From contig JALHNB010000031.1 of NCBI GenBank assembly GCA_022843745.1, positions 1 through 64,000 on the forward strand: DNA of 64,000 bases, in the 5' to 3' direction. This DNA is from Anaerolineae bacterium. GTDB taxonomy: Bacteria; Chloroflexota; Anaerolineae; Aggregatilineales; Phototrophicaceae. Positions 1-64,000 of the stretch are shown here, in pieces (position 1 is the first letter of the stretch; each line of letters opens with the position of its first letter). A program made the translations under genes and the position numbers. Below the pieces are notes generated by a model that saw only the letters and a program-made list of their open reading frames with translations, did no database searches and was not told where the DNA came from.

Positions 1-118
1 TCGGCGCTGGGCTATCTCACGCCTGCTGAATTTGAGCAGAATTGGCTGGCTCAACAACCAGAACTGATACTATAATAAGCACAGGCTCTTTCCTGTCCAA
101 CTTTTTGGGGTCACTACA
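1..118 (+). mobile_element. Right end of an IS3-family insertion sequence (partial)
   Basis: The plus strand is open from base 1 to a TAA at 73-75 and encodes SALGYLTPAEFEQNW followed by a short tail. This is the typical C-terminus of an IS3-family DDE transposase (OrfB, integrase core), whose consensus ending is HSALGYLTPAEF. Read inward from 118 on the minus strand, the DNA begins TGTAGTGACCCCAAAAAG, which has the form of an IS150/IS3-group terminal inverted repeat (TG...CA ends). The element therefore ends at 118 and continues off the left edge. Its insertion interrupts the minus-strand STAND gene, whose last codons are read antisense through the IS end. The transposase match is read from sequence. 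The subgroup is an inference from memory. Confidence 0.82.
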
Positions 119-3100
119 GGAGCCGAAGTAACGATAACTGTCCTCTTTCCAATGCTCTATTGCATCATGAGCAAAAGATACGTCCTCTAGCGTTATATGG
201 CCTTGTAATGCTTTTATGTGGAGCAAAACCACAGGATAATGAATTTGGAAGAGGTAGCGAACACCTTCTAGCTCGCGCTCATTTTGATATTTGGCACTTG
301 AAGAATTCTGAGCAAACTCATAGTCCGACGGGATAAATACTTCAATGCCAGAAGTCTCTTTGATTGCACAATAGCGCAAATATTCATACATGTGACCTAA
401 ATACGGGTATTCAATATCATGTGCAGTTGGTTGATGGGGTTTCCAAAATGGAAGTAGCTTTTTGATGATCTCGACATTCACATTTTCTGTAAGCAAGTTA
501 AAAATCGTGTCACGCACCAATTGCGTATTACGATCTTTATCATCCTCTAGAAATCTCACAACCAGATCAATTCGATTGAGTACATATTCAAGATCTCGTG
601 GATTGTATTGTCCTGCTACCAGCCAACCCATCATTGCATGAGTTTTTTGAGCCTCGTTCAAAGGGCTGGTGTCGATTATGCTAACAATTGTTTCCGTTGG
701 GCTATGCGCTGTATATTGCCTTGTGATCTCGGCAAATACAGGGTATAGATTTTCTTCAGGATGCCATTCTAATAATTGTGTCAGCCCTGCCAGTAGTCCG
801 TCACAGAAACATACATACAGCACATAATTTTGAATTTCATCAGGCTCCCATCTCACACCTTCCCCATCAGGATTGTATCTAAATGATCGCTGCTGGATAT
901 TGTAACGACTATCAGACACCAGTTGTGAACTTATATCTGGATCTTGATGCAATTTGGCTAGTGAAGAGGCTAGTTGCAGCCACTGGGTTGGTTTATCATT
1001 CTCAAATACCTGGTTATCAATGTAGCTTATCAGGCGATGATGATAGCTATGTTGAACAGCCATATCACTGAAGTTTAGGAGTGCTTCCGCAAATACATCA
1101 CCGCTACGAGCTAAAACGGCGGCATGTAAAAGTAATCGCACTCCCTTTTCATATTCCCTCGTATTTATAGATGCTATAAGTCCGTATTGAATGTCAGGTA
1201 AAAAATCCTCTTGAAATGGGGCTAAACGCTGCAAATGTAGATCAAGGTGAAGTAAGAGATGTTCTACAATGCGGGCAAACTCATTAGCTTGATAGAGATG
1301 ATATACGATATTGGCACTAGCATAGGAGTTGACTTTAAATTTTTGAATGCAAAATTCTACAAGTTGACTTTTCGCATTCCCTGAGTCGTGTAGAACGTAA
1401 TCTGCAACAAAGTCTTCGAAATTTTTGTTTCGAAATAATATTATGCTTTCCTGCGTCAGATCCAAGCCAAAATATAATTTTTCGTGCAAAATCAATTCAA
1501 TATCTTTTCTATCTTGGTTGAGGATTTCACTTAATAATGATAACTGGACCACCCCCCGAAGCTCTTGGAATACTGCAAGTAAACTTCTGATTTCATCAGT
1601 TCCTCGAACTGCGTCATTTAGCGCTTGACGGTAAGCCTCTTCCAGAGGCACCTTTGCAAACTCGGGAATATGAGTTTCCCAATTAGCAACTTGTTCTTTG
1701 ACACCAACGGACAAGGTAAGATCAATAACGCGCGGAATTCCTTGAGAGTGTCTGTATAGGAGATTTATCGCAATATCAGACATATCTGGCACTATTGCTA
1801 GGGTGTACTCCCTAGCTTGCAAGAAATCAAAGCCTTTTACTTCGATCCTCGCCATTTCAATTTCAGTCGGCACCTCTAATAAATGAATATTTTCAGTGCG
1901 CGTAGAAAGGAGACATAAACAGTTTTCTGGTAGTTGGATTTTAAATAAGATGTCAAGAAAGAGATCCTGTATTTGAATTCTTTTGGTGCGATTTTCTTCG
2001 TACTGCTTTGCTGCTTCATCTATCGCGTCGATTGCGATGACCAATTTGTGACCCCGCCTCTTTGCTGTTTCCGCAGCTGTAGCTAATGCCTCCCGAAACC
2101 GACGCTTTAACGAGCCAGACTCATCTTTAGTGGTTGCCAGTATGTTGGTCTCATACAGCCGGTCTATTTCATTAATCATTTGGGCCATGAAGATTTCAAG
2201 AGGATAACGTTCATCCCCTGGTTGGCCTCCCCAACAAGCATAAACTGGTACTGCATTTCCTGCTCCGTAGGTAGAGGCAAATTGGTAAACTGTAGTGCTT
2301 TTTCCAGCACCCCCTGCACCATGAACTAGAAGAAACCCAGAAGAAAGACTACTTACCTTATCGAGCAACGCTGAATGTGCAGATACAGGTAGGAAATGGT
2401 TGGTGTCAGGTGCCTTGTACGGGGCTGGAAAGAAATGGATTTGACGAATTCCAAGTGCATTATAGACTTGTAATGTACGTATTTCTTGTTGCTCTTCCGA
2501 CTTTGCAATCTCAATAGAAAACACCAATAATCTACGCCACCAATCCTCAGCGTATTCATCGGAAAGTTGTAAGGCTGACTCGAATGCACGATACTTCTGT
2601 TGAGCGTTATTTGGTTGGTTAAACGAATTCAGATTGAAAGCTTGAATAAACATCCCAAGATGTTTCCACTTTGTGGCGAATCCCGCTGCATCTCGGAATT
2701 GATTTAGAATTTCTTCAATCTCGTTATTATTCTGTGCTAGTTGCGATAGAGTATATTGAAGTTGGTCAACGGTTTTACCATCCAATTCATTCTGTATCTT
2801 TTCTAGATGAATTGCTAAGTCACCCTGAAGAGGGCGGTTGGTAAATATCTGCAATTGTAGTTTTCGCGTTTCGGTTTCGCCATATTCTTCAAGGTATTTT
2901 TTGAAGAGATTTGCAAGTTCACCAATCAAGGAAGTTTGAGGCTTTGGATTGCCTGAATTATCCTTTTCATTACGACACAGCTCTGTAAGAGTCCAGTTTT
3001 GGGTCGCGTTTGCATAGCTATATTTAAGCTGTGAGATTATAACTTTATCAGCTAACTGAAAATTATCCCCGCCAATATATTCGCTCACGTCAACAATATA

Positions 3101-3262
3101 AATATCGTGTGTAGACTTTAAGTCCTTCTGATTTACGCCCTCCATAACAATACATTTCAGAGAGCTACGTGGATGAAGCATATCGAGCATACGCCTAACC
3201 ACATATGTAAAGTGGAAGTAATCCCCCGCATTTGAGGCAATTGCACCTAAGATTCCTGCCAC
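17..3262 (-). CDS. Nuclease-STAND NTPase, Avs/Cap4-like defence protein, 3' end truncated by IS
   Basis: The product is 1081 residues. The N-terminal ~100 residues resemble a Cap4/DUF4297-like nuclease fold: an acidic residue around E41, D58 in IYIVDVSEY and the QLK motif at 78-80 form a PD-(D/E)XK-type pattern. A STAND P-loop ATPase follows, with Walker A GAGGAGKST near residue 315 and Walker B LVIAIDAIDEA near residue 410. The C-terminal half is probably alpha-helical sensor repeats. Antiviral STAND proteins (Avs) have this effector-ATPase-sensor order and detect phage proteins. Codons downstream of base 119 belong to the IS end, so the last ~33 residues (from about residue 1048, starting CSDPKK) are not native and the natural C-terminus is missing. 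A TATAAT-like box at 3330-3335 lies upstream. The nuclease-STAND call is fairly firm. The antiviral role is inference, and the truncated protein may be inactive. Confidence 0.72.
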   Translation of the reverse strand: MAGILGAIASNAGDYFHFTYVVRRMLDMLHPRSSLKCIVMEGVNQKDLKSTHDIYIVDVSEYIGGDNFQLADKVIISQLKYSYANATQNWTLTELCRNEKDNSGNPKPQTSLIGELANLFKKYLEEYGETETRKLQLQIFTNRPLQGDLAIHLEKIQNELDGKTVDQLQYTLSQLAQNNNEIEEILNQFRDAAGFATKWKHLGMFIQAFNLNSFNQPNNAQQKYRAFESALQLSDEYAEDWWRRLLVFSIEIAKSEEQQEIRTLQVYNALGIRQIHFFPAPYKAPDTNHFLPVSAHSALLDKVSSLSSGFLLVHGAGGAGKSTTVYQFASTYGAGNAVPVYACWGGQPGDERYPLEIFMAQMINEIDRLYETNILATTKDESGSLKRRFREALATAAETAKRRGHKLVIAIDAIDEAAKQYEENRTKRIQIQDLFLDILFKIQLPENCLCLLSTRTENIHLLEVPTEIEMARIEVKGFDFLQAREYTLAIVPDMSDIAINLLYRHSQGIPRVIDLTLSVGVKEQVANWETHIPEFAKVPLEEAYRQALNDAVRGTDEIRSLLAVFQELRGVVQLSLLSEILNQDRKDIELILHEKLYFGLDLTQESIILFRNKNFEDFVADYVLHDSGNAKSQLVEFCIQKFKVNSYASANIVYHLYQANEFARIVEHLLLHLDLHLQRLAPFQEDFLPDIQYGLIASINTREYEKGVRLLLHAAVLARSGDVFAEALLNFSDMAVQHSYHHRLISYIDNQVFENDKPTQWLQLASSLAKLHQDPDISSQLVSDSRYNIQQRSFRYNPDGEGVRWEPDEIQNYVLYVCFCDGLLAGLTQLLEWHPEENLYPVFAEITRQYTAHSPTETIVSIIDTSPLNEAQKTHAMMGWLVAGQYNPRDLEYVLNRIDLVVRFLEDDKDRNTQLVRDTIFNLLTENVNVEIIKKLLPFWKPHQPTAHDIEYPYLGHMYEYLRYCAIKETSGIEVFIPSDYEFAQNSSSAKYQNERELEGVRYLFQIHYPVVLLHIKALQGHITLEDVSFAHDAIEHWKEDSYRYFGSCSDPKKLDRKEPVLIIVSVLVVEPANSAQIQQA

Positions 3263-3329
3263 TTTTACCCTCGGATTCTGATCGGCTTAGTAAGGATTGA
3301 TCTATGAAGTCAGACCACGCTGCCCCCTG

Positions 3330-3335
3330 ATTATA
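3330..3335 (-). promoter_or_regulatory. Candidate -10 box upstream of the STAND gene
   Basis: The minus strand reads TTTGATATAATC here, containing a perfect TATAAT about 70 bases upstream of the STAND start. A -35 element is not convincing (weak CAATCA-like hexamer), so this is only a candidate. The rest of the 3263-3560 interval is AT-rich and I see no gene in it. Confidence 0.3.
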
Positions 3336-3560
3336 TCAAATGAAGTGAGATTTGATTGAAATTTTCCACTCCGAAATATCTCCTCGCATAAATTCCATTC
3401 TAAATGCTTATTAACTTTATACTCTCTAATCAGCTTGGGCCTATGTACCAGTATTATCGTGATTAAACAGCTCCCTCATTGATAGATTATGAAGGAGAGT
3501 ATATTCCCAAAACGCTGCCCCTTCTTGGACAGCAAAATTTAGATATTCGGCGTTTCTTGG

Positions 3561-4007
3561 TTATGCTGCCCGGCTGATTTGAAGAATATCTCGAACAAAG
3601 TCTGTCGGATGAATCGTTCGTATTCCCTCATACTCGGTGACGGACAAAACGTGATATTTGTCCATGCTTACAATATAGTCCGCCTCGGCCTCAAGCGCAC
3701 ACGCAAAGAGTTTATCATCGTCTGGATCGGGTGAAACAGAAACAGGGGTTGTGCCCGGCACGAGGCTTGAACTTTGTCGAACAGTGTTGATGAATTTATC
3801 TACGCTCTTCCCTTCCATTCCGGTTATTTTCACCACACGCGGATAGGCCAATACGCGCTGTAGCTCATCTAAAATTGGCTCTGAAGTCGCAAACTCGATG
3901 ACCCCCTCTGCCCAGGACTGCATCACGATAGAGGGCGCGGAATTTGAAATGGTTGTCCCGCTGACCAACACATTTACATCTGGAACAATCAGCGGGTGGG
4001 TTTCCAT
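3561..4007 (-). CDS. PIN-domain toxin (putative VapC-like ribonuclease)
   Basis: The product is 148 residues, the normal length for the PIN-family toxins annotated as putative toxin component (PIN_3/TIGR00305-like). The Mg-binding acidic residues are visible: D10 in VPDVNVLVSG, E48 in EPILDELQ, D96-D98 in PDPDDDKLF, and D110/D116 around ADYIVSMDKYH. PIN toxins cleave RNA (tRNA, rRNA or mRNA) when released from their antitoxin. The gene starts 3 bases after the stop of the Phd-like antitoxin gene, so the two are clearly a two-gene operon read on the minus strand. It sits between the STAND gene and the integrase, where such pairs commonly stabilise mobile elements. Substrate specificity cannot be told. 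Confidence 0.88.
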   Translation of the reverse strand: METHPLIVPDVNVLVSGTTISNSAPSIVMQSWAEGVIEFATSEPILDELQRVLAYPRVVKITGMEGKSVDKFINTVRQSSSLVPGTTPVSVSPDPDDDKLFACALEAEADYIVSMDKYHVLSVTEYEGIRTIHPTDFVRDILQISRAA

Positions 4008-4010
4008 AGA

Positions 4011-4310
4011 CTACGGGGTTTTCGTCTGCTTCACTTCCTCAATCGCATCGTCTATCGCTGCCTGGACTTCTTGGGGGTCATACTTTGCAATCCGCTTTCT
4101 GATCTTCTGGGTCATCGCCCAAAATTGCGCTTTGGCGGCTTTCTTTTGTCGCTGTAATTCCTGATACTCTCTCACAGGAACAATAGCGGCCTTTGGCTCT
4201 CCGGCACGCTCCACGATAAAGCTTTCTCCTCGGTAGTAGGTTTTATCCAGTAACTCGCCAAAGCGCCGTCGCGCTTCGATAGCGGGTATTGGAATTGATG
4301 CAGTTGACAT
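4011..4310 (-). CDS. Phd/YefM-type antitoxin paired with PIN toxin
   Basis: The product is about 99 residues starting MSTASIPIPAIEARRRFGEL. The pattern of an N-terminal DNA-binding Phd/YefM fold (residues ~5-55, with FIVERAGEPKAAIVPVREY) and an acidic helical tail that would mask the toxin is clear. I chose ATG 4310 because upstream in-frame codons run through a good promoter (TTGACA, 17 bp, TATGAT at 4321-4349). This places the transcription start only a few bases before the ATG, so the message may be nearly leaderless. The antitoxin usually represses its own promoter, and the AT-rich inverted repeats at 4320-4360 fit an operator. The antitoxin precedes the toxin, as is usual. Confidence 0.85.
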   Translation of the reverse strand: MSTASIPIPAIEARRRFGELLDKTYYRGESFIVERAGEPKAAIVPVREYQELQRQKKAAKAQFWAMTQKIRKRIAKYDPQEVQAAIDDAIEEVKQTKTP

Positions 4311-4320
4311 GATTACGCAT

Positions 4321-4349
4321 ATCATATCAATTAATATTATATATGTCAA
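4321..4349 (-). promoter_or_regulatory. Sigma70-type promoter of the PIN/Phd toxin-antitoxin operon
   Basis: On the minus strand TTGACA (4344-4349) is followed by a 17-base spacer and TATGAT (4321-4326). The ATG at 4310 is about 10 bases below the -10 box. The surrounding bases form imperfect AT-rich inverted repeats that could be the antitoxin operator. Confidence 0.65.
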
Positions 4350-4394
4350 ATATATCAAATATACTCTTCCCGCTTGAATCGCATACTGACATGC

Positions 4395-5342
4395 TTATAA
4401 CGCATGATCCTGTACATCCCGCTTCATCGCCTCTTTTGCGGTTGATACATAAATAGAGGTGGTCTTCAGGTCTGCATGTCCAAGCATATCCTGAATGGTT
4501 TTCAGGTTCGTACCGTTGACGACATGGTGCGTTGCCATCGTATGCCTCAACGTATGAACTGAGGCGTTTCGTATTCCCGCCTCGCTCATATACTTCTGTA
4601 CCATACGCTGTATCCCTCGCTCCCCCATTGGCTCTCGAAATTTGGTGACAAACAAGGCTGGCTCAGCAATCTCTGGTCGGGCGGATAGCCACGCTTTGAC
4701 GGCTCGACATGCCTTGTAGTTGAGGGGCAGGGTGCGGTTTTTCCGTCCCTTTCCTCGGATAAAAATTTTACCCGTATTGGTCGGATCACGATTGATGCGC
4801 AGGGGTAACTCAACATCATAGGTTGTCAATTTTGTGGCTTCGGAGAGCCGGATTCCTGTTTGCAATATCAACTCCATAATGGCCGCATCGCGGGTTTCAT
4901 GACTGCAAGCTCGCAGCAAAGCGCGGTATTCCAGCGTCGTTAGAAACCGGGGTTCGTTGTATTCGCGCTCAGGCGGTGTAAGCTGTTGTGTTGGATTGTG
5001 CGCCAGAAGGCTAGAGGCGCTGAGAAAATTAAACAGCGATTTGATGGAAGCGGTCTTGCGCCTGCGCGTCACGCCGGACAAGCCCTGGCTATCCAGTTGT
5101 GCCAGAAACGCTTGCAGGTGGCGCAGCCCGACATCCTGGGGCTTGGTGACGCCTCTGGGCTGAAGAAATTCGGCCAGTTGGATAACGTCGGTTTTGTATT
5201 CCTTTCGCGTTCGTTGCGCCAAGTTGCGACTTGCCATGTAGACGGTTTCAAACAAACGTACTGCGTCGTCCCAAAGCAGTTTATCTGGATCAACCTTCTC
5301 TGTTAGCTCACCAATATTTGTTTGATCGAATAACCCTGGCAT
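4395..5342 (-). CDS. Tyrosine recombinase / integrase (XerC/D-like)
   Basis: The product is about 315 residues with an N-terminal SAM-like core-binding domain (residues ~20-110) and a C-terminal catalytic domain. Catalytic residues are visible: Arg in LQTGIRLSEATKL, Lys in GKGRKNRTLPL, HTLRHTMATHH (HxxR), the second His in LGHADLKTTSIYV and the nucleophilic Tyr in the same motif. A GTG at 5366 is possible, but ATG 5342 (MPGLFDQ) aligns with the start of a related fragment at 13,318 (MATLFD) and is preferred. It is the only complete integrase in the window and the likely enzyme for the element inserted in comM, although it lies well inside the accessory DNA. That assignment is inference, because the integrase nearest the off-window left end cannot be seen. 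Confidence 0.92.
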   Translation of the reverse strand: MPGLFDQTNIGELTEKVDPDKLLWDDAVRLFETVYMASRNLAQRTRKEYKTDVIQLAEFLQPRGVTKPQDVGLRHLQAFLAQLDSQGLSGVTRRRKTASIKSLFNFLSASSLLAHNPTQQLTPPEREYNEPRFLTTLEYRALLRACSHETRDAAIMELILQTGIRLSEATKLTTYDVELPLRINRDPTNTGKIFIRGKGRKNRTLPLNYKACRAVKAWLSARPEIAEPALFVTKFREPMGERGIQRMVQKYMSEAGIRNASVHTLRHTMATHHVVNGTNLKTIQDMLGHADLKTTSIYVSTAKEAMKRDVQDHAL

Positions 5343-5414
5343 AATATCAGCATAGCACAAGGACACTTTCCTGCCTCGCTCGATGGGTTTGAAATGCGAT
5401 TGTCGAGTACGTGT

Positions 5415-5677
5415 TTATTGATGAGTTCCATTGAGTTTAGGAAACTCAATCGACAAGGCATCTTCCAGCTCGTAGTCGGCCAAATTAACCTTTGTCCAGA
5501 ACTCACACTCCTGGTCTTCATTTTTGAACAGTAGTATCTTAAGCGGTTGTTCGTCCGGTTGTAAAGTTCTATAAATTGTTTGCGGAGTGTTTCAGCAGCT
5601 TCATTTTCTGCCCACTCAGGATATTCTGGGAGGCGCTGTACCAAATAATGTTCTGAAAAAAGTGATTTACTGATCAA
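5415..5677 (-). pseudogene. Frameshifted fragment resembling the N-terminus of an Eco57I-type (type IIG) enzyme
   Basis: From a TTG at 5677 the minus strand encodes KSLFSEHYLVQRLPEYPEWAE and a following helix. This resembles the conserved beginning of Eco57I/type IIG restriction-methylase proteins (LFSEHYL..RLPE.PEW). Near 5545-5560 the sensible reading moves to another frame (LQPDEQPLKILLFKNEDQ...), which runs on to EDALSIEFPKLNGTHQ and stops at 5415. A single-base indel would join the two. The rest of a restriction enzyme (methylase and target-recognition domains) is absent, so this is either a remnant or a small frameshifted protein. The family match is from memory and needs a search. Confidence 0.4.
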
Positions 5678-5985
5678 GTCACTGGATCGGGTGTGAACCT
5701 CAAATTGAAGGTATAATTAGAGTGTAGTATGCTGTTGCCTATTATGCATTATAGAGAAACTGGTGGTGGCGACATTTTGTCTGATCATTATCTTGGTCAT
5801 GACAAAGGGGAGAGATAAGCATTTCCTGTAGCTGCCTTTTTTGAGGATAGAACACCATTCGACGATTCCACTGGGCTGTTTCCATATGAGTGTTATTGGG
5901 TCCATCGTCAACAAGTCACCACTACAGAGAAACTCACTTGTGCCAATTCTCTGTAGATAAAGAATATTAACTAGGAGTAATCAAG
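5678..5985. other. Intergenic region with a 10-bp inverted repeat
   Basis: There is no convincing gene in these 308 bases. CTACAGAGAA (5922-5931) and TTCTCTGTAG (5947-5956) form a perfect 10-bp inverted repeat with a 15-base spacer, ending 30 bases before the WD40 gene. It could be a regulator site or a hairpin in the leader. AGGAG at about 5973-5977 is the ribosome-binding site of the WD40 gene. Confidence 0.5.
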
Positions 5986-7950
5986 ATGAAAAGATGGTAT
6001 TTATATTTCATTAGAGTTATTTTGATATGGTTGGAATGCATTTTGCTAATGGTAACTTCTAGTTATTTTTCCTCTGCTCAGCAAGAAGATTTAATCGAAC
6101 TATACCGAATTGGTACTGGGGTAATTGGAGGTGAGTTCGATGTAAGCCCTGACGGACAAACATTAGCGGTCGCAGCATCGCGATTAGGAGTCTGGCTCTA
6201 CTCAATAACTACTCTTGAACCTATTGAGCTTTTAATTGATAGTAATGTTGATGTGTCAGCAATTGACTGGTCCCCAGATGGAAACTATCTTGCTGTAGGA
6301 ATTTCATATTTAGACAACAATAATATTCAAATCTGGGACATGACAAACCAAAGATTGCAATTAGTTATTGAAGGTCATGAGTGGGTAGTTGGTGACATAA
6401 AATGGTCACCTGATGGAAAACTTCTTGCATCAGGAGGGTTAAATGATGGGAAAGCAAAAATATGGGATGTCGAAACCGGACAATTATTGAAACTATTTTA
6501 TGTAGAAGATTTTGGCGTAGACAGTATAGATTGGTCCCCCAACGGGAGATATATCCTATGCAATGGCTACACTCGACCTGGTGGAATAATTCAAATTTGG
6601 GACATCCAAAGCGAACAGCTTGTATTTTCATCAACGGCTTTTACACGTCTTGTCAACGCTGTTTCATGGTCTCCTGATGGACAAAGTATTGCTGCAAGCG
6701 GCAGTGATGGGGGTTGGGACAGCGATGGTTATTATATTAGAGTGTGGGATGTTCAGACCGGGCAAGAGTTGTCAACCATAAAATTTATGAATGAGGTTGG
6801 CAGTATTGCATGGTCACCCAATGGCGATTTCTTGGCAAGCTTAGAAGAGGGACCCGATGAACAACCAGGCGATGCGCTTATTTCTATATTAGATAGCACA
6901 ACGTGGAGTAACATATCTCAGGTACAAGTAGACTTAGGAAATTTGGTAGATAATGTTCAATGGTTACCGGATATGTCTCGTATAATTTTTTCGAATATAT
7001 CTACGGTTGGATTATGGGAGCCTATACTGTCGAATGCAGCCGCTCAGAATATTTCGATTCTTCACTTTTTTAAGCTAGGTGCTCCCATGGACTGGTCTCC
7101 AGATGGTGCATATCTCGTCTTTGTAAGTGGTGATGATACCTTACGTATCTGGGATATTGAAGCTAATCAGAATTTATTTACACTTCAGGGATATTCTTAT
7201 AATGGTATCAATAGTATTTCTTGGTCACCAGATAGTATGTTTCTGGTAGCTACAGCAGGACCATTAGATGGTATGCACGTGTGGAGTATGGAAACAGGTC
7301 AACAGGTCAACTTTCTTGAAACAAGTGATCGGTTTCTTCATAAGGTTATGTGGTCTCCTAATGGAGAGTTTATTGCTTCTGCGGGTACTAGTGCAGGCAA
7401 CAATTATAACGTTGTAATTGATATATGGGATGTCGCGTCGGGACAAATTTATAGGACATTGGTTACTGACGCAGCGTATAGCTTTGAAATAGCATGGTCT
7501 CCCGATAGCACACATTTAGCGGCAGCTAGTGTTGGTCTACAAGTTTGGGATATTTCAACAGGGCAACAAGAAGATTTATCGGATAATGAATTAATAACCG
7601 TTGTTGATTGGTCTCCAGACTCAACAAAGCTCATAACTGGTGGCAGAGATGGTGTGTTGAGTTTATGGGATTTGATAAATGGTGAAGAAACAGTCCTATC
7701 TCAAAGCAGAGATGGACAAGAAATATATGACATATCTTGGTCACCAAGCGGAACTCAATTTGCCTCTGTCTCTGGTACAGGGGGTTATGGGGATAAAATA
7801 TCGGTTTGGACTATTGGAGCAAACCAACAACTAGACATCAGATGGTTTCATCTTGGGATAGTACAAACTATAGCGTGGTCACCCGATGAAACCCGACTAG
7901 CTTCTGTGGGCATCGATGGTATAGTTCGTATTTGGAGTGTAGAGGAATAG
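5986..7950 (+). CDS. Exported WD40-repeat beta-propeller protein
   Basis: The product is 654 residues. Residues 1-32 form a hydrophobic export signal or membrane anchor ending near SSAQQED. The rest is about 13-14 WD40 blades, each recognisable by WSPDG (or WSPNG, WSPDS) followed some 25 residues later by IWD or VWD, enough for two seven-bladed propellers. WD40 propellers are protein-interaction scaffolds and no enzymatic domain is present. The start is supported by AGGAG eight bases upstream. Its neighbours are integrase and conflict-type genes, and the TIR protein at 10,000 also ends in WD40-like repeats, so a recognition role at the cell surface is possible but only inferred. Codon use is AT-rich, unlike the chromosomal genes to the right. 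Confidence 0.85.
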   Translation: MKRWYLYFIRVILIWLECILLMVTSSYFSSAQQEDLIELYRIGTGVIGGEFDVSPDGQTLAVAASRLGVWLYSITTLEPIELLIDSNVDVSAIDWSPDGNYLAVGISYLDNNNIQIWDMTNQRLQLVIEGHEWVVGDIKWSPDGKLLASGGLNDGKAKIWDVETGQLLKLFYVEDFGVDSIDWSPNGRYILCNGYTRPGGIIQIWDIQSEQLVFSSTAFTRLVNAVSWSPDGQSIAASGSDGGWDSDGYYIRVWDVQTGQELSTIKFMNEVGSIAWSPNGDFLASLEEGPDEQPGDALISILDSTTWSNISQVQVDLGNLVDNVQWLPDMSRIIFSNISTVGLWEPILSNAAAQNISILHFFKLGAPMDWSPDGAYLVFVSGDDTLRIWDIEANQNLFTLQGYSYNGINSISWSPDSMFLVATAGPLDGMHVWSMETGQQVNFLETSDRFLHKVMWSPNGEFIASAGTSAGNNYNVVIDIWDVASGQIYRTLVTDAAYSFEIAWSPDSTHLAAASVGLQVWDISTGQQEDLSDNELITVVDWSPDSTKLITGGRDGVLSLWDLINGEETVLSQSRDGQEIYDISWSPSGTQFASVSGTGGYGDKISVWTIGANQQLDIRWFHLGIVQTIAWSPDETRLASVGIDGIVRIWSVEE

Positions 7951-8246
7951 TCTTGTCTATTTCACTTAATTGGATGGATCAAGCCCATTTTTCTCACGTG
8001 CTTTTGAGCGATTTTGCGTACGGCGTTAGCAAGTCCTAAATCTGGATTGAGAAATGAGCTGTCACAACATCAAATATAACCAAACCCATACGAGCGATAT
8101 TTCATAAACGCCGAGCGAGAAAACTATCATCTTTTTTGTCCGCTACGTCTTGAGGATTTGTATTCGGTATTGCTTCAAGACGACGATATAATTCCTAATA
8201 TATTTTTGCCGCCTCGACTTTTTGGCGTGACGGTTCTGTCTCTTCG

Positions 8247-8567
8247 GTGATCTTCCGCTGGGATGATTTTCACCAACATTGGACACAGGCAGAATTGCAG
8301 CGATTGCGCGAAATGGTAGACACAGGTCGCGCACCGTGGGAGATACTCAAAGCATTTCCACACTGGAACTGGAACACCATCACCTGCCGTTATTTGAATC
8401 AGTTCTCCCCGGATCGGCGTTTCATTCCCTACTACAAGGGTGAGAAGAAATTTCCCTACCGCATCAAGTGGCACGAAATCGAGGAATACAGAGCAAAACA
8501 GGAAGCTCTTAATTTGGTGACAAGTTATACCTCTCTTCTGTCATTTCATGATTATATACAGCCTTGA
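8247..8567 (+). CDS. Small helix-turn-helix (Myb-like) protein, probable recombinase C-terminal fragment
   Basis: From a GTG at 8247 the product is 106 residues. The core (residues ~13-50) reads WTQAELQRLREMVDTG...ILKAFPHWNWNTITCRYL, a Myb/HTH pattern also found near the C-terminus of some large serine recombinases. The reading frame stays open a further 48 bases upstream without a good start. The 296 bases before it (7951-8246) hold no complete gene, so this is more likely the tail of a decayed gene than an intact regulator. No ribosome-binding site is obvious. Confidence 0.45.
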   Translation: MIFRWDDFHQHWTQAELQRLREMVDTGRAPWEILKAFPHWNWNTITCRYLNQFSPDRRFIPYYKGEKKFPYRIKWHEIEEYRAKQEALNLVTSYTSLLSFHDYIQP

Positions 8568-8608
8568 CCGTCTGTAGTAACGCAATCGAATTCGCTAGTT
8601 CTACTCTA

Positions 8609-9781
8609 TTAGCAACTCTCTATTCGACAGAATATGCTTGTCAGAGGCAAAGAACCAAAAAACTCATTGAGATCCTGCATAATCATATTGTCTGCTAAAT
8701 CAGGATTTGCAAGAAGCTGAATCACTACATTAATGAAACCTACAACTGGCTCTTCTGCAATCACAAAGTTTGTTGTGTCCAAGGCAAAACACACCGACTG
8801 AGGAACGTTGCTATTGAATTCGATCACGTTCAGCTGAGTCAAATCACTCGCGGTACAAACAATGTCATAGGTCCCTTGAGCTACAAAATCTACTGTTTTT
8901 ACGAGTAATCCTCCTCCTAATACTAGATTGGAAAGTGTCGCCAAATCCTCAGAAGCTTCCCCGGAAACTATGGCCTCCGCCAGTTGAGCGGCGAATCGAT
9001 ATCTCCCAGGGGGATAATAATTGACACCTGCTTCTCGTCCTACTGCCTGCCAATTAATGTTAATATCCGATGTAATTCCATGCAGAAAATTAGGCTGTGG
9101 CTCAATAAAGTAGACTTCATCACTGCCTTCAGCAGCCCAACCGAGATCCATGTCATATGCCCAGATTTGCCACCAAGTATAACCATCAGCACACACAGGC
9201 CCATCAATTACTATAAAATCCTGACCTTCAGGCATGGTTTTTAAGAGTGGCCCATTGACAGTCGGGTATTGACGGAGATTTGTTGGAGTCCCATCTGTAT
9301 AAGTCACTTGCGCATAATATCCAATCTCTAATTGGCTTGGAATTGCACCGGAGCAAGGGCGGCTATCATTCTTAGGGTGGCCGCCAAGCCTATGAAGGCT
9401 TGTTGGCAATTTTTCAGTATTGTCCAGGTCTTCGAGAGTAAGAGTGCCTGAACGTAAACTATATCGATAACTTATAACAACTTGGGAGGTATTCCCGCCA
9501 GGATCCTCTGCATAGCCGAGCAAATGAATGCGATCATTGTCTATGGTATAGGCACCATATAAGAGATGTTCAAATGCAGGTAAGTAAAATCGATCCCCTG
9601 GATAAAAACCGATGGTCATATTGTCAACACCATATGTGCTTATATCATCTAGAACAATGGTCGTCCAAACGCCCCATAATTCCGAATCATCGTTCTGTGC
9701 TGGGGCTGGCGAGACTAAAATAACCAATAGAAACGCTAACACTAGCACTTGTAACCCATTATTTCGAAGCACGGTTATCAC
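8609..9781 (-). CDS. Secreted protein with bacterial SH3 (SH3b) domain
   Basis: The product is 390 residues. Residues 1-29 are a classical signal peptide (basic start, LVLAFLLVILV core, APAQ cleavage region). Residues ~150-225 match an SH3b domain (YYAQVTYTDGTPTNLRQYP, then YTWWQIWAYDMDLGWAAEG), a fold that binds peptidoglycan or other cell-wall partners. The region from about 45 to 135 resembles a small beta domain (WGVWTTIVLDD and on). The C-terminal third is not recognised. Proteins of this kind are frequent in Chloroflexota as uncharacterised exported proteins. It is convergent with the HTH fragment and transcribed away from the TIR gene. Function is not known. Confidence 0.75.
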   Translation of the reverse strand: MITVLRNNGLQVLVLAFLLVILVSPAPAQNDDSELWGVWTTIVLDDISTYGVDNMTIGFYPGDRFYLPAFEHLLYGAYTIDNDRIHLLGYAEDPGGNTSQVVISYRYSLRSGTLTLEDLDNTEKLPTSLHRLGGHPKNDSRPCSGAIPSQLEIGYYAQVTYTDGTPTNLRQYPTVNGPLLKTMPEGQDFIVIDGPVCADGYTWWQIWAYDMDLGWAAEGSDEVYFIEPQPNFLHGITSDININWQAVGREAGVNYYPPGRYRFAAQLAEAIVSGEASEDLATLSNLVLGGGLLVKTVDFVAQGTYDIVCTASDLTQLNVIEFNSNVPQSVCFALDTTNFVIAEEPVVGFINVVIQLLANPDLADNMIMQDLNEFFGSLPLTSIFCRIESC

Positions 9782-9999
9782 CTCAAGGTTGTTTTTAGTT
9801 TAAAGAAATATGCCTCTCAGTTATCAAATGGTCTATGTCTCCTTATTGTTGATGGATTTCAAAGAAAATATCTAGATTGCAATTTGTTAACTTTTATTTA
9901 CATTCAATAATGAGTATATTCCTATTGTCTTAAGCTTGATAGGATAACGAAAACAAAGTCAAATAATAACCTTGATTCGTAACGAACATTGGAATAATT

Positions 10000-12900
10000 A
10001 TGTCAGAATTGCAGCTCAATAACGAAATATTTATCTCTTATTCACGGCTTAATAAAAATTTTGTTCAACAGTTAGTTGAAAAACTTAAGATTAAGAATAT
10101 TGATCCGTGGTATGACAAAGATGACATTGAGAATAGTCGTGAATGGTGGCCTGAGATTAAAAAAGGGATTATTGGGGCAAATGCATTTGTCTTCGTGATT
10201 AGCTCAGCCTCATTGCGTTCACCAGTATGTAACTGGGAACTTGCTCAAGCATTCAGCTCTTCAAAGAAAATAATTCCTATCTTATTCCAAGATGTATTCC
10301 TCAACGAAGAAGTGTTAGCTGAACTCCCTAGACTTGAATGGGAGGATCCAGATAGTAACAACGTTAAAGCCAATGATAATTGGGAGAAATTGAGACGCAT
10401 AGACTTCATTCCATTCCCCGATCATGAAAGCACGGATGTAATTGTTGCCAAAATAATTTATTTGGCTCGTACTGATTTCGATTTTGTTGAAGAACATACT
10501 AGACTCCTACGGCGTGCTGTAGAGTGGAAAGCTAAAGGTAAACGTTTTGCCTTTCTACTAAGAGGCGATGAAATTAAAGAAGCAGAGCGGTGGTTGACAT
10601 CCAGCGCAACAAAGGAACCTCCCCCTAGTAATTTGCACAATGACTACATTCTCAGTAGTCAAGTTCATGCAAGGAGGCAAAGGCGAAACCTTATTATCGG
10701 TATCTTTGCCGTGCTTGTCATTATCACAACAGTGACAATCTTCGGACTCAGCGAAAATCGTACCGCCGAAGAGCAAGAAGGTCTTCGAATCATTAATGAG
10801 CGGGAGTCGGCTTCACGTAGGCTGGCATCCCAGGCGCTCATAGCATCGCAGGATTACCGTTATGATGTTTCTCTCTTACTTAGTGTTGAAGCTATACGCC
10901 AGGCACATACATATGAGGCACAAAATAGTTTAATTTCTATGCTCCAAGATACTATGTTTATCAATAGTTTTGTCTATGATCGAATCCTGGGATTTACGCC
11001 TGAAAGCAAAAGGTTGATTACGTTATCAAATAACAAGCAGGTGGTTATTCGTGATATTAAGGAATATCATGCTTACACGCTTGAGTTTCAAAATGAACCT
11101 ATTACTGTTGACAATGCAATCCTATCGAAGGATGGCAGACTTGTCGCTATAGACCACGAAAAAAGGACCGTGCATATTGTTGATCTTGTTCCGGATGAGC
11201 CAGTTTTGGTAGCCACTTTGATGTTTGTCAATGCGATAGATTATGTCACCATCGATGAAAGTAGCCACCTAGCCTTGATAGGTGATAGCTCGGGCGAAGT
11301 ACATATCATTGATGTCAACGCAGGTGTCGAGACGGTGTCGATTCATGTACAACTGGATTCGGAGGCTGAATATAGATTTCTCGATATTAGCCCTTCTGGG
11401 AATAGGCTTTTATCAGAAACTTCCCAGTACATCACCCTGTGGGATCTACGCACAAAGGAACAAATTGGGCAACCCATGACCAATACTGCCCTAGCGAATT
11501 ACTTAACATTCACTCCCGACAATCGTGCTTTTCTATTGGCTGCCTACGATCACTCTTACGAACTCATTGAATTGGAAACCGGACGGGTTATAGAAAATGT
11601 TTATGGACTTCCGGCGTTCGGTCCTAAGGTGGCAATTAGCTCGACAGGACGGTGGCTAGTAATGGATGAACTTCTATGGGATTTAGTGAGACTACAGAGG
11701 TATAGCTTATCAGATGAGGTTAGCAACTCTGATGAGGTTCGGAATATCATTTTCAACTTTAACGAGAGCGTCGTTAACTTGGTGAGGGGTGGAATGTTTG
11801 GTAACTCCCCATCGCTAGTTACAAGTTGGAGACTTCCTTGGAATGATGATGCATCCTCATCACCAACAAAGTTACCTGATCCGATTCAGTTTGACAGTTA
11901 TGCTTATCCTTCATATAGTCCTGACGGTGAGTTTACTGATTTTGGAATATGTACTGAATTTGGCAGGCAAGGGGTATGTACTGAAAGCAAGCTACAAAGA
12001 CGATCTGCTAGTGGTAATCTGGATTTGTTGCCTTTGGATGGAGAGTCATGGGTTTCTAATTACAGTCCAGATGGTCGATTCTTTGTTTCGAAGAGCAGCA
12101 CTGAAGCAATTGTATGGGAGTCTCCAGGTACTATGCCATTTCCCGACTCTACTTTGTTTTCGGAAATAGCTCATATTCCTGAAGAAAATCAGGCGAATTC
12201 CACTGACATATTTCGCATCAGTGCCGATGCTCATATTATTGCAGGGGTTCCGCAGGTAGATTTTCGAGGTACAAGTATAAATGTATGGAGCGTACCTGAC
12301 AATTCTTATTATTCTATACCGGAATACGGAGTTATAGATTTAAATTTTAGCCGTGACTCACTAGAGTTACTAGCGCTTACAGATGAAGGTGTAGTAACAA
12401 CATGGAACCTAAACAACAAAAAGCTAACAAATAAGTGCTCCGTTTCAGAGGAGTTCAAATATGTACATTTTGAGTCGGACGAAGAACCTGTATTTTTGAG
12501 TGACTATGATGAAAATACTATTCAGCTTGACTTATCCACCTGTACGATAGTTCATCAGTTTCTGGGTCGCTATCCATTACTTGGCGCTAATCAAGGAGTC
12601 TTGGCCACGTTCTTTGATGAAACTATGATACTTTGGGATATAGACTCAGGGAACAAGCTTACAGAGAACCCTTTTCCTGATCCTGTCTTTGAAGCTCCCT
12701 CCGCGGTCAGTAGCAATAGGCAATGGTTTGCATCATCAGAAGGAGGAGTTTGGGATGGTGAGACATATGTCTGGGATGTTGCTAGCGGTACCAGACTTGG
12801 ACCCGCTATTGTTCGATCTCCATATGGAGGTTTTGTGCATAGCCTTGCATTTAGCCCTGACAATCGAATGCTGGCAATAGGTGAAGATTTGGGATTATGG

Positions 12901-13152
12901 TTATGGGATATTAATACCCTAAAACCGATTGGAAACAGATTTGATTTGCCGTCCCCCATTATTGTTGCCTTCGACTTCGAAATGGCATTTAATAAAGTCA
13001 TTGCCTTTGATGGCAGATCGCTCTATCAATTAGGCTTGGATTCAGAATCCTTAATTCTTCGAGCATGTCGTATCGCGAATCGAAATTTCACTATGGATGA
13101 ATGGCGGCAGTATTTTCCTGGGCAGACTTACAAAGATACTTGTGTTTTCTAG
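10000..13152 (+). CDS. TIR-domain protein with transmembrane segment and WD40-like propeller
   Basis: The product is 1050 residues. Residues 8-150 are a TIR domain: EIFISYSRLNKNFVQQL at the start, WYDKDDI, and the catalytic-type Glu at position 80 in SPVCNWELAQAF. Bacterial TIR domains typically hydrolyse NAD+ or make signalling nucleotides from it. Residues ~160-225 are a helical linker. Residues ~228-249 form one transmembrane helix (IIGIFAVLVIITTVTIFGL). The remainder is WD40-like repeats with degenerate blades (ITLWDLRTK, YVWDVASG, LWLWDINTL). The layout suggests a membrane-anchored sensor whose propeller and TIR effector lie on opposite sides of the membrane, or a tethered cytosolic sensor. 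Two broken integrase-type sequences lie nearby, so the gene is probably horizontally acquired. A defence role is inference from the family. Confidence 0.85.
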   Translation: MSELQLNNEIFISYSRLNKNFVQQLVEKLKIKNIDPWYDKDDIENSREWWPEIKKGIIGANAFVFVISSASLRSPVCNWELAQAFSSSKKIIPILFQDVFLNEEVLAELPRLEWEDPDSNNVKANDNWEKLRRIDFIPFPDHESTDVIVAKIIYLARTDFDFVEEHTRLLRRAVEWKAKGKRFAFLLRGDEIKEAERWLTSSATKEPPPSNLHNDYILSSQVHARRQRRNLIIGIFAVLVIITTVTIFGLSENRTAEEQEGLRIINERESASRRLASQALIASQDYRYDVSLLLSVEAIRQAHTYEAQNSLISMLQDTMFINSFVYDRILGFTPESKRLITLSNNKQVVIRDIKEYHAYTLEFQNEPITVDNAILSKDGRLVAIDHEKRTVHIVDLVPDEPVLVATLMFVNAIDYVTIDESSHLALIGDSSGEVHIIDVNAGVETVSIHVQLDSEAEYRFLDISPSGNRLLSETSQYITLWDLRTKEQIGQPMTNTALANYLTFTPDNRAFLLAAYDHSYELIELETGRVIENVYGLPAFGPKVAISSTGRWLVMDELLWDLVRLQRYSLSDEVSNSDEVRNIIFNFNESVVNLVRGGMFGNSPSLVTSWRLPWNDDASSSPTKLPDPIQFDSYAYPSYSPDGEFTDFGICTEFGRQGVCTESKLQRRSASGNLDLLPLDGESWVSNYSPDGRFFVSKSSTEAIVWESPGTMPFPDSTLFSEIAHIPEENQANSTDIFRISADAHIIAGVPQVDFRGTSINVWSVPDNSYYSIPEYGVIDLNFSRDSLELLALTDEGVVTTWNLNNKKLTNKCSVSEEFKYVHFESDEEPVFLSDYDENTIQLDLSTCTIVHQFLGRYPLLGANQGVLATFFDETMILWDIDSGNKLTENPFPDPVFEAPSAVSSNRQWFASSEGGVWDGETYVWDVASGTRLGPAIVRSPYGGFVHSLAFSPDNRMLAIGEDLGLWLWDINTLKPIGNRFDLPSPIIVAFDFEMAFNKVIAFDGRSLYQLGLDSESLILRACRIANRNFTMDEWRQYFPGQTYKDTCVF

Positions 13153-13157
13153 GTTAG

Positions 13158-13318
13158 AGCACGTCTGTTTTAAATTCCTTTCGCTTCGCGGTGCTAGGTT
13201 GCGGCTTGCCATGTAGACGGTTTCAAATATCTTGACAGCAACATCAAAGGTTAACTCATCAGGATTGATGTTCTCCGAAAGCTCCCCTACGCAAGCGGGT
13301 CAAACAGTGTTGCCATAC
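13158..13318 (-). pseudogene. 5' remnant of a second tyrosine recombinase
   Basis: The minus strand from ATG 13318 encodes MATLFD, then after a frameshift GELSENINPDEL and FETVYMASRNLA, and after another shift RKEFKTDVL. The intact integrase at 4395-5342 has GELTEKVDPDKL, FETVYMASRNLA and RKEYKTDVI in the same order. The similarity runs from the start codon for about 50 codons and stops six bases short of the TIR stop codon. At least two frameshifts and the missing catalytic domain make this a dead fragment. It shows that a related recombinase was once here and that the TIR gene marks a rearrangement junction. Confidence 0.82.
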
Positions 13319-13800
13319 GCCAAAATAGCATATTAAACATACCGTCGTCAAACCATCAATTATCCCCCCATTATCAGGATGAAACAGGGCGCGCGCAGAG
13401 CTTTTAAGACGTATAACAGTGATTTGACGACGGTGGACATTTCGGATAGGTTCAATGACGTAATGAACAACATACGTGTACCTTGATTGCTGGAGGAGGG
13501 CATTATGCAAAGCCAGGGTAACAAGGGAGGCAAAGATCATGAGAGCAAAGCCAGCGTTGGTGCTCGTGATGACCTATGTCAAGCCCATATCGGTGTAGCC
13601 TTTGCTGCTTTTAGAGGAATCCCTGGACTTGACCTCATGGCGATGGCGATATAATAATCTATAATTTATGTGAACTTTAATCTGAAAGGCGGATGGAATT
13701 AACATCGACCACTCAATTCGAAGCTTTGGGAACGGGCGGTTTATCTACTGGCATTACCGATCTTATGAGCAATTGAAAAGATGCAAGAAGGTTGACAACA
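13319..13800. other. Intergenic region, no convincing gene
   Basis: After the recombinase remnant there are about 480 bases without a supported gene. Short open stretches exist on both strands but lack ribosome-binding sites and resemble nothing known to me. The last bases contain AGAAGG ahead of ATG 13801, the ribosome-binding site of the EACC1 gene. Confidence 0.5.
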
Positions 13801-14160
13801 ATGGAAATTCAAATAATTACGACCGATGAATCATTGAGCAATCAAGAAATCAAAAAACGCCTTGAAAGCCTCCCAGAATGGGATAACTCGATAAGCCTGG
13901 AAATCCGTAGAGAAGAGCAAGATACTCTGAGATCACTGGATCCCACAGTACTCGCAGCCGTACTCGCAATGACAGGTACGGCATTAGGAGCCTTGATGAC
14001 CGGGCTGCTTCAAATCGCTCAGGCCAAAAACAAAGAAAAGATCGTGCTGGTCACAAAAGAAGGTTTGCGCATTGAAGTTGAAGCAGTAAACGCGCAGAAA
14101 AAAATCCCTGAGTTGATAAAACTTCTAAAGTCCATGGAAATAAATATTCTTAGAATATAA
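13801..14160 (+). CDS. Effector-associated constant component EACC1-like protein
   Basis: The product is 119 residues from ATG 13801, chosen because AGAAGG lies about ten bases upstream. The layout is an N-terminal beta-rich part (residues ~2-40), a hydrophobic Gly/Ala-rich helix-turn-helix hairpin (DPTVLAAVLAMTGTALGALM, about 48-67) and a C-terminal strand pair KIVLVTKEGLRIEVEA followed by IPELIKLLKS. This is the signature of EACC1, described from comparative genomics of NTP-dependent conflict systems as a constant partner of variable effectors such as caspase-like, CHAT or trypsin proteases. Here the next gene, 100 bases downstream on the same strand, is a CHAT protease, exactly the expected partner. 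The biochemical role of EACC1 is not known to me. Confidence 0.78.
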   Translation: MEIQIITTDESLSNQEIKKRLESLPEWDNSISLEIRREEQDTLRSLDPTVLAAVLAMTGTALGALMTGLLQIAQAKNKEKIVLVTKEGLRIEVEAVNAQKKIPELIKLLKSMEINILRI

Positions 14161-14261
14161 AGCGGGAAATTCGCTTGGCTCGATTAAGTTGATAGAGTCA
14201 CTGTAAGCAAACTGTCTACTTCTCAATCACTTCAATGGCAGGTATATCCCAGGAGACTCAT

Positions 14262-17200
14262 ATGCTAAACCCAAGTGGGATTTCGCCACAGATTCAAAGG
14301 TTAGTTGCGGAAGCATTTGCGCAAGGGCAAGCTGGAAACGCACATCAGTCTATTGAGATCTTCCGAAGAGCAATGCTACAGGCTAGTAGCAATGACGATC
14401 TCTCCTTTATTTGTTCTGCTGAGAATAACCTGGCCCTACATAGTCTTTCGGCAGAACGTCATCCAGAGGCTGCCAACTATCTACAAGAGATCCTTGATCC
14501 AACACGCAGGCTAAACATACCTGACAAGTTGGCTCTAGTTCTCATGAATCTGGGTATTGTTTGCAGGACATTGGAAAGATTAGATGACGCAAAACGCTGC
14601 TTTGAAGAAGCACATAGCTTAGGACACCAGATTGGTGAAAAGCGGATCGAAATTGGAGCCTTAGCTCAATTGTCACTCGTAGCTGTGAGCGAGGGGCAGT
14701 CTCTTCCGACTGTATTTGATTTGGTAAATGACGTGTGGGGGAAACGAGAATTTCTACAGCCCGATCTCCGGCAAGTGATCATGGATGTTCGAGCGAGCAT
14801 GCTCATTCCAATGGCAAGCATTTTTAGAACTACAGACAACCCTTATGGGGCATTAAAACTATTGGAAGAAGCCTTGACAATATCTGGGATTGGACAAACA
14901 GAACGGCGCATTTCCAATTTAATTACTATCGGCAACATATACTTAGAGTTGAAAAACTATGTCAGTGCGATTTCATCTTATGAGGAGGCCGTCAATCTTC
15001 TCCGCGGAAGTTCTAATCTGGAAGCACTGGCAACCGCTCTCAATAATCTAGGGGTAGCTAAAGGTTTTTCGGAGCCAGATATCACAGAGGCTGAAGATGT
15101 TCTCCGCGAAGCCTCTAGTATTCGACGTAATCTCGCTTTGTTTGGACTGGCTGGTGATTCTCTCTCGAATCTTCTAACTGTGCTCGAAGCTAAGCACAAT
15201 CACGAAAAAGCCATCCTATGTGCTCGTGAAGCACGAGAACTCTACAAGATAGCCAATTTTGAGGAAAAGGAAGCTCATTGCCTGTACCAGATGGCTAAGT
15301 TGTACTTCAATCAGGAGGACAATGAACAAGCATACAGGATGATTGAGGAATTTGAGGCCTTAGTGGAAGGTAGTGGGCCTAGTGAGGATCTTCTCGGATT
15401 TCTGCTGCTTAAAGCCCAACTCGCTTTTAAGGAAGGAAAGTATGAAAGCTCACTAAATAGTAACATAGAAGCCGCTATACTAGCCAAGAGACTAAATACT
15501 CCGATGCATGGATTCCAAGCTCTGTTGGGATTAGGGGCTTCGCTTGTAGCCGAACGAAGGATTGCCGAGGCCAGGGAACTGTATATTAGTATTTTGGGAG
15601 AGACCAGCAACGATAAAATTAGGCAGTTAAATCTGTATCGAAGAGTCACTTCGCTAATTGGACTGGGAGTATGTTCAATAATTCAGAAGGATCTTCGGGA
15701 AGCCAATCGATTATTTAAGTCAGCGGCAGATGAGGTTGAGTCCCATCATCAGAAGGCCAGTTACTTCACAGATTTCAGTATGAAAGATCTGGAAATGTGT
15801 CTCTACGTTGTAGGTCGAATTCGATCTCGGAATTCTTCTTTCGTTGCGGAATTGAATCGAACTGAGGAAGCTGCCGCGCCTAATCTTCTTGAATTACTTG
15901 TTACAACGCCCGGATTCAGGCGTTTGCAGGGAGACTATCTACTTTGCGACGCACGAGCTTTCTGGGATGCTTACAATATCTTGACAGAAGAAGTTCAACT
16001 CAAACAAGGGCTTGATTTAGAAGCCTTCTATACTATAGAGCGCGCCCAAACACGTACATATGCGATTGAGGTGTTGAGCAGACACTTTGCGGGTCCGATC
16101 TCTATGCCATATGGTTCCACTTTCACACTAATGGGAGTCGGGATCGATTCAGGCTCACTCAGTCTCTCTCAGATGATGGCTTGGTCTGAGACTTGTCCAG
16201 GAACAGCCGTAGTTAAGTTCTTTGTGGGGCGACAGACAGGCGCTGCGTGGGTTATCTTTTCTTCAGACGAAAGTGATATCCGGAAGGTCTCACTTCCAGG
16301 ACTCAATCAAGGCGTACTGAACAGTCTGTTGGTACAGAAATGGTATGGCCCACATCAAAAATATGATCAGGCTAGAAAACTAAGAGATCCATGGGAAATT
16401 AAAGAAGCAGATCAAAAGCTGAAATCCTCAATGGATGAGCTGCTTAGGGAGCTATATGATCAACTCTTCTTAGCTTCAGATGAAGGCAAACAAAGTGTTC
16501 TCGATATCCTAAGAGAGGTAAAAGCACAACAAATAATTCTTGTACCACACCTCGGTCTTCTCAACATCCCGCTTCACGCCACATTCAACTCGTATCGAGA
16601 GTATTTATGCGATCAGTTTGAGATATTTTATTCCCCTAGCGTTCGATTGTTATACCATTGCCTTGAGCTTAAACGAACGTGGGATGATGATATTCTTGTG
16701 GTATCCAATCCAGATGGTACCCTTCAAGGCACGGACAAGGAACTAAATGGAATTCTTCCACTATTTAATCGACCCATTGTCATGAAAGAAGGAAATGCAT
16801 TTCGTGATAGCGTCATGAGTTCCTTACTTAATGTTCACGCAGCGCATTTCTCCTGCCATGCGATGTTCAGCAAAAAAGGAATGGACTATACAGGTTTAGT
16901 TCTTTCAGATAAACAGTTGTTGAGCGTTAGCCATTTAATGCCAGACGGGCAATCATTTCATCAGAAACCATATAATCACCATCTCCGATGTGTCTTTCTC
17001 GCGGCTTGTGAAACTGCTGTCGGCGAGAGCAACCCACAAAATGAGCTGGCAAGTTTAGCTATGGGATTCATGGCGATAGGTAGTCCAACTGTTATTGCTA
17101 GTCTTTGGAAGGTCCACGACGAATCGACAGCAGAACTTGTCACACACTTTTATAACAACATTCGAAAATCAAAGATGTCTATAGGCACAGCCTTGCATGA

Positions 17201-17696
17201 GGCACAGAAGCGTGTGCGGTGTGACTCTAGGTGGGAGCATCCCTATTATTGGGCACCATTTCAACTAATCGGATCTTGGGATGAATTTACTTCACAAAAA
17301 TCCGCTGACAACGCCTCAACATCTTTTCCGAGAAGTGCGGAAGACATGCTATCGTCAATAGCTGCTCAAGGGATACATGAGACTAGGGTATCATTGAACC
17401 TGTTTTCACAATCACTCCCTACAACTGGCTCTGAAGGGTTACCTATGCTCATGGGTATTTTGTCCGATACAAAGCGAAAAGCCGTCGAAAGAGAAAAAGC
17501 AGCACAGAAGTTGGGAGAGTTCAATACTCCTGCTGTAATTGAGGCCTTGATAAGCCAAGTCAAGAATCCGCCTGGCAGAACTTTGGGCGAATATCGTGTC
17601 ACTTTGGCATCCGTCGAATCGCTTGAGAAAATGGGGACTCCCCAAGCTTTGAACGTTGCCAAAGCCTGGCGTGTGGAAAAAAACAAGCCCAAGTAA
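14262..17696 (+). CDS. TPR-CHAT caspase-like protease with C-terminal HEAT-like tail
   Basis: The product is 1144 residues from ATG 14262, preferred over ATG 14235 because CAGGAG lies four bases before it. Residues ~10-520 are tetratricopeptide-like helical repeats (for example ALVLMNLGIVCRTLERLDDA and ALATALNNLGVA). Residues ~760-1020 form a CHAT domain with the catalytic His in HFSCHAMF and Cys in FLAACETAVGE, followed by the usual GSPTVIASLWKVHDE strand. The last ~80 residues (EKAAQKLGEFNTPAVIEAL) look like HEAT or armadillo repeats. CHAT proteases are cysteine endopeptidases of the separase/caspase clan, and TPR-CHAT proteins act as host-killing effectors in type III-E CRISPR and other conflict systems. 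No CRISPR locus is near. The upstream EACC1 gene is the probable partner. Confidence 0.88.
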   Translation: MLNPSGISPQIQRLVAEAFAQGQAGNAHQSIEIFRRAMLQASSNDDLSFICSAENNLALHSLSAERHPEAANYLQEILDPTRRLNIPDKLALVLMNLGIVCRTLERLDDAKRCFEEAHSLGHQIGEKRIEIGALAQLSLVAVSEGQSLPTVFDLVNDVWGKREFLQPDLRQVIMDVRASMLIPMASIFRTTDNPYGALKLLEEALTISGIGQTERRISNLITIGNIYLELKNYVSAISSYEEAVNLLRGSSNLEALATALNNLGVAKGFSEPDITEAEDVLREASSIRRNLALFGLAGDSLSNLLTVLEAKHNHEKAILCAREARELYKIANFEEKEAHCLYQMAKLYFNQEDNEQAYRMIEEFEALVEGSGPSEDLLGFLLLKAQLAFKEGKYESSLNSNIEAAILAKRLNTPMHGFQALLGLGASLVAERRIAEARELYISILGETSNDKIRQLNLYRRVTSLIGLGVCSIIQKDLREANRLFKSAADEVESHHQKASYFTDFSMKDLEMCLYVVGRIRSRNSSFVAELNRTEEAAAPNLLELLVTTPGFRRLQGDYLLCDARAFWDAYNILTEEVQLKQGLDLEAFYTIERAQTRTYAIEVLSRHFAGPISMPYGSTFTLMGVGIDSGSLSLSQMMAWSETCPGTAVVKFFVGRQTGAAWVIFSSDESDIRKVSLPGLNQGVLNSLLVQKWYGPHQKYDQARKLRDPWEIKEADQKLKSSMDELLRELYDQLFLASDEGKQSVLDILREVKAQQIILVPHLGLLNIPLHATFNSYREYLCDQFEIFYSPSVRLLYHCLELKRTWDDDILVVSNPDGTLQGTDKELNGILPLFNRPIVMKEGNAFRDSVMSSLLNVHAAHFSCHAMFSKKGMDYTGLVLSDKQLLSVSHLMPDGQSFHQKPYNHHLRCVFLAACETAVGESNPQNELASLAMGFMAIGSPTVIASLWKVHDESTAELVTHFYNNIRKSKMSIGTALHEAQKRVRCDSRWEHPYYWAPFQLIGSWDEFTSQKSADNASTSFPRSAEDMLSSIAAQGIHETRVSLNLFSQSLPTTGSEGLPMLMGILSDTKRKAVEREKAAQKLGEFNTPAVIEALISQVKNPPGRTLGEYRVTLASVESLEKMGTPQALNVAKAWRVEKNKPK

Positions 17697-17925
17697 CTCC
17701 TGTGTCAAAACAAGCTCACGTTATTTACCGTTGTAATGCGCGGGAAAAACTTGGGTCGCTGCCTAAATAGTGGGTATATTGATGGGCTTCTCGGACAATC
17801 CTGGTGTAAAGCATATCAAGAGGATTTTCAGCAGCCATCGCTCATGTTAGCACACAGGGCTAATCATTAGAGCCTGCAAAGAGCATGATCGACTAGAGGC
17901 TGGCAATAGTTAGGAATTGAACAGC

Positions 17926-18285
17926 CTATGATTCCTCGTGAGGTTGAAAGGTGTCAGCCATAATGCGCATTATTTCCACAACAGCTTGCCGTGCTTCGGC
18001 GGTGGGAAAGCGATGAAAGTGGCTGAGCATGGCATCATCTAGTTCGTGAGTAATGCTCTCACCCTCAAAAAAGTACGTAATCGGAACTTTCAAGACATGG
18101 GCAAATAGCGGTAAATCTGTCACCGGCAGTTTGCGTCGCCCATTCTCATATTCAGATACCGCACGCTGATCTTTCGAAACGAGGGCGGCCAGTTCCTCTT
18201 GTGAAAGTCGCAACTGTTCACGAGCTTGACGGATACGCCAACCAAGCAATTTTGGATCCAATATGATTTCATTCTCAAAACGCAT
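17926..18285 (-). CDS. XRE-family transcriptional regulator
   Basis: The product is 119 residues. Residues ~13-70 form a Cro/C1-type helix-turn-helix: GWRIRQAREQLRLSQEELAAL, then KDQRAVSEYENGRRKLPVTDL. The C-terminal part (about 75-119) is a short helical tail that may dimerise. It is the first gene at the left of the element backbone and lies divergent in function from the conflict genes. An inverted repeat (18322-18336) overlaps its probable promoter, suggesting autorepression. Such regulators usually hold the transfer or excision genes of integrated elements silent, but its targets here are unknown. Confidence 0.88.
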   Translation of the reverse strand: MRFENEIILDPKLLGWRIRQAREQLRLSQEELAALVSKDQRAVSEYENGRRKLPVTDLPLFAHVLKVPITYFFEGESITHELDDAMLSHFHRFPTAEARQAVVEIMRIMADTFQPHEES

Positions 18286-18321
18286 AAAAACTATTGCAAT
18301 TCTAGAAAAACGGGGGTAGAG

Positions 18322-18336
18322 TCTCTATTGTAGAGA
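18322..18336 (-). promoter_or_regulatory. Inverted-repeat operator candidate upstream of the XRE gene
   Basis: TCTCTATTGTAGAGA is a perfect 6-bp inverted repeat with a TTG spacer, 37 bases before the XRE start. The minus-strand TACAAT inside it could be the -10 box, so a bound regulator would block its own promoter. Confidence 0.5.
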
Positions 18337-18442
18337 AACAATGATCTTCATGTGTTTTGAGTGTAGGTTTCCTGATGAAGGAATGAGTGAAGGAGGCTGG
18401 TATGTTCAGCGGTGGAACGGGTACATAAAATACCCAAGCATA

Positions 18443-18479
18443 ATGCGGGTAGCGGCCTGTATGGGTGCGCTGCCCGTAT
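18443..18479 (-). terminator. Hairpin downstream of the hypothetical gene, possible terminator
   Basis: ATGCGGGTAGCG (18443-18454) pairs with CGCTGCCCGTAT (18468-18479), a 12-bp stem with two wobble pairs and a 13-base loop, just after the stop of the minus-strand gene at 18486. A modest T run (GGGTATTTTA) follows about ten bases later on the minus strand, so termination is plausible but not canonical. Confidence 0.42.
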
Positions 18480-18485
18480 TCCTTT

Positions 18486-19151
18486 CTACCACTCCCAACG
18501 CAGAATGTAGGCTTCAAAGACCCTCGGCTTGTCTGTTTTCCAGAGAATGTGCTTGCGACCATCAGGGAGCGTCTGTATCGTCTCCGCGCCGAGCAGAAAG
18601 GTGCGTGTTGTGTTTTGCTCAATGAGCCACGCTCGGCGAGGTGGACGTTTCTTCGGAAAGATGACACAGAACGAAAGTCGCTGCGTTTTGTGATCGACCT
18701 CGATTTGAAAATCTTCTACTTCATGCGTGAACCCATCCGTAATCGCACGCTCAATATGAAATTCTTCAGTGTCGCCTCGATTCTTGGTCTGCCGCAGCGA
18801 GATAAGGATGCGATAGCGATGACCTTCACGATACCGATCAACCGCTACACCGGGAGCGCTTTGGTAATCAGCAAAAATATTGCCATCTCCCCACGCTTGA
18901 TCTTGATACGCAATAATGTTGTCCTGCAAAAATCGTACTTGCTGGCGTTTGTGGAGAATTGCTTTTGCGCCTCTTGCATCCAGCAATTCTAATTGCGCTT
19001 CGTAATCCAACACCTCGTACATCCCTTCGTGAAGTGTGATAGAAAGAACACGCCGTCCCAAACGCCATGCGAGAGCGATTAACTCAAACACGTTAGGGTT
19101 TAAGAGAGGGAGCAATAGACTGAGAATTTTATTGGAACGTTGGTTGGTCAT
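18486..19151 (-). CDS. Hypothetical protein of the mobile-element backbone
   Basis: From ATG 19151 the product is 221 residues beginning MTNQRSNKILSLLLPLLNP. An ATG further upstream would overlap the preceding gene much more, while 19151 gives a 23-base overlap typical of coupled genes. The sequence is mostly beta-strand-like with many charged residues (YREGHRYRILISLRQTK, FHIERAITDGF), and ends in a Trp-rich segment. There is no signal peptide, one weakly hydrophobic stretch near the N-terminus and no motif I recognise. It is the last gene of a minus-strand pair with 19129-19662 and probably belongs to the element backbone. Confidence 0.6.
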   Translation of the reverse strand: MTNQRSNKILSLLLPLLNPNVFELIALAWRLGRRVLSITLHEGMYEVLDYEAQLELLDARGAKAILHKRQQVRFLQDNIIAYQDQAWGDGNIFADYQSAPGVAVDRYREGHRYRILISLRQTKNRGDTEEFHIERAITDGFTHEVEDFQIEVDHKTQRLSFCVIFPKKRPPRRAWLIEQNTTRTFLLGAETIQTLPDGRKHILWKTDKPRVFEAYILRWEW

Positions 19152-19662
19152 ATGCTTTAGAATAGCCAGCCACAAACGCATTGAGAAGCGGGCTTTCAAC
19201 TTTTTGTTGTGTCTCCTCATCGCGGTTGAAGTCTCGAATCTCGGTAAGCTGTCCCTGATCGTCACGAACCATCTGACAAATGACCAACTTCATCTCCTGG
19301 GCGGGAATGTATATGCCGGAGATAATTAGCACCTCTTTTCGGTTGGGGTCTTCGGATGGCGGTACATCGGGGAGTTGGCCTTCTTGAGCCAAGCTCATCC
19401 AAGCCTCTGAAATAAAAAATACCTGTTGGAGCGTGCCAACTTCACCGCTTTGAGCCATATTGACACCTGTAAAGAATAATTGCTGTGTTCTCCCCTCGTA
19501 GGTGTCGGCCATCTGATCGAACTCACCAACAAGCGATAGGTCGCTTCCCTCAACGATTATCATTGGGGAATGGACACCATTCTGCAACAGAATCTCTTTT
19601 GCGGTCTGGGTTACGCTCTCAATGCTGAAACGATTAGGTTTTGGTTCGCGATCCTTGTTCAC
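19129..19662 (-). CDS. Hypothetical protein of the mobile-element backbone
   Basis: The product is 177 residues from ATG 19662, soluble and acidic. The central part (VHSPMIIVEGSDLSLVGEFD, later RKEVLIISGIYIPAQEMKL) alternates short strands and helices with no recognised family. It contains a hydrophobic core pattern typical of a small alpha/beta fold. Its 3' end overlaps the start of the next minus-strand gene, so the two are co-translated. Similar two-gene cassettes of unknown function are common in integrated elements. Function unknown. Confidence 0.6.
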   Translation of the reverse strand: MNKDREPKPNRFSIESVTQTAKEILLQNGVHSPMIIVEGSDLSLVGEFDQMADTYEGRTQQLFFTGVNMAQSGEVGTLQQVFFISEAWMSLAQEGQLPDVPPSEDPNRKEVLIISGIYIPAQEMKLVICQMVRDDQGQLTEIRDFNRDEETQQKVESPLLNAFVAGYSKAYDQPTFQ

Positions 19663-19818
19663 ATTATGTTTTTAACTTGAATATGCTCTACAAATAAATT
19701 AATAGGTCATCGAGATGCCAAATTTCAACTGTTAGAGGTTGAGAGCGTCTGATTTGGTATGCTCTATTTCAAAGCGCAAAGTCCTCAAGGTATTGCGGTA
19801 AGTGCTAAGGGAGTGTTG

Positions 19819-19896
19819 TCAGGCACGTTTTATCAGGTAAGCAAAAACCAAAATGGTCACCCATGCACCAGCCAGCATCACGAAAAGTTCGTTCAT
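19819..19896 (-). CDS. Tiny single-pass membrane protein (25 residues)
   Basis: ATG 19896 is preceded on the minus strand by GGAGGTGAGG, an almost perfect ribosome-binding site four bases away. The 25-residue product MNELFVMLAGAWVTILVFAY plus a basic LIKRA end is one transmembrane helix with a positive C-terminus. Its ATG overlaps the stop of the preceding small membrane protein (ATGA), which indicates translational coupling. Function unknown. Confidence 0.5.
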   Translation of the reverse strand: MNELFVMLAGAWVTILVFAYLIKRA

Positions 19897-20089
19897 TCGT
19901 TCCTCACCTCCTGCATTAAATAGTAGGCTACCGCATAGGCCAGCGCCATACTTACAACCCCTGCAAAAATCATGCTCACGCGAAACGAGGCTGTTCCTGG
20001 TACGATCTGGCCGATCACCAAGCCTCGAAGGTGAGGTTTCCCCAATCCATGAGTTTTTCAGCAAATTTTCCCCGTTGTGCCTGGTTCAA
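19893..20089 (-). pseudogene. Small two-helix membrane protein with an apparent single-base deletion
   Basis: From TTG 20089 the minus strand encodes LNQAQRGKFAEKLMDWGNLT, then meets TGA in ...FEAW. One base later the reading LVIGQIVPGTASFRVSMIFA continues through a second helix to EVRNE and a stop at 19893. Adding one T in GGCTTGGTG would give an unbroken protein (FEALVIGQIVPG) of about 65 residues with two transmembrane helices and a basic amphipathic start. The 3' half could also be translated alone from GTG 19979 or ATG 19973. Options are a true pseudogene, a sequencing error or a frameshift site. The downstream 25-residue protein overlaps its stop. Confidence 0.42.
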
Positions 20090-20213
20090 TCCTCGTGATT
20101 TTGCTATAGCTCATCTTAGCATATGGGGGCAATCAGACGGACAAGTCAGATGTTCCACCTGTGGATGCGTCAGTATTCGGTTATCGACTCACTCACCTGT
20201 GAACATAGCTTGT

Positions 20214-20711
20214 TTACTCTTCACCATCAAACCAGCCAAGATCGCCTAAGTCCTCAAGTTCTGACATCGCACCATCTTCATCTGTTAAGTCCGCCAGCAT
20301 CTCAAACAATTTCCCACGCGCGGTTTGCCTAAGCTCTTTCGCATAAGGGGCAATCTCAGCCTGTCGCTCCTCAATCTGTTGGATGGCCTGGGCTTTCTCG
20401 ACAGTCTGCTGCGCTTTATCGCCATCAAGTGTCGTTTCATACCATGCCCAACTGTCTGTAATCCAGCGCTCCCGATGCTCGTGATAGCCCGCGCCGTAAA
20501 AGGTGAGACTGACACGCTCATGGTCGGCAGCTCGGCTCACGGTCACAAACAAAAATTCCCCATACATATTTGAGGACAGTTCAACGCTGTGAACATGGGT
20601 CTGTTCGTTCTCCACCAGTGCCATAAAACGCGGGTGGCTTACCCGATCCCACAGTTTTTCATGTTCAGTAAAGCCAAATACTTCGTTCGGTTGAGGACGT
20701 TCTTTACCCAT
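20214..20711 (-). CDS. Hypothetical acidic protein
   Basis: From ATG 20711 the product is 165 residues (MGKERPQPNEVFGF). This start overlaps the stop of the upstream gene by eight bases (GATGGGTAA), the same overlap arrangement seen at the PIN/RHH pair. The N-terminal ~95 residues look like a small beta-rich domain (HVHSVELSSNMYGEFLFVTV). Residues ~95-145 are a charged coiled helix (AQAIQQIEERQAEIAPYAKE), and the end is strongly acidic (LEDLGDLGWFDGEE). No known family is recognised. It belongs to a three-gene minus-strand run with 20704-21225 and the DUF2958 gene. Confidence 0.6.
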   Translation of the reverse strand: MGKERPQPNEVFGFTEHEKLWDRVSHPRFMALVENEQTHVHSVELSSNMYGEFLFVTVSRAADHERVSLTFYGAGYHEHRERWITDSWAWYETTLDGDKAQQTVEKAQAIQQIEERQAEIAPYAKELRQTARGKLFEMLADLTDEDGAMSELEDLGDLGWFDGEE

Positions 20712-21225
20712 CGTCGGGTGTCTCCCCCACATCCAGATACTCCGTGAGCGTCACATCGAGTGCCATCTGGTAGGTTGTTTCCAACACCTCGCGCACGCGC
20801 TTGGCGACGAGTACCATATCCGCCGTATTCAAGTCCTGGATTCGCTCTTTAAGGTCAGGTCGGCAACCAACGAGCGTGTTCTTGCTCACCCAGGCTACCG
20901 GGATCGGCTCATCCATTGCCTGAACACGCTCCTCTACCTGACTGGTGGGCGGTGCAGGGCGTTCGGCAAACATCGACTGCGTAAGCGCTTCGGCTGCCCG
21001 CTGTAAATCCTGCTCTTTTTGCTCTTCGGTGCGCGTGTCCTGGCATTCCAATTCAAGGGTTGGCGCGGGGATGTCGTTGAGCCAGGGGCGGGCATTCGCT
21101 CCCATCTCGACCATCTCGCGCGGAGAAAACAACGCCGCTTGATAGAGGGGATGTGATCGGCTTTTGCCCACCTCGACCTGTTCTCCCGTGAACATATCCC
21201 ACTGCTGGTAGATTTCGATGCTCAT
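20704..21225 (-). CDS. Hypothetical protein
   Basis: The product is 173 residues from ATG 21225, starting eight bases after the DUF2958 stop. The first part (QQWDMFTGEQVEVGKSRSH) resembles nothing I know. The middle (about 65-100) is a Glu/Gln-rich helix. The C-terminal 70 residues (LKERIQDLNTADMVLVAKRV) form two or three helices. There is no signal peptide or membrane segment. Translational coupling with both neighbours suggests that the three products act together in element maintenance or transfer, but this is context only. Confidence 0.6.
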   Translation of the reverse strand: MSIEIYQQWDMFTGEQVEVGKSRSHPLYQAALFSPREMVEMGANARPWLNDIPAPTLELECQDTRTEEQKEQDLQRAAEALTQSMFAERPAPPTSQVEERVQAMDEPIPVAWVSKNTLVGCRPDLKERIQDLNTADMVLVAKRVREVLETTYQMALDVTLTEYLDVGETPDDG

Positions 21226-21232
21226 ATCCGTT

Positions 21233-21952
21233 TTATCGGTTGTGTTCGGCCTGTAACGCCTCTAAGCTCTTGGGTTCAAAATACAGGTCGCGCTCAATAG
21301 GCAGTCCTAACGGGCCGCGTGTGCTCTCTAGTTCAGATAACGTAAAATTGCCAAACTCAACTTCAAAACCCGACACTAATCCGAAAAACATATCCTTGCC
21401 GTCAAACTCGGAGGCATACCATGTCCAGTTGCTATCTGGCGTAAAGAACTTCACAGGTGCAATGGCCTTTAGCCCTACATTCTCCTGGCTGTAAAGCGGT
21501 GGCAAAACGGCGCGGCTCTCCTCGTCCAAAAGCTCCATCGCCTCGGGTGGCAGATGCGTGATATTCATAAGCTTTTGGCTCTTGTTGTCGTAGGTGAGGC
21601 GATAGAGATGTGACAGGTTGAAATTGGCAACGACCAGTTCCCGCTCCCCGCCTTTCATGAGGTGGTAGCGCTGCTCGTGGGCAATGGGCATGGCGGCATT
21701 AAACGCCGCGTCACGAGTGCTGTGGTAGGGCAGCTTCAGGCTGCCCATGATGTGAACGGCGATCTCCCCGTTCTCGTCACGCCCAACGGCTTCACGCGCT
21801 AATTCGGAAGAAAAATGGATGATTGGATACTTCTTGCCCTTCAGCCATTCTTGGTGATACTGTTGTGCCAGCACATCGCCATGCAAAAACTGAAGTCCCT
21901 CAATCGGGGTCGCGTCAAACGGCGTGGGTTGTTCTTTGCTGTACCAGGGCAT
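21233..21952 (-). CDS. DUF2958 domain protein
   Basis: The product is 239 residues. Residues ~145-239 carry the DUF2958 signature: LPPLYSQE, then VKFFTPDSNWTWYASEFDG, MFFGLVSGFEVEFGNFTLSE and LGLPIERDLYFEP. The N-terminal ~140 residues are a separate domain (LAREAVGRDENGEIAVHIMG) with a conserved-looking HIMGSLKLP stretch, not identified. DUF2958 proteins are found mainly on plasmids and integrative elements, often with conjugation genes, and have no established activity. The gene is first in a tightly packed run of three. Confidence 0.82.
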   Translation of the reverse strand: MPWYSKEQPTPFDATPIEGLQFLHGDVLAQQYHQEWLKGKKYPIIHFSSELAREAVGRDENGEIAVHIMGSLKLPYHSTRDAAFNAAMPIAHEQRYHLMKGGERELVVANFNLSHLYRLTYDNKSQKLMNITHLPPEAMELLDEESRAVLPPLYSQENVGLKAIAPVKFFTPDSNWTWYASEFDGKDMFFGLVSGFEVEFGNFTLSELESTRGPLGLPIERDLYFEPKSLEALQAEHNR

Positions 21953-22005
21953 TCCTCAGTGTAAAGGATTGGAAGGGATATGTCACATTCTCGCGGCTAA
22001 TGCAC

Positions 22006-22227
22006 TTAAGAGGATGTCGTCGATTTATAAAATTTAGCGGCTTCGGGTAGCTTCTCGTAAAGTTGAATGATCTCTTTGAGATTTCGGATGCTCTGTCTAT
22101 CTGGCACAACGAGATTGGCATGAGGCAGCAACATCCCGACCTCACCTGCGCGATTTGAAACCTGCACAACACGATAATTAGGATGCTTTTCGATAGTCGA
22201 TAATCGCGGTCTCAGGTTGCTATTCAT
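22006..22227 (-). CDS. Small hypothetical protein following the PIN toxin
   Basis: The product is 73 residues (MNSNLRPRLSTIEKHPNYRV at its start), basic and soluble. Its ATG overlaps the stop of the PIN-domain gene by four bases, so it is co-translated as the third gene of that operon. The central region (VGMLLPHANLVVPDRQSIRN) has no recognised motif. It may be an accessory of the toxin-antitoxin module or unrelated. Confidence 0.5.
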   Translation of the reverse strand: MNSNLRPRLSTIEKHPNYRVVQVSNRAGEVGMLLPHANLVVPDRQSIRNLKEIIQLYEKLPEAAKFYKSTTSS

Positions 22228-22634
22228 GCGGTCTTCAAGTTCATCTTTTTGGCATAAAACCCGTCAAAAGTAAATATGCTTGGGATATCGAAATATTGAG
22301 CCACGACTGCATTTGCGCAATCCACAAAACTCGTCCCTTTTTTCTCCTGCTCTTTGAAAAGCGCTAAGGCTGCTTGATGCAACTTTTCATCAATGTGGAT
22401 AACGGGTATGGCACTGAATTCAATTGCGGCTAAAAATTCACGGGCTGATTCCTGGCCGCTTCGATGACTTAAAACAGTGGCAGTCTCCCCTATCACAGCG
22501 CTGGTTGTAACAAGCTTCTTTTTCTGATTTCTCAGTCGAGAATAAATTGAGACAGCCTCCCGATGGAGCAGATCATCAGGGAGATAAACGGCAATCCAGC
22601 CGTCGCTATCGACTAAGGTTTCAAATTTACCCAT
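22224..22634 (-). CDS. PIN-domain ribonuclease toxin (VapC-like)
   Basis: The product is 136 residues, normal for VapC. Acidic active-site residues are visible: D9 (with D11) in LVDSDGWIAVY, E50 in VIGETATVL, D in GTSFVDCANAVVAQ and D in IFTFDGFYAK. The fold cleaves RNA. It is the second gene of a minus-strand pair, overlapping the RHH antitoxin by eight bases (ATGGGTAA). It differs clearly in sequence from the PIN toxin at 3561, so the element carries two independent PIN modules. The target RNA is unknown. Confidence 0.85.
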   Translation of the reverse strand: MGKFETLVDSDGWIAVYLPDDLLHREAVSIYSRLRNQKKKLVTTSAVIGETATVLSHRSGQESAREFLAAIEFSAIPVIHIDEKLHQAALALFKEQEKKGTSFVDCANAVVAQYFDIPSIFTFDGFYAKKMNLKTA

Positions 22635-22908
22635 TGTGGTTTAGGGGCAATGTTCCTCTCCATGCGCCTTTCTCACCATACAAAACCTCATCAATGGTCG
22701 TGCTGGCATCTGTGATGTGAGGATCACCTGCGCCTTCCATTTCATCCAATACCTGATACATATGCCTTACCCGTTCTCGCTCCTGGTTTGCGAGAAGGTT
22801 GTCTAAAGCTTCGCGAACAAAATCAGACACATTCTTTTTTGCCATTTTGGAGGCAATCAAAAGGCGCTGGTCAAGTTGTTCGGGTAAAGTAAATGTTCGT
22901 CTAATCAT
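22627..22908 (-). CDS. Ribbon-helix-helix antitoxin (CopG/Arc type)
   Basis: From ATG 22908 the product is 93 residues. MIRRTFTLPEQLDQRLLIAS and NVSDFVREALDNLLANQER form the beta-strand and two helices of a ribbon-helix-helix DNA-binding domain. The remaining ~45 residues would bind the PIN toxin. A start at 22947 would add 13 hydrophobic residues that fit poorly, so 22908 is preferred. The AT-rich DNA upstream (22909-22968) contains ATATTA-type repeats suited to autoregulation. Confidence 0.8.
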   Translation of the reverse strand: MIRRTFTLPEQLDQRLLIASKMAKKNVSDFVREALDNLLANQERERVRHMYQVLDEMEGAGDPHITDASTTIDEVLYGEKGAWRGTLPLNHNG

Positions 22909-22968
22909 ATTAAGAATAATATTAGCAAAAATATTACAAAATATCAAGCGCTTATAACCCTTGTCAAC

Positions 22969-24396
22969 TTAGAGGGTTCTGGGTGTATCTTTCTCCCAGA
23001 GTGGTGCTTTAGAAAAATCATGCTTGGTTGCCGCTTGTCGCTCGGAAATGGTCTGATGTGCCTGTTGATAAGGCAGGCCATAACGGGCAAGGCTCTCGAT
23101 CTTAATGGCTTCAATCTGATCGTTGGTAGCTTCATATTGCGGGATAGTCAAAGTAACAATTTGTACTGCCGGACGGTTTTGGCTGACGACCCACGCTCTA
23201 CGAGGGGGCTGTAAGCGGAGGGCGTCAATCCACTTTTCCCATTGTTCCGGCAAGGGATCATACTGTGAATGCTGTGTATCGGTTTTGGCTGCTTCCTTGA
23301 TGGCTTGTGTGTCAACCCTGCCAATGACTTTCGCCAGCCATTCAGCGTCATAACGGCCTACACCAAAGACAATACGACTGTCGGTATTCGCAAGCGCTCC
23401 AAGCATGGTCGGCGTAAGCTGAGAAAGGGTCTGGTGGGCGGCACATAAACCAATCCCGTATTTGCGGGCTTCACTCAGCACATGAGCAAGGGTAGTTGCC
23501 GATCCCTCAGAGGCCATGAACTGCGCGAACTCGTCTATGGTCAAAGGCCACAGTGTATTATTTCTGCGCTTTCGCATGATGAGTTCAATGAGCGTAACCA
23601 TGAGGCTTCCAAGTAGTCGCCGCGTTTCAGGGTCTAGTTGCCCTAAGTCCAAAAACAAAACTTTCCCCTCATCCATCACGGCTCTCAAATCAAGCATCTC
23701 ACGCTGACCAAGCATGATAGAAATGTACGGGTTCAAAATATACTCCGTGACCTTGTTAAGTGAACTCTCAAGCATCAGTCGTCCCTCTCTTCCCCAATTG
23801 TCCAGTCGGTTGTGGAAAAACGCCGTCAAGTTTGGGTCTCCCGCTTCCGCCAGCAATTGATCGCGCCACTCGTTATCTTCAAACAAACGCGGAAAGTCAA
23901 TCAAGGTCTTGTTGGTCTTAATGAGGAGCAGAAGCGAATTGCGCATGACATTTGTAAAGTTTGGGGCTTCGCCTAGCGAAGTCCACGTTCGTCGGAAGGC
24001 TTCAATCACCGCGCTTGCCACCATATAAGGCTCGTCAGGGGTCGCCAGGACGTTAAAGCTGATAACGTAGTCCTTTCGGGTTGGCTCAATGTAAATCAGC
24101 CGTTCTCTGATAGCTGGATCGTATAGTACACGACCTGTGATAAGGGAGCGAAACACGCTGTCAATCAGGCTTGAATGCGGGTCAATGAGTGATCCCCCTA
24201 AGCCATTTTTAATGTCCTGAAAGATAAAACTCTCCAGGGCTTTAGACTTACCCTGTCCAGTGCGTCCGATCAGGTGCAGGTGCTTGTTTCGCGCTGATGC
24301 AGGGATATAGTAACGTGGGGCTAGAAACCGTCCGGCACGGCCTACAATCAAGTCTCCCGGTTCTCGACGGCGACCCAGAAACGAAAGGGGCAGCAT
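22969..24396 (-). CDS. VirD4/TraG-like type IV coupling ATPase
   Basis: The product is about 475 residues. A short hydrophobic N-terminus (MLPLSFLG) is followed by an ATPase: Walker A GRTGQGKS near residue 45, Walker B LTIDEFAQFM near residue 290, and an arginine-finger-like region SEARKYGIGLCAAHQTLSQL. This is the HerA/FtsK-superfamily enzyme that feeds DNA to a type IV secretion channel during conjugation. ATG 24396 is chosen, and a TTG nine bases upstream (24405) is the alternative. It lies 40 bases after the replication-relaxation gene, with which it probably forms the mobilisation operon. It lacks the long transmembrane N-terminus of classical VirD4, as many Gram-positive and Chloroflexota versions do. 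Confidence 0.82.
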   Translation of the reverse strand: MLPLSFLGRRREPGDLIVGRAGRFLAPRYYIPASARNKHLHLIGRTGQGKSKALESFIFQDIKNGLGGSLIDPHSSLIDSVFRSLITGRVLYDPAIRERLIYIEPTRKDYVISFNVLATPDEPYMVASAVIEAFRRTWTSLGEAPNFTNVMRNSLLLLIKTNKTLIDFPRLFEDNEWRDQLLAEAGDPNLTAFFHNRLDNWGREGRLMLESSLNKVTEYILNPYISIMLGQREMLDLRAVMDEGKVLFLDLGQLDPETRRLLGSLMVTLIELIMRKRRNNTLWPLTIDEFAQFMASEGSATTLAHVLSEARKYGIGLCAAHQTLSQLTPTMLGALANTDSRIVFGVGRYDAEWLAKVIGRVDTQAIKEAAKTDTQHSQYDPLPEQWEKWIDALRLQPPRRAWVVSQNRPAVQIVTLTIPQYEATNDQIEAIKIESLARYGLPYQQAHQTISERQAATKHDFSKAPLWEKDTPRTL

Positions 24397-24435
24397 AAAC
24401 CACAATTTACCAGATGAAAAGACATTCGTCCAACG

Positions 24436-25362
24436 TCATTCCTGTTGATCGGTTGGCAAAAGTGAACGGGGGTTTTCTCTCCCCGCTTGAAACCAGACGG
24501 TCTCCGTGAGGATCGTTCGGATGGAAAGTTGAGAATGTACCGCAAACCAGAATCGCTCTATGCCCTTAAAGGTGAGTTGTTCAGCCCATGACTTCAGGTT
24601 TGCCATGCGCTTACCGCCGTCCGTGACGAAGAGAACCCGAAAACTCTTCCGGTTATAAACCTCTGTATATCGCCCGCTTTCATAATACGCTTTGTAGGCT
24701 AATACCTTCTGTTTGATAACGTCGCCTGCTTGGGTCGTTCCATCGTATTCCACAAAGCAGGGGTAAATCTGGCCTTTTGCTGCAATTTCAAAGTAGCTAT
24801 CGGGTTGCAATGGAACCTTCGCGCGTTTGCCTTGAGGTGTCGAAGCAATAACACGCTCTTGAATCGCTTTCAATTGTGCCTGTGTGAACCATCGGCGAAT
24901 TTCAAAGCCATACTCCCTGCAAGCGGCATAAACAAACACCATAACATCATTCAAGGGGAGGGCGTGTCGCAGATACATATCGCTCAATTCTTTGTATGAG
25001 GGATACCATGTGATCTCAAGTTCTGGAAACTCTGCTTTGAGTAAGTCTGCTCCCCTTTTGTCCAGAACGTAATGATTAGGGCTTTTGCCGCCGCGTGTTC
25101 TTGTAACAAATATCCGGTCAATATACGCATGGTTATAGAGTGGGCGTAGCCGCTTTTGGGTGCGTTCTTTTGATCCAAAAAACAGATTTTCGATATGGTC
25201 TTGTCGCAAGACCCGATGAAAATAGAGAGCCTTGAAGATATTCAGGTCGCGATCAGTAAGCGTAATGGGTGACGGTTCGATGTCTCTTTCATAGCGTTTA
25301 AGACGCTTGGCCTGTTCCTCGGACACGTTTTCTGCTCCATTTTCAGGGTTGGCAAATGGCAC
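24436..25362 (-). CDS. Replication-relaxation family (MobC-like) protein
   Basis: The product is 308 residues. Residues ~30-105 form a winged-helix domain (LTDRDLNIFKALYFHRVLRQ, then RLRPLYNHAYIDRIF). The middle and C-terminal part carries the family core: LRHALPLNDVMVFVYAACRE, PDSYFEIAAKG, FVEYDGTTQAGDVIKQK and FRVLFVTDGGKRM, resembling a restriction-like nuclease fold with D and E residues. The family (PF13814-like) contains plasmid proteins needed for DNA relaxation and mobilisation. Gene order with the coupling ATPase next door supports a role at the origin of transfer. Start: ATG 25362. The 134 bases upstream contain a stem-loop facing the other way. Confidence 0.8.
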   Translation of the reverse strand: MPFANPENGAENVSEEQAKRLKRYERDIEPSPITLTDRDLNIFKALYFHRVLRQDHIENLFFGSKERTQKRLRPLYNHAYIDRIFVTRTRGGKSPNHYVLDKRGADLLKAEFPELEITWYPSYKELSDMYLRHALPLNDVMVFVYAACREYGFEIRRWFTQAQLKAIQERVIASTPQGKRAKVPLQPDSYFEIAAKGQIYPCFVEYDGTTQAGDVIKQKVLAYKAYYESGRYTEVYNRKSFRVLFVTDGGKRMANLKSWAEQLTFKGIERFWFAVHSQLSIRTILTETVWFQAGRENPRSLLPTDQQE

Positions 25363-25449
25363 ACTTCCAAGTTTAGCACTTTGGATTTGTTATCAAACAG
25401 TGGGTCGCTCAAAATGCCCAACCGAGGTATAAATGTCCTGGGTTCGACG

Positions 25450-25488
25450 CCCCCTCAAGAACCGGACTGGTTCCGGTTTAGAAGGGGG
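25450..25488 (+). promoter_or_regulatory. Stem-loop that would hide the ribosome-binding site of the 56-residue membrane protein
   Basis: CCCCCTCAAGAACCGGA (from 25450) is nearly complementary to TCCGGTTTAGAAGGGGG (ending 25488), with a central CTGGT-type loop. The CCCCC/GGGGG and ACCGGA/TCCGGT parts pair perfectly. The G run is the core of the Shine-Dalgarno sequence GGGGGTGAG for the ATG at 25498, so folding would block translation. It could also be a transfer-origin structure. Confidence 0.5.
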
Positions 25489-25497
25489 TGAGAAAAT

Positions 25498-25668
25498 ATG
25501 GTGTTAATGGACTGCATGGCCTACGAATTAGGTTTAAGCAGTGGCGATGTGTTAACCATAATGCTCTGGTCACTGTTTCTGAGCTTATTGGTGAACTACA
25601 GACCTTTGCGAAACTGGTGGTTAGGCCGTCGCAACAGTAAGCGAAATATAGGCTCATCAACCTACTAG
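25498..25668 (+). CDS. Small membrane protein (56 residues)
   Basis: ATG 25498 has a strong ribosome-binding site GGGGGTGAG five bases upstream. The product starts MVLMDCMAYELGLSSGDV, passes through one transmembrane helix (LTIMLWSLFLSLLVNY) and ends in a basic tail (WWLGRRNSKRN). It is one of very few plus-strand genes in the element backbone and lies between the replication-relaxation and HerA-like ATPase genes, where conjugation-related membrane components would be expected. Function unknown. Confidence 0.6.
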   Translation: MVLMDCMAYELGLSSGDVLTIMLWSLFLSLLVNYRPLRNWWLGRRNSKRNIGSSTY

Positions 25669-25826
25669 CCGTCTAGTGGGTTCAGAGGGGGTGTCGATAC
25701 CCGATCAATAGCTAATCCCCTACTTAGCCCAAGTGTTATTGTGCTATAATATCAAAGTTGGCTTCGCATTGTCAAATCTGACTGGCCTGTTTATCGTGCT
25801 ACTTCGCCAATCATTCGCACTTTGGA

Positions 25827-28190
25827 TCAATCCTCGTTCTCATCTGGTTCTGCGAATTCGTCATAATCATCTGCGGGCGCGTCGGTATTCGGCTTGACCT
25901 GGGCTGATGGATAAGAGCGTGGATAACGCTTCTGTTGCCATGCCTGAATATCATCTCGACAAAGAAATCCATTCTGTTCGAGCGATAGTTCACGCAATCG
26001 CGTTGCCTGTTCATCTGCTTCCGTTGGTTTGTCAGGCTCTGGCGCATCCAATGTTTTCAATAAGAACGGCCTCATTTGCTTGCCAGCATAGCGCATCCGA
26101 ACGGCTGCATCGTGTACCTCAAGGTTTATTAAATCCTTAGCCTCAAACTCTGGCTCCATGCGCCTTTGCAGAATCCGCGCCGTGTCGTCTCCACACTGAA
26201 ACGCTACAATCGCTCCCACTGTCTCCATGACAGCATCGAAGGTCTGAGCGGGTAACTGTTTGGGATACTGCGTAGCCAGGGTCAAAGAAAGTTTACGCTG
26301 TCTTGCTAAAATAAAAATCTCATCCAGTGGTGCGGTCACGAACCGATGAGCTTCGTCAATATAGAGGTAAAATGGTTCTGGCAAGTCTACTGAACTTACG
26401 GCAAGCTGAAATTCACTTACCAGTAGTGAGCCTAATAAATCCAACTTGTCACGAGTGAGATTGTAGGTGGAAGGTGAGGTAAGGGAGATGAGAACGATTT
26501 TCTTCTGCTCCATTAACTCTCGAACATTGAGCATCTTAGGCTGACAAAATATAGGGTATAGAACCTTGTCGCCGTAAAGTAATTCTAGGCGACGTAACAC
26601 AGGATCAAACTGATCTTGTTGCGCCCGTTCCGACGCTGTTTCAAATCGAGACCAGAATTCTTCCGCTGCTGGATTGTCTAGCCTAGCAATGAGTTCACGG
26701 CGAAATGTAGGATCACGAAACAGTTTAGATACGTCTCGCAGCGTTGGAGTTTCTGCTCCCATAATTGCTTGTAGTGAAAAGACTAACGTTTGCCCCATAC
26801 GTGCGTAGGCAAAATCACTACCGTATATTTTTGAGAAAACCGACATGACGGTGGCCGCTGCATCGTCCCTCGGAATACCCGATGCTTGCAGCAGAAAGTT
26901 CAACGGTGGTGGACATTCTGTGTCAGCTAAGTTCCATATCACTACATCTTTCACTCGACCTGGCAACACATCACTCCGAAGAATGTCATGAATTAAGTTG
27001 CCCTTCGGATCAATGACAGCTACACCATTACCTCTCTTTATGTCCTGCTGGACTAGGTTATGTATAAGCGTAGATTTGCCCATGCCAATCTCACCCGTAA
27101 CGATCATGTGAGTGGCGCGATCTTGAGGAAGGATGTATGCGGGATGTTTATTGCCGTCAGCGATACCATAACCAAGAAGCAAGCCCATCTTATTCTCCTG
27201 ACGCATCTCGTTTGGCAACGAAGCTCGAACTCCATCCGCCCAGTTAATTTTGGCGGCAGTAAAACCTTCATATGGTAAATGCCAGAGAGTGGCAATTTCA
27301 TCGGCGGTTAAATGAAAGGAAATCTCGTCCGTAAGTTTGTCTTCATTTTCTGACCACTCATTCATAAGGTTAGATGGCTCATACTTTATCCAGTCTGCCT
27401 TAGAAGTAAGCACAACATCTTTTATTACCACATCCTCAAACTGTGAAAATGGTGCTTGAGCCGTTGCGAAAACGAATTGCTTTGCCGACGTTAGCAAATC
27501 AAGCCGATTTGGATCGGGACTTTCACAATACAAACCGATTGTTACCCCATAAATTAGTTGTTCCAGCTTGGCGCGATACTTATGTTCTTCAGCTTTAGAT
27601 AAACGAGGAACCCTTTTTCTACTTGGAAAAAGCAAATGGACAAACATCGACCCTAATGCTTCAAAAAAACCATTCGTACCCTGTGTCGCGAATTCTGGAT
27701 CGGCTTTGTAAATAGACTGTGTAAGCTCTTCCTCTATCTCATTTCCGTCAAGCGTATACGTTCCCTGATCTGCAATAACCAAGCCTAGTCTTTCGCTAGT
27801 TTGAACTTTATCCATAATGCTTGTCAGCTTGATGAGTGGATCATTTCCTTTGATTTCTTGAACACCCACACGAGGTAAATAATGATCTTGTACTTTGTCT
27901 TTAAAAATTATCACACGTTGATGATAAGGGTAAGGCAACTGAGGCATACCATTGTATTTATAAATCTGAATGTGCGGGTATAAGGAACTAAGAACGGTCC
28001 GAACTTTTTTACCCTCAACTGCGGCGGTAAGCGATTGAATACTCCAATAAATCTCTTTCCCATCTGTCTCAAGTCGCAGTTGCACCTGGGAATTTGGACA
28101 TAACTCTTTTAATGACTTTACCAGTGCTGAGGCGGATAAAGGATCAAAGTTTGAACCCTTAGCTACGTCTACTACATATCGGAAGCCCAT
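25827..28190 (-). CDS. HerA/VirB4-like type IV secretion ATPase
   Basis: The product is 787 residues. The N-terminal ~330 residues form a mixed alpha/beta region (SASALVKSLKELCPNSQVQL) with no recognised motif. The ATPase has Walker A GEIGMGKST near residue 368, an IDPKGNLIHDIL strand and Walker B FYLYIDEAHRFV near residue 611. A C-terminal acidic tail (ADDYDEFAEPDENED) ends it. This architecture (TraG-like or DUF87-type) is used in conjugative systems to drive pilus or channel assembly or DNA transport. With the VirD4-like ATPase it gives the element two transfer motors, but no other channel genes (VirB6, VirB8-VirB10) are recognised in the window. An 18-bp palindrome lies 90 bases upstream. 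Confidence 0.78.
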   Translation of the reverse strand: MGFRYVVDVAKGSNFDPLSASALVKSLKELCPNSQVQLRLETDGKEIYWSIQSLTAAVEGKKVRTVLSSLYPHIQIYKYNGMPQLPYPYHQRVIIFKDKVQDHYLPRVGVQEIKGNDPLIKLTSIMDKVQTSERLGLVIADQGTYTLDGNEIEEELTQSIYKADPEFATQGTNGFFEALGSMFVHLLFPSRKRVPRLSKAEEHKYRAKLEQLIYGVTIGLYCESPDPNRLDLLTSAKQFVFATAQAPFSQFEDVVIKDVVLTSKADWIKYEPSNLMNEWSENEDKLTDEISFHLTADEIATLWHLPYEGFTAAKINWADGVRASLPNEMRQENKMGLLLGYGIADGNKHPAYILPQDRATHMIVTGEIGMGKSTLIHNLVQQDIKRGNGVAVIDPKGNLIHDILRSDVLPGRVKDVVIWNLADTECPPPLNFLLQASGIPRDDAAATVMSVFSKIYGSDFAYARMGQTLVFSLQAIMGAETPTLRDVSKLFRDPTFRRELIARLDNPAAEEFWSRFETASERAQQDQFDPVLRRLELLYGDKVLYPIFCQPKMLNVRELMEQKKIVLISLTSPSTYNLTRDKLDLLGSLLVSEFQLAVSSVDLPEPFYLYIDEAHRFVTAPLDEIFILARQRKLSLTLATQYPKQLPAQTFDAVMETVGAIVAFQCGDDTARILQRRMEPEFEAKDLINLEVHDAAVRMRYAGKQMRPFLLKTLDAPEPDKPTEADEQATRLRELSLEQNGFLCRDDIQAWQQKRYPRSYPSAQVKPNTDAPADDYDEFAEPDENED

Positions 28191-28280
28191 AATTCACCTC
28201 AAGAGAATATCTATCGGGATTAACCAGCTTATCTTTAAACCAATATTAGCTCCAGATATTGCCTGCGCGTAATTTTAGCC

Positions 28281-28298
28281 GTCCCGCTATAGCGGGAC
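28281..28298. promoter_or_regulatory. Perfect 18-bp palindrome upstream of the HerA-like ATPase gene
   Basis: GTCCCGCTATAGCGGGAC is a perfect palindrome. It lies in the 291-base gap (28191-28481) ahead of the ATPase gene, where I otherwise see no gene. The minus-strand TAAAAT just downstream could be a -10 box, so an operator is the likeliest meaning. A conserved transfer-gene repressor such as the XRE protein at 17926 could bind it. Confidence 0.55.
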
Positions 28299-28481
28299 AC
28301 TAAATAATAGCAGTCCAAAGCGCTGCGTCCTTGTTTATGCTCGAACCGAATTCCTTCGTCTGGCGTTATCAAATTCCTCATATCTACCCAACAACGCTTC
28401 GAACCAGACTTTAGTGAATTTCTGCATACTTGAATAAAAGGTCTGGTTAGTGAAGAACGATGCAGCTATACAGTGGAGGCG

Positions 28482-28685
28482 CTACTTCGGGAGGTTTTTG
28501 CTATTGGTGGGAAGGTTTTTAATAAGCATCTCGAATTCATCTATCGGGATGATAGCTACAATGGGAAAGCCGTCGCGCTCAACTACGAGGTGTTCTCTGT
28601 TATTCGCTACCCGGCGAAGGATACTCCCTATTTCTCGTTGGAGCATAGTAGCGGTAACGACGTTCGTTTGCTTTGATGTGTCCAT
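28482..28685 (-). CDS. Orphan Phd/YefM-type antitoxin
   Basis: The product is 67 residues (MDTSKQTNVVTATMLQREIG). VTATMLQREIGSILRRVAN and LVVERDGFPIVAIIPIDEFE match the Phd/YefM DNA-binding fold, which is normally about 80 residues. No toxin gene follows on the minus strand: the bases between 28191 and 28481 hold only short open stretches. It is therefore an orphan antitoxin, perhaps kept as a regulator, or the remnant of a pair. Sequence similarity to the antitoxin at 4011 is limited to the fold. Confidence 0.75.
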   Translation of the reverse strand: MDTSKQTNVVTATMLQREIGSILRRVANNREHLVVERDGFPIVAIIPIDEFEMLIKNLPTNSKNLPK

Positions 28686-28745
28686 AGAGATATGTGTAGT
28701 TATGTATTAGTTTAGCATACAAAGTAAAATGGCGTTATAGAAGTG

Positions 28746-28771
28746 ACGGCGGTAAAGTTGTTTACCGCCGT
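28746..28771. terminator. Strong hairpin, probable terminator
   Basis: ACGGCGGTAAA (28746-28756) and TTTACCGCCGT (28761-28771) form a perfect 11-bp stem with a GTTG loop. On the plus strand it is followed by GATTTTCTATT. It lies between the stop of the gene at 28791 and the antitoxin gene and may work for the minus-strand transcript. Confidence 0.6.
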
Positions 28772-28790
28772 GATTTTCTATTGCAGGGTA

Positions 28791-29123
28791 TTACTTTTGC
28801 TTCGTATTAAGGTCAACCCGTTTTACCTGAGTGCCGTCTTTAGAAAGCATAAAAAAATGTTCGAAGTGCGGAGGTAAATTACCTACCCTCGACCAAGCAA
28901 GCCAAACTTGATGATTTCCGTCAGGATAAAAGTTGGGAAATACTCTGATGGTTGCCATATTTACTTCACCCCACACGTCCATATATGTTCCAATGTCGTA
29001 ATCATCTTCACCAAACTCCGCCTTCGAGTAATCTATAGCTAAAAAATCGCTAATAGCTTGAATTTCTTGAGTTGTAGCCTCACGCGAGTTGTCACTCGTT
29101 TTATTTATATTTATCTGCGACAT
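28791..29123 (-). CDS. Hypothetical protein
   Basis: The product is 110 residues from ATG 29123, soluble and acidic. It begins MSQININKTSDNSREATTQE, with a helical N-terminus and a C-terminal beta part (VNMATIRVFPNFYPDGNHQV, then HFFMLSKDGTQVKRVDL) containing Trp and Phe. I do not recognise a family. It stands alone, bounded on one side by the hairpin at 28746 and on the other by the structured non-coding region. Confidence 0.55.
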   Translation of the reverse strand: MSQININKTSDNSREATTQEIQAISDFLAIDYSKAEFGEDDYDIGTYMDVWGEVNMATIRVFPNFYPDGNHQVWLAWSRVGNLPPHFEHFFMLSKDGTQVKRVDLNTKQK

Positions 29124-29268
29124 ATATATTGCTACTGTGCTAATTCACCCCCTCTATACTTAATATTATATAATATAGTATAACAATATGTAAAGTGCCA
29201 AATCTTTGTCTATCCTCTTTTCTGAACCTCTGGAATGAATAGCCCAAATTCCACAGTACCAAAAAACA

Positions 29269-29522
29269 CGGCGCGTAGCGCCGTAAGCCCGCCGAAGGCG
29301 GAACCCCCCGTCGAGCCGTAGGCCGACTACACCCGGCAAGGGTGCGGAGGGCGGGCTTGTCCCGTCCGACGCCACGCCCGCCGAAGTCCCGCAACGCGGG
29401 ACGAGGGAACCAGCCTTGAAGCCCTCATAGCAAACCGCTAGGTTTGCCGATTTCACGAAGTGAAATCATGAGGGCAAAAGGCGGGCGGTGGCGGGTGTAG
29501 TCGGGCTTCACCGGAGCGTGAA
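29269..29522. repeat. Multi-branched inverted-repeat structure, candidate replication or transfer origin
   Basis: This GC-rich segment holds nested perfect inverted repeats. An outer pair CCGACTACACCCG (29323-29335) and its complement (29492-29504) encloses a GGCGGGC/GCCCGCC stem (29350-29356/29376-29382), a GTCCCGC-AAC-GCGGGAC hairpin (29386-29402), and a three-way junction. The junction is closed by GCCCTCAT/ATGAGGGC (29421-29428/29468-29475) and contains GCAAACC/GGTTTGC (29430-29447) and GATTTCAC-GAA-GTGAAATC (29449-29467). Smaller hairpins flank it at 29269-29283, 29289-29301 and 29507-29522. I see no convincing gene. Between transfer and partition genes this could be an origin (oriT, ori or a single-strand initiation site), a folded recombination site, an RNA, or a palindromic mobile element. 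Confidence 0.7.
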
Positions 29523-30145
29523 ACGCCAAGGGGAAGGCCGACGGGGGGATGGTTTGACGACGGGGTTGCAGCGAAGAAACGTGCCGAATATGCCCGCTTT
29601 TGGGGCAAAATGAGGCCGTTTGAGCAAGACCCTGTGAGGAAAGCCATTCTCTTAGCGCATTTCACGCTTTATGTGGGTATACGCGGAGGGACTTTATTAA
29701 GTAAAGTCTATGAAAAAGTCTCCCCTGTATGTCTTCAATTGCTTATTGTTACGCTAAATCCAATATTGTGCGACAATCAAATCTTGGTATTCAACCATAG
29801 CAAGGCCAAAATACATATTTATTTGCCTTCGGCAAATCGTTATTATAAAATCTAAGAGACTGAATTGTCTTGGTCTTAAACTTTATTAACAATGTATCTA
29901 AACGGCGCTTCGGAATTTTCGAGGCGCTGTTTTTTTGCGCCTCGTTTCCAGATAGCCTTTTTCGCTATCAGCACCGACCATCTACCTCTTTCGTTCGAGT
30001 TCCCTCTAGGTCGTGGTGGGTTGCCACTTCTCCCCTATTCTCTGTTGAGAATGGTTCGGATTTTTCCGACGACATCTCTACTTCAGTCGATGGGTTTGCA
30101 TATAGATAAGCATGTCGAAAAGGGCGTCGTCAAGGGGTAAATCGC
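29523..30145. other. Hairpin-rich non-coding stretch, possible decayed coding remnant at its start
   Basis: No supported gene lies here. The plus strand from about 29540 to 29700 gives a protein-like reading (GGWFDDGVAAKKRAEYARFW, then RPFEQDPVRKAILLAHF) without a clear start or ribosome-binding site, possibly a remnant. Further hairpins are ATTTGCC-TTC-GGCAAAT (29821-29837), CGAGGCGC/GCGCCTCG around a T-rich loop (29920-29944) and GATAGC/GCTATC (29951-29969). The short loops match the style of the structured region to the left. Confidence 0.4.
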
Positions 30146-30202
30146 ACCATGACATCATGGTAGATACCACGACACCACGGTTGCATGGTATCACGGTATC
30201 AT
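30146..30202. repeat. Second octamer-iteron cluster, inverted arrangement, at the end of the ParB-like gene
   Basis: A 16-bp palindrome ACCATGACATCATGGT (30146-30161) is followed by GATACCAC and GACACCAC in one orientation (30163-30178), then ATGGTATC and ACGGTATC in the other (30185-30200). These are the same 8-bp units seen at 30434-30501. The cluster straddles the stop codon of the ParB-like gene. It is the probable centromere (parS) or operator. Confidence 0.62.
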
Positions 30203-30660
30203 GTATTGAGGGCTTGGATTGCTTTGTGAAGCACACTGTTTTCACCATTTTCCTCGTAATCACTGATGACGAAATTAATTGCAATACGCGCGATCTCATT
30301 CTCGCTAGTTTTGACACCCCGGCGTTTATAAGCATACAGAATGTCCGCAATGGCTTTTTTCTCGTCTAAGGTAAACCGATGGGTAGCCGCTTCTTTGCCA
30401 AGTTCTTTTACGGCTTTTCGGACGACTTCGATGATGGTGTCGTGGTATCGTGGTTGCATGGTATCACGGTTGGTAGCATGGTGTCGTGGTATCACGGTAT
30501 CAGGCTTGCTCAGTTTGGCAAGAGCCTTCTTCTTTCTATTTTCTGGCGGCTGTTGTGCATCTAAGTTCTGACGAGAAGGTGTTTCAGGCCATGTCGGAGT
30601 AACCGCTGTGAGCGGCGAGAGGCGAAAGAATGGGCTGTCGGCTAATCCACCTTTTTTCAT
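30199..30660 (-). CDS. ParB-like centromere-binding protein (plasmid partition)
   Basis: The product is 153 residues. The N-terminal ~85 residues are basic and disordered, and residues ~50-72 are encoded by octamer repeats, giving the odd stretch PDTVIPRHHATNRDTMQPRY. The C-terminal domain (RFTLDEKKAIADILYAYKRR, then TSENEIARIAINFVISDYEE) is helical and matches the DNA-binding tails of small plasmid partition proteins in Chloroflexota and Actinobacteria, as far as I remember. It overlaps the parA stop by four bases (ATGA), the usual coupling in par operons. The 8-bp iterons inside and just behind the gene are likely its binding sites. It is not a canonical ParB with the CTPase fold. Confidence 0.72.
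   Translation of the reverse strand: MKKGGLADSPFFRLSPLTAVTPTWPETPSRQNLDAQQPPENRKKKALAKLSKPDTVIPRHHATNRDTMQPRYHDTIIEVVRKAVKELGKEAATHRFTLDEKKAIADILYAYKRRGVKTSENEIARIAINFVISDYEENGENSVLHKAIQALNT
30434..30501. repeat. Octamer iterons inside the ParB-like gene
   Basis: On the plus strand the units are ATGGTGTC, GTGGTATC, GTGGTTGC, ATGGTATC, a 12-base ACGGTTGGTAGC, then ATGGTGTC, GTGGTATC and ACGGTATC. The consensus is RYGGTRTC with an 8-base period. They recall the 7-bp heptads (WATCACW) bound by the ribbon-helix-helix omega protein of streptococcal plasmids, because ATCAC recurs here. They are in the coding sequence and are translated. Confidence 0.7.
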
Positions 30661-31418
30661 CGTTTAAGAACTTCTTTTACCAATGACCTGTAGGCGTTGG
30701 CTCCGGCACTGGTGGGGGAGTAGTGAAAGATATGGCTGTGATTGGAGTGGGCTTCTTCAAGGGCAATATTCTTGGGAATGGTGGTTTCAAATACCAATCC
30801 ATTGAAGTATTCGCGTAGCTGCTTTTCGACATCGTTTGATACATTGGTTCGATCTGAAAACGTACAAATGACACCCAGAATGTCCAGGTTCGGATTAAGC
30901 TGCGTCTGCTTGACCATACTGACTGTTTCCTGAAGCTGTACCAGACCGGATAAGGCGAAAAACGCAGTTGAAACGGGGATGATGAGTTTGTCACTGGCGA
31001 CAAAAGAATTGATTGTCATTAAACCGAGTGAAGGGGGATTATCTATAACAATGTAGTCGTATCTATCCCGCACCGCTTCAAGCGCTTTCGTCAATCGAGC
31101 GCTACGATTATCAAAAGCCTGCGCGAGTTCGAGGTCAACGCCTGAGAGACGTATGTGAGAGGGAACGACGTGCAGATTGGGGAATTGTGTCTCTAAAATG
31201 ATGCCTGAGAGGGAAGCAAAGTTCACCATAACATTGTAAAGGGATTTGTCCGGGCTGATCTCGTTATCGGGGTGTATAAATACTTGGGTCGCGTTGGTTT
31301 GCGGATCGGCGTCAACCAAAAGCACCTTATAGCCTTCAAGTGAAAGGCCAGCGGAGAGGTTTATGGCAGTGGTCGTTTTCGCCACACCACCTTTCTGATT
31401 GGCAATTGAAATTATCAT
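30657..31418 (-). CDS. parA: ParA partition ATPase
   Basis: The product is 253 residues. The deviant Walker A KGGVAKTTT is at residues 9-17, the switch strand LLVDADPQTNATQVF is near 34-48, and DYIVIDNPPSLGLMTIN is near 118-134. It is a short type Ib/plasmid-style ParA without an N-terminal DNA-binding domain, so autoregulation is probably left to the small RHH protein encoded just upstream. ParA forms ATP-dependent assemblies on the nucleoid and moves the ParB-parS complex so that each daughter cell keeps a copy. Both overlaps with its neighbours are ATGA, so RHH, ParA and ParB-like form one operon. The presence of a partition operon indicates that this element lives, or lived, as a plasmid. 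Confidence 0.92.
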   Translation of the reverse strand: MIISIANQKGGVAKTTTAINLSAGLSLEGYKVLLVDADPQTNATQVFIHPDNEISPDKSLYNVMVNFASLSGIILETQFPNLHVVPSHIRLSGVDLELAQAFDNRSARLTKALEAVRDRYDYIVIDNPPSLGLMTINSFVASDKLIIPVSTAFFALSGLVQLQETVSMVKQTQLNPNLDILGVICTFSDRTNVSNDVEKQLREYFNGLVFETTIPKNIALEEAHSNHSHIFHYSPTSAGANAYRSLVKEVLKR

Positions 31419-31588
31419 GAACTGAAATGACGTTTAACGTATTCCGATGTAATCAGACGCAAAAGAGAAGAGAGGCTAATATTGCGCTCGTCCGCCATGT
31501 TTTGGAGGTTGAGCTTTAGTTCACGAGGCAGGAGAAACTTTACGTGTTCTTCGTGAATAAGTTTCTTGTTATTGTTGTTATGGGTCAT
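31415..31588 (-). CDS. Ribbon-helix-helix regulator at the head of the par operon
   Basis: From ATG 31588 the product is 57 residues, basic. EEHVKFLLPRELKLNLQNMA and NISLSSLLRLITSEYVKRHF give the beta-strand plus two helices of a ribbon-helix-helix fold. ATG 31603 or earlier is possible. It overlaps the parA start by four bases. A small RHH protein heading a parA operon usually represses the operon or binds the centromere, as omega or CopG-like proteins do. Confidence 0.7.
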   Translation of the reverse strand: MTHNNNNKKLIHEEHVKFLLPRELKLNLQNMADERNISLSSLLRLITSEYVKRHFSS

Positions 31589-31616
31589 GTTTGGTACTAG
31601 CATGGGACAGCTATGG

Positions 31617-31648
31617 CATTTTAAGCATATAGTGGCGGCGCATGTCAA
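31617..31648 (-). promoter_or_regulatory. Candidate promoter of the par operon
   Basis: On the minus strand TTGACA (31643-31648) is a perfect -35 box. An 18-base spacer leads to TTAAAAT, a weak -10 box, about 30 bases before the RHH start. The bases around it contain small inverted repeats that could be an operator. Confidence 0.45.
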
Positions 31649-31844
31649 CTAGGAAAATGATGTAAAGGAATTGAGGTAGGGAATAGGAGAATACTCACCT
31701 TCGGGACGGGAAGCCCCTTAGAATGGCTCTGGTGAAGCCACAGCGCATATCTTGGAGGATGCTAGAAGGTGTATGATCTTGGACATAGATCACTGCATGA
31801 TACAAGCGGCAGCGACAAACCCTTCTGAGATAATTTAAAAGTGG

Positions 31845-32816
31845 TCAGAGAAGCATCTGGGCAAGCTCGGTGATGGTATCGGTGAAATCAGAACTCTGAC
31901 CGTGTTTTTCACGCCAGCATGACCAAAAATCAATCACCGTCGCGCCTTTGCATCCGGCGAAACACTGCCAGTAGTTACCTTGTTTGTTGATGCTAAAGCT
32001 CTTGTGCTCATCGTCATGGAAGGGGCAATAGCCTCGACCTTGTGAATCAAGTTCAACGTACTGACTTACGAATTCATAGACACTCATTCGGCTCTTGATG
32101 CGCTCGGACGGTTTCTCGCAGGAGGGCGTTGTGAGTTGAGCCGAAAATGGAGGAGTGGGGTTAATCGTTATTGGCTCAGGTGCATATTTGAGCGTTTCGG
32201 TGATGAAAAACGAAGGGACTTTTTGAGGATGGGCAAGAAGTGCTATCTGTTCTCGAACGGTTGGAGCAAGCGGTTCACCCTCAAGGGTAATGAAGTGATA
32301 GCGTCGGTTCGTAAGGCGATGCACCCCCAGAGGCAACCGTACCAGTGAGCCGGGGCCACTGGCGAGTTGATCTTGTCTGGGATACAGTTCCACCTGCTCA
32401 AGATGGCGTCCGGCGATAAGTTGCTTGCCAAAGCGACGTGCATCAACGCCAGGAATTGGGTCAAAGAACAGCCACAGGTGTCCGCCTCGGCGCGAGGGTT
32501 CAATATAAGCCTCAACACGCTCACGCTGAAGATCAAAAGCCAAATCCAGAAGCGCGTCCCAATGAGCGTCATTATCAGCGTCAAAACAAATCCACGTGGC
32601 ATGGCTCTTTTCATTAAGCCCATATGCACCGAGAGTAATTGAACCTATAAGATGTGCAGCGACGGCATCCATCGTCAATTGTCTCTTGACGGTTACATAC
32701 GTGCCGTCTTTTAGCTGCTTGGGATACCGATCAAACCTGGGGATAAAGGTCGCGGTATAGGCTGCAACAAGGGCGTGATCTAGCTCAACCCTCGGCTGTT
32801 GTTCTGGCTGTGCCAT
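31845..32816 (-). CDS. Archaeo-eukaryotic-type primase with C-terminal CHC2 zinc finger
   Basis: The product is 323 residues. The N-terminal ~190 residues show primase-polymerase motifs: WICFDADNDAHWDALL (metal-binding D79, D81), PSRRGGHLWLFF (H113) and ELYPRQDQ, then LVRLPLGVHR. The C-terminal ~80 residues form a CHC2-type zinc finger with ligands C264, H267, C285 and C289 in GYCPFHDDEH and YWQCFAGCKG. The protein would make primers for replication of the element. An AEP domain combined with a DnaG-type zinc finger is a less usual arrangement, since the finger normally sits in front of a TOPRIM domain. The gene lies next to the par operon and the comM junction, so it is the last gene at this end of the element. 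Confidence 0.82.
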   Translation of the reverse strand: MAQPEQQPRVELDHALVAAYTATFIPRFDRYPKQLKDGTYVTVKRQLTMDAVAAHLIGSITLGAYGLNEKSHATWICFDADNDAHWDALLDLAFDLQRERVEAYIEPSRRGGHLWLFFDPIPGVDARRFGKQLIAGRHLEQVELYPRQDQLASGPGSLVRLPLGVHRLTNRRYHFITLEGEPLAPTVREQIALLAHPQKVPSFFITETLKYAPEPITINPTPPFSAQLTTPSCEKPSERIKSRMSVYEFVSQYVELDSQGRGYCPFHDDEHKSFSINKQGNYWQCFAGCKGATVIDFWSCWREKHGQSSDFTDTITELAQMLL

Positions 32817-32882
32817 GTCCTATTATAGCCAATTCCAACGAGGCGGCAGGTGGGAGGGCAAAAGAATATTCGCCGGAAGAAA

Positions 32883-32908
32883 AAGAGCGAGACTTTCTGC
32901 TCGCTCTT
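32883..32908 (-). terminator. Rho-independent terminator shielding the element from antisense reads
   Basis: AAGAGCGAG (32883-32891) and CTCGCTCTT (32900-32908) form a perfect 9-bp stem. On the minus strand it is followed by TTTTTCTTCC, as in a classical terminator. It lies upstream of the primase gene, so it would stop transcripts entering from the comM side. Confidence 0.65.
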
Positions 32909-33010
32909 CGATGGTCTAATCTGAATAACATTATCTAACTGAGAATGTTGTTGTCTCTTCAACCTGCCTAGAAAGGCCAACTTTGAGTGTAAAGGGAATT
33001 GCAGATTTAG

Positions 33011-33034
33011 GAGCATACCAATAGTCAGGCTGGT
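33011..33034 (+). other. Junction of the mobile element with comM (probable right attachment site)
   Basis: The plus strand GAGCATACCAATAGTCAGGC encodes EHTNSQ, then AGLVGGG in frame, and an in-frame TAG stands just upstream at 33008-33010. In ComM proteins this position is the conserved HHT.S.AGLVGGG motif, so chromosomal identity begins at about 33,012-33,017. The comM start and the other attachment site lie off the left edge. Confidence 0.65.
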
Positions 33035-33715
33035 TTGGTCGGCGGCGGGGCGATTCCTGGGCCGGGAGAAATTTCGCTTGCCCATCGCGGGGTCTTATTT
33101 TTAGATGAGCTTCCCGAATTCGGCCCACGAACTTTAGAAGTGCTGCGCCAACCCATCGAGGACAAAATTGTCACGATCAGCCGTGCCAGTGGGACGCTGA
33201 CATTTCCGGCGAATTTTGTTTTGATCGCCGCCATGAATCCTTGTCCCTGTGGTTTTTATGGTGATCCTGTGAAAGCCTGCACCTGTACGCCTTCGAAAAT
33301 CTCGCATTATCAGAGTCGGATTTCCGGGCCATTGATGGATCGCATCGACATTCATCTCGATGTGCCGCGCGTGGACTACGATAAGCTCATGAGCGTGGAT
33401 CGTGGCGAATCATCAACTCTGGTGCGAGAACGGGTGGAACATGCGCGGACACATCAGCGCAAACGCTTCAGCAATCAACGGGGGTTATATGCCAATGCGG
33501 ATATGCGAACGGGCGATATTCAAAAATTTTGCATCCTCACCGACGATGCGCGTCAGGTATTGGAGCTTTCGGTGCGGCGGATGCAGTTAAGCGCCCGCGC
33601 CTATCATCGCGTGTTAAAATTGAGCCGCACGATTGCTGATCTGGCGGATAGCACCCTCATCGAAGTTCAGCATGTGGCTGAAGCGATCCAGTATCGACCA
33701 TCGCAGACGAATTAA
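33011..33715 (+). pseudogene. comM: comM (YifB-type Mg-chelatase-like ATPase), 3' part only
   Basis: The reading from 33011 gives about 234 residues: AGLVGGGAIPGPGEISLAHR, VLFLDELPEFGPRTLEVLRQ, a CPCGFYGD zinc-type motif, SGPLMDRIDIHLDVPRV and the C-terminal YHRVLKLSRTIADLADS, ending QYRPSQTN. These are the sensor and C-terminal parts of the ComM/YifB AAA+ helicase (about 500 residues), which helps branch migration in natural transformation. The N-terminal half, with Walker A and the start of the AAA+ core, is missing because the mobile element interrupts the gene. comM is a known insertion point for genomic islands elsewhere, for example the AbaR islands of Acinetobacter. An internal TTG at 33035 is not the true start. 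Confidence 0.92.
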
Positions 33716-33822
33716 TACTATCGCGGCGTTGGCATTTTAAACAAAGGCGCATTACCATAACAATGTTCGAGTTGTAACCCTATTCTAAATGTCGCCCATT
33801 TTTGCAAAGGACATTCTCTTCA

Positions 33823-34710
33823 ATGACTTCACCTAAAATTGTTCTCATTACAGGTACGAGCAGTGGTCTTGGACGCGCGACTGCCCAAAAGCTTGCACAA
33901 AAGGGCTATACTGTTTTTGCTACCATGCGTCAGATTGAAAGCAGAAACGCCACCGCAGCAGCAGACTTACGCACTTGGGCGACGAGTGAAGGATTGAACC
34001 TGCATGTTGTTGAGCTTGATGTGACCGACAACGCCAGCGTACAAACAGCAGTGCATCAAGTGATCGACACTGCTGGACGCATTGACGTACTCATTAACAA
34101 CGCCGGTTCGGGCATTTTCGGTCTGGTAGAATCTTTTACCGATGAACAATTTCGTAGACTTTTCGAAACGAATGTTTTTGGCCCTCTGCAAGTCACGCAA
34201 ACCGTATTGCCGCACATGCGCCGGCAGCAAGAAGGCCTCTTGATTTACCTTTCGAGCACTGCGGCGACGCTCCCTTATCCATTTATGTCTGCATATGGTG
34301 CCAGTAAAGCTGCCCTGGAAGTAATGGCGTTGGCGATCAATAGTGAAGTCTACAGCCTGGGGATCGACACGGTTGTTATTCAGGCTGGCTCGCACAGCAC
34401 CGAATTTGGCGCGAAGGTTGAAACCAGCGCACGGGAAGAAATCTGGGAAAGCTATGGGCCTCTTGGTCAGGCAGGGAAAGCCATGATTTCCACCCTCACA
34501 CAATATTTTGCATCGGACATGCTCAGTACATCTGAGTCTCTCGCTGAGAAAGTCGCTGAATATATTGCCATGCCATCGGGTCAACGCCCCTTAAAAGTCG
34601 GAGTAGGGCTTGGTAGCGAAGGTTTCGATGTATTGAACGATGCACTGATCTCCCTTCAAACAAATGCAATCAATGCAGCTGGATTCGGCTCATTCTTAAC
34701 CCGTCCGTAA
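33823..34710 (+). CDS. SDR-family oxidoreductase
   Basis: From ATG 33823 the product is 295 residues. The NAD(P)-binding motif is TGTSSGLG near residue 10, followed by the NNAGSG motif and the catalytic Ser...YGASK arrangement (SSTAATLPYPFMSAYGASKA). It is a classical short-chain dehydrogenase/reductase acting on a hydroxyl or keto group. The substrate cannot be told. It stands alone between the comM fragment and the LacI gene, and is probably the first intact chromosomal gene beyond the insertion. A 10-bp GC-rich stem (34744-34753/34774-34783) follows its stop. Confidence 0.88.
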   Translation: MTSPKIVLITGTSSGLGRATAQKLAQKGYTVFATMRQIESRNATAAADLRTWATSEGLNLHVVELDVTDNASVQTAVHQVIDTAGRIDVLINNAGSGIFGLVESFTDEQFRRLFETNVFGPLQVTQTVLPHMRRQQEGLLIYLSSTAATLPYPFMSAYGASKAALEVMALAINSEVYSLGIDTVVIQAGSHSTEFGAKVETSAREEIWESYGPLGQAGKAMISTLTQYFASDMLSTSESLAEKVAEYIAMPSGQRPLKVGVGLGSEGFDVLNDALISLQTNAINAAGFGSFLTRP

Positions 34711-34936
34711 ATCACTTCATCACCTGATTAGCTGCAATCGGGTGCGGCACAACTTTCTCTTATCACAGGGGATGTTGTGTCGCTAATCTTGTTAGCTTTC
34801 TTCTTCAGGTCGCATAACCTGTCAATCGCTGTAATCGCCACTATTTCAGGTTTTTAGTGTTATTTTGAGGCTCTACTAGCTCAATCTGAAGCCTTGTTGA
34901 CAGTTTTGCGCTTCTGTGTTATTTTCTTTTTAATGT

Positions 34937-34954
34937 AAACTACACGTGTAGTTT
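34937..34954. promoter_or_regulatory. LacI-family operator palindrome
   Basis: AAACTACACGTGTAGTTT is a perfect 18-bp palindrome 36 bases upstream of the lacI-type gene. Its length and central CG step are typical of LacI/GalR operators, so it is probably the autoregulatory site of that regulator and perhaps of the sugar operon. Confidence 0.7.
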
Positions 34955-34989
34955 TATGATAAATATTAGCTTTTGCATAACCTTTAAGA

Positions 34990-36006
34990 ATGAAAAATTT
35001 GCGGAAAAGTCATAAGCCAAGCATGAGTGATGTGGCACGCCTCGCCGGGGTAAATCGCGTCACTGCTTCCGTCGCGCTCAATGGGTCATCACGTGCAGGT
35101 ACACGTGTCTCTGATGCAACCAGGTTGCGTGTGATCGAAGCCGCCAAAGAACTCGGTTACACGCCGAATGCGATTGCACTTGCCCTGCGTGGACAGCGCA
35201 CGAATATTATCGGTTATTACTCCGGTTACGAATTTCTGGATGCACACGATCCCTTTAACGCGACGATTTTGAACGGTCTGCAACGTCGCTGCCAGATGCA
35301 TCGTCAGGATTTGTTGATATTCGGCAGTTATCAGCGAAACTCGGTTGAAGAAGTTTACGCCTCGCTGGTCAACGGCAAAATTGACGGTCTAATACTTTTA
35401 CCGACTCCCCACAGCCCGGTTCTTGACGAACTCCTGCAATCTCATCTGCCCGTTATCGCGGTTGCTAACCCTGTGCCAAATATTGCCTCTGTAACCGTTG
35501 ATGACATCACCGGATCGCGTTTGCTGGCGGAATATCTTGCGCAGAAAAAGCATCAGAGAATTTTGTATCGTGCTGATCCCGGCGAGCACACCTCAACGAC
35601 TCGCCGTCTGGAGGCATTTCTGGAAGCTGCTGCCTCTTTTGATATGGATGTGCAGGTTTCGCGAGGGGAGAAAAATGGGCGGCTGCGGGCGGAGGAAATC
35701 GACATTCTGAGAACACCGCAGGAGTTGCGCCCAACCGTTATTGTCTCGTGGGTTGATTCACATGCTTATATGCTGTTAGAAGAACTTCGCGAATTAAATA
35801 TCCGTGTCCCGGATGACATCGCTGTTGTCGGTTTTGATGGCATTCGGCTAACGCCGCGACCATTTTGCGCCCTGACCTCCATACGCGCACCCTGGAATGA
35901 AGTCGCAGAAACGGCTGTTGATCTGTTAATGATGCTGATCGACGGTGAGAAGGTTGAACAGGAAACCATGCTGCCCGTCGAATTAGCGATTGGAGATACA
36001 GCTTGA
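34990..36006 (+). CDS. LacI-family transcriptional regulator
   Basis: The product is 338 residues. Residues ~12-60 are a LacI helix-turn-helix and hinge (MSDVARLAGVNRVTASVALN, then RVIEAAKELGYTPNAIALAL). Residues ~70-330 form a periplasmic-binding-protein-like sensor (GYYSGYEFLDAHDPFNATIL, VAVVGFDGIRLTPRP). The protein would bind a sugar or derivative and regulate the solute-binding and ABC genes that start 154 bases downstream on the same strand. Its operator is at 34937-34954. No second copy of the 18-bp palindrome was seen in front of the transporter genes, so direct control of that operon is not shown by sequence. Confidence 0.92.
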   Translation: MKNLRKSHKPSMSDVARLAGVNRVTASVALNGSSRAGTRVSDATRLRVIEAAKELGYTPNAIALALRGQRTNIIGYYSGYEFLDAHDPFNATILNGLQRRCQMHRQDLLIFGSYQRNSVEEVYASLVNGKIDGLILLPTPHSPVLDELLQSHLPVIAVANPVPNIASVTVDDITGSRLLAEYLAQKKHQRILYRADPGEHTSTTRRLEAFLEAAASFDMDVQVSRGEKNGRLRAEEIDILRTPQELRPTVIVSWVDSHAYMLLEELRELNIRVPDDIAVVGFDGIRLTPRPFCALTSIRAPWNEVAETAVDLLMMLIDGEKVEQETMLPVELAIGDTA

Positions 36007-36159
36007 TTATTTTGAATCCACAAACGATTGGCTGATTTTGGGTCAACGATCATGGAGAATGTATACAATATTCAAAAAATAAAGGAGTGTCTATGGCGTG
36101 ACGATTGGTTGTTGGATGAACTCACTCTTTGGAAAACTTAGAATTTGAGGGACAACTTC

Positions 36160-37788
36160 ATGAATAAACAGAACTTGATGTCTCGTCGCCAATTTTTAAA
36201 GACCGCTCTCGCAACAAGCGCAGCAGTGCTCCCGGTAACTTCGGTTCTGGCAAGCAGCGCCAGTGCGCCCGCACGTGTGCAAAGTGAAATTACGATTATA
36301 ACGAGTGGATGGCCGCTCACGCCTATGCCGACTGCCGAGGAGATCGAAGCGGACAAGGCACGGGCGGGTTATGCCGAAGCTTTACAAACCTGGCTTGATG
36401 AAAACCCCGGCGTTACATTCCAGCAAGTAGAGGTCAATATCTGGGATCAACAGGCGATTGTCACGGCCATTTCCGGTGGAACTGCACCAACCTATGTTTT
36501 CCCAACCTCAATTGGTGGATGGACCAACGCGGGTGCGCGAAATGCCTTTGTTCAGGGCTTGATGGCAGATGTTGGGCCAGCTATTGAGAAATATGGCTTG
36601 ATTGGAAAATTGACCCCCGGCGCACTTTCAGGCTGGCAGCCGATCAACGAGATTGGCGATGCTTATATGAGCTTCCCAATTGACTCGGGTATGGATGTTT
36701 TCCACTATCGGCGCGACCTGCTCAACGAACTGGGTATTGAAGAACCGCCGCTGGATTGGACATGGGATGACCTGATTGCTTTGGCGAAAGCGCTGACTGC
36801 TGAAGGCCGTCAGGGACTTGCCGCACCGACCTGGATGGCTGAAGCAATCCTCAGCGATCATGGATTTGATATACTCTCGCAAGTACCCTCGCCGCAAAAC
36901 GGCTGGAATTGGATGCGCGATACCAGCGATCCAAAATGGGTGGAACTGCTGACGGAATATCGCAAGCTGGTCTTTGAGGATAAAGCAGTCTATTCCGATG
37001 TATCTTACACGACGGATAACTTTACCAACGCTTTTGTGAACGGCGCTGTTGGCCTGATGCGGACGAACGTACTCGGCGCTTTTGGGTCGGCGGCACAGGA
37101 AAACAGCATGGCGGCGATGGCGAATCGTATCGGCAAGCCCTATGAAGAAGTGATCGGCTTCCGGGGAATTCCACGTGGCGATAACGGCTATTTCAGCAAT
37201 CCGATTTACGTCGGCGGCGTGGCTATCGGGCCGGACACGAATGACGAAACGCTCGATAAAGCATTGGGTGCGGTGGATTATATGTTCCTCGGCGCTGGCT
37301 GGGATTTGCAAAAGGCCGGACAGTATGCCGCCACGCAAGACCTCCAGGCGGTCTTCAACTACCCCATACCGATTGATGGAAAATATACCTATGAGGGTGT
37401 ACCTGGCGCGTTTGAAGATGCCTGGGGACAGCGCACAAAAGATGACATTCTCTACTATGCGGGTCTGCCAAAAGCGCCTGATGAAGCGCTCTATATGCCT
37501 GTGGAGCAAAATCCAGGCCCTGATAATCAGGCGTTCGAAGATGCCTGGTCAACCATAAACTACGTTGCTGATGAGGTTGACCCTGCTGCGGTGCTGAAAC
37601 AAGCGCAGGATACCTGGAACAGCCAGGCTGCCGGTTTCTCGTCAAGCGTGGATGATGCTGCATTCATTGATGGGGCGAAGACATACTACGAAGCACTCGA
37701 CGCTTTCTGGAAAGATGCTTCGCCAGAATTCTATGAAAGCACCTTCAAGCCCTGGTATGACAGCAAAGTTCTGCCCGCATTGGGTTAG
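36160..37788 (+). CDS. Extracellular sugar-binding protein of an ABC transporter (Tat-type signal)
   Basis: From ATG 36160 the product is 542 residues, preceded by GAGGG. The first 40 residues are a twin-arginine signal (MSRRQFLKTALATSAAVLPV). The mature part has the pattern of family 1 solute-binding proteins (VTFQQVEVNIWDQQAIVTAI, DLLNELGIEEPPLDWTWDDL, KALGAVDYMFLGAGWD). It would capture an oligosaccharide or glycoside in the extracellular space and deliver it to the two permeases encoded next. At 542 residues it is longer than MalE-like proteins, as is common for large-ligand (oligosaccharide) binders in Chloroflexota. Confidence 0.9.
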   Translation: MNKQNLMSRRQFLKTALATSAAVLPVTSVLASSASAPARVQSEITIITSGWPLTPMPTAEEIEADKARAGYAEALQTWLDENPGVTFQQVEVNIWDQQAIVTAISGGTAPTYVFPTSIGGWTNAGARNAFVQGLMADVGPAIEKYGLIGKLTPGALSGWQPINEIGDAYMSFPIDSGMDVFHYRRDLLNELGIEEPPLDWTWDDLIALAKALTAEGRQGLAAPTWMAEAILSDHGFDILSQVPSPQNGWNWMRDTSDPKWVELLTEYRKLVFEDKAVYSDVSYTTDNFTNAFVNGAVGLMRTNVLGAFGSAAQENSMAAMANRIGKPYEEVIGFRGIPRGDNGYFSNPIYVGGVAIGPDTNDETLDKALGAVDYMFLGAGWDLQKAGQYAATQDLQAVFNYPIPIDGKYTYEGVPGAFEDAWGQRTKDDILYYAGLPKAPDEALYMPVEQNPGPDNQAFEDAWSTINYVADEVDPAAVLKQAQDTWNSQAAGFSSSVDDAAFIDGAKTYYEALDAFWKDASPEFYESTFKPWYDSKVLPALG

Positions 37789-37806
37789 CACTTCGCGTTA
37801 TGTTTT

Positions 37807-37834
37807 GTGGGGGCGCATCACGATGCGCCCCTAC
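37807..37834. repeat. REP-like palindrome, copy 1
   Basis: GTGGGGGCGCAT-CACG-ATGCGCCCCTAC forms a 12-bp stem between the binding-protein and permease genes. Near-identical copies lie at 40979-41007 and 61924-61950. In the transcript it would form a hairpin, which could dampen downstream expression or protect the upstream message. Confidence 0.75.
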
Positions 37835-37853
37835 GGACACAGGAGGCAATTGA

Positions 37854-38786
37854 ATGGCAGAACGAACGATTCCAGGCGGACAAACTGAGGAAGCTATACA
37901 AGCTGCACCTGTTGAGTCCGCGCCCCTGCGCCTCAGCCGCCGCAGCCGGATTGAAAAATGGATGTTTATCATCCCCGCAGCGCTGTTTCAGCTTGTCTGG
38001 GGATGGTTTCCCCTTGTGTTTGCGTTTGCCCTTAGTTTTACCGATGCGCGTGTGCGCGGGCCGATTTCGTTTATCGGTTTACAGAGTTATACCCGCATGT
38101 GGGGCGATCCTCTCCTGGGGGAAGCTTTTCGTGTGACCTTTATCTACGCGGCGATGTCGATTGTATTGACGTTTGTGATCCCCATTCTGGTAGCAGTCTT
38201 ATTGATGGAAATGCCGCCGCGCGTCATGCGTTGGATGATGCTGCTCTGGTTTTTGCCATTAAGCGGGATTGCCAGCACGATCCTGTGGAAATATATGTAT
38301 AACCCGGAATATGGGCTGATGCAGGGCATTGTCCGTCTTTTGGGACTGCCGGAGCAGCGTTTTCTCAATGACCCGAATCTGGTGTTGTTCTGGCTGATCT
38401 TTCCCGGAATTCTGCTTTTTGGGCCGGGGTTGATCTATATGGCGGCGCTGCAAGGCATTCCCAGTTCCTACTATGAAGCGGCGGAGGTCGAAGGCGCGGG
38501 TTTCTGGCGAAAAATCTGGACGATTTCGCTGCCACGCCTGCGTCCGGTGATTTCGATGATGCTCACATTCGCCATCATCGGCTCATTGCAGGAATTTTAT
38601 TGGCCGCAGATCATGAGTGGCGGTGGGCCAGGCTCGGCTAGCCGCACTGTCGTGATGTATCTGTATAACTTGTGGGGAAATTTGCGATTTGGCGATTCGA
38701 CCACAGTCGCGATTTTCCTGTTTGCCATCATTATGGTGATTACCGTCATTTATCGAACCTTCTATAAGGAAGACCCTGATGCCTGA
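37854..38786 (+). CDS. Sugar ABC transporter permease (MalF/UgpA type)
   Basis: The product is 310 residues with six transmembrane helices. AGGAGG stands seven bases before the ATG. The signature loop for ATPase contact is EAAEVEGAGFWRKIWTISLP, the EAA motif of MalF-like permeases. It forms the channel with the next permease. It lies directly behind the REP-like palindrome, which might set a ratio between binding protein and permease expression. Confidence 0.93.
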   Translation: MAERTIPGGQTEEAIQAAPVESAPLRLSRRSRIEKWMFIIPAALFQLVWGWFPLVFAFALSFTDARVRGPISFIGLQSYTRMWGDPLLGEAFRVTFIYAAMSIVLTFVIPILVAVLLMEMPPRVMRWMMLLWFLPLSGIASTILWKYMYNPEYGLMQGIVRLLGLPEQRFLNDPNLVLFWLIFPGILLFGPGLIYMAALQGIPSSYYEAAEVEGAGFWRKIWTISLPRLRPVISMMLTFAIIGSLQEFYWPQIMSGGGPGSASRTVVMYLYNLWGNLRFGDSTTVAIFLFAIIMVITVIYRTFYKEDPDA

Positions 38787-38807
38787 TGGCAGTCACGGAG
38801 GAAATTA

Positions 38808-39839
38808 ATGGCTCTTTTTCCAAAGGTTGGACGCAATCAGCCCCGGATGCGGGCGGCGTGGTGGGTATTAGTCATTTTTTTGTGTGGGGGAGTCGCCCTG
38901 CATTTATTTCCGTTTTTTTACATGATCGCGCTTTCGGTGACACCCGCGCATGAAGCCTTATCACCCACACCCGTCATCTGGCCGAAAGAACCTACGCTAG
39001 CAGCATGGCGGTTGGTATTTGAATTGACGACGCGCACGTCAATGGACACTGCTGTGCGTGACCTGATGAGCTTTCCATTTTATGTTTATCTCAGCAATTC
39101 ACTTTTCATGGCGCTGATGACCCTGTTAATCTCGCTGCCTGTCACATCGCTGGCGGCCTATGCCAACAGCAAATTGCAGCGCGGGCCGATGGCACGATGG
39201 TCATTTCTGTTTTTCATCGGCACGTTGATGGTTCCCGGCGTTGTGACGCTTATCCCGTCATTTTTGATGACGCGCAATTTTCCATTTCCACTGCCGTCCG
39301 CGCCGCTGATTCCAGGGACGGACGATCCATTTCCGATCCTTCGAATCTGGGATACACCCTGGGCAGTCATCATCCCCGGCGTGTTTAATGCCTTCAATTT
39401 CCTGCTCTTTAAGGGCTTTTTTGATACGATTCCTGACTCGATTATCCAGGCGGCGCGTGTCGATGGCGGCTCGGAATTTAACATTTTCCGGCGCATCGTC
39501 TTCCCGATGAGCATCCCGGTCTACGCCGTTGCTTCGTGGTTGCAATTCGGCTCGGTGTGGGATAGTTACCTGTGGCCGCTGGTTGTATTTCAGACTCCTG
39601 ACAGAATCCCGACATCCGTCGCGATCTCGAACCTGATGAATCGCTTCATTCAAGCCGGATCGACCAGCGCACAGCAGGCCGCCGCGCAAACTGCCTCCAT
39701 GCGCGAGATTCTGGAAGCCGGGTTGTCCTGGAACGGCCTGATGGTATTGGGTTTGCTGCAAACGATCCCGATTTTCATCATGTTTATCATTTGCCGTGAA
39801 TATCTGATGCGTGGGATTCGTCTGCGCGGGTTGAAATAA
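38808..39839 (+). CDS. Sugar ABC transporter permease (MalG/UgpE type)
   Basis: The product is 343 residues, preceded by GGAGG six bases from its ATG. It has about six transmembrane helices and the EAA loop QAARVDGGSEFNIFRRIVFP, typical of MalG/UgpE. It pairs with the upstream permease. The loop regions (residues ~45-80, ALSPTPVIWPKEPTLAAWRL) are longer than usual. Its TAA stop overlaps the ATG of the next gene. Confidence 0.93.
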   Translation: MALFPKVGRNQPRMRAAWWVLVIFLCGGVALHLFPFFYMIALSVTPAHEALSPTPVIWPKEPTLAAWRLVFELTTRTSMDTAVRDLMSFPFYVYLSNSLFMALMTLLISLPVTSLAAYANSKLQRGPMARWSFLFFIGTLMVPGVVTLIPSFLMTRNFPFPLPSAPLIPGTDDPFPILRIWDTPWAVIIPGVFNAFNFLLFKGFFDTIPDSIIQAARVDGGSEFNIFRRIVFPMSIPVYAVASWLQFGSVWDSYLWPLVVFQTPDRIPTSVAISNLMNRFIQAGSTSAQQAAAQTASMREILEAGLSWNGLMVLGLLQTIPIFIMFIICREYLMRGIRLRGLK

Positions 39840-40954
39840 TGACGCAAATCGAACTCCGCAACATCGTCAAGCAGTACGACAGCCAGGACCAGGTGACGCT
39901 GACGGGCTATAAAGGTGAACCCGCGCTGAATCGCATCAATCTGACGATTAATGATGGCGAAACCTTGAGTGTGGTTGGGCCGTCCGGTTGTGGCAAAAGT
40001 ACGCTGCTCAAGGTGATCGCCGGACTGGAATACCCCAACAGTGGGCAGGTGATCTACAGCGGTCACGATTTTACCGAGATCAAGCCGCAGGATCGCGGTG
40101 TCGGCATGGTGTTTCAGGACTACGCGCTGTACCCAACCCGCAAAGGACGCGGAAACCTGTCGTATTTTTTCGAAGTTCACCAGCGCACCGAGGAAGAAGA
40201 ACAAGCACGCATCAAGGCGACTGCTGATCTGATGGGTGTTGATTTTGACCTGCTCCTGGGGCAGATACCCGACACACTCTCCGGCGGGCAAAAGCAGCGC
40301 GTGGCTATCGCCCGCTGCATCGTGCGTGACCCCAATATTTTCCTGATGGACGAGCCGATTGTGAATCTGGATGCCAAGCTGCGCGAACGGACACGTATCG
40401 AGATCAAAAAGCTGCTGCGCCAATTTGGAATCACGACGATCTACGTGACGCACGACCAGCAGGAAGCTATTTTTATGGGAGATCGCATCGTCGTCATGCG
40501 CAAGGGCAATATCGAGCAGGTCGGTACATTTGACGATTTGTATTATTCGCCCGCAAATCTGTTTGTCGCGCAGTTCATCGGCACACCGCCGATTGCGGTT
40601 ATCCCGGCTGTTATTGAAAATGGGCAGATTGCGATTGAAACGACACGCTGGATGCTGCCACCTGACATCGCGCTGCCGAACGGCGCTGTCCGAGTCGGCG
40701 TGCGACCTGAAGGCTGGCGGCTGGATACGGACGACGGCATTTCGATGGCAGTGCGGCATATTGAGCGCATCCCAACCGAACGTGCGGCTTTCGTCATTGG
40801 CGCGGTAGCCGGAGCGCACACTTCGATTGTCGCGCCGGTTGATTACCCCATGCGAGAAGTGACGCGGGTAACGCCGGATTGGGAGCAGGCGCTGTTTTTT
40901 GAGGCCGAAGGCGAAACTGTTCTGCATACACCGGGCGTGCCGGATTTATTCTAG
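39839..40954 (+). CDS. ABC transporter ATPase, MalK/UgpC type (first of three)
   Basis: The product is 371 residues. Walker A GPSGCGKST is near residue 46, the signature LSGGQKQR near 147, Walker B IFLMDEP near 167, and ITTIYVTHDQQEAIFMGD follows. The D-loop reads IVNLDAKLR rather than the usual LSNLDAKLR. The C-terminal ~130 residues form the MalK-like OB domain. The helical region (GRGNLSYFFEVHQRTEEEEQ) is unlike that of the two other ATPases here. The gene is translationally coupled to the permease and probably drives the transporter. Confidence 0.93.
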   Translation: MTQIELRNIVKQYDSQDQVTLTGYKGEPALNRINLTINDGETLSVVGPSGCGKSTLLKVIAGLEYPNSGQVIYSGHDFTEIKPQDRGVGMVFQDYALYPTRKGRGNLSYFFEVHQRTEEEEQARIKATADLMGVDFDLLLGQIPDTLSGGQKQRVAIARCIVRDPNIFLMDEPIVNLDAKLRERTRIEIKKLLRQFGITTIYVTHDQQEAIFMGDRIVVMRKGNIEQVGTFDDLYYSPANLFVAQFIGTPPIAVIPAVIENGQIAIETTRWMLPPDIALPNGAVRVGVRPEGWRLDTDDGISMAVRHIERIPTERAAFVIGAVAGAHTSIVAPVDYPMREVTRVTPDWEQALFFEAEGETVLHTPGVPDLF

Positions 40955-40978
40955 TCGATTAAACCGTGGTTGCGGGTT

Positions 40979-41007
40979 TGTAGGGCGCATGGCGATGCGC
41001 CCCTACA
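40979..41007. repeat. REP-like palindrome, copy 2
   Basis: TGTAGGGCGCAT-GGCG-ATGCGCCCCTACA lies between the first and second ATPase genes. It matches the copy at 37807 apart from one deleted G. Confidence 0.75.
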
Positions 41008-41060
41008 GATGCGGGGATGATTATCCAATATTAAGTAAATTTATTTGAGGAATTTAGCGT

Positions 41061-42179
41061 ATGGAAATCACGGTTAATAATCTCACCAAGCGGTTTGAAG
41101 ACAAGCTGGCGGTGAATGACATCAGCTTCTCGATTGGTGAACATGAATTTCTGGTGCTGGTCGGGCCATCCGGCTGTGGCAAAACGACCACACTGCGCCT
41201 GCTGGCGGGTCTGGAAATGACCAGCGCGGGGGAGATTTACTTTGGTGAGCGCCGCGTGAATGACATCCGCCCAAAAGATCGCAACGTGGCAATGGTGTTT
41301 CAGGATTACGCGGTCTTCCCGCATTTGACCGTGTTCGAAAATATCGCTTACGGGCTGCGTTCACGGCGGGTCGCACGGAATATCATTCAGGAAAGCGTTC
41401 CGGCGGCGGCGAAAACTTTCCGCATTGACCATTTGCTCAAGCGTAAACCACGCCAGCTTTCCGGCGGTGAGCGTCAGCGGGTCGCCTTAGCACGGGCGTT
41501 GGTGCGCGATGCCGATATTTACCTGTATGACGAGCCACTTTCCAATCTGGACGCGCAGCTTCGACATCAGGCGCGGGAAGATATTCTGGCGCTGCACCAA
41601 CGTAAACTGCGCCCCAGCATTTATGTCACGCACGATCAATCCGAAGCGATGGCATTGGGAGATCGGATCGCGGTGATGCGTGGCGGAAAAATCGAACAGA
41701 TCGGAACGGGGACGGAACTTTACGAACGCCCTAATAATCAATTCGTCGCTTTTTTCATTGGTACGCCGAGCATCAACTTGTTTCAGGTAACACTGCGTGG
41801 GGAAGGCGAAGTGATTTGGGCGGATTCGTCGGCGTTTTCGATCCGCCTGCCAGAGGAGCTTTACCCCAAAATCCGCAGTCATGTCGGCAAAAAAGTTCAG
41901 TTTGGCATCCGTCCAGAAGATTTGCATGTGCCGAAACGTGCGCCGTTTCCAGTGGATGCCGATACCATGATCGGCGGTGTCGTCAATGTCATCGAGCCGT
42001 CCTCAACCGGAAGTTCGGTCTATATGAGTACATTAGGTGAGAAAAGCCAGGATTTTGTCGCTACCTTCAACCTGCGCTTGCCGGCGACTTATCTGAACAA
42101 AGAAATCGAGTTGGCGATGAATCTGCGCCGCGCACATGTATTTGATCTTGAAACGGAAAAATCATTGTTGTATTCATAA
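41061..42179 (+). CDS. ABC transporter ATPase, MalK/UgpC type (second of three)
   Basis: The product is 372 residues with Walker A GPSGCGKTT near residue 35, the signature LSGGERQR near 133, Walker B IYLYDEPLSNLDAQLRHQ near 153, and IYVTHDQSEAMALGD. The C-terminal OB-like domain is present (QFGIRPEDLHVPKRAP). GAGGAATTTAGCGT precedes the ATG. It resembles MalK more closely than the first ATPase does. No permease follows, so it either pairs with the permeases upstream or serves permeases encoded elsewhere. Confidence 0.93.
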   Translation: MEITVNNLTKRFEDKLAVNDISFSIGEHEFLVLVGPSGCGKTTTLRLLAGLEMTSAGEIYFGERRVNDIRPKDRNVAMVFQDYAVFPHLTVFENIAYGLRSRRVARNIIQESVPAAAKTFRIDHLLKRKPRQLSGGERQRVALARALVRDADIYLYDEPLSNLDAQLRHQAREDILALHQRKLRPSIYVTHDQSEAMALGDRIAVMRGGKIEQIGTGTELYERPNNQFVAFFIGTPSINLFQVTLRGEGEVIWADSSAFSIRLPEELYPKIRSHVGKKVQFGIRPEDLHVPKRAPFPVDADTMIGGVVNVIEPSSTGSSVYMSTLGEKSQDFVATFNLRLPATYLNKEIELAMNLRRAHVFDLETEKSLLYS

Positions 42180-42230
42180 ATCGGGTCGTAAAAATGTTTT
42201 GTTGTGTTCGTAAATCGAGACATAAAAATG
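42177..42230 (+). repeat. Direct repeat in the leader of the DUF624-like gene
   Basis: TAAATCGGGTCGTAAAAATG (from about 42177) and TAAATCGAGACATAAAAATG (ending 42230) are two 20-base copies 14 bases apart, each ending in ATG. The second ATG is the true start of the membrane protein. The first leads to an immediate dead end (MFCCVRKSRHKNAFF type reading). Confidence 0.6.
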
Positions 42231-42911
42231 CCTTTTTTTGAAAATACAGGCCTTGATCCAAATGTCGAGCGTGGGCCGCTGTGGGGCGCGTTCGCGACGC
42301 TGTTTGAGCAATTAGAGCGATTCATCGTCGTGAACATCGCCTGGGCGGGTCAGTCGATCCCGTTGATTCTGGCGCTGATGTTTCCCGATTGGTCGCTGTG
42401 GATTCGGATTCCGCTGATGCTGTACAGCGGATTGGCGCTGGCGGCGGCTACCGCGACGGCTTATGGCCTCATCTACGCGGCTGTTGATCATGAAACGTTA
42501 AATGTTGATCTGGTGCGCGATTATTTTGCGAAACTGGCGCTGCCGGGGATTCTCACACTTGCGCCGCTTTATGGTTTATTCGGCCTGCTGCTGGGGTTAG
42601 CCGCATGGACGGCAAGCAGTCCATCGCTGTTTATTCTGGATGTGCTGGTTCGCTTGCTTCTCATAGTCATATTGGTGTGCAGCATGTACTGGGGGCCGCT
42701 GTTGGCGGAATCGCCGTCGGACTCATTCGTCAGCATCGCGCGGCGTTCGCTGGTGCTGGTGTGGCGCGACCCCGGACGCACACTGCTCCTGCTGGGTGTG
42801 GTCCTTGTGGCGTTGATTATCGGCGCGATCTCGATAGGCGGCGTATTTCTAGCCGTGCCTGTGATGGTTGCGCTGCTGCAAACGCATATGTTTCTCGCCG
42901 TTCGTCGATAA
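42228..42911 (+). CDS. DUF624/YesL-like integral membrane protein
   Basis: From ATG 42228 (MPFFENTGLD) the product is 227 residues with five or six transmembrane helices (SIPLILALMF, LPGILTLAPLYGLFGLLLGL, LLLIVILVCSMYW, LLLLGVVLVALIIGAISIGG). The arrangement resembles YesL/DUF624 proteins, small membrane proteins found in sugar-ABC and rhamnogalacturonan gene clusters of Bacillus and others, where their role is unclear. It stands between two ATPase genes in the operon, suggesting an auxiliary function for uptake. The family call is tentative. Confidence 0.65.
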   Translation: MPFFENTGLDPNVERGPLWGAFATLFEQLERFIVVNIAWAGQSIPLILALMFPDWSLWIRIPLMLYSGLALAAATATAYGLIYAAVDHETLNVDLVRDYFAKLALPGILTLAPLYGLFGLLLGLAAWTASSPSLFILDVLVRLLLIVILVCSMYWGPLLAESPSDSFVSIARRSLVLVWRDPGRTLLLLGVVLVALIIGAISIGGVFLAVPVMVALLQTHMFLAVRR

Positions 42912-42945
42912 TTTTTGAAGAATATTTTTTGGAGATCATTATTTT

Positions 42946-44064
42946 ATGAGTTCGCTGGAAGTACGCGGCCTGGTGAAACGTCTTGGCGGTAATCTGGTCG
43001 TCAATGACATCAATTTTAGCATCGAAGAAGGTGAATTTTTTGTACTCCTGGGCGCTTCTGGCGGGGGTAAAAGCACGATTCTGCGTTTGATTTGTGGCCT
43101 GGAACAGCCCGATCAGGGTCAGGTCATCATCGGTGGTCGCGACGTGACTCGCCTGCCGCCGCGTGATCGCAATCTGGGAATGGTGTTTCAGGATTACGGC
43201 CTGTATCCCAACATGAACGTTTTTCAGAATGTTGCCTATGGGTTGGAAGCGCGTCGGATGAATCGCGATGAGATTCAGCAGCGTGTAACGACTGCCGCCA
43301 AAATGGTCGGCCTGAGCGATATGATCGAGCGTTCGATTGTCGATCTTTCGGGTGGCGAACAGCAGCGTGTGGCTTTGGCGCGGGCGTTGGCGAAGGATGC
43401 CGATGCTTATCTGTTTGATGAGCCGCTTTCGAACCTCGACCCCAAGCTGCGTCATCAAGCGCGGCGCGACATCATGAATCTGCATCGCCAGAAGCGTAAG
43501 CCGAGTTTATACGTTACGCATGACCAGACCGAAGCTTTTGCGATGGCTGACCGAATCGCGATTATGTCACACGGCAAATTGCAGCAAATTGGCACAACGG
43601 ACGAACTGCTGCAAGCGCCCACCAATATTTTCGTGGCACAGTTTATCGGTTCACCACCCATGAATCTGATGGACGGCGAGGTGCGGCGCACGAGTGATGC
43701 TTTTCAGATCTCTATCAGTGACAATTTAACGGTCACGCTGCCGGATCGCTGGAAACCGATTTTGAATCGGTATGGCAAATCCAGAGTCGTCATCGGCTTT
43801 CGCCCGCAAGCGGTGATGCCTTCGTCGGATGTGATCGAAGCCGATCAGCAGCAGGTCGAATCCTTCATGGGAGAGGTCGAAAATGTCGAAGCCTTAATCG
43901 GTGAGATGGTCGTCATCATCAAGTTGGGCGAAAAGCGAAGCATCGCGGCAGTGTTTCAGGACAGCGGTCAGGTTGAGCCAAATCCTGGCGACCATGTGTC
44001 ATTCGCGCTCGATGTCAATCAGGTTTGCCTGTTTGACCCGGACAGCCAGCAGGCGATTACCTAA
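42946..44064 (+). CDS. ABC transporter ATPase, MalK/UgpC type (third of three)
   Basis: The product is 372 residues with Walker A GASGGGKST near residue 36, the signature LSGGEQQR near 135, Walker B AYLFDEPLSNLDPKLRHQAR, and LYVTHDQTEAFAMAD. It has a C-terminal OB-like domain (VIGFRPQAVMPSSDVIEAD). Three complete MalK-type ATPases in one operon with only two permeases is unusual. The TAA stop is directly followed by the ATG of the GroEL-like gene with no spacer, so the two are co-translated. Confidence 0.93.
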   Translation: MSSLEVRGLVKRLGGNLVVNDINFSIEEGEFFVLLGASGGGKSTILRLICGLEQPDQGQVIIGGRDVTRLPPRDRNLGMVFQDYGLYPNMNVFQNVAYGLEARRMNRDEIQQRVTTAAKMVGLSDMIERSIVDLSGGEQQRVALARALAKDADAYLFDEPLSNLDPKLRHQARRDIMNLHRQKRKPSLYVTHDQTEAFAMADRIAIMSHGKLQQIGTTDELLQAPTNIFVAQFIGSPPMNLMDGEVRRTSDAFQISISDNLTVTLPDRWKPILNRYGKSRVVIGFRPQAVMPSSDVIEADQQQVESFMGEVENVEALIGEMVVIIKLGEKRSIAAVFQDSGQVEPNPGDHVSFALDVNQVCLFDPDSQQAIT

Positions 44065-45642
44065 ATGATTTCATCACGCGATTCTTTAAGACATCTGCGG
44101 CGCGGATTTGACGAGTTAGCTGCTTTACTGGCGCTGACTCTGGGGCCGACGCAGGGAACAATATTTTGTACCGGGTCAGCCCGTAATACCGTCGAGATTT
44201 TGACCGACTCCGGCACGATTGCCCGCCGTGTGATCGCGCTGCCAGATCGTCAGGCCGATGTCGGCGCGATGCTGCTGCGGAATATGGTGTGGGGTGTGCA
44301 TGAGCAGTACGGGGATGGCGCGGCGACGGCGGCTGTGCTGGCGCAGGCAATCGTGCGCGAGTCCGCGCGGATGATCGCCGCTGGTGCGAATCCAATGCTG
44401 CTGCGCCGAGGAATCGAGCGTGGAGTCGAGGCTGCGGTTACGGCGCTGAACACACAAGCTGTGTCGATCAGCGGGCAGGCGGCGCTCACACGGATTGCGC
44501 AAAGTGTCACGGGCGACCACGAACTCAGCAAGATTTTGGGCGAGATGTTCGACATGCTCGGTGCGGATGCCGCCATCGAAATCGAGGAATACGCCGCGCC
44601 CTATCTGAATCACGATTATCTCGATGGTGGACGCTGGCGAGCGCGTCCGGCAGCGCGTGTCTTTTTGCCCGAAGGTAAGCCGGAACTCATCCTCGAAAAT
44701 CCACTTGTGCTGGTCGCCGACGAAAAAATCGAACGTGTTGACATGATTCGGCGGCTGTTGGAGAGGGTTGTCGGCGAATTTAAAAAGCGACCTTTGCTGA
44801 TCGTCGCGCCAGGGATCAGCGGCGAGGCGTTGAACGCGCTTTCGATGAATCACGCGCGTGGCACTTTGACGATTGGCGCGGCAGTTATCACGACCTCCGG
44901 CGCGAATCAGGATGATGATTTGCAGGACTTAGCGGTTTTGACTGGCAGTGTTCTGCTTTCGAGGCAGCGGGGGCAGCACGGGGATTTTGGGCAGGCACGG
45001 CGTGTGATTCTGACGCGCGATACGTTGACGATTATCGGCGGCGCAGGCGATTCCCCCGCGAAACAGGCGCGAATTACGGCGCTGCATGGGCAAATGATGC
45101 GAATCAAGCAGGATAGGGAACGTCTGCGAATGCGCATTGGGCGGCTTACAGGCGGGGTCGGCATCGTCAGAATCGGCGCACATACCAAACGCGAACGGGA
45201 TATGCGTAAAGAACAGGCGAAAAAAGCGCTGCTTGTGCTGGAATCGGCGCTGACAGAAGGCGTTTTACCCGGCGGGGGGACGGCCTATCTGGACTGTATC
45301 CCGGCGGTGCTGGCGGCACACAAAGGCTGCGATGGTGATATTGCGTTTGGTATCGGTGCTGTGGCCTCGGCTCTGGAAGCGCCATTTTGCCAGCTTGTCC
45401 ACAATCACGGCCATGTTGCGCCGCAGGTAGCGCTCAACGCCGTCAAAAAAATGGGTGTGGGACATGGCTTTGATACCCTGACTGGAAATTATGCTTGTAT
45501 GGCTGAGGTCGGCGTGATGGATAGCGTTCGAGTGCTGCGTGGTGTGCTGACCGCCGCCGCTAGCACCGCGATTATGGCGATCACGACAGAAGTGATAATC
45601 CTCCATGCCGATCACAATCGCCCCGCACAAGTCAAACCCTGA
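44065..45642 (+). CDS. Highly divergent GroEL/Cpn60-like chaperonin in a sugar-uptake operon
   Basis: The product is 525 residues (GroEL is about 548). Recognisable group I chaperonin blocks are LALTLGPTQGT, TDSGTIARRVIALPDRQADV, GDGAATAAVLAQAIVRES, AAGANPMLLRRGIERGVEAA, EGVLPGGGTAYL and AITTEVI near the C-terminus. The ATP-site aspartates equivalent to GroEL D52 (TDSG) and D87 (GDGAAT) are present, but the position of D398 is Lys in EQAKKALLVLESAL, so hydrolysis is probably lost or very slow. The apical domain is reduced and the GGM tail is missing. No GroES gene is near. The start ATG directly abuts the upstream stop. It may have become a scaffold or a dedicated chaperone for the transporter or the following propeller protein. 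Function is unknown. Confidence 0.85.
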   Translation: MISSRDSLRHLRRGFDELAALLALTLGPTQGTIFCTGSARNTVEILTDSGTIARRVIALPDRQADVGAMLLRNMVWGVHEQYGDGAATAAVLAQAIVRESARMIAAGANPMLLRRGIERGVEAAVTALNTQAVSISGQAALTRIAQSVTGDHELSKILGEMFDMLGADAAIEIEEYAAPYLNHDYLDGGRWRARPAARVFLPEGKPELILENPLVLVADEKIERVDMIRRLLERVVGEFKKRPLLIVAPGISGEALNALSMNHARGTLTIGAAVITTSGANQDDDLQDLAVLTGSVLLSRQRGQHGDFGQARRVILTRDTLTIIGGAGDSPAKQARITALHGQMMRIKQDRERLRMRIGRLTGGVGIVRIGAHTKRERDMRKEQAKKALLVLESALTEGVLPGGGTAYLDCIPAVLAAHKGCDGDIAFGIGAVASALEAPFCQLVHNHGHVAPQVALNAVKKMGVGHGFDTLTGNYACMAEVGVMDSVRVLRGVLTAAASTAIMAITTEVIILHADHNRPAQVKP

Positions 45643-45652
45643 GCGAACACTG

Positions 45653-47377
45653 ATGACTGACACGACTGATATGACTAAAGTGACTGACCAATGGCATTTT
45701 TACCCTCAAATCGAACAACCTTGTCCGGTAATGGCCTTGACAGCCGACACGGATTCGCTCTGGGCGGGTGGATATGGCGGGGTTGCGCACTATGTTCACG
45801 AATCCTGGCAGCCACAAACTGCCGGATTACATCTGACATCCGTCGCGGCACTGGCACGGGTAGAGAATTGGTTATTTGCGGGTGGGGCAGGCGGGATCGC
45901 GCGTTCGGGAGATGATGGCGCAAGCTGGCAAGCAGCCGGAATTCAGGGTGATGTCGGGGCAGTCACGGCAATCGCCGCATCGACCAATTTTAAGCAGGAT
46001 TCGACGGCGCTTGCGGCAACACTCTCTGGCGGAATTCTGCGAACAACGAACAGCGGGGCATCATGGATACCTGCGAATTTCGGGATCATGTCGTTCGAGA
46101 TAACGGCCTTAGCATGGCTGAACGCGGATATTGTTCTAGCCGCAACCATTGACGGCATCTATCGTTCGCCGAATGGTGGGCGAGCCTGGAGGATTTGCGA
46201 AGGAACATCAGGCGGGCCATTTACGGTGCTGGCGGTTCTGCCAGATGGCGCGATGCTGGCGGCTGTGGAATTTGGCGGCCTTTTGCGTTCAGACGATGAC
46301 GGCCTGACCTGGACGCATCGCGGCGATCTTCCGCCAGATATTCAGGTCACAACGATCCTCGCGATAGGCGACACGATTTTTGTCGGCAGTTTTTCGCACG
46401 GGATCCTATCTTCAACCGATAACGGTCAAACGTGGCAAGCGCTGGTGGAAGGCACGGTCTTCGTGATGGCTGCTGTTGGCGACACGATTTACGCCGGAAC
46501 TGATGAAGGCATTCTGGTTGGCACGGGTCAGGATTGGCATTTGCTGTCCACGCCACTGAACGATCTTCGCCGATTGCTGGTCGTGAATGGTTGTCCGTTA
46601 GCCTACGGAACCCATTCAACACCCGTAATTGACCAGAACGATTGGATAACGCTGGATGCTGTCCCGCTGCCAGTCACGATTCTTGCGTCTGCGCCGGATG
46701 GAGCGCTGCTGGCTTCGAGTCCGTCAGGCCTAGTGTGTTCGCGGGATGGCGGTAAAACCTGGGTAAGCGCGATATCAGGTATGTCAGGCTGCTTACATTT
46801 CATCACATTTCGGGCAGACGGTACGGGTTTCGCGGGCAGCGCAGATGGTTCGCGACTGCTCCGAACGCATGATTTTGGCGTAACGTGGGAAAACCTGTCG
46901 CCACCTTTTGGCGTTTTGCCGCTGACCGCACTCCAATTATTCGATGCTCAAATCGGGATGCCTGCGATGCTCATCGCCGCGACTTTCGACCCCCGCCGCA
47001 ACATCGCACAGTTGTGGCGTTCGCTGACTGATGGGAACACGTGGGAGTGTGGGGCGGAAATCAAAGTCAATTGGCCGCTTGTTTTGACACTCGCAAATCC
47101 ATCGCTGTTCACTATTGGCGGGCAGGCGCTTTTATGGCAGCCAGATGGTCAATGGGATACGCGCAAGGTAGGGGACGGCAGTGGCATCCGGCGCATGGTT
47201 GGTAATGTGCATGTGCTGTTTGCGTTGACAACAAGCGGGATTTTTCGCTCTGGCGATTCAGGATTGGGTTGGGAGCTTCAGGATACGCCGTCAACCCAGG
47301 TTGTTGACCTCGCGCTTGATGGTGAGACCCTTTATATCTTATTGGCTGGCGGACAGGTGTGCCGCCGTGAAATATAA
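45653..47377 (+). CDS. Cytoplasmic BNR/Ycf48-type beta-propeller protein
   Basis: From ATG 45653 (MTDTTDMTKVTDQW) the product is 574 residues. Ten or so repeats of the form S.D.G..W (ARSGDDGASWQAAG, RTTNSGASWIPA, RSPNGGRAWRI, RSDDDGLTWTHRG, CSRDGGKTWVSA) mark BNR/sialidase-like blades, as in photosystem-assembly Ycf48 or vacuolar sorting-type propellers. No signal peptide is visible, so it stays inside the cell, unlike most BNR propellers. The gene starts 10 bases after the GroEL-like stop and both lie in the sugar operon. A joint role of the two products is suggested by the spacing only. Confidence 0.82.
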   Translation: MTDTTDMTKVTDQWHFYPQIEQPCPVMALTADTDSLWAGGYGGVAHYVHESWQPQTAGLHLTSVAALARVENWLFAGGAGGIARSGDDGASWQAAGIQGDVGAVTAIAASTNFKQDSTALAATLSGGILRTTNSGASWIPANFGIMSFEITALAWLNADIVLAATIDGIYRSPNGGRAWRICEGTSGGPFTVLAVLPDGAMLAAVEFGGLLRSDDDGLTWTHRGDLPPDIQVTTILAIGDTIFVGSFSHGILSSTDNGQTWQALVEGTVFVMAAVGDTIYAGTDEGILVGTGQDWHLLSTPLNDLRRLLVVNGCPLAYGTHSTPVIDQNDWITLDAVPLPVTILASAPDGALLASSPSGLVCSRDGGKTWVSAISGMSGCLHFITFRADGTGFAGSADGSRLLRTHDFGVTWENLSPPFGVLPLTALQLFDAQIGMPAMLIAATFDPRRNIAQLWRSLTDGNTWECGAEIKVNWPLVLTLANPSLFTIGGQALLWQPDGQWDTRKVGDGSGIRRMVGNVHVLFALTTSGIFRSGDSGLGWELQDTPSTQVVDLALDGETLYILLAGGQVCRREI

Positions 47378-47391
47378 GCGAGGATTATTTT

Positions 47392-48234
47392 ATGCTTTGG
47401 GGCTATGCGCTGGTGTGGATGCCGCAGTACGCGCGGCAAGACGCGAATCCATTGATCGCAAAATTGAAGTTTTTAAATGATTACGGGCTGAAAGTGACTG
47501 GAATCGGGATCGAGCAAGTCGCGAAAATGCCCGACTCCGAGCGCGAATTGATCGGTCAATTTCTCGCCGATCATGATATGTCGCTGCATATTTATGCGGG
47601 TACGGATTTTTTCAACGCTGAGTTGAACATGGTAAAGCGGAAAGTTGATGAGATTGTTCAGCAGATTGGCTTTTATCACAGCCTCTTGCGTTCGCAACTG
47701 GTGACAATCGGTGGGAGTGCTTATCATCGTTTTACCCGTGAACCTTCACTGGCACAGCAAATGGAACGGTTGGGGGCGACTCTCCCCGCACTGGCAGCAG
47801 GTTGTCACGATCTGGGGTTGCCGTTTGGGATCGAAAATCATGGCGATTATTATTGCAGTGATCTCGTCGCATTGTGTCAGCAAGTGCCACATCTCGGCAT
47901 TTTTCTCGATACAGGCAACACCTATCTGATTGGGGAAGCGCCGCTGCCTGCGTTCGAGGCCGCTGCGCCGTATGTGGTGGGCAGCCATTTTAAGGATCAT
48001 CATGTGCGTCCATGCCTAGACGCACGTCCGCTGCATTTTGAGGTCGCACCGTCGATTATCGGCGATGGCGATGTGCCTTTACGGGAATGTTATCAAATCC
48101 TGCTGGAAAAAACGCCGAATCCTGACAAGCTTGTCATGGAAATTGAACTTATTCCACCGTCAGGCGTTGACCCAATTGTGTCGTTCGAGCGCAGTGTCGC
48201 CTTTGTGAAAAGTCTCCCGGAGGTGCAGCAATGA
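47392..48234 (+). CDS. Sugar phosphate isomerase/epimerase (TIM barrel)
   Basis: The product is 280 residues with the AP-endonuclease-2-like TIM barrel: GIEQVAKMPDSERELIGQFL, PFGIENHGDYYCSDLV (metal-binding Glu), GIFLDTGNTYLIGE (Asp) and ACSHFKDHH-like VVGSHFKDHHV (His). Enzymes of this family isomerise or epimerise sugars, inositol intermediates or hydroxypyruvate with a divalent metal. It overlaps the next gene by four bases. It probably handles the imported sugar. Confidence 0.9.
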   Translation: MLWGYALVWMPQYARQDANPLIAKLKFLNDYGLKVTGIGIEQVAKMPDSERELIGQFLADHDMSLHIYAGTDFFNAELNMVKRKVDEIVQQIGFYHSLLRSQLVTIGGSAYHRFTREPSLAQQMERLGATLPALAAGCHDLGLPFGIENHGDYYCSDLVALCQQVPHLGIFLDTGNTYLIGEAPLPAFEAAAPYVVGSHFKDHHVRPCLDARPLHFEVAPSIIGDGDVPLRECYQILLEKTPNPDKLVMEIELIPPSGVDPIVSFERSVAFVKSLPEVQQ

Positions 48235-49295
48235 GTGACTCAACGGGTGTTTTACGAGCGGCACTGGTCGGCTGCGGCGGGATGGGCAAGGGACTCGCGC
48301 AAAGATTAGAATCGCTGTCGGAATTTGAACTGGTCGCGGGTTGTGATGTGGCGGACGTGGCGGTGCAGGATTTTACAAAGATGTTCCCGAAAACCAGTGG
48401 TTATGTGGACTATGCTCGAATGTTAGCAGAAGCAAAGCCTGATGTCGTCGTGATCGCCACAAATAATACCAGCCATGCGTCGTTGACGATTCAGGCGGCT
48501 GAAGCGGGTGTGCACGGTGTTTATTGCGAAAAGCCGATGACAACCTGTATGGCGGATGGTCAGGCGATGGTGGATGCCTGTCGCAAACACGGTACGGCGC
48601 TAGTGGTCAATCATCAGCGGCGATTGCTTCCGGTATTCGTAACCTTGCGAAAATTGATTGACTCCGGCGCGATTGGCAAAATCGAGTTGATTCGCGCGGG
48701 GTGCGCGGGTGACATCCTGAGCGATGGTACGCATCTGGTCGATACCGTCCGGCATTTGGCAGGTGACGCAAAATGGGTGTTCGGACAAATTTATCGCCAG
48801 CGCCCAAATCCCGGTGAGCCGCACAGCCAGGGCTATCCGGTTTCCGGCGGTTGGCGTTATGGGCATCCCGTAGAAGATGGCGCGATGGCGATCATCGAAT
48901 TTGAAAACGGAATGCGTGCGGAATTATTCACAGGCAGGATGCAGGCAAAAGGGCGGCGTTATCAGGATTACGAAATTTTCGGTACGGAAGGTCGAATTTA
49001 CCGCGCGGGCGATGCTGCTGATCCACCGTTGATGATGCAAACGGCTCAAAACCCGAATTGGCATCCATCTCCGATTGAGTCGGGTGATGAAGATGCGATT
49101 GCCACCAGTATGCGCCAATTTGCGCGGATGATCTGGCATGGCGAAGATCATCCACTTTCCGGCGACTCGGCGCTCAAAGACCTGGAAATTTGCATGGCGA
49201 TTTACGAATCCGCCCGCCTGCGCGAAAAAATTGAGCTTCCGCTGAATCAGCCACGTTTCCCGCTGGAAATGCTCATCGAGCAAGGGGAGATGTAG
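48231..49295 (+). CDS. Gfo/Idh/MocA-family oxidoreductase
   Basis: The product is 354 residues. The Rossmann motif is LVGCGGMGKGLA near residue 12, and the hallmark VYCEKPMTTCMADG is near residue 95. The C-terminal domain contains the HLVDTVRHLAGD region with the catalytic-type Asp/His. The family oxidises or reduces sugars and inositols with NAD(P). Overlap with the upstream isomerase (ATGA) shows co-translation. In many bacteria such an enzyme acts with a TIM-barrel isomerase on glycosides through 3-keto intermediates, which would fit here but is inference. Confidence 0.93.
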   Translation: MSDSTGVLRAALVGCGGMGKGLAQRLESLSEFELVAGCDVADVAVQDFTKMFPKTSGYVDYARMLAEAKPDVVVIATNNTSHASLTIQAAEAGVHGVYCEKPMTTCMADGQAMVDACRKHGTALVVNHQRRLLPVFVTLRKLIDSGAIGKIELIRAGCAGDILSDGTHLVDTVRHLAGDAKWVFGQIYRQRPNPGEPHSQGYPVSGGWRYGHPVEDGAMAIIEFENGMRAELFTGRMQAKGRRYQDYEIFGTEGRIYRAGDAADPPLMMQTAQNPNWHPSPIESGDEDAIATSMRQFARMIWHGEDHPLSGDSALKDLEICMAIYESARLREKIELPLNQPRFPLEMLIEQGEM

Positions 49296-49332
49296 CTGTA
49301 GATATAATTATTAAGTAACGGAGATGTAGGAT

Positions 49333-50145
49333 ATGGCAATCGCGATTTCGACCTCGGTTCGCTGCAATTCGCCGCTGGAAAAGGCCTTAACCGACATCGA
49401 AAAGGCCGATTTTTCGTTGATTGATCTGCTGGTGATTGATGGTTGGGTACATATCAACACGCGCGATCTGGTCGGCAATTATGATGACACGGTGAGCCGA
49501 CTCGACGCACTTTTGCAGCAGCATCATCTCAAGCCGATCATTTTGAATACAGGCGTTGGCGCTCAACTCCATCAGCGCAGCGAGGCGATCAATGCTCAGC
49601 GGATGCGCGAAATTGATGGGTTAACCCGGCTGATGCATCACTACAACATCCAGATTGCTGCCATCCAGCCGCGCAATACTGATCCGCAGCGACCCTACGA
49701 TGAGGTGTTTCGAGATTGTGTGGCAACATTACAAGAGCAAATTGCGGCGGGCAAGAAAGCCGGTGTCACATTTGCGCTGGAACTGCATACTCGCTCACCA
49801 TTTGAAACATTTGAGCAGTCCCGACGGCTTCTGGAGGCGATTCCCGATCTGCCATTGATTTATGACCCTTCCCATATTGTCATGCAGAGGATCGACCTGC
49901 GCGAAACGGAATGGCTGATGGCGAACGCCCGACATGCCCACCTGCGGGATGCCGCGCTTAATCAGATGCAAGTGCCATTTGGATCGGGAGATGTCGATTT
50001 CGACTGGGTGCTGCGGGCGCTAAAAGATCAAGGTTACGCCGGAAATTTTTCGATTGAATATCTGGAAACTGAGGAATTTGATGTGTTGGACAGCAGTCGC
50101 AGGCTCTACGACAAAATTGCTCAATACTTCCCCGATGCTTTGTGA
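49333..50145 (+). CDS. Sugar phosphate isomerase/epimerase (second TIM barrel)
   Basis: The product is 270 residues, preceded by GGAGATG about ten bases before the ATG. The barrel motifs are FALELHTRSPFETFEQSRRL (metal-binding Glu), LPLIYDPSHIVMQ (Asp) and ANARHAHLRDAALN (His), then GNFSIEYLETEE. It belongs to the same broad family as 47392-48234 but is not closely similar. It is the last gene of the operon. Its stop coincides with the start of a 38-base copy of the comM 3' end, so the gene's 3' end may have been reshaped by a recombination event. Confidence 0.88.
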   Translation: MAIAISTSVRCNSPLEKALTDIEKADFSLIDLLVIDGWVHINTRDLVGNYDDTVSRLDALLQQHHLKPIILNTGVGAQLHQRSEAINAQRMREIDGLTRLMHHYNIQIAAIQPRNTDPQRPYDEVFRDCVATLQEQIAAGKKAGVTFALELHTRSPFETFEQSRRLLEAIPDLPLIYDPSHIVMQRIDLRETEWLMANARHAHLRDAALNQMQVPFGSGDVDFDWVLRALKDQGYAGNFSIEYLETEEFDVLDSSRRLYDKIAQYFPDAL

Positions 50146-50181
50146 AGTTCAGCATTTAGCTGAAGCGATACAGTATAGCCC
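50144..50181 (+). repeat. Copy of the comM 3' end
   Basis: The 38 bases starting GAAGTTCAGCATTTAGCTGA match 33662-33699 (GAAGTTCAGCATGTGGCTGA and on) at about 33 positions, and the translation EVQHLAEAIQYSP matches EVQHVAEAIQYRP of comM. The flanks do not match. The rest of 50182-50420 contains no gene that I can support. Confidence 0.75.
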
Positions 50182-50420
50182 CTTGTTGCTTAATGCCTGC
50201 TTCATTCTGTTGTGAAGCTTCTTCTTGAAAATATCGCTTGTACAGAGCGTCCTACTTGAATTCCCCCATATGGCCCATACCTACAACGAATAAATGGCTT
50301 ATTCTTGTTTAGTTGTGGGGTATCTCTATTCAGCAGGTTTTCTGCGCAATAACCAATGCAATTTCTCATCCTATCTATCGTATCGTTGATGGTCAATTTT
50401 TATTAGAGGCGGGGTAAATC

Positions 50421-51344
50421 ATGTTAGAAACGATTGTTGTTGCAATTGATGATCTAAAAAGAGGCGAAGAGGCCATTGCTCATGCGGCAATGCTGGCTAC
50501 TCCATTTTCTGCTCGTGTATTGGTGGCAGGCATAACGGAGCAAATCGGTGGCTCAAGGGGCGAAAAATTCACTGACCCGGTAATTTGGGGCATGAGGAAA
50601 TCCGAAACGCAGGCAACATTAAATCAACATGTGCGCCACCTTGAGGAACAAGGGATTGAGACAAGCGTCGATATTATCGAGGTTTCGACAGTCGAGTCGC
50701 TGCTTCAGTATGCTGAAGATGTCGAGAGCGATCTGCTCGTAGTGGCCTATGATCCCGACACATCAGCACCCATGATTCGGTCTATTTTGAAACACTCAAA
50801 AACGCCGGTTTTTCTCACCCGCGCTGGCTGGACAAAACCAGCTTTTACTAACATTCTCTTACCACTCGACGGCTCTCAACGTGCGGAAAGCGGCTTGACA
50901 CTCGCAACGATGCTTGCAAGGTCGATGAATGCCGAACTGCACCTCGCGCATGTCATTCCACCCTTGGAAATGCCGGGACAGCCGATTCTCTCAAGTGAAA
51001 TGTCGGAAATTGCTCGACAGCTTATTGAGAAAGGTTCGAATGAAGCAAAACGATACCTGGAACAAACGGCATCCCGACTTCCAGTGCCAGCCAAAACACA
51101 CGTTATTGTAAATGGAAGCGTGACGACTTCACTGCATAACCTGGTTTTCAGCGAAGACATCGACTTGATGATTTTGAGCGCACATGGATATTCTGGCGAA
51201 CCACAGTGGCCTTTTGGGACGGTTGCCGAAAATGTCGTGAACTATTGCAAAGTTCCAACTATTCTCGTACAAGACCTTCCTGCATATTTTTCCCACTCGG
51301 AAGCCGAGCCAACACGCATCGTAAACGGAACCTACCAGGAGTAG
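50421..51344 (+). CDS. Universal stress protein with two UspA domains
   Basis: The product is 307 residues. Two tandem Usp domains are visible: residues 1-138 (MLETIVVAIDDLKRGEEAIA, ESDLLVVAYDPDTSAPM) and about 145-300 (FTNILLPLDGSQRAESGLTL, LMILSAHGYSGEPQWPFGTV, VPTILVQD). The second domain keeps the G..G...G(S/T) ATP-binding pattern and the first does not clearly. Such proteins bind ATP or AMP and respond to stress. It precedes the giant glucan synthase gene by 34 bases and may be co-transcribed with it. Confidence 0.9.
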   Translation: MLETIVVAIDDLKRGEEAIAHAAMLATPFSARVLVAGITEQIGGSRGEKFTDPVIWGMRKSETQATLNQHVRHLEEQGIETSVDIIEVSTVESLLQYAEDVESDLLVVAYDPDTSAPMIRSILKHSKTPVFLTRAGWTKPAFTNILLPLDGSQRAESGLTLATMLARSMNAELHLAHVIPPLEMPGQPILSSEMSEIARQLIEKGSNEAKRYLEQTASRLPVPAKTHVIVNGSVTTSLHNLVFSEDIDLMILSAHGYSGEPQWPFGTVAENVVNYCKVPTILVQDLPAYFSHSEAEPTRIVNGTYQE

Positions 51345-51378
51345 GCCAGTCTCATTTTTACAAACGGATACACGCTTT

Positions 51379-54300
51379 ATGCTTGATGATTTAGTGGCCG
51401 AGTTGGCGGGGTCATTACCTGATGTTTCAAAAACTAAAGGTAAATCCCTGCCAATTTTTGAACAAATTGAAGATTTGGATGCGCGGTTAAAGCAAGCGCA
51501 TACGGATTTCACCCAAATTGCGCAAAAAGAACTCGTCATTCCCTATGCTGGCGAATGGTTTCTGGATAACTTCTACATTGTGCAGCAGGCGGTACGTCAA
51601 ATATCTGAGGATATGCCGTCTGAATACTATTACGAGCTGCCAAAATTAACTTCTGGCCCGCTGGAGGGTTATCCCCGTGTTTACGCGCTGGCACACAAAT
51701 ATGGGCGTTATGTTCATGCGCGTGTGACCCAGGAAGACCAACTCGAATTTATCCAGGCTTATCAACAGCACGCCACATTGACAACGGGTGAATTATGGGC
51801 CTGGCCGATCATGCTGCGTGTCATGGTGCTGGAAAATCTAGTCATGGCTTTGGATCATATCGAGGACATCACGACGCCAGAGCTGATTCCAGATGCCATT
51901 CGAAGCGATCAGGATGCCGACCTTGACCCTGATGCGATTGTCTCAAACTGCATTATTGGCTTACGAGCCATCAATATTCAGAATTGGCGTACATTTTTTG
52001 AGGATGCGAGTCGGGTTGAACTCATTTTGCAGAATGACCCTTCCGGCGTGTACGAGAATATAGATTTTGCCACACGCGATTGCTATCGTCGCAAAATCGA
52101 GGAATTAGCCAATCATTCCCCGAAAAGTGAGGAAGAAATCGCGCAGGTCGTTTTGCAATTGGCACAACGGGCTGAAGCGTCTCACGGTGACAAGGATGAA
52201 GTTTCATTTAACCGTACCACGCATGTTGGCTATTATCTGATTGCTGCTGGGTTGCAGGATGTCGAAGCAGCAATCGGATACCAGAAGCCATTTCTTGAGC
52301 GTTTAGGGCGCTGGGCAAAACGTCGCGCTCTACTGCTCTACGTTAGTGCGACTCTGCTTTTGAGCATCGCGATCATCGCAGCCGGAATGCATTATGCCAC
52401 ACTCACACGTGGAACTACCGCGCAAATCCTCACCGTTCTACTGCTCCTGGTGATTCCAGCTTCAACAGTTGCGACTCACTTTGTGAACTGGATCGCCAAT
52501 AAGTTAGCTACACCGAGTGTGCTGCCAAAGATGGATTTTAAGGCAGGCATCCCGGCTGCTTATCCGACGATGGTTGTCATTCCGGCGCTGCTCACAGATT
52601 CGGATGAAATTGATTCGCTGGCAGATCAGCTCGAACAGCATTACTTGAGAAATACCGACCCACAACTCTATTTTGCGATTCTGGCGGATTATCTTGACGC
52701 GGATGAAGAACATGTTCCAGGGGATGAAACCCTGCTGGAACACGCGAAATTGCGTTTGCACGAACTCAATACGAAATATCAGACGGAAGACCATCAGCCT
52801 TTTTATTTCTTTTTGCGGAGTCGGCAGTGGAACCCCTCCGAAGGCAAGTGGATGGGGCATGAGCGTAAACGTGGCAAGCTCATGGAATTTAACCATATCC
52901 TGCTCGATGCACACGCCGAAACATCCTATATCCTCAAATTAGGCAAGCTCAGTGTCCTAAGCAAAATTGTCTATGTCATTTCGCTTGATGCCGATACAGT
53001 ATTGCCGCGTGATGCCGCACATCGTCTGGTTGGTACGTTCGCGCATCCCTTAAATAAAGCACAATTTGACTCGAATGATCGCATTGAAGCAGGCTTCACG
53101 ATTTTACAGCCGCGCGTCGAAGTGATGCCTACCGCCGCCAATCAAACGCCTTTCACCCGCATTTTCGCTGGTGAGCGAGGGTTAGACCTCTATACGCTGG
53201 CGGTATCCGACGTTTATCAGGACTTGTTCGGCGAGGGTATTTACGTCGGCAAGGGTATTTACGATGTTGCCGCTTTCGAAAGAAGCCTGAAGAATCGCAG
53301 CCCGGAAAACGCACTCTTAAGCCACGACCTTTTCGAGGGTTTACATGGACGCGCGGCGCTTGTCACCGATATTGTCCTTCTGGAAGATTACCCCTCCAAT
53401 TATCTGGCATCCATGAATCGCCTGCACCGCTGGATACGCGGTGATTGGCAGTTACTACCCTGGCTGCTTCCGCGTGTGCCTGATGCGAAGGGTGGTTACG
53501 TCGCCAATATTTTTTCCGCGCTCGATATCTGGAAGATTGTTGATAACTTGCGCCGCAGTCTGCTTCAACCATCTCTGTTGTTTTTGATACTTGCCGGTTG
53601 GCTGTGGCTGCCAGGGTCAGCTTTTGTGTGGACAGCGCTGGCGACACTGGTGCTGATGACACCATTTCTGATTGGCATCGCTGGTCAGCTTGATCGGAAG
53701 ATTTTTTCCGTTTTCAGCGATAGCTCGCAGCGAGAACGATTGCTCGTCATTCTCCTGCGCTGGGGATTATCATTTGCCTTTTTACCTTATGAAGCTATCG
53801 TCCGCCTGGATGCCATTTTCACGACCCTTATCCGCTTGCGACAACGTAAACACCTGCTCCAGTGGACAACCGCCGCAAGCGCAGCCCGAATGTTTCAACA
53901 GGGGTCATTGGAGGCGGTATGGCGGCGTATGTCGTCTGCGCTCATTTTTGTTGTGGTCGTTGCTGTCATCGCCGCATTCATTCATCCGCAAAGCCTGTTC
54001 ATCTCGATTCCGTTGGTCATCCTCTGGTTGAGCAGCCCGATTCTTGCAAATCGAATCAGCCAACAGCCGGAGGAAAAACCCCGCGAGATTACCGATGATC
54101 GGGAACTGCGGACTCTGGCACGTCGGACATGGCTCTATTTTGAGGAATTTGTAGGCCCAGGCGATCATTGGCTGCCCCCCGATCATTATCAGCAGTCACC
54201 TAATGGGAAGGTCGGGCATTACACCTCGCCCACGAATATTGGCCTTATGCTGCTTTCAACATTGGGTGCGTATGATCTGGGATATATTGGCTTACTTGAA

Positions 54301-57300
54301 TCGCTGCTGCGTTTGCGTTTTGCCTTCGAAAGTATTAAACGGCTGGAACATTATCGTGGACATCTGCTGAATTGGCATAATACCCAGACCCTTCAACCGT
54401 TACCGCCACGTTATGTTTCTACTGTCGATAGTGGTAATTTCGCTGGCACTTTATTGGTGCTGAAGCAGGGCTTTAACGATTTGCTGAATGCCTCACTGCT
54501 ACGGCCTCAGCGCTGGCAGGGGATTATTGACACGCTCGATGTCATTAGCGAAATTCTCGATGATATTAACAGCCCCGCGCCGGATGTTCGACGTCAGTTG
54601 AAGGAAATGCGCGGTCAGGTGCTTGCTGCTCAACAAAGGCCGGAGTCCAGATCGGCTGAATTGAGTGGGATTATGACTGACCACTGGAAACCCCTGAGTG
54701 AAGCGATTCTCGCTTTTGTCGAAGGTGCGGCGGATGTTTCTCATCTGAAGGATTTGCGTATTTATGTCGCGCGACTGCACGCACATCTGAGTGGTATGCG
54801 CCGTGATATGGAACTCCTGCTGCCTTGGCAGATTCTTTTGGAGGATGTTCCTGTTTACTTGTCCAACCCCAGTGCTGAAATTGACGGCGCCTGGCGTGCC
54901 TTGAATCGTGAATTCGCGATCCCACCTCACCTCGGCGATATGAAACAGATGTATGACCGGGTTGAGGCGCGGGTGAAGGCGCTCATCCATATACTGGGTT
55001 CGGATGCTGCTGCTGACGAAGCGCGTGCATGGTGTCAGCAGTTGCATGAAGCGATCAGCACGGCAAAAAGCGCGGCTCATGATCTGTTGGCCGATTTCCA
55101 CTACATACAGGATCAAATAGAGGCCGAATTTCAGGGCATGGACTTCAGCTTCCTTTACAGTGAGGAGCGTCATTTTTTCCATATCGGCTACAACGTCGAT
55201 GCGGAACGTCTGGATAACAGCTATTACGATCTCCTGGCTTCAGAGGCGCGTCTTGCCAGCTTCCTCGCCATTGCAAAGCGCGATGTCCCACAAAATCATT
55301 GGCTGCAATTGAGCCGCCCCGTCACTCTGGTCAACAACGTGCAATCCCTGCTCTCGTGGAGTGGCACGATGTTTGAATATCTGATGCCACTTTTGCTGAT
55401 GCGCAATTATTCCGGCACACTTCTGCATCAAAGTTATGAAGCTGTTGTCAATCATCAAATTCAGTATGGAAAGCAGCACGACATTCCCTGGGGAATCTCT
55501 GAATCGGGATATTATGCTTTCGATGGCAGCCAGAATTATCAGTATCATGCTTTTGGAATTCCGTCGCTGGCACTCAAGCGCGGGCAGGATCGCGACCTCG
55601 TGATTACCCCTTATGCCTCGGTGTTGGCTCTGCCCATTAAGCCGCAGGCCGTATTGGAGAATATCCGTGCTTTAAAAGCACATGGCGCATTGAGCACACA
55701 CGGACTTATTGAAGCTATAGACTACACACCTTCGCGTTTGCCGGTTGGTCAGGAACATGCCGCTGTGAGGGAATACATGGCGCATCACCAGTGCATGATT
55801 TTCCTAACGCTGACAAATTTCCTGAACGATAACATCATGGTTAATCGTTTCCACAGTGACCCGCGTGTAAAAAGTGTCGAACTGCTTTTAATGGAGCAAG
55901 TTCCGCATGAGATGACGGCTGAGGAAAAACCTGCGCAGGAGATTGAACAGAATATTCCGGTTCCATTTTTGTCACTGAACCCCTGGGAAGTGTCGATAAA
56001 TTCACCATTGCCGGACGTGCATTATCTCTCAAATGGTCAATACGCCGTAATGATAACGAACGCAGGCGGGGGTTATAGTCAATGGAAGTCGCGGGCAATC
56101 ACCCGATGGCGTGCGGATACGACCCTGGATGACAGCGGCACGTGGATTTATCTCCGCGATGAGGATACAGGCGCGGTCTGGTCGCCAACTTTTCAGCCTA
56201 TTGGCGGCAGTGCTGATGCGATAAAGGCCGTGTTTCATCCGCATAAAGCCGAATTTTTGAATCGCAGGCATGATGTTTCGTCACGGATGGAAATTCTCGT
56301 TCCGCCGGATGATAACCTTGAGATTCGCCGCTTATGGCTGACGAATCACACCCCGGATGTACGCCGTTTGCTTGTGGCGAGTTATGGTGAGGTGGTTCTT
56401 GCCACGCAAAACAGCGATCAACGTCATCCAGCGTTTAACAAGATGTTTATCGAAAGTGAGTATGTGCCGGAACTGCAAGCTTTAGTATTCCGGCGGCGAC
56501 CACGTTCGGAAAACGAAGAATCGCTCTATGCGCTGCACATGCTCGTATCGCCTTCTGGCAAATCAGACATCCAGTATGAAACGGATCGGGCGCGTTTCCT
56601 GGGGCGTAATCGAATCTCTCGTAACCCGATCATTTTGGATGCGCAAACTCAACTCAGCGGGACAACGGGTTCGACGCTCGATCCGATTATGGCACTGGCG
56701 CAGACCTTAGAAATTCCTGGTCATTCAACAGTTGAAATGGCCTATATCACATTGGCCGGAAATTCACGCGAAGAGGTGTTAGCGCTGGCGCGGCTTTATC
56801 GCCAGTTTGCAAAAATTGAGCAGGCATTCGATCAATCCCGTTATCGCAGCGAACGAGAATTGCGTCGTCTCAAGCTGGATACCCAACATATTGCTGCTTT
56901 CCAAAAACTGCTCTCGGCGATGCACTATCCACACGCACTGTTTCGCGCAGAGCCTCATATCCTGGCCTCGAATACCAAGTCGCAATCTGGCTTGTGGGCT
57001 TATGGGATTTCGGGCGATCATCCCATTGTGCTGGTACAGGTCAAAGACGAAGAAGAACTTGCGCTAGTCGGCGATTTGCTTCAAGCGCACCGTTTCTGGC
57101 GAAATCGAGGCTTTGCCAGTACGTTGGTTATCCTGAATCAACGCGATACGGGCTACATGCAGGAACTTTATAACCAGATTCACCGATTGATTGTGCGGGC
57201 AGGCAGCGAGACCTGGATCAATCGGCACGATGGCATTTTCATTCTGCGGGCTGAGCAAATGAATGATGCGGATCGGATTCTGCTTCAGACATCCGCGCGT

Positions 57301-59850
57301 GTTTACCTGAAAGGCGAGGCAGGCGACATTGAAAAACAGGTCGCTGCACGTCAATGGAACGCCGTTGTATTACCGCTCTTGATGCCCACGCTTACGGCAG
57401 GTGAGGTTGTAGACTCGGCAACTCCTCTGCAACGCCCTGAAAATTTGCTGTTTGATAATGAATTTGGTGGCTTTACGCCAGATGGTCGGGAATATGTGAT
57501 TTATACCGATCCAGAGATGAGGACACCTGCTCCCTGGATCAACGTAATCGCCAATGAAAGCGCAGGATTCACCCTCTCAGAAGCAGGCGGGGGATTTTCA
57601 TGGTCGCAAAACAGCAGCGAAAATCGACTCTCCGTTTGGCGCAACGATCCTGTCACCGATATGCCGGGCGAAGCGATTTATCTGCGCGACGAGGAAACGG
57701 CTGCCGTCTGGTCGCCAATGCCGATGCCTGCTGGGACAGATTTGCCTTATCTGGTACGGCACGGCGCCGGATACTCGGTTATCGAACACCAGAGTCATGG
57801 TCTGCACCAAACGGTGCGCTACTATATGTCGCCAGAATCGCCTGTAAAATTCGTGCGTATCAAGCTCAAAAACACCGCTGCACGCGCACGCCGAATCACA
57901 ATAACGTATTATGTCGAGTGGGTGCTTGGCCCGCTGCGTGATATGACACAGCAATATCTGGTACCAGAATTTGATACTGATAGCCAAACGCTCATGGTGC
58001 ATAACCCATACAGCCTTGAATTTGGTCAATCTTATGCTTTTGTTACAGCAAATCAGCCATTTCACAGCCTGACGACAGACCGAGCTGAATTTTTGGGACG
58101 TATGGGGAATTATGGACAGCCTGCCGCATTGAATCGGATCGGTTTTAGCAACGCAGTCAGTGCAGGATTCGACCCCTGCGCAGCGGTTCAGCTTCATATG
58201 GATTTGCCGATTGATGGCGAGGACGAAATTTGTTTCATCCTGGGTGCGGGCGCAGAGAAAGAAGCGGCTCGACAATTCAGCCAGAATTACCGCACTCAGG
58301 AAGCGATTGAGAAAGCCTGGAATGACACGCTTGCAAGCTGGCGAAATATTCTCGACAGTGTTGTCGTGCGGACACCCGATTCCGCGATGAATATTCTAAC
58401 CCCCTGGTTGTTGTATCAGGCGCTTTCATGCCGTATCTGGGGGCGTTCAGCACTTTATCAATCCGGCGGAGCGTATGGTTTCAGAGATCAGTTGCAGGAT
58501 GTAATGGCGCTGATCCACGTGCGGCCTGATCTGGCACGTGAACAGATTCTTGATGCAGCACACCATCAATTTGAGGCAGGCGATGTGCTGCATTGGTGGC
58601 ATCCACCATCAGGACGTGGCGTTCGCACTCGATTCTCCGATGATCTGGTGTGGCTGCCCTATGTCGTCGCGCATTATGTAACCACGACAGGCGACGAATC
58701 TATCCTGACGGCGAAACAGCCGTTCTTAAAAGGTGAACCGCTGCGTCCCGAAGAAGAAGAACGCTATGGATTTTATGAGTCCACTGCCGAAACTTATACG
58801 ATCTATGAACACTGCTGCCGTGCCTTGAAGCAAGCCGATACATCGGGTCGCCATCGGCTGCCTTTGATGAAAGCGGGTGATTGGAATGACGGCATGAGTC
58901 GCGTGGGCATTAAAGGACGCGGCGAAAGTGTGTGGATGGGATGGTTTTTGTACACAACTTTCGATCAGTTCCGCCAGATTTGTGCGCTGATGAACGATTC
59001 GACGCGCGCTGAGACCTATCAGCGGCGCATGGGTGAACTTCAGGATGCGCTCGAAAATTCAGCCTGGGATGGCGACTGGTACCTGCGGGCCTATTACGAC
59101 AACGGCGCGCCAATGGGGTCAAAGGAAAGCGAAGAGTGCCAGATTGACTCGCTCACACAATCCTGGGCGGTACTTTCCGGCGCGGCCATGCTTGAACGGG
59201 CGCAGCGGGGTATGGAGTCGGTATTGGAAAAACTGGTTCGCAAAGGCGATCGGTTGATCCAACTTTTTACGCCGCCGTTTGACCACACCCAGCTTGACCC
59301 CGGCTATATCAAGGGCTATCCACCCGGCATTCGCGAAAATGGCGGACAATACACCCATGCTGCGTTGTGGGTCGTCTGGGCGCTTGCGAAAATGGGCAAG
59401 GGGACTCAGGCTGAAGCACTTTTCCATTTGCTCAACCCCATTCATCACAGCGATTCGGCGGACAAAGCGAAACTTTATCGCGTCGAACCTTACGTGATCG
59501 CCGCTGATGTTTATGGCGTACCGCCGCATACCGGACGCGGTGGCTGGACATGGTATACCGGATCGTCCGGTTGGATGTACCGCCTCGGCGTTGAAGCGAT
59601 GCTCGGACTCAACCGTGAAGGCGCAAAATTACGGATCGACCCACGTATCTCGCAGGAGTGGCCGAGCTATGAGGTGGATTACCGCTACGGCAATACCACC
59701 TATGCGATTGAGGTCAAAAACCCAGATGGTGCCGAACAGGGGGTGCGTGAAATTCGGCTGGACGGCGAAGTTCTGACATCGAATGTCGTGCCGCTTGTGG
59801 ACGATAGCGAATCTCATAAGGTAATCGTCGTGTTGGGGAAATCGGAGTAA
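51379..59850 (+). CDS. ndvB: Cyclic beta-1,2-glucan synthase-like giant protein (GT84-GH94, NdvB type)
   Basis: The product is 2823 residues. Layout: an N-terminal cytoplasmic region (1-310), transmembrane helices near 313-372, a glycosyltransferase domain with ISLDADTVLPRDAAHRL near 533 and HRWIRGDWQLLPWLLP near 682, more transmembrane helices (about 720-780 and 855-895), and a glycoamylase-like domain starting near 950 (SPTNIGLMLLSTLGAYDLGY). Two GH94-type beta-sandwich segments follow (SQWKSRAITRWRAD and GFSWSQNSSENRLS style), then a C-terminal phosphorylase-like domain with the catalytic Asp in GDWNDGMSRVG near 2500. NdvB/Cgs make cyclic beta-1,2-glucan in the membrane: initiation, elongation, cyclisation, then chain-length control by the GH94 domain. 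It is of normal family length. The gene lies beyond the sugar operon, possibly functionally related. Confidence 0.9.
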   Translation: MLDDLVAELAGSLPDVSKTKGKSLPIFEQIEDLDARLKQAHTDFTQIAQKELVIPYAGEWFLDNFYIVQQAVRQISEDMPSEYYYELPKLTSGPLEGYPRVYALAHKYGRYVHARVTQEDQLEFIQAYQQHATLTTGELWAWPIMLRVMVLENLVMALDHIEDITTPELIPDAIRSDQDADLDPDAIVSNCIIGLRAINIQNWRTFFEDASRVELILQNDPSGVYENIDFATRDCYRRKIEELANHSPKSEEEIAQVVLQLAQRAEASHGDKDEVSFNRTTHVGYYLIAAGLQDVEAAIGYQKPFLERLGRWAKRRALLLYVSATLLLSIAIIAAGMHYATLTRGTTAQILTVLLLLVIPASTVATHFVNWIANKLATPSVLPKMDFKAGIPAAYPTMVVIPALLTDSDEIDSLADQLEQHYLRNTDPQLYFAILADYLDADEEHVPGDETLLEHAKLRLHELNTKYQTEDHQPFYFFLRSRQWNPSEGKWMGHERKRGKLMEFNHILLDAHAETSYILKLGKLSVLSKIVYVISLDADTVLPRDAAHRLVGTFAHPLNKAQFDSNDRIEAGFTILQPRVEVMPTAANQTPFTRIFAGERGLDLYTLAVSDVYQDLFGEGIYVGKGIYDVAAFERSLKNRSPENALLSHDLFEGLHGRAALVTDIVLLEDYPSNYLASMNRLHRWIRGDWQLLPWLLPRVPDAKGGYVANIFSALDIWKIVDNLRRSLLQPSLLFLILAGWLWLPGSAFVWTALATLVLMTPFLIGIAGQLDRKIFSVFSDSSQRERLLVILLRWGLSFAFLPYEAIVRLDAIFTTLIRLRQRKHLLQWTTAASAARMFQQGSLEAVWRRMSSALIFVVVVAVIAAFIHPQSLFISIPLVILWLSSPILANRISQQPEEKPREITDDRELRTLARRTWLYFEEFVGPGDHWLPPDHYQQSPNGKVGHYTSPTNIGLMLLSTLGAYDLGYIGLLESLLRLRFAFESIKRLEHYRGHLLNWHNTQTLQPLPPRYVSTVDSGNFAGTLLVLKQGFNDLLNASLLRPQRWQGIIDTLDVISEILDDINSPAPDVRRQLKEMRGQVLAAQQRPESRSAELSGIMTDHWKPLSEAILAFVEGAADVSHLKDLRIYVARLHAHLSGMRRDMELLLPWQILLEDVPVYLSNPSAEIDGAWRALNREFAIPPHLGDMKQMYDRVEARVKALIHILGSDAAADEARAWCQQLHEAISTAKSAAHDLLADFHYIQDQIEAEFQGMDFSFLYSEERHFFHIGYNVDAERLDNSYYDLLASEARLASFLAIAKRDVPQNHWLQLSRPVTLVNNVQSLLSWSGTMFEYLMPLLLMRNYSGTLLHQSYEAVVNHQIQYGKQHDIPWGISESGYYAFDGSQNYQYHAFGIPSLALKRGQDRDLVITPYASVLALPIKPQAVLENIRALKAHGALSTHGLIEAIDYTPSRLPVGQEHAAVREYMAHHQCMIFLTLTNFLNDNIMVNRFHSDPRVKSVELLLMEQVPHEMTAEEKPAQEIEQNIPVPFLSLNPWEVSINSPLPDVHYLSNGQYAVMITNAGGGYSQWKSRAITRWRADTTLDDSGTWIYLRDEDTGAVWSPTFQPIGGSADAIKAVFHPHKAEFLNRRHDVSSRMEILVPPDDNLEIRRLWLTNHTPDVRRLLVASYGEVVLATQNSDQRHPAFNKMFIESEYVPELQALVFRRRPRSENEESLYALHMLVSPSGKSDIQYETDRARFLGRNRISRNPIILDAQTQLSGTTGSTLDPIMALAQTLEIPGHSTVEMAYITLAGNSREEVLALARLYRQFAKIEQAFDQSRYRSERELRRLKLDTQHIAAFQKLLSAMHYPHALFRAEPHILASNTKSQSGLWAYGISGDHPIVLVQVKDEEELALVGDLLQAHRFWRNRGFASTLVILNQRDTGYMQELYNQIHRLIVRAGSETWINRHDGIFILRAEQMNDADRILLQTSARVYLKGEAGDIEKQVAARQWNAVVLPLLMPTLTAGEVVDSATPLQRPENLLFDNEFGGFTPDGREYVIYTDPEMRTPAPWINVIANESAGFTLSEAGGGFSWSQNSSENRLSVWRNDPVTDMPGEAIYLRDEETAAVWSPMPMPAGTDLPYLVRHGAGYSVIEHQSHGLHQTVRYYMSPESPVKFVRIKLKNTAARARRITITYYVEWVLGPLRDMTQQYLVPEFDTDSQTLMVHNPYSLEFGQSYAFVTANQPFHSLTTDRAEFLGRMGNYGQPAALNRIGFSNAVSAGFDPCAAVQLHMDLPIDGEDEICFILGAGAEKEAARQFSQNYRTQEAIEKAWNDTLASWRNILDSVVVRTPDSAMNILTPWLLYQALSCRIWGRSALYQSGGAYGFRDQLQDVMALIHVRPDLAREQILDAAHHQFEAGDVLHWWHPPSGRGVRTRFSDDLVWLPYVVAHYVTTTGDESILTAKQPFLKGEPLRPEEEERYGFYESTAETYTIYEHCCRALKQADTSGRHRLPLMKAGDWNDGMSRVGIKGRGESVWMGWFLYTTFDQFRQICALMNDSTRAETYQRRMGELQDALENSAWDGDWYLRAYYDNGAPMGSKESEECQIDSLTQSWAVLSGAAMLERAQRGMESVLEKLVRKGDRLIQLFTPPFDHTQLDPGYIKGYPPGIRENGGQYTHAALWVVWALAKMGKGTQAEALFHLLNPIHHSDSADKAKLYRVEPYVIAADVYGVPPHTGRGGWTWYTGSSGWMYRLGVEAMLGLNREGAKLRIDPRISQEWPSYEVDYRYGNTTYAIEVKNPDGAEQGVREIRLDGEVLTSNVVPLVDDSESHKVIVVLGKSE

Positions 59851-59884
59851 AATATCGAATATAAATAGATTTTGAAGGCGCGGA

Positions 59885-60874
59885 ATGGTTAAGCCTGTTC
59901 ACTCAATCAAAAATCAATATCTTGGGATCAACGCTCATTTGCAAAGTAAGCTGCAAACGGATGGTGGATGGGATAGCTTCCATGCGATTCATCTCGGCCA
60001 TCTCACTACAGCTATTCAGGTTCAATTGCGCCCAATGGGCTATGAAGCAGATATTGAACAATCCCTACAGATAAAGCATTCCGTTGACCCTGCCCGTTAC
60101 CCTAAAGCTGACGTAATGATCTATGACCCTGACCCGGGGCGGGCATTTCAGCCAGTGACAGCCCTGTCGTCTGCAAATACACAAGAAATCGTCATGCCGA
60201 TTCCTTCACTGCTGAACATTACGGACGAGCAAGTGGAATTTTATCGAGCAATTGCTATCTACAAAGTATCTGCCAGCCGTCAGGATCGTGGCGAACCGAT
60301 TGTCTGGATCGAACTGCTCTCTCCTTCAAACAAGCCAACAGGTCGCGATTTTGAGAGCTACCGCGAAAAACGAACGCAAATTTTGCAAGCCGGGATCGTC
60401 TTTGTGGAAATTGATTATCTGCATCAATATCCGCCGACGCTTGCAGGTGTCGCGAATTATCACCCATATGGTAAAAACTCAAAACCTCAACTCGGCTCAC
60501 ACCCTTATCGCATTACGGTCATTGACCCGCGTCCTGATTTTCTGGAAGGGCAGGGCCGTTCGCGCCAGTTTGATGTCGATGACCGGATTCCCGTGATCGT
60601 CATTCCGTTAAGTGCGAGCGATAAGCTGGATTTCGACTTTGGTGCGCCCTATCGCAAGACATTTGAGGAAATGTTCTATGGCGATAAGGTAGATTACAGC
60701 CAACTTCCCGTCAATTTTGAGCTTTACAGCGAATTCGATCAGACACGCATTGCTTCACGTATGTTAGCGGTGGTGAACGCCGCGCAAAATGACGTTGATT
60801 TGGAGCGTGAACCGCAGGCGGTTGAGACCATACATCTAGGTAAAGCTTTGGAGCAAATTCAAGCCATCAGCTAA
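59885..60874 (+). CDS. DUF4058 family protein
   Basis: The product is 329 residues. The family core is visible: WDSFHAIHLGHLTTAIQ, YEADIEQSLQI, RYPKADVMIYDP, VWIELLSPSNKPTGRDFESY, REKRTQILQAGIVFVEIDYL and PYRITVIDPRP. Asp and Glu/Lys positions in the middle (D in ADVMIYD, E in WIELLSPSNK) recall a restriction-like nuclease fold, but I would not claim activity. Such genes occur in large numbers in Chloroflexota, Cyanobacteria and Planctomycetes and their function is unknown. It begins 35 bases after the glucan synthase and its stop overlaps that of lysK by eight bases on the opposite strand. Confidence 0.85.
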   Translation: MVKPVHSIKNQYLGINAHLQSKLQTDGGWDSFHAIHLGHLTTAIQVQLRPMGYEADIEQSLQIKHSVDPARYPKADVMIYDPDPGRAFQPVTALSSANTQEIVMPIPSLLNITDEQVEFYRAIAIYKVSASRQDRGEPIVWIELLSPSNKPTGRDFESYREKRTQILQAGIVFVEIDYLHQYPPTLAGVANYHPYGKNSKPQLGSHPYRITVIDPRPDFLEGQGRSRQFDVDDRIPVIVIPLSASDKLDFDFGAPYRKTFEEMFYGDKVDYSQLPVNFELYSEFDQTRIASRMLAVVNAAQNDVDLEREPQAVETIHLGKALEQIQAIS

Positions 60875-61967
60875 AATTCAGCCGTCCCAGCGCCTCCGCC
60901 AGCACATCAATCGCCCGCAAATATTCGTCTAGGTCGATATGCTCATCCGGTGTGTGATCGAGCGTCGAGTCGCCGGGGCCGTAAGCGATAATCGGGCAAT
61001 TCCAGCGCGGGCCGACCACATTCATATCGGCTGTCCCAGTTTTGTACAAAAATTTTGGCTGCCCATTTTGTGACCGGATCGCGCCGCGCATCACCCTGCT
61101 GAGAATCGTATCGCGCTCGGCAACAAAGGCCTGCTCCGCGCCATAAGTTCGCACGGTTGCGCCGTCTTCTGGTTGGAGCACCGCCGCTACAGTTTCCGGC
61201 GAAATATCCGGCGGCAGGCGAAAGCTCATCGTCAGATTCGCGTGACCGTAAGCGCCATCCTGACCGCTGTGAATCTCGCGCAGCGAAACGTCAAGCTGCT
61301 CAAAGAGTGACGTGCGGCCTTCGTTGAATTTTGCCGCGTAATCACGAGCGCGATCCCAATAAGCGACGGCCTGTTCCGCTGGACTGAGGGATGGGCCTGC
61401 ACTGTGCGCCATGCCGCCCGACCAGCGCCACTCGATCAGCAAACGGCCTTTATAGCCAAGCGTGATGCGATCCCACTGGGACGGCTCGCCGATGACGCAG
61501 ACACGCGGCTGAAATTGGGTTGCGGCAAAATGCGCTCCCTTGCTGCTGGCGGCTTCCTCTTCGACTGCGCCAACGACGATAACGCGCACGTTTTCCGGCA
61601 GATTTGCACGTAAAGCAGCGGCGGCGAATGTACACAGCGGCCCTTTAGCATCGACAGCACCGCGCCCGTAAAGCAAACGGCCTTCAATTTTGACAGGCGG
61701 CTGACCGGGGAAGGTGTCGATATGTCCCAACAAAACGACATCCTGATCGCCTTGCCCGATGATGCCGACGGCATTCCCGGCCTCGTCTATATAGGTTTTG
61801 TCGTAGCCGTGTGCGCTCATCCAATCGACCAGTACGCGAACGGCATCTCCTTCGTGGTGAGAGAGGCTCGGCGTGGCGACCAGATCGTGTAGAAGCTGTT
61901 CGGCATCGGCGTTTGTCAACGAAAAGGGCGCACCACTGTGCGCCCCTACAATTGGCTCATCATTCAT
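60867..61967 (-). CDS. lysK: [LysW]-lysine/ornithine hydrolase
   Basis: The product is 366 residues of the M20 metallopeptidase family. VVLLGHIDTFPGQPP holds the first zinc ligand pair (HxD), YGRGAVDAKGPLC the bridging Asp, and IVVGAVEEEAASSKGA the catalytic Glu pair. The enzyme removes lysine (or ornithine) from the carrier protein LysW in the last step of the AAA-type lysine/arginine pathway. It overlaps the lysJ gene by eight bases. Codons 6-16 are encoded by a REP-like palindrome (IVGAHSGAPFS), which makes the exact translation start uncertain. Confidence 0.9.
   Translation of the reverse strand: MNDEPIVGAHSGAPFSLTNADAEQLLHDLVATPSLSHHEGDAVRVLVDWMSAHGYDKTYIDEAGNAVGIIGQGDQDVVLLGHIDTFPGQPPVKIEGRLLYGRGAVDAKGPLCTFAAAALRANLPENVRVIVVGAVEEEAASSKGAHFAATQFQPRVCVIGEPSQWDRITLGYKGRLLIEWRWSGGMAHSAGPSLSPAEQAVAYWDRARDYAAKFNEGRTSLFEQLDVSLREIHSGQDGAYGHANLTMSFRLPPDISPETVAAVLQPEDGATVRTYGAEQAFVAERDTILSRVMRGAIRSQNGQPKFLYKTGTADMNVVGPRWNCPIIAYGPGDSTLDHTPDEHIDLDEYLRAIDVLAEALGRLNFS
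61924..61950. repeat. REP-like palindrome, copy 3, inside the lysK coding start
   Basis: AGGGCGCAC-CACT-GTGCGCCCCT is the same type of palindrome as the copies at 37807 and 40979, here inside the 5' end of lysK and translated as GAHSGAP. Confidence 0.7.
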
Positions 61968-63138
61968 CCAGCGAATCCCTTACAGCGTCGATCACCCGAC
62001 GCAGTTCGTCGCGTGTGATAATCAGCGGCGGCAGCAAACGCAGGACATTCAATCCGGCGGGGAGTGCCAACACGCCGCGTTCCTGCAATCTTTTGAGCGC
62101 AGGCGTGACCCGTCCGCGCAGTTCCAGGCCGACGATCAGGCCGAGGCCGCGCACTTCACGCACCTGGGGGTGATTCAATGCGCGTAATTCTTCCACCAGC
62201 CATGTTCCGATTTCGGCGGCGCGTTCTGGCAGATTTTCATCGCGCAATGCACTCAGGCTGGCAATCGCTGCCGCACACGCCAGCGGATTGCCGCCAAATG
62301 TGCTGCCATGTGAACTGGCGGGGATCGTGCCGAGCGATTCACGCCAGCAGACCGCGCCCATCGGCAGGCCGCCCGCGAGTCCTTTACCGAGCGCGATGGT
62401 GTCCGGCAAAATATCAGCGTGCTGGAAGGCGAACCAGCGCCCGGTACGCCCCAGGCCAGTTTGAATTTCGTCGATCACGAGCAGTGCGCCGTGTTCATCA
62501 CACAAACTGCGCAGACCGCGCAAATATTCAAAATCGATGGGGTAAACGCCACCCTCACCCTGGACGACTTCGACGACAACCGCCGCCGTATTTTCGCTGA
62601 TGGCTGCCTGTGCCGCTGTCAAATCGTTAAATGGGACGTGTTTCACCGTGTCCATTGTCCACGACTGGAACGGCTCACGATATTTTGGATTCCACGTTAG
62701 CGCCAGCGCACCGAGCGTTCGCCCATGAAAACCGCGCATCGTCGCGACGATTCCTGAGCGATTGGTCAGGAGGGAGGCGATTTTGAGCGCACCTTCGATG
62801 GCCTCCGCGCCGCTGTTGCACAGGAAAAAGCGATTCAAGTCGCCGGGAGTCAGATCGGAAAGCAGAGTATAGAGTTCGGAGCGTCGATCATTATAGAAAA
62901 TTTCCGGACAGGTGATGAGCGTTTGAGCCTGATGCGCAATGGCTTCCGCGACTGCCGGGTGGCTGTGACCGAGGAGCGCCACACCTTGTCCGCTGGTCGC
63001 GTCGATGTAGCTGTTTCCTGCATCATCCCATACGGTGCTGCCCAACCCGCGTACCAGTGCTAATGGTCGTTTTGGGTATGCGCCGGAAGTATGGGCATCT
63101 TCAATGGTCGTAATGGTTTCGTTGATTGCGTCTGTCAT
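61960..63138 (-). CDS. lysJ: [LysW]-aminoadipate/glutamate semialdehyde transaminase
   Basis: The product is 392 residues, a class III PLP-dependent aminotransferase. DATSGQGVALLGHSHPAVAE opens the fold, FFLCNSGAEAIEGALKIA and MRGFHGRTLGALALTWN follow, LVIDEIQTGLGRTGRW holds the Asp for the PLP ring, and ALGKGLAGGLPMGAV carries the Schiff-base Lys. It transfers an amino group from glutamate to the semialdehyde bound to LysW. Overlap with lysZ (four bases) and lysK (eight bases) indicates one operon. Confidence 0.92.
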   Translation of the reverse strand: MTDAINETITTIEDAHTSGAYPKRPLALVRGLGSTVWDDAGNSYIDATSGQGVALLGHSHPAVAEAIAHQAQTLITCPEIFYNDRRSELYTLLSDLTPGDLNRFFLCNSGAEAIEGALKIASLLTNRSGIVATMRGFHGRTLGALALTWNPKYREPFQSWTMDTVKHVPFNDLTAAQAAISENTAAVVVEVVQGEGGVYPIDFEYLRGLRSLCDEHGALLVIDEIQTGLGRTGRWFAFQHADILPDTIALGKGLAGGLPMGAVCWRESLGTIPASSHGSTFGGNPLACAAAIASLSALRDENLPERAAEIGTWLVEELRALNHPQVREVRGLGLIVGLELRGRVTPALKRLQERGVLALPAGLNVLRLLPPLIITRDELRRVIDAVRDSLDE

Positions 63139-63956
63139 GATTGAAAAACCGTTCCTTCTCCGGCTAATGCTTGCTGTACAGGGCTGCTGACACGCCCATC
63201 ACCGATAATCACGCGCCGGACACCGCCGTTAAGCGCTTCCTGTGCGCCGATTACTTTGCGTTTCATGCGTCCCTGCGCCCAATTGAGCGCCATTTCCATC
63301 TGGCTCGACGGCACATTGCGCACGAAGCTGGTTTCGTCGGGGAAATTGCGATACAGGCCGCGCACGTTGCTGAGGATGACCAATTCCTGCGCACCGAGCG
63401 AACGCGCTGCGGCTGCGGCTGCGCGATCTCCGTCGATATTCAAAAGGCCATCATTGATGCTCATCGCCATTGGTGATACCACAGGCACACAGCCGAGTTC
63501 TAGCAAATAGCGCAGATATTCGCCATCGACTCCGGTGATCGAGCCGCTGTAATCGTCGCGGATCATGCGTACACGCCCATCGACTACCGCGCGGATCGCG
63601 TCCTTGCGTTCACCTTTGATAACCGTGTCCTGCCCGGTCAGCCCAACGGTGTTGATGCCGCGTTCGCGCAGGAGATCAACCAGTTCCGTGTTGACCATCT
63701 CGGCGGCGCGGACAAAAATTTCGCGCGTTTGCGGGTCGGTGTAGCGGGATGTGTGGCCGGTAGGGGAGGTGATCGTCCGAACAGGTTGTCCTGCTTCTTC
63801 GCACAGGCGGTTTGCCAGGGCGCTAACGCCATGTACCACGACCAGCGGACGGCATCGCGCCAGGTTTGCCAGGTCTTCGCAGCTTGTACGCATATCCAGC
63901 CCTTCGCCACCGCCGAGTTTGACGACCAGAATGTTTTCAACGACTGTCGTAATCAT
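63135..63956 (-). CDS. lysZ: [LysW]-aminoadipate/glutamate kinase
   Basis: The product is 273 residues, an amino-acid kinase fold related to ArgB. ILVVKLGGGEGLD is the N-terminal phosphate-binding strand, VVVHGVSALANRLCEE the Gly/His loop, VSPMAMSINDGLLNIDGDRA the substrate-binding region, and LVILSNVRGLYRNFPD the ATP-binding part. It phosphorylates the LysW-bound substrate, which the off-window LysY would then reduce. The gene is upstream of lysJ on the minus strand, and lysW, lysX and lysY are expected beyond the right edge. This carrier-protein pathway is typical of Thermus, archaea and Chloroflexota. Confidence 0.92.
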   Translation of the reverse strand: MITTVVENILVVKLGGGEGLDMRTSCEDLANLARCRPLVVVHGVSALANRLCEEAGQPVRTITSPTGHTSRYTDPQTREIFVRAAEMVNTELVDLLRERGINTVGLTGQDTVIKGERKDAIRAVVDGRVRMIRDDYSGSITGVDGEYLRYLLELGCVPVVSPMAMSINDGLLNIDGDRAAAAAARSLGAQELVILSNVRGLYRNFPDETSFVRNVPSSQMEMALNWAQGRMKRKVIGAQEALNGGVRRVIIGDGRVSSPVQQALAGEGTVFQS

Positions 63957-64000
63957 GTTGTCTTGTCCCCTGTGCCTTTGTGCGTTAGTGTCTTTGTATT

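Follow-up and report, generated by a model that had tools for sequence, protein, structure and literature searches.

Genomic context of the chaperonin gene

The window, which is the whole stretch of 64,000 nucleotides analyzed here (contig JALHNB010000031.1 of an Anaerolineae bacterium), carries on its forward strand a sugar ABC transporter operon that includes a chaperonin gene. The features of this region are given below together with their basis, where L074 is a locus from the same bacterial family and L147 a locus from another class of the phylum.

34990–36006, + strand: LacI-type regulator (sequence; L074 has a homologue in the equivalent position)
36145–37788, + strand: substrate-binding protein with TAT signal (PF10518; homologues in the equivalent position of L074, 38%, and L147, 32%)
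37854–38786, + strand: ABC permease 1 (L074 has a homologue with 71% identity in the equivalent position)
38808–39839, + strand: ABC permease 2, MalG/UgpE-like (PF00528, E 5e-13; NCBIfam MalG)
39839–40954, + strand: MalK/UgpC-type ABC ATPase, ABC1 (Pfam, NCBIfam)
41061–42179, + strand: MalK/UgpC-type ABC ATPase, ABC2 (Pfam, NCBIfam)
42204–42911, + strand: membrane protein TMx, 235 aa, no Pfam match (conserved in L074, 49%, and L147, 44%)
42946–44064, + strand: MalK/UgpC-type ABC ATPase, ABC3 (Pfam, NCBIfam); its stop abuts the chaperonin ATG
44065–45642, + strand: group I chaperonin homologue of a clade lacking D398, 525 aa (PF00118 and TIGR02348 matches, AlphaFold2 model)
44206–44208, + strand: codon of Asp48, the retained equivalent of GroEL D52 (alignment)
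44314–44316, + strand: codon of Asp84, the retained equivalent of GroEL D87, in GDGAAT and not GDGTTT (alignment)
45223–45225, + strand: codon of Lys387 at the position of GroEL Asp398, the catalytic base (alignments)
45604–45639, + strand: C-terminal tail ending in KP instead of (GGM)n (xP end in 61 of 68 clade members)
45653–47377, + strand: BNR/YCF48-like tandem beta-propeller, most likely cytoplasmic, 574 aa (weak PF15902, PF14870 and PF02012 matches; AlphaFold2 model)

ABC3 and the chaperonin gene are joined without a gap (TAA directly followed by ATG), and the start codon of the propeller gene is located 10 nucleotides past the chaperonin stop. L074 retains the complete gene order (LacI regulator, substrate-binding protein, permeases 1 and 2, ABC1, ABC2, TMx, ABC3, chaperonin, propeller). 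In L147, the substrate-binding protein, both permeases, TMx, the chaperonin and the propeller follow each other without the three ATPases, and L055 has the order ABC1, ABC2, ABC3, chaperonin, propeller. The conserved order in L074 and L147 and the gene junctions bear out an earlier note on this DNA, which had described a chaperonin within a sugar ABC operon, directly after an ABC ATPase and followed by a cytoplasmic propeller. When the operon was scanned for promoters and terminators, no excess over shuffled sequences was detected.

The segment 39839–44064 (+) contains three MalK/UgpC-type ATPase genes for a single pair of permease genes. Inspection by eye indicated intact Walker and signature motifs in all three ATPases; all three are also present in L055, and L074 retains their order. 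The TMx copy of L074 gave a weak DUF624 (YesL) match. Shortly downstream of the operon, a gene at 51379–59850 (+) encodes a protein of 2823 aa that is of the cyclic beta-1,2-glucan synthase (NdvB) type and combines a Glycoamylase domain with the supersandwich and catalytic domains of GH94. Tandem universal stress protein domains are encoded between the operon and this GH94 gene (50421–51344, +). In two distant genomes, at L074 (12734–14398) and L147 (4595–6304), the gene after the propeller is FAD-dependent and tryptophan-halogenase-like; the propeller of the window is not followed by such a gene.

Sequence and predicted structure of the chaperonin

The open reading frame at 44065–45642 is intact and uninterrupted. 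Its product matches Pfam Cpn60_TCP1 (PF00118, E 9.4e-36) and, over the full length, the GroEL model TIGR02348, where it scored 321.6 bits versus a cut-off of 582.1 and thus falls outside this equivalog. Identity with E. coli GroEL and the solved GroELs is about 33% (phmmer E 2e-74, residues 6–520). Thermosome/CCT models scored 25–45 bits, and the best matches were GroEL models.

For residue mapping, the protein was aligned with E. coli GroEL and 74 other sequences, and the alignment was anchored on the ungapped EGVLPGGG block. Here, we found Lys387 at the D398 position, Asp48 and Asp84 at the positions of D52 and D87, and Asp486 at that of D495. The phosphate loop reads GDGAAT in place of GDGTTT. 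The nucleotide-pocket motifs T25 L26 G27 P28 (TLGP), D84, G403–405 (GGG) and D486 are present. The protein ends with NRPAQVKP, the (GGM)n tail is gone, and P525 is nearly invariant in two alignments (A1 and A4). The lysine, the two retained aspartates and the missing GGM tail had all been read correctly from the sequence in the earlier note. Its description of the apical domain as short was overstated, since this domain (179 residues versus 186 in GroEL) is merely 7 residues below GroEL. That note had also named an aspartate at the D398 position of a structural alignment as evidence against its reading; sequence and profile alignment, used in place of a structural one, placed no aspartate there. 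Misalignment at this position was considered and ruled out: no gap interrupts the alignment from RIGA to PGGG or the EGVxPGGG anchor, and all close relatives concur.

Additional functional positions of GroEL are altered. The apo-state salt bridge R197–E386 is lost (A193, K375), and so are inter-ring contact residues of this copy (R452 to C442, E461 to V451, E434 to G424). Four of the eight classical substrate/GroES-binding positions are clearly changed (Y199P, Y203V, L234R, V263S), and V264 is replaced by Met.

An AlphaFold2 model computed from a 17-row alignment (A4) had a mean pLDDT of 87.7 and a pTM of 0.81. It matched the Cpn10-bound Cpn60 of Thermus (TM 0.89 over 520 columns, Foldseek E 1e-41), and according to phmmer, AlphaFold2 and Foldseek the three-domain Cpn60 fold spans the full length of the protein. 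GroES-bound open subunits (4v4o, 8wuc, 1aon, 3wvl) gave TM values of 0.85–0.89 versus 0.57–0.60 for apo subunits, in a single unpaired prediction without a canonical control. The open-like model and the lost apo-state salt bridge would be compatible with an open-state bias, but this is weak evidence.

A chaperonin clade without D398 in Chloroflexota

Searches of relatives, of the class and of the phylum, together with a scan of genome contigs, yielded a sample of 68 non-canonical chaperonins, mostly from metagenomic assemblies. In an IQ-TREE quick search (LG+C20+F+G4 PMSF), these 68 rows formed a single clade (SH-aLRT 100). D398 is absent in 58 of them, which carry Lys (17), Gln (12), Glu (11), Arg (10), His (4), Asn (3) or Ala (1) instead. 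The other aspartates are largely retained (D87 in 53/57, D52 in 51/56, D495 in 56/57). Ala or Ser mostly takes the place of G53, position 89 (Thr in GroEL) is mostly occupied by Ser, Ala or Cys, and T90 is replaced by Ala or Val. Among the xP termini, EP (25) and NP (18) are found, and canonical relatives usually end with a Met/Gly/Pro-rich tail. R452 is often kept in other clade members, and many of them retain most apical hydrophobic positions.

A family profile search, with the threshold set from local scores between the clade and the canonical groups, indicated that at least 68 of the 346 genomes of the class have a clade member. When all bacterial genomes were scanned with two peptide patterns specific to the branch of the window protein, 19 loci were retrieved, all of them from Chloroflexota. 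This branch groups the window protein with L055, L074, L147, L154 and L156 (SH-aLRT 100), and all of these proteins carry Lys at 398. On the tree, the distribution of D and non-D at 398 requires two changes, one of which involves L084, a long branch of unsure placement. D398 was apparently lost once in the clade.

Nine close clade pairs, all without D398, gave dN/dS ratios of 0.07–0.25 (Nei–Gojobori), and these data clearly indicate purifying selection in relatives of the window gene. The window gene has no close pair, and for this reason we infer selection on this copy from its intact relatives, which are 47–52% identical. Decay to a pseudogene is ruled out for the clade by the dN/dS ratios and the intact reading frames. 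The term degenerate, which the earlier note had applied to this chaperonin, is misleading, since the change is common to a large clade that evolves under purifying selection. In the open-access literature, we found no description of a Chloroflexota chaperonin paralogue or of a bacterial chaperonin-propeller operon.

The genome (7.96 Mb, 117 contigs) contains four chaperonin genes. Two of them, on contigs C10 and C37, are canonical and share 57% identity with E. coli GroEL over aligned positions. The two divergent ones are the window gene (contig C31) and L093 (C1, 20318–21925), which also lacks D398 (Arg at 398, Asn at 52, QP end) and sits in a separate operon of its own, consisting of substrate-binding protein, permeases 1 and 2, chaperonin and propeller. 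The only groES adjoins the C10 groEL, and none is located beside the window chaperonin.

Linkage to a beta-propeller and to sugar permeases

The AlphaFold2 model of the propeller is all-beta (pLDDT 89, pTM 0.85), and its best Foldseek matches are two-propeller GH74 xyloglucanases (TM about 0.58). A hydrophobic N-terminus was present in 0 of 46 propeller homologues, and therefore the propeller is most likely cytoplasmic, like the chaperonin.

Of the 64 clade members with enough flanking sequence, 41 have a BNR/YCF48-like propeller gene immediately 3' of the chaperonin and in the same orientation, compared with 0 of 25 canonical groEL genes (Fisher p 5e-9, uncorrected for shared descent); the remaining 23 have no recognizable propeller immediately downstream. 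Propellers of this family were found neither in 20 random 18-kb stretches nor in 20 canonical control regions. Viewed from the other side, 27 of the 30 best propeller matches in the class adjoin a clade chaperonin. One of the three exceptions, L247, is a short locus, and the chaperonin of this genome lies near the end of another contig. The D398-bearing clade members L137, L138 and L140 are also paired with the propeller, and so, by parsimony, the pairing predates the loss of D398.

A 769-aa reading frame at L099 was considered as a chaperonin-propeller fusion and rejected, as it is an out-of-frame read-through over a propeller gene split in two frames (6900–8400, − strand). No reading frame bearing both chaperonin and propeller domains was found. 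Further downstream, L099 contains the start of a signal-peptide-bearing protein that resembles an ABC solute-binding protein. In family f46 (L063, L061, L065 and relatives), no recognizable propeller follows the chaperonin; at L063, the next gene encodes a transaldolase/fructose-6-phosphate aldolase.

Of 53 clade members, 18 have a same-strand gene for a sugar-type permease within 6 kb, compared with 0 of 23 canonical cases and 1 of 20 random positions (p 6e-5, clade versus both controls, uncorrected for shared descent), and the positive cases are spread over about ten separate branches of the tree. Sugar-type ABC permeases are a recurrent neighbor, weaker than the propeller. Thus, the constant partner of the clade chaperonins is a cytoplasmic beta-propeller rather than a transporter.

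Proposed function and alternative explanations

Among general foldases driven by ATP, GroEL is the textbook example, with D398 as the catalytic base. Mutation of this residue (D398A) leaves ATP binding normal and reduces the ATPase activity to about 2–3% of the wild type, and the mutant is still able to encapsulate and fold proteins (PMC3813556, PMC3326522). Unfolded protein leaves the apical domains of D398A more slowly (PMC3813556). By analogy, we infer that the window protein works most like this mutant. It would keep the GroEL-type subunit fold, bind ATP and form rings, and from the lysine at 398 and the intact nucleotide-binding residues one would expect ATP binding with very slow turnover. 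Such slow hydrolysis would make it a chamber or holder that acts slowly or only once, and not a rapid foldase for proteins in general. The beta-propeller encoded by the next gene would be its main client or a stable partner. In this operon, the chaperonin-propeller pair may serve the sugar importer or be co-regulated with it; the link would be a functional one, in a sugar-responsive operon, and the propeller might act on the transporter or on its sugar.

Taken together, the loss of D398, the selection, the propeller neighbor and the location of some members in sugar-import operons suggest that the clade chaperonins are probably slow, single-client proteins rather than general folding machines. 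For the window protein, we give about even chances to a slow-cycling chaperonin that is dedicated to its partner propeller and was here recruited into a sugar importer operon. The wider proposal, an ATP-binding but nearly non-hydrolyzing chaperonin clade that handles a co-encoded propeller as its single client, parallels the CCT/BBS system and was repeatedly drawn into sugar-importer operons, is more tentative, and we lean somewhat against it. Gene neighborhood alone fits a client, a partner or a pathway companion alike.

Several other explanations were weighed. The earlier note had suggested a dedicated assembly factor, which would fold or assemble the MalK-type ATPases or permeases of the operon. 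The permease linkage (18/53 versus 0/23 and 1/20) speaks for such a role, as do the abutting ABC3 and chaperonin genes, the second operon of the same genome at L093 and further permease-linked cases (L166, L168, L170, L171). However, most clade members have no permease nearby and yet have the propeller, and the permeases diverge strongly across operons (23–30% identity), whereas the chaperonin-propeller pair persists. To our knowledge, MalK-type importers elsewhere require no such factor. We regard this role as improbable and not as the best reading, because the propeller, directly downstream in 41/64 cases, is the more constant neighbor, including in transporter-less and in earlier-branching, D398-bearing members. 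A non-folding scaffold or sensor is unlikely as well. Here, a ring or lower oligomer fixed in one nucleotide state would stably hold the propeller, and perhaps the ABC ATPases, and the complex would sense sugar or control the transporter. The loss of D398, of the apo-state salt bridge and of the inter-ring contacts (C442, V451, G424) is consistent with this, and so are the altered apical hydrophobic positions (Y199P, Y203V, L234R, V263S) and the similarity of the propeller model to carbohydrate-active GH74 propellers. On the other hand, the strongly conserved equatorial nucleotide motifs suggest that nucleotide binding and switching still matter, and many clade members retain most apical hydrophobic positions.

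An ordinary GroEL-like chaperonin would draw on the genome's only GroES and would hydrolyze ATP with another base, either D52 or, in some members, Glu. This would account for the conservation of D52 and D495, for Glu at 398 in 11 of 58 proteins and for the presence of one groES. We judge it quite improbable, since Lys, Arg, Gln, His and Asn at 398 are unable to act as a base, GDGTTT is altered in nearly all clade members, and the sole groES lies by the C10 groEL and not beside the chaperonin. The long branch and the missing catalytic residue might point to a functionless, decaying groEL duplicate, but intact reading frames in dozens of genomes, dN/dS ratios of 0.07–0.25 in relatives, an operon order kept in distant families and the conserved new tail make decay hardly credible.

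As a natural and old lineage kept under selection, the D398-less clade would reveal what a chaperonin does with ATP turnover nearly removed, a situation so far addressed only through the D398A mutant. The fixed propeller neighbor provides a specific candidate for the client, and the order of change is testable through living intermediates, which range from canonical chaperonins through propeller-paired ones with D398 to propeller-paired ones without it.

Comparison with known systems

By homology, the window protein is a group I chaperonin but not a canonical GroEL. It shares with E. coli GroEL/Cpn60 the fold, the TLGP and GGG nucleotide motifs and D52, D87 and D495. It differs in lacking D398, the GGM tail, a groES neighbor and the inter-ring salt-bridge residues, in having GDGAAT for GDGTTT and in scoring far under the TIGR02348 cut-off. 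GroEL D398A has lost the same catalytic position and serves as a model of slow hydrolysis, but it is an artificial point mutant made in the laboratory, whereas the natural clade carries Lys and other residues together with many further changes.

The chaperonin-propeller pairing, which is known here from gene linkage, resembles by analogy only that of the Bardet–Biedl chaperonin-like proteins with BBS7, a beta-propeller protein. The Bardet–Biedl proteins are eukaryotic and of group II (CCT) descent, whereas the window protein belongs to group I. BBS6, BBS10 and BBS12 are chaperonin homologues with altered ATP-hydrolysis motifs that stabilize BBS7 (PMC5534436, PMC2846930).

The closest bacterial precedent for divergent paralogues, although from another phylum, is chlamydial GroEL2/GroEL3, which the parts of the reports considered here describe as altered in the ATP- and GroES-binding regions and encoded away from groES (PMC1892554, PMC5904260); these parts report no propeller or ABC operon. 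With the corresponding models NF038370 and NF038369, the window protein scored 83.3 and 108.4 bits versus a cut-off of 600. The phage EL chaperonin is related to GroEL and functions as single rings that need no GroES (PMC7185714), but it is phage-encoded, has ATPase activity and occurs in an unrelated context. The partner propeller shares BNR Asp-box repeats and predicted tandem propellers with YCF48/BNR and GH74 proteins and differs from them in being apparently cytoplasmic, without a signal peptide, and genetically tied to a chaperonin.
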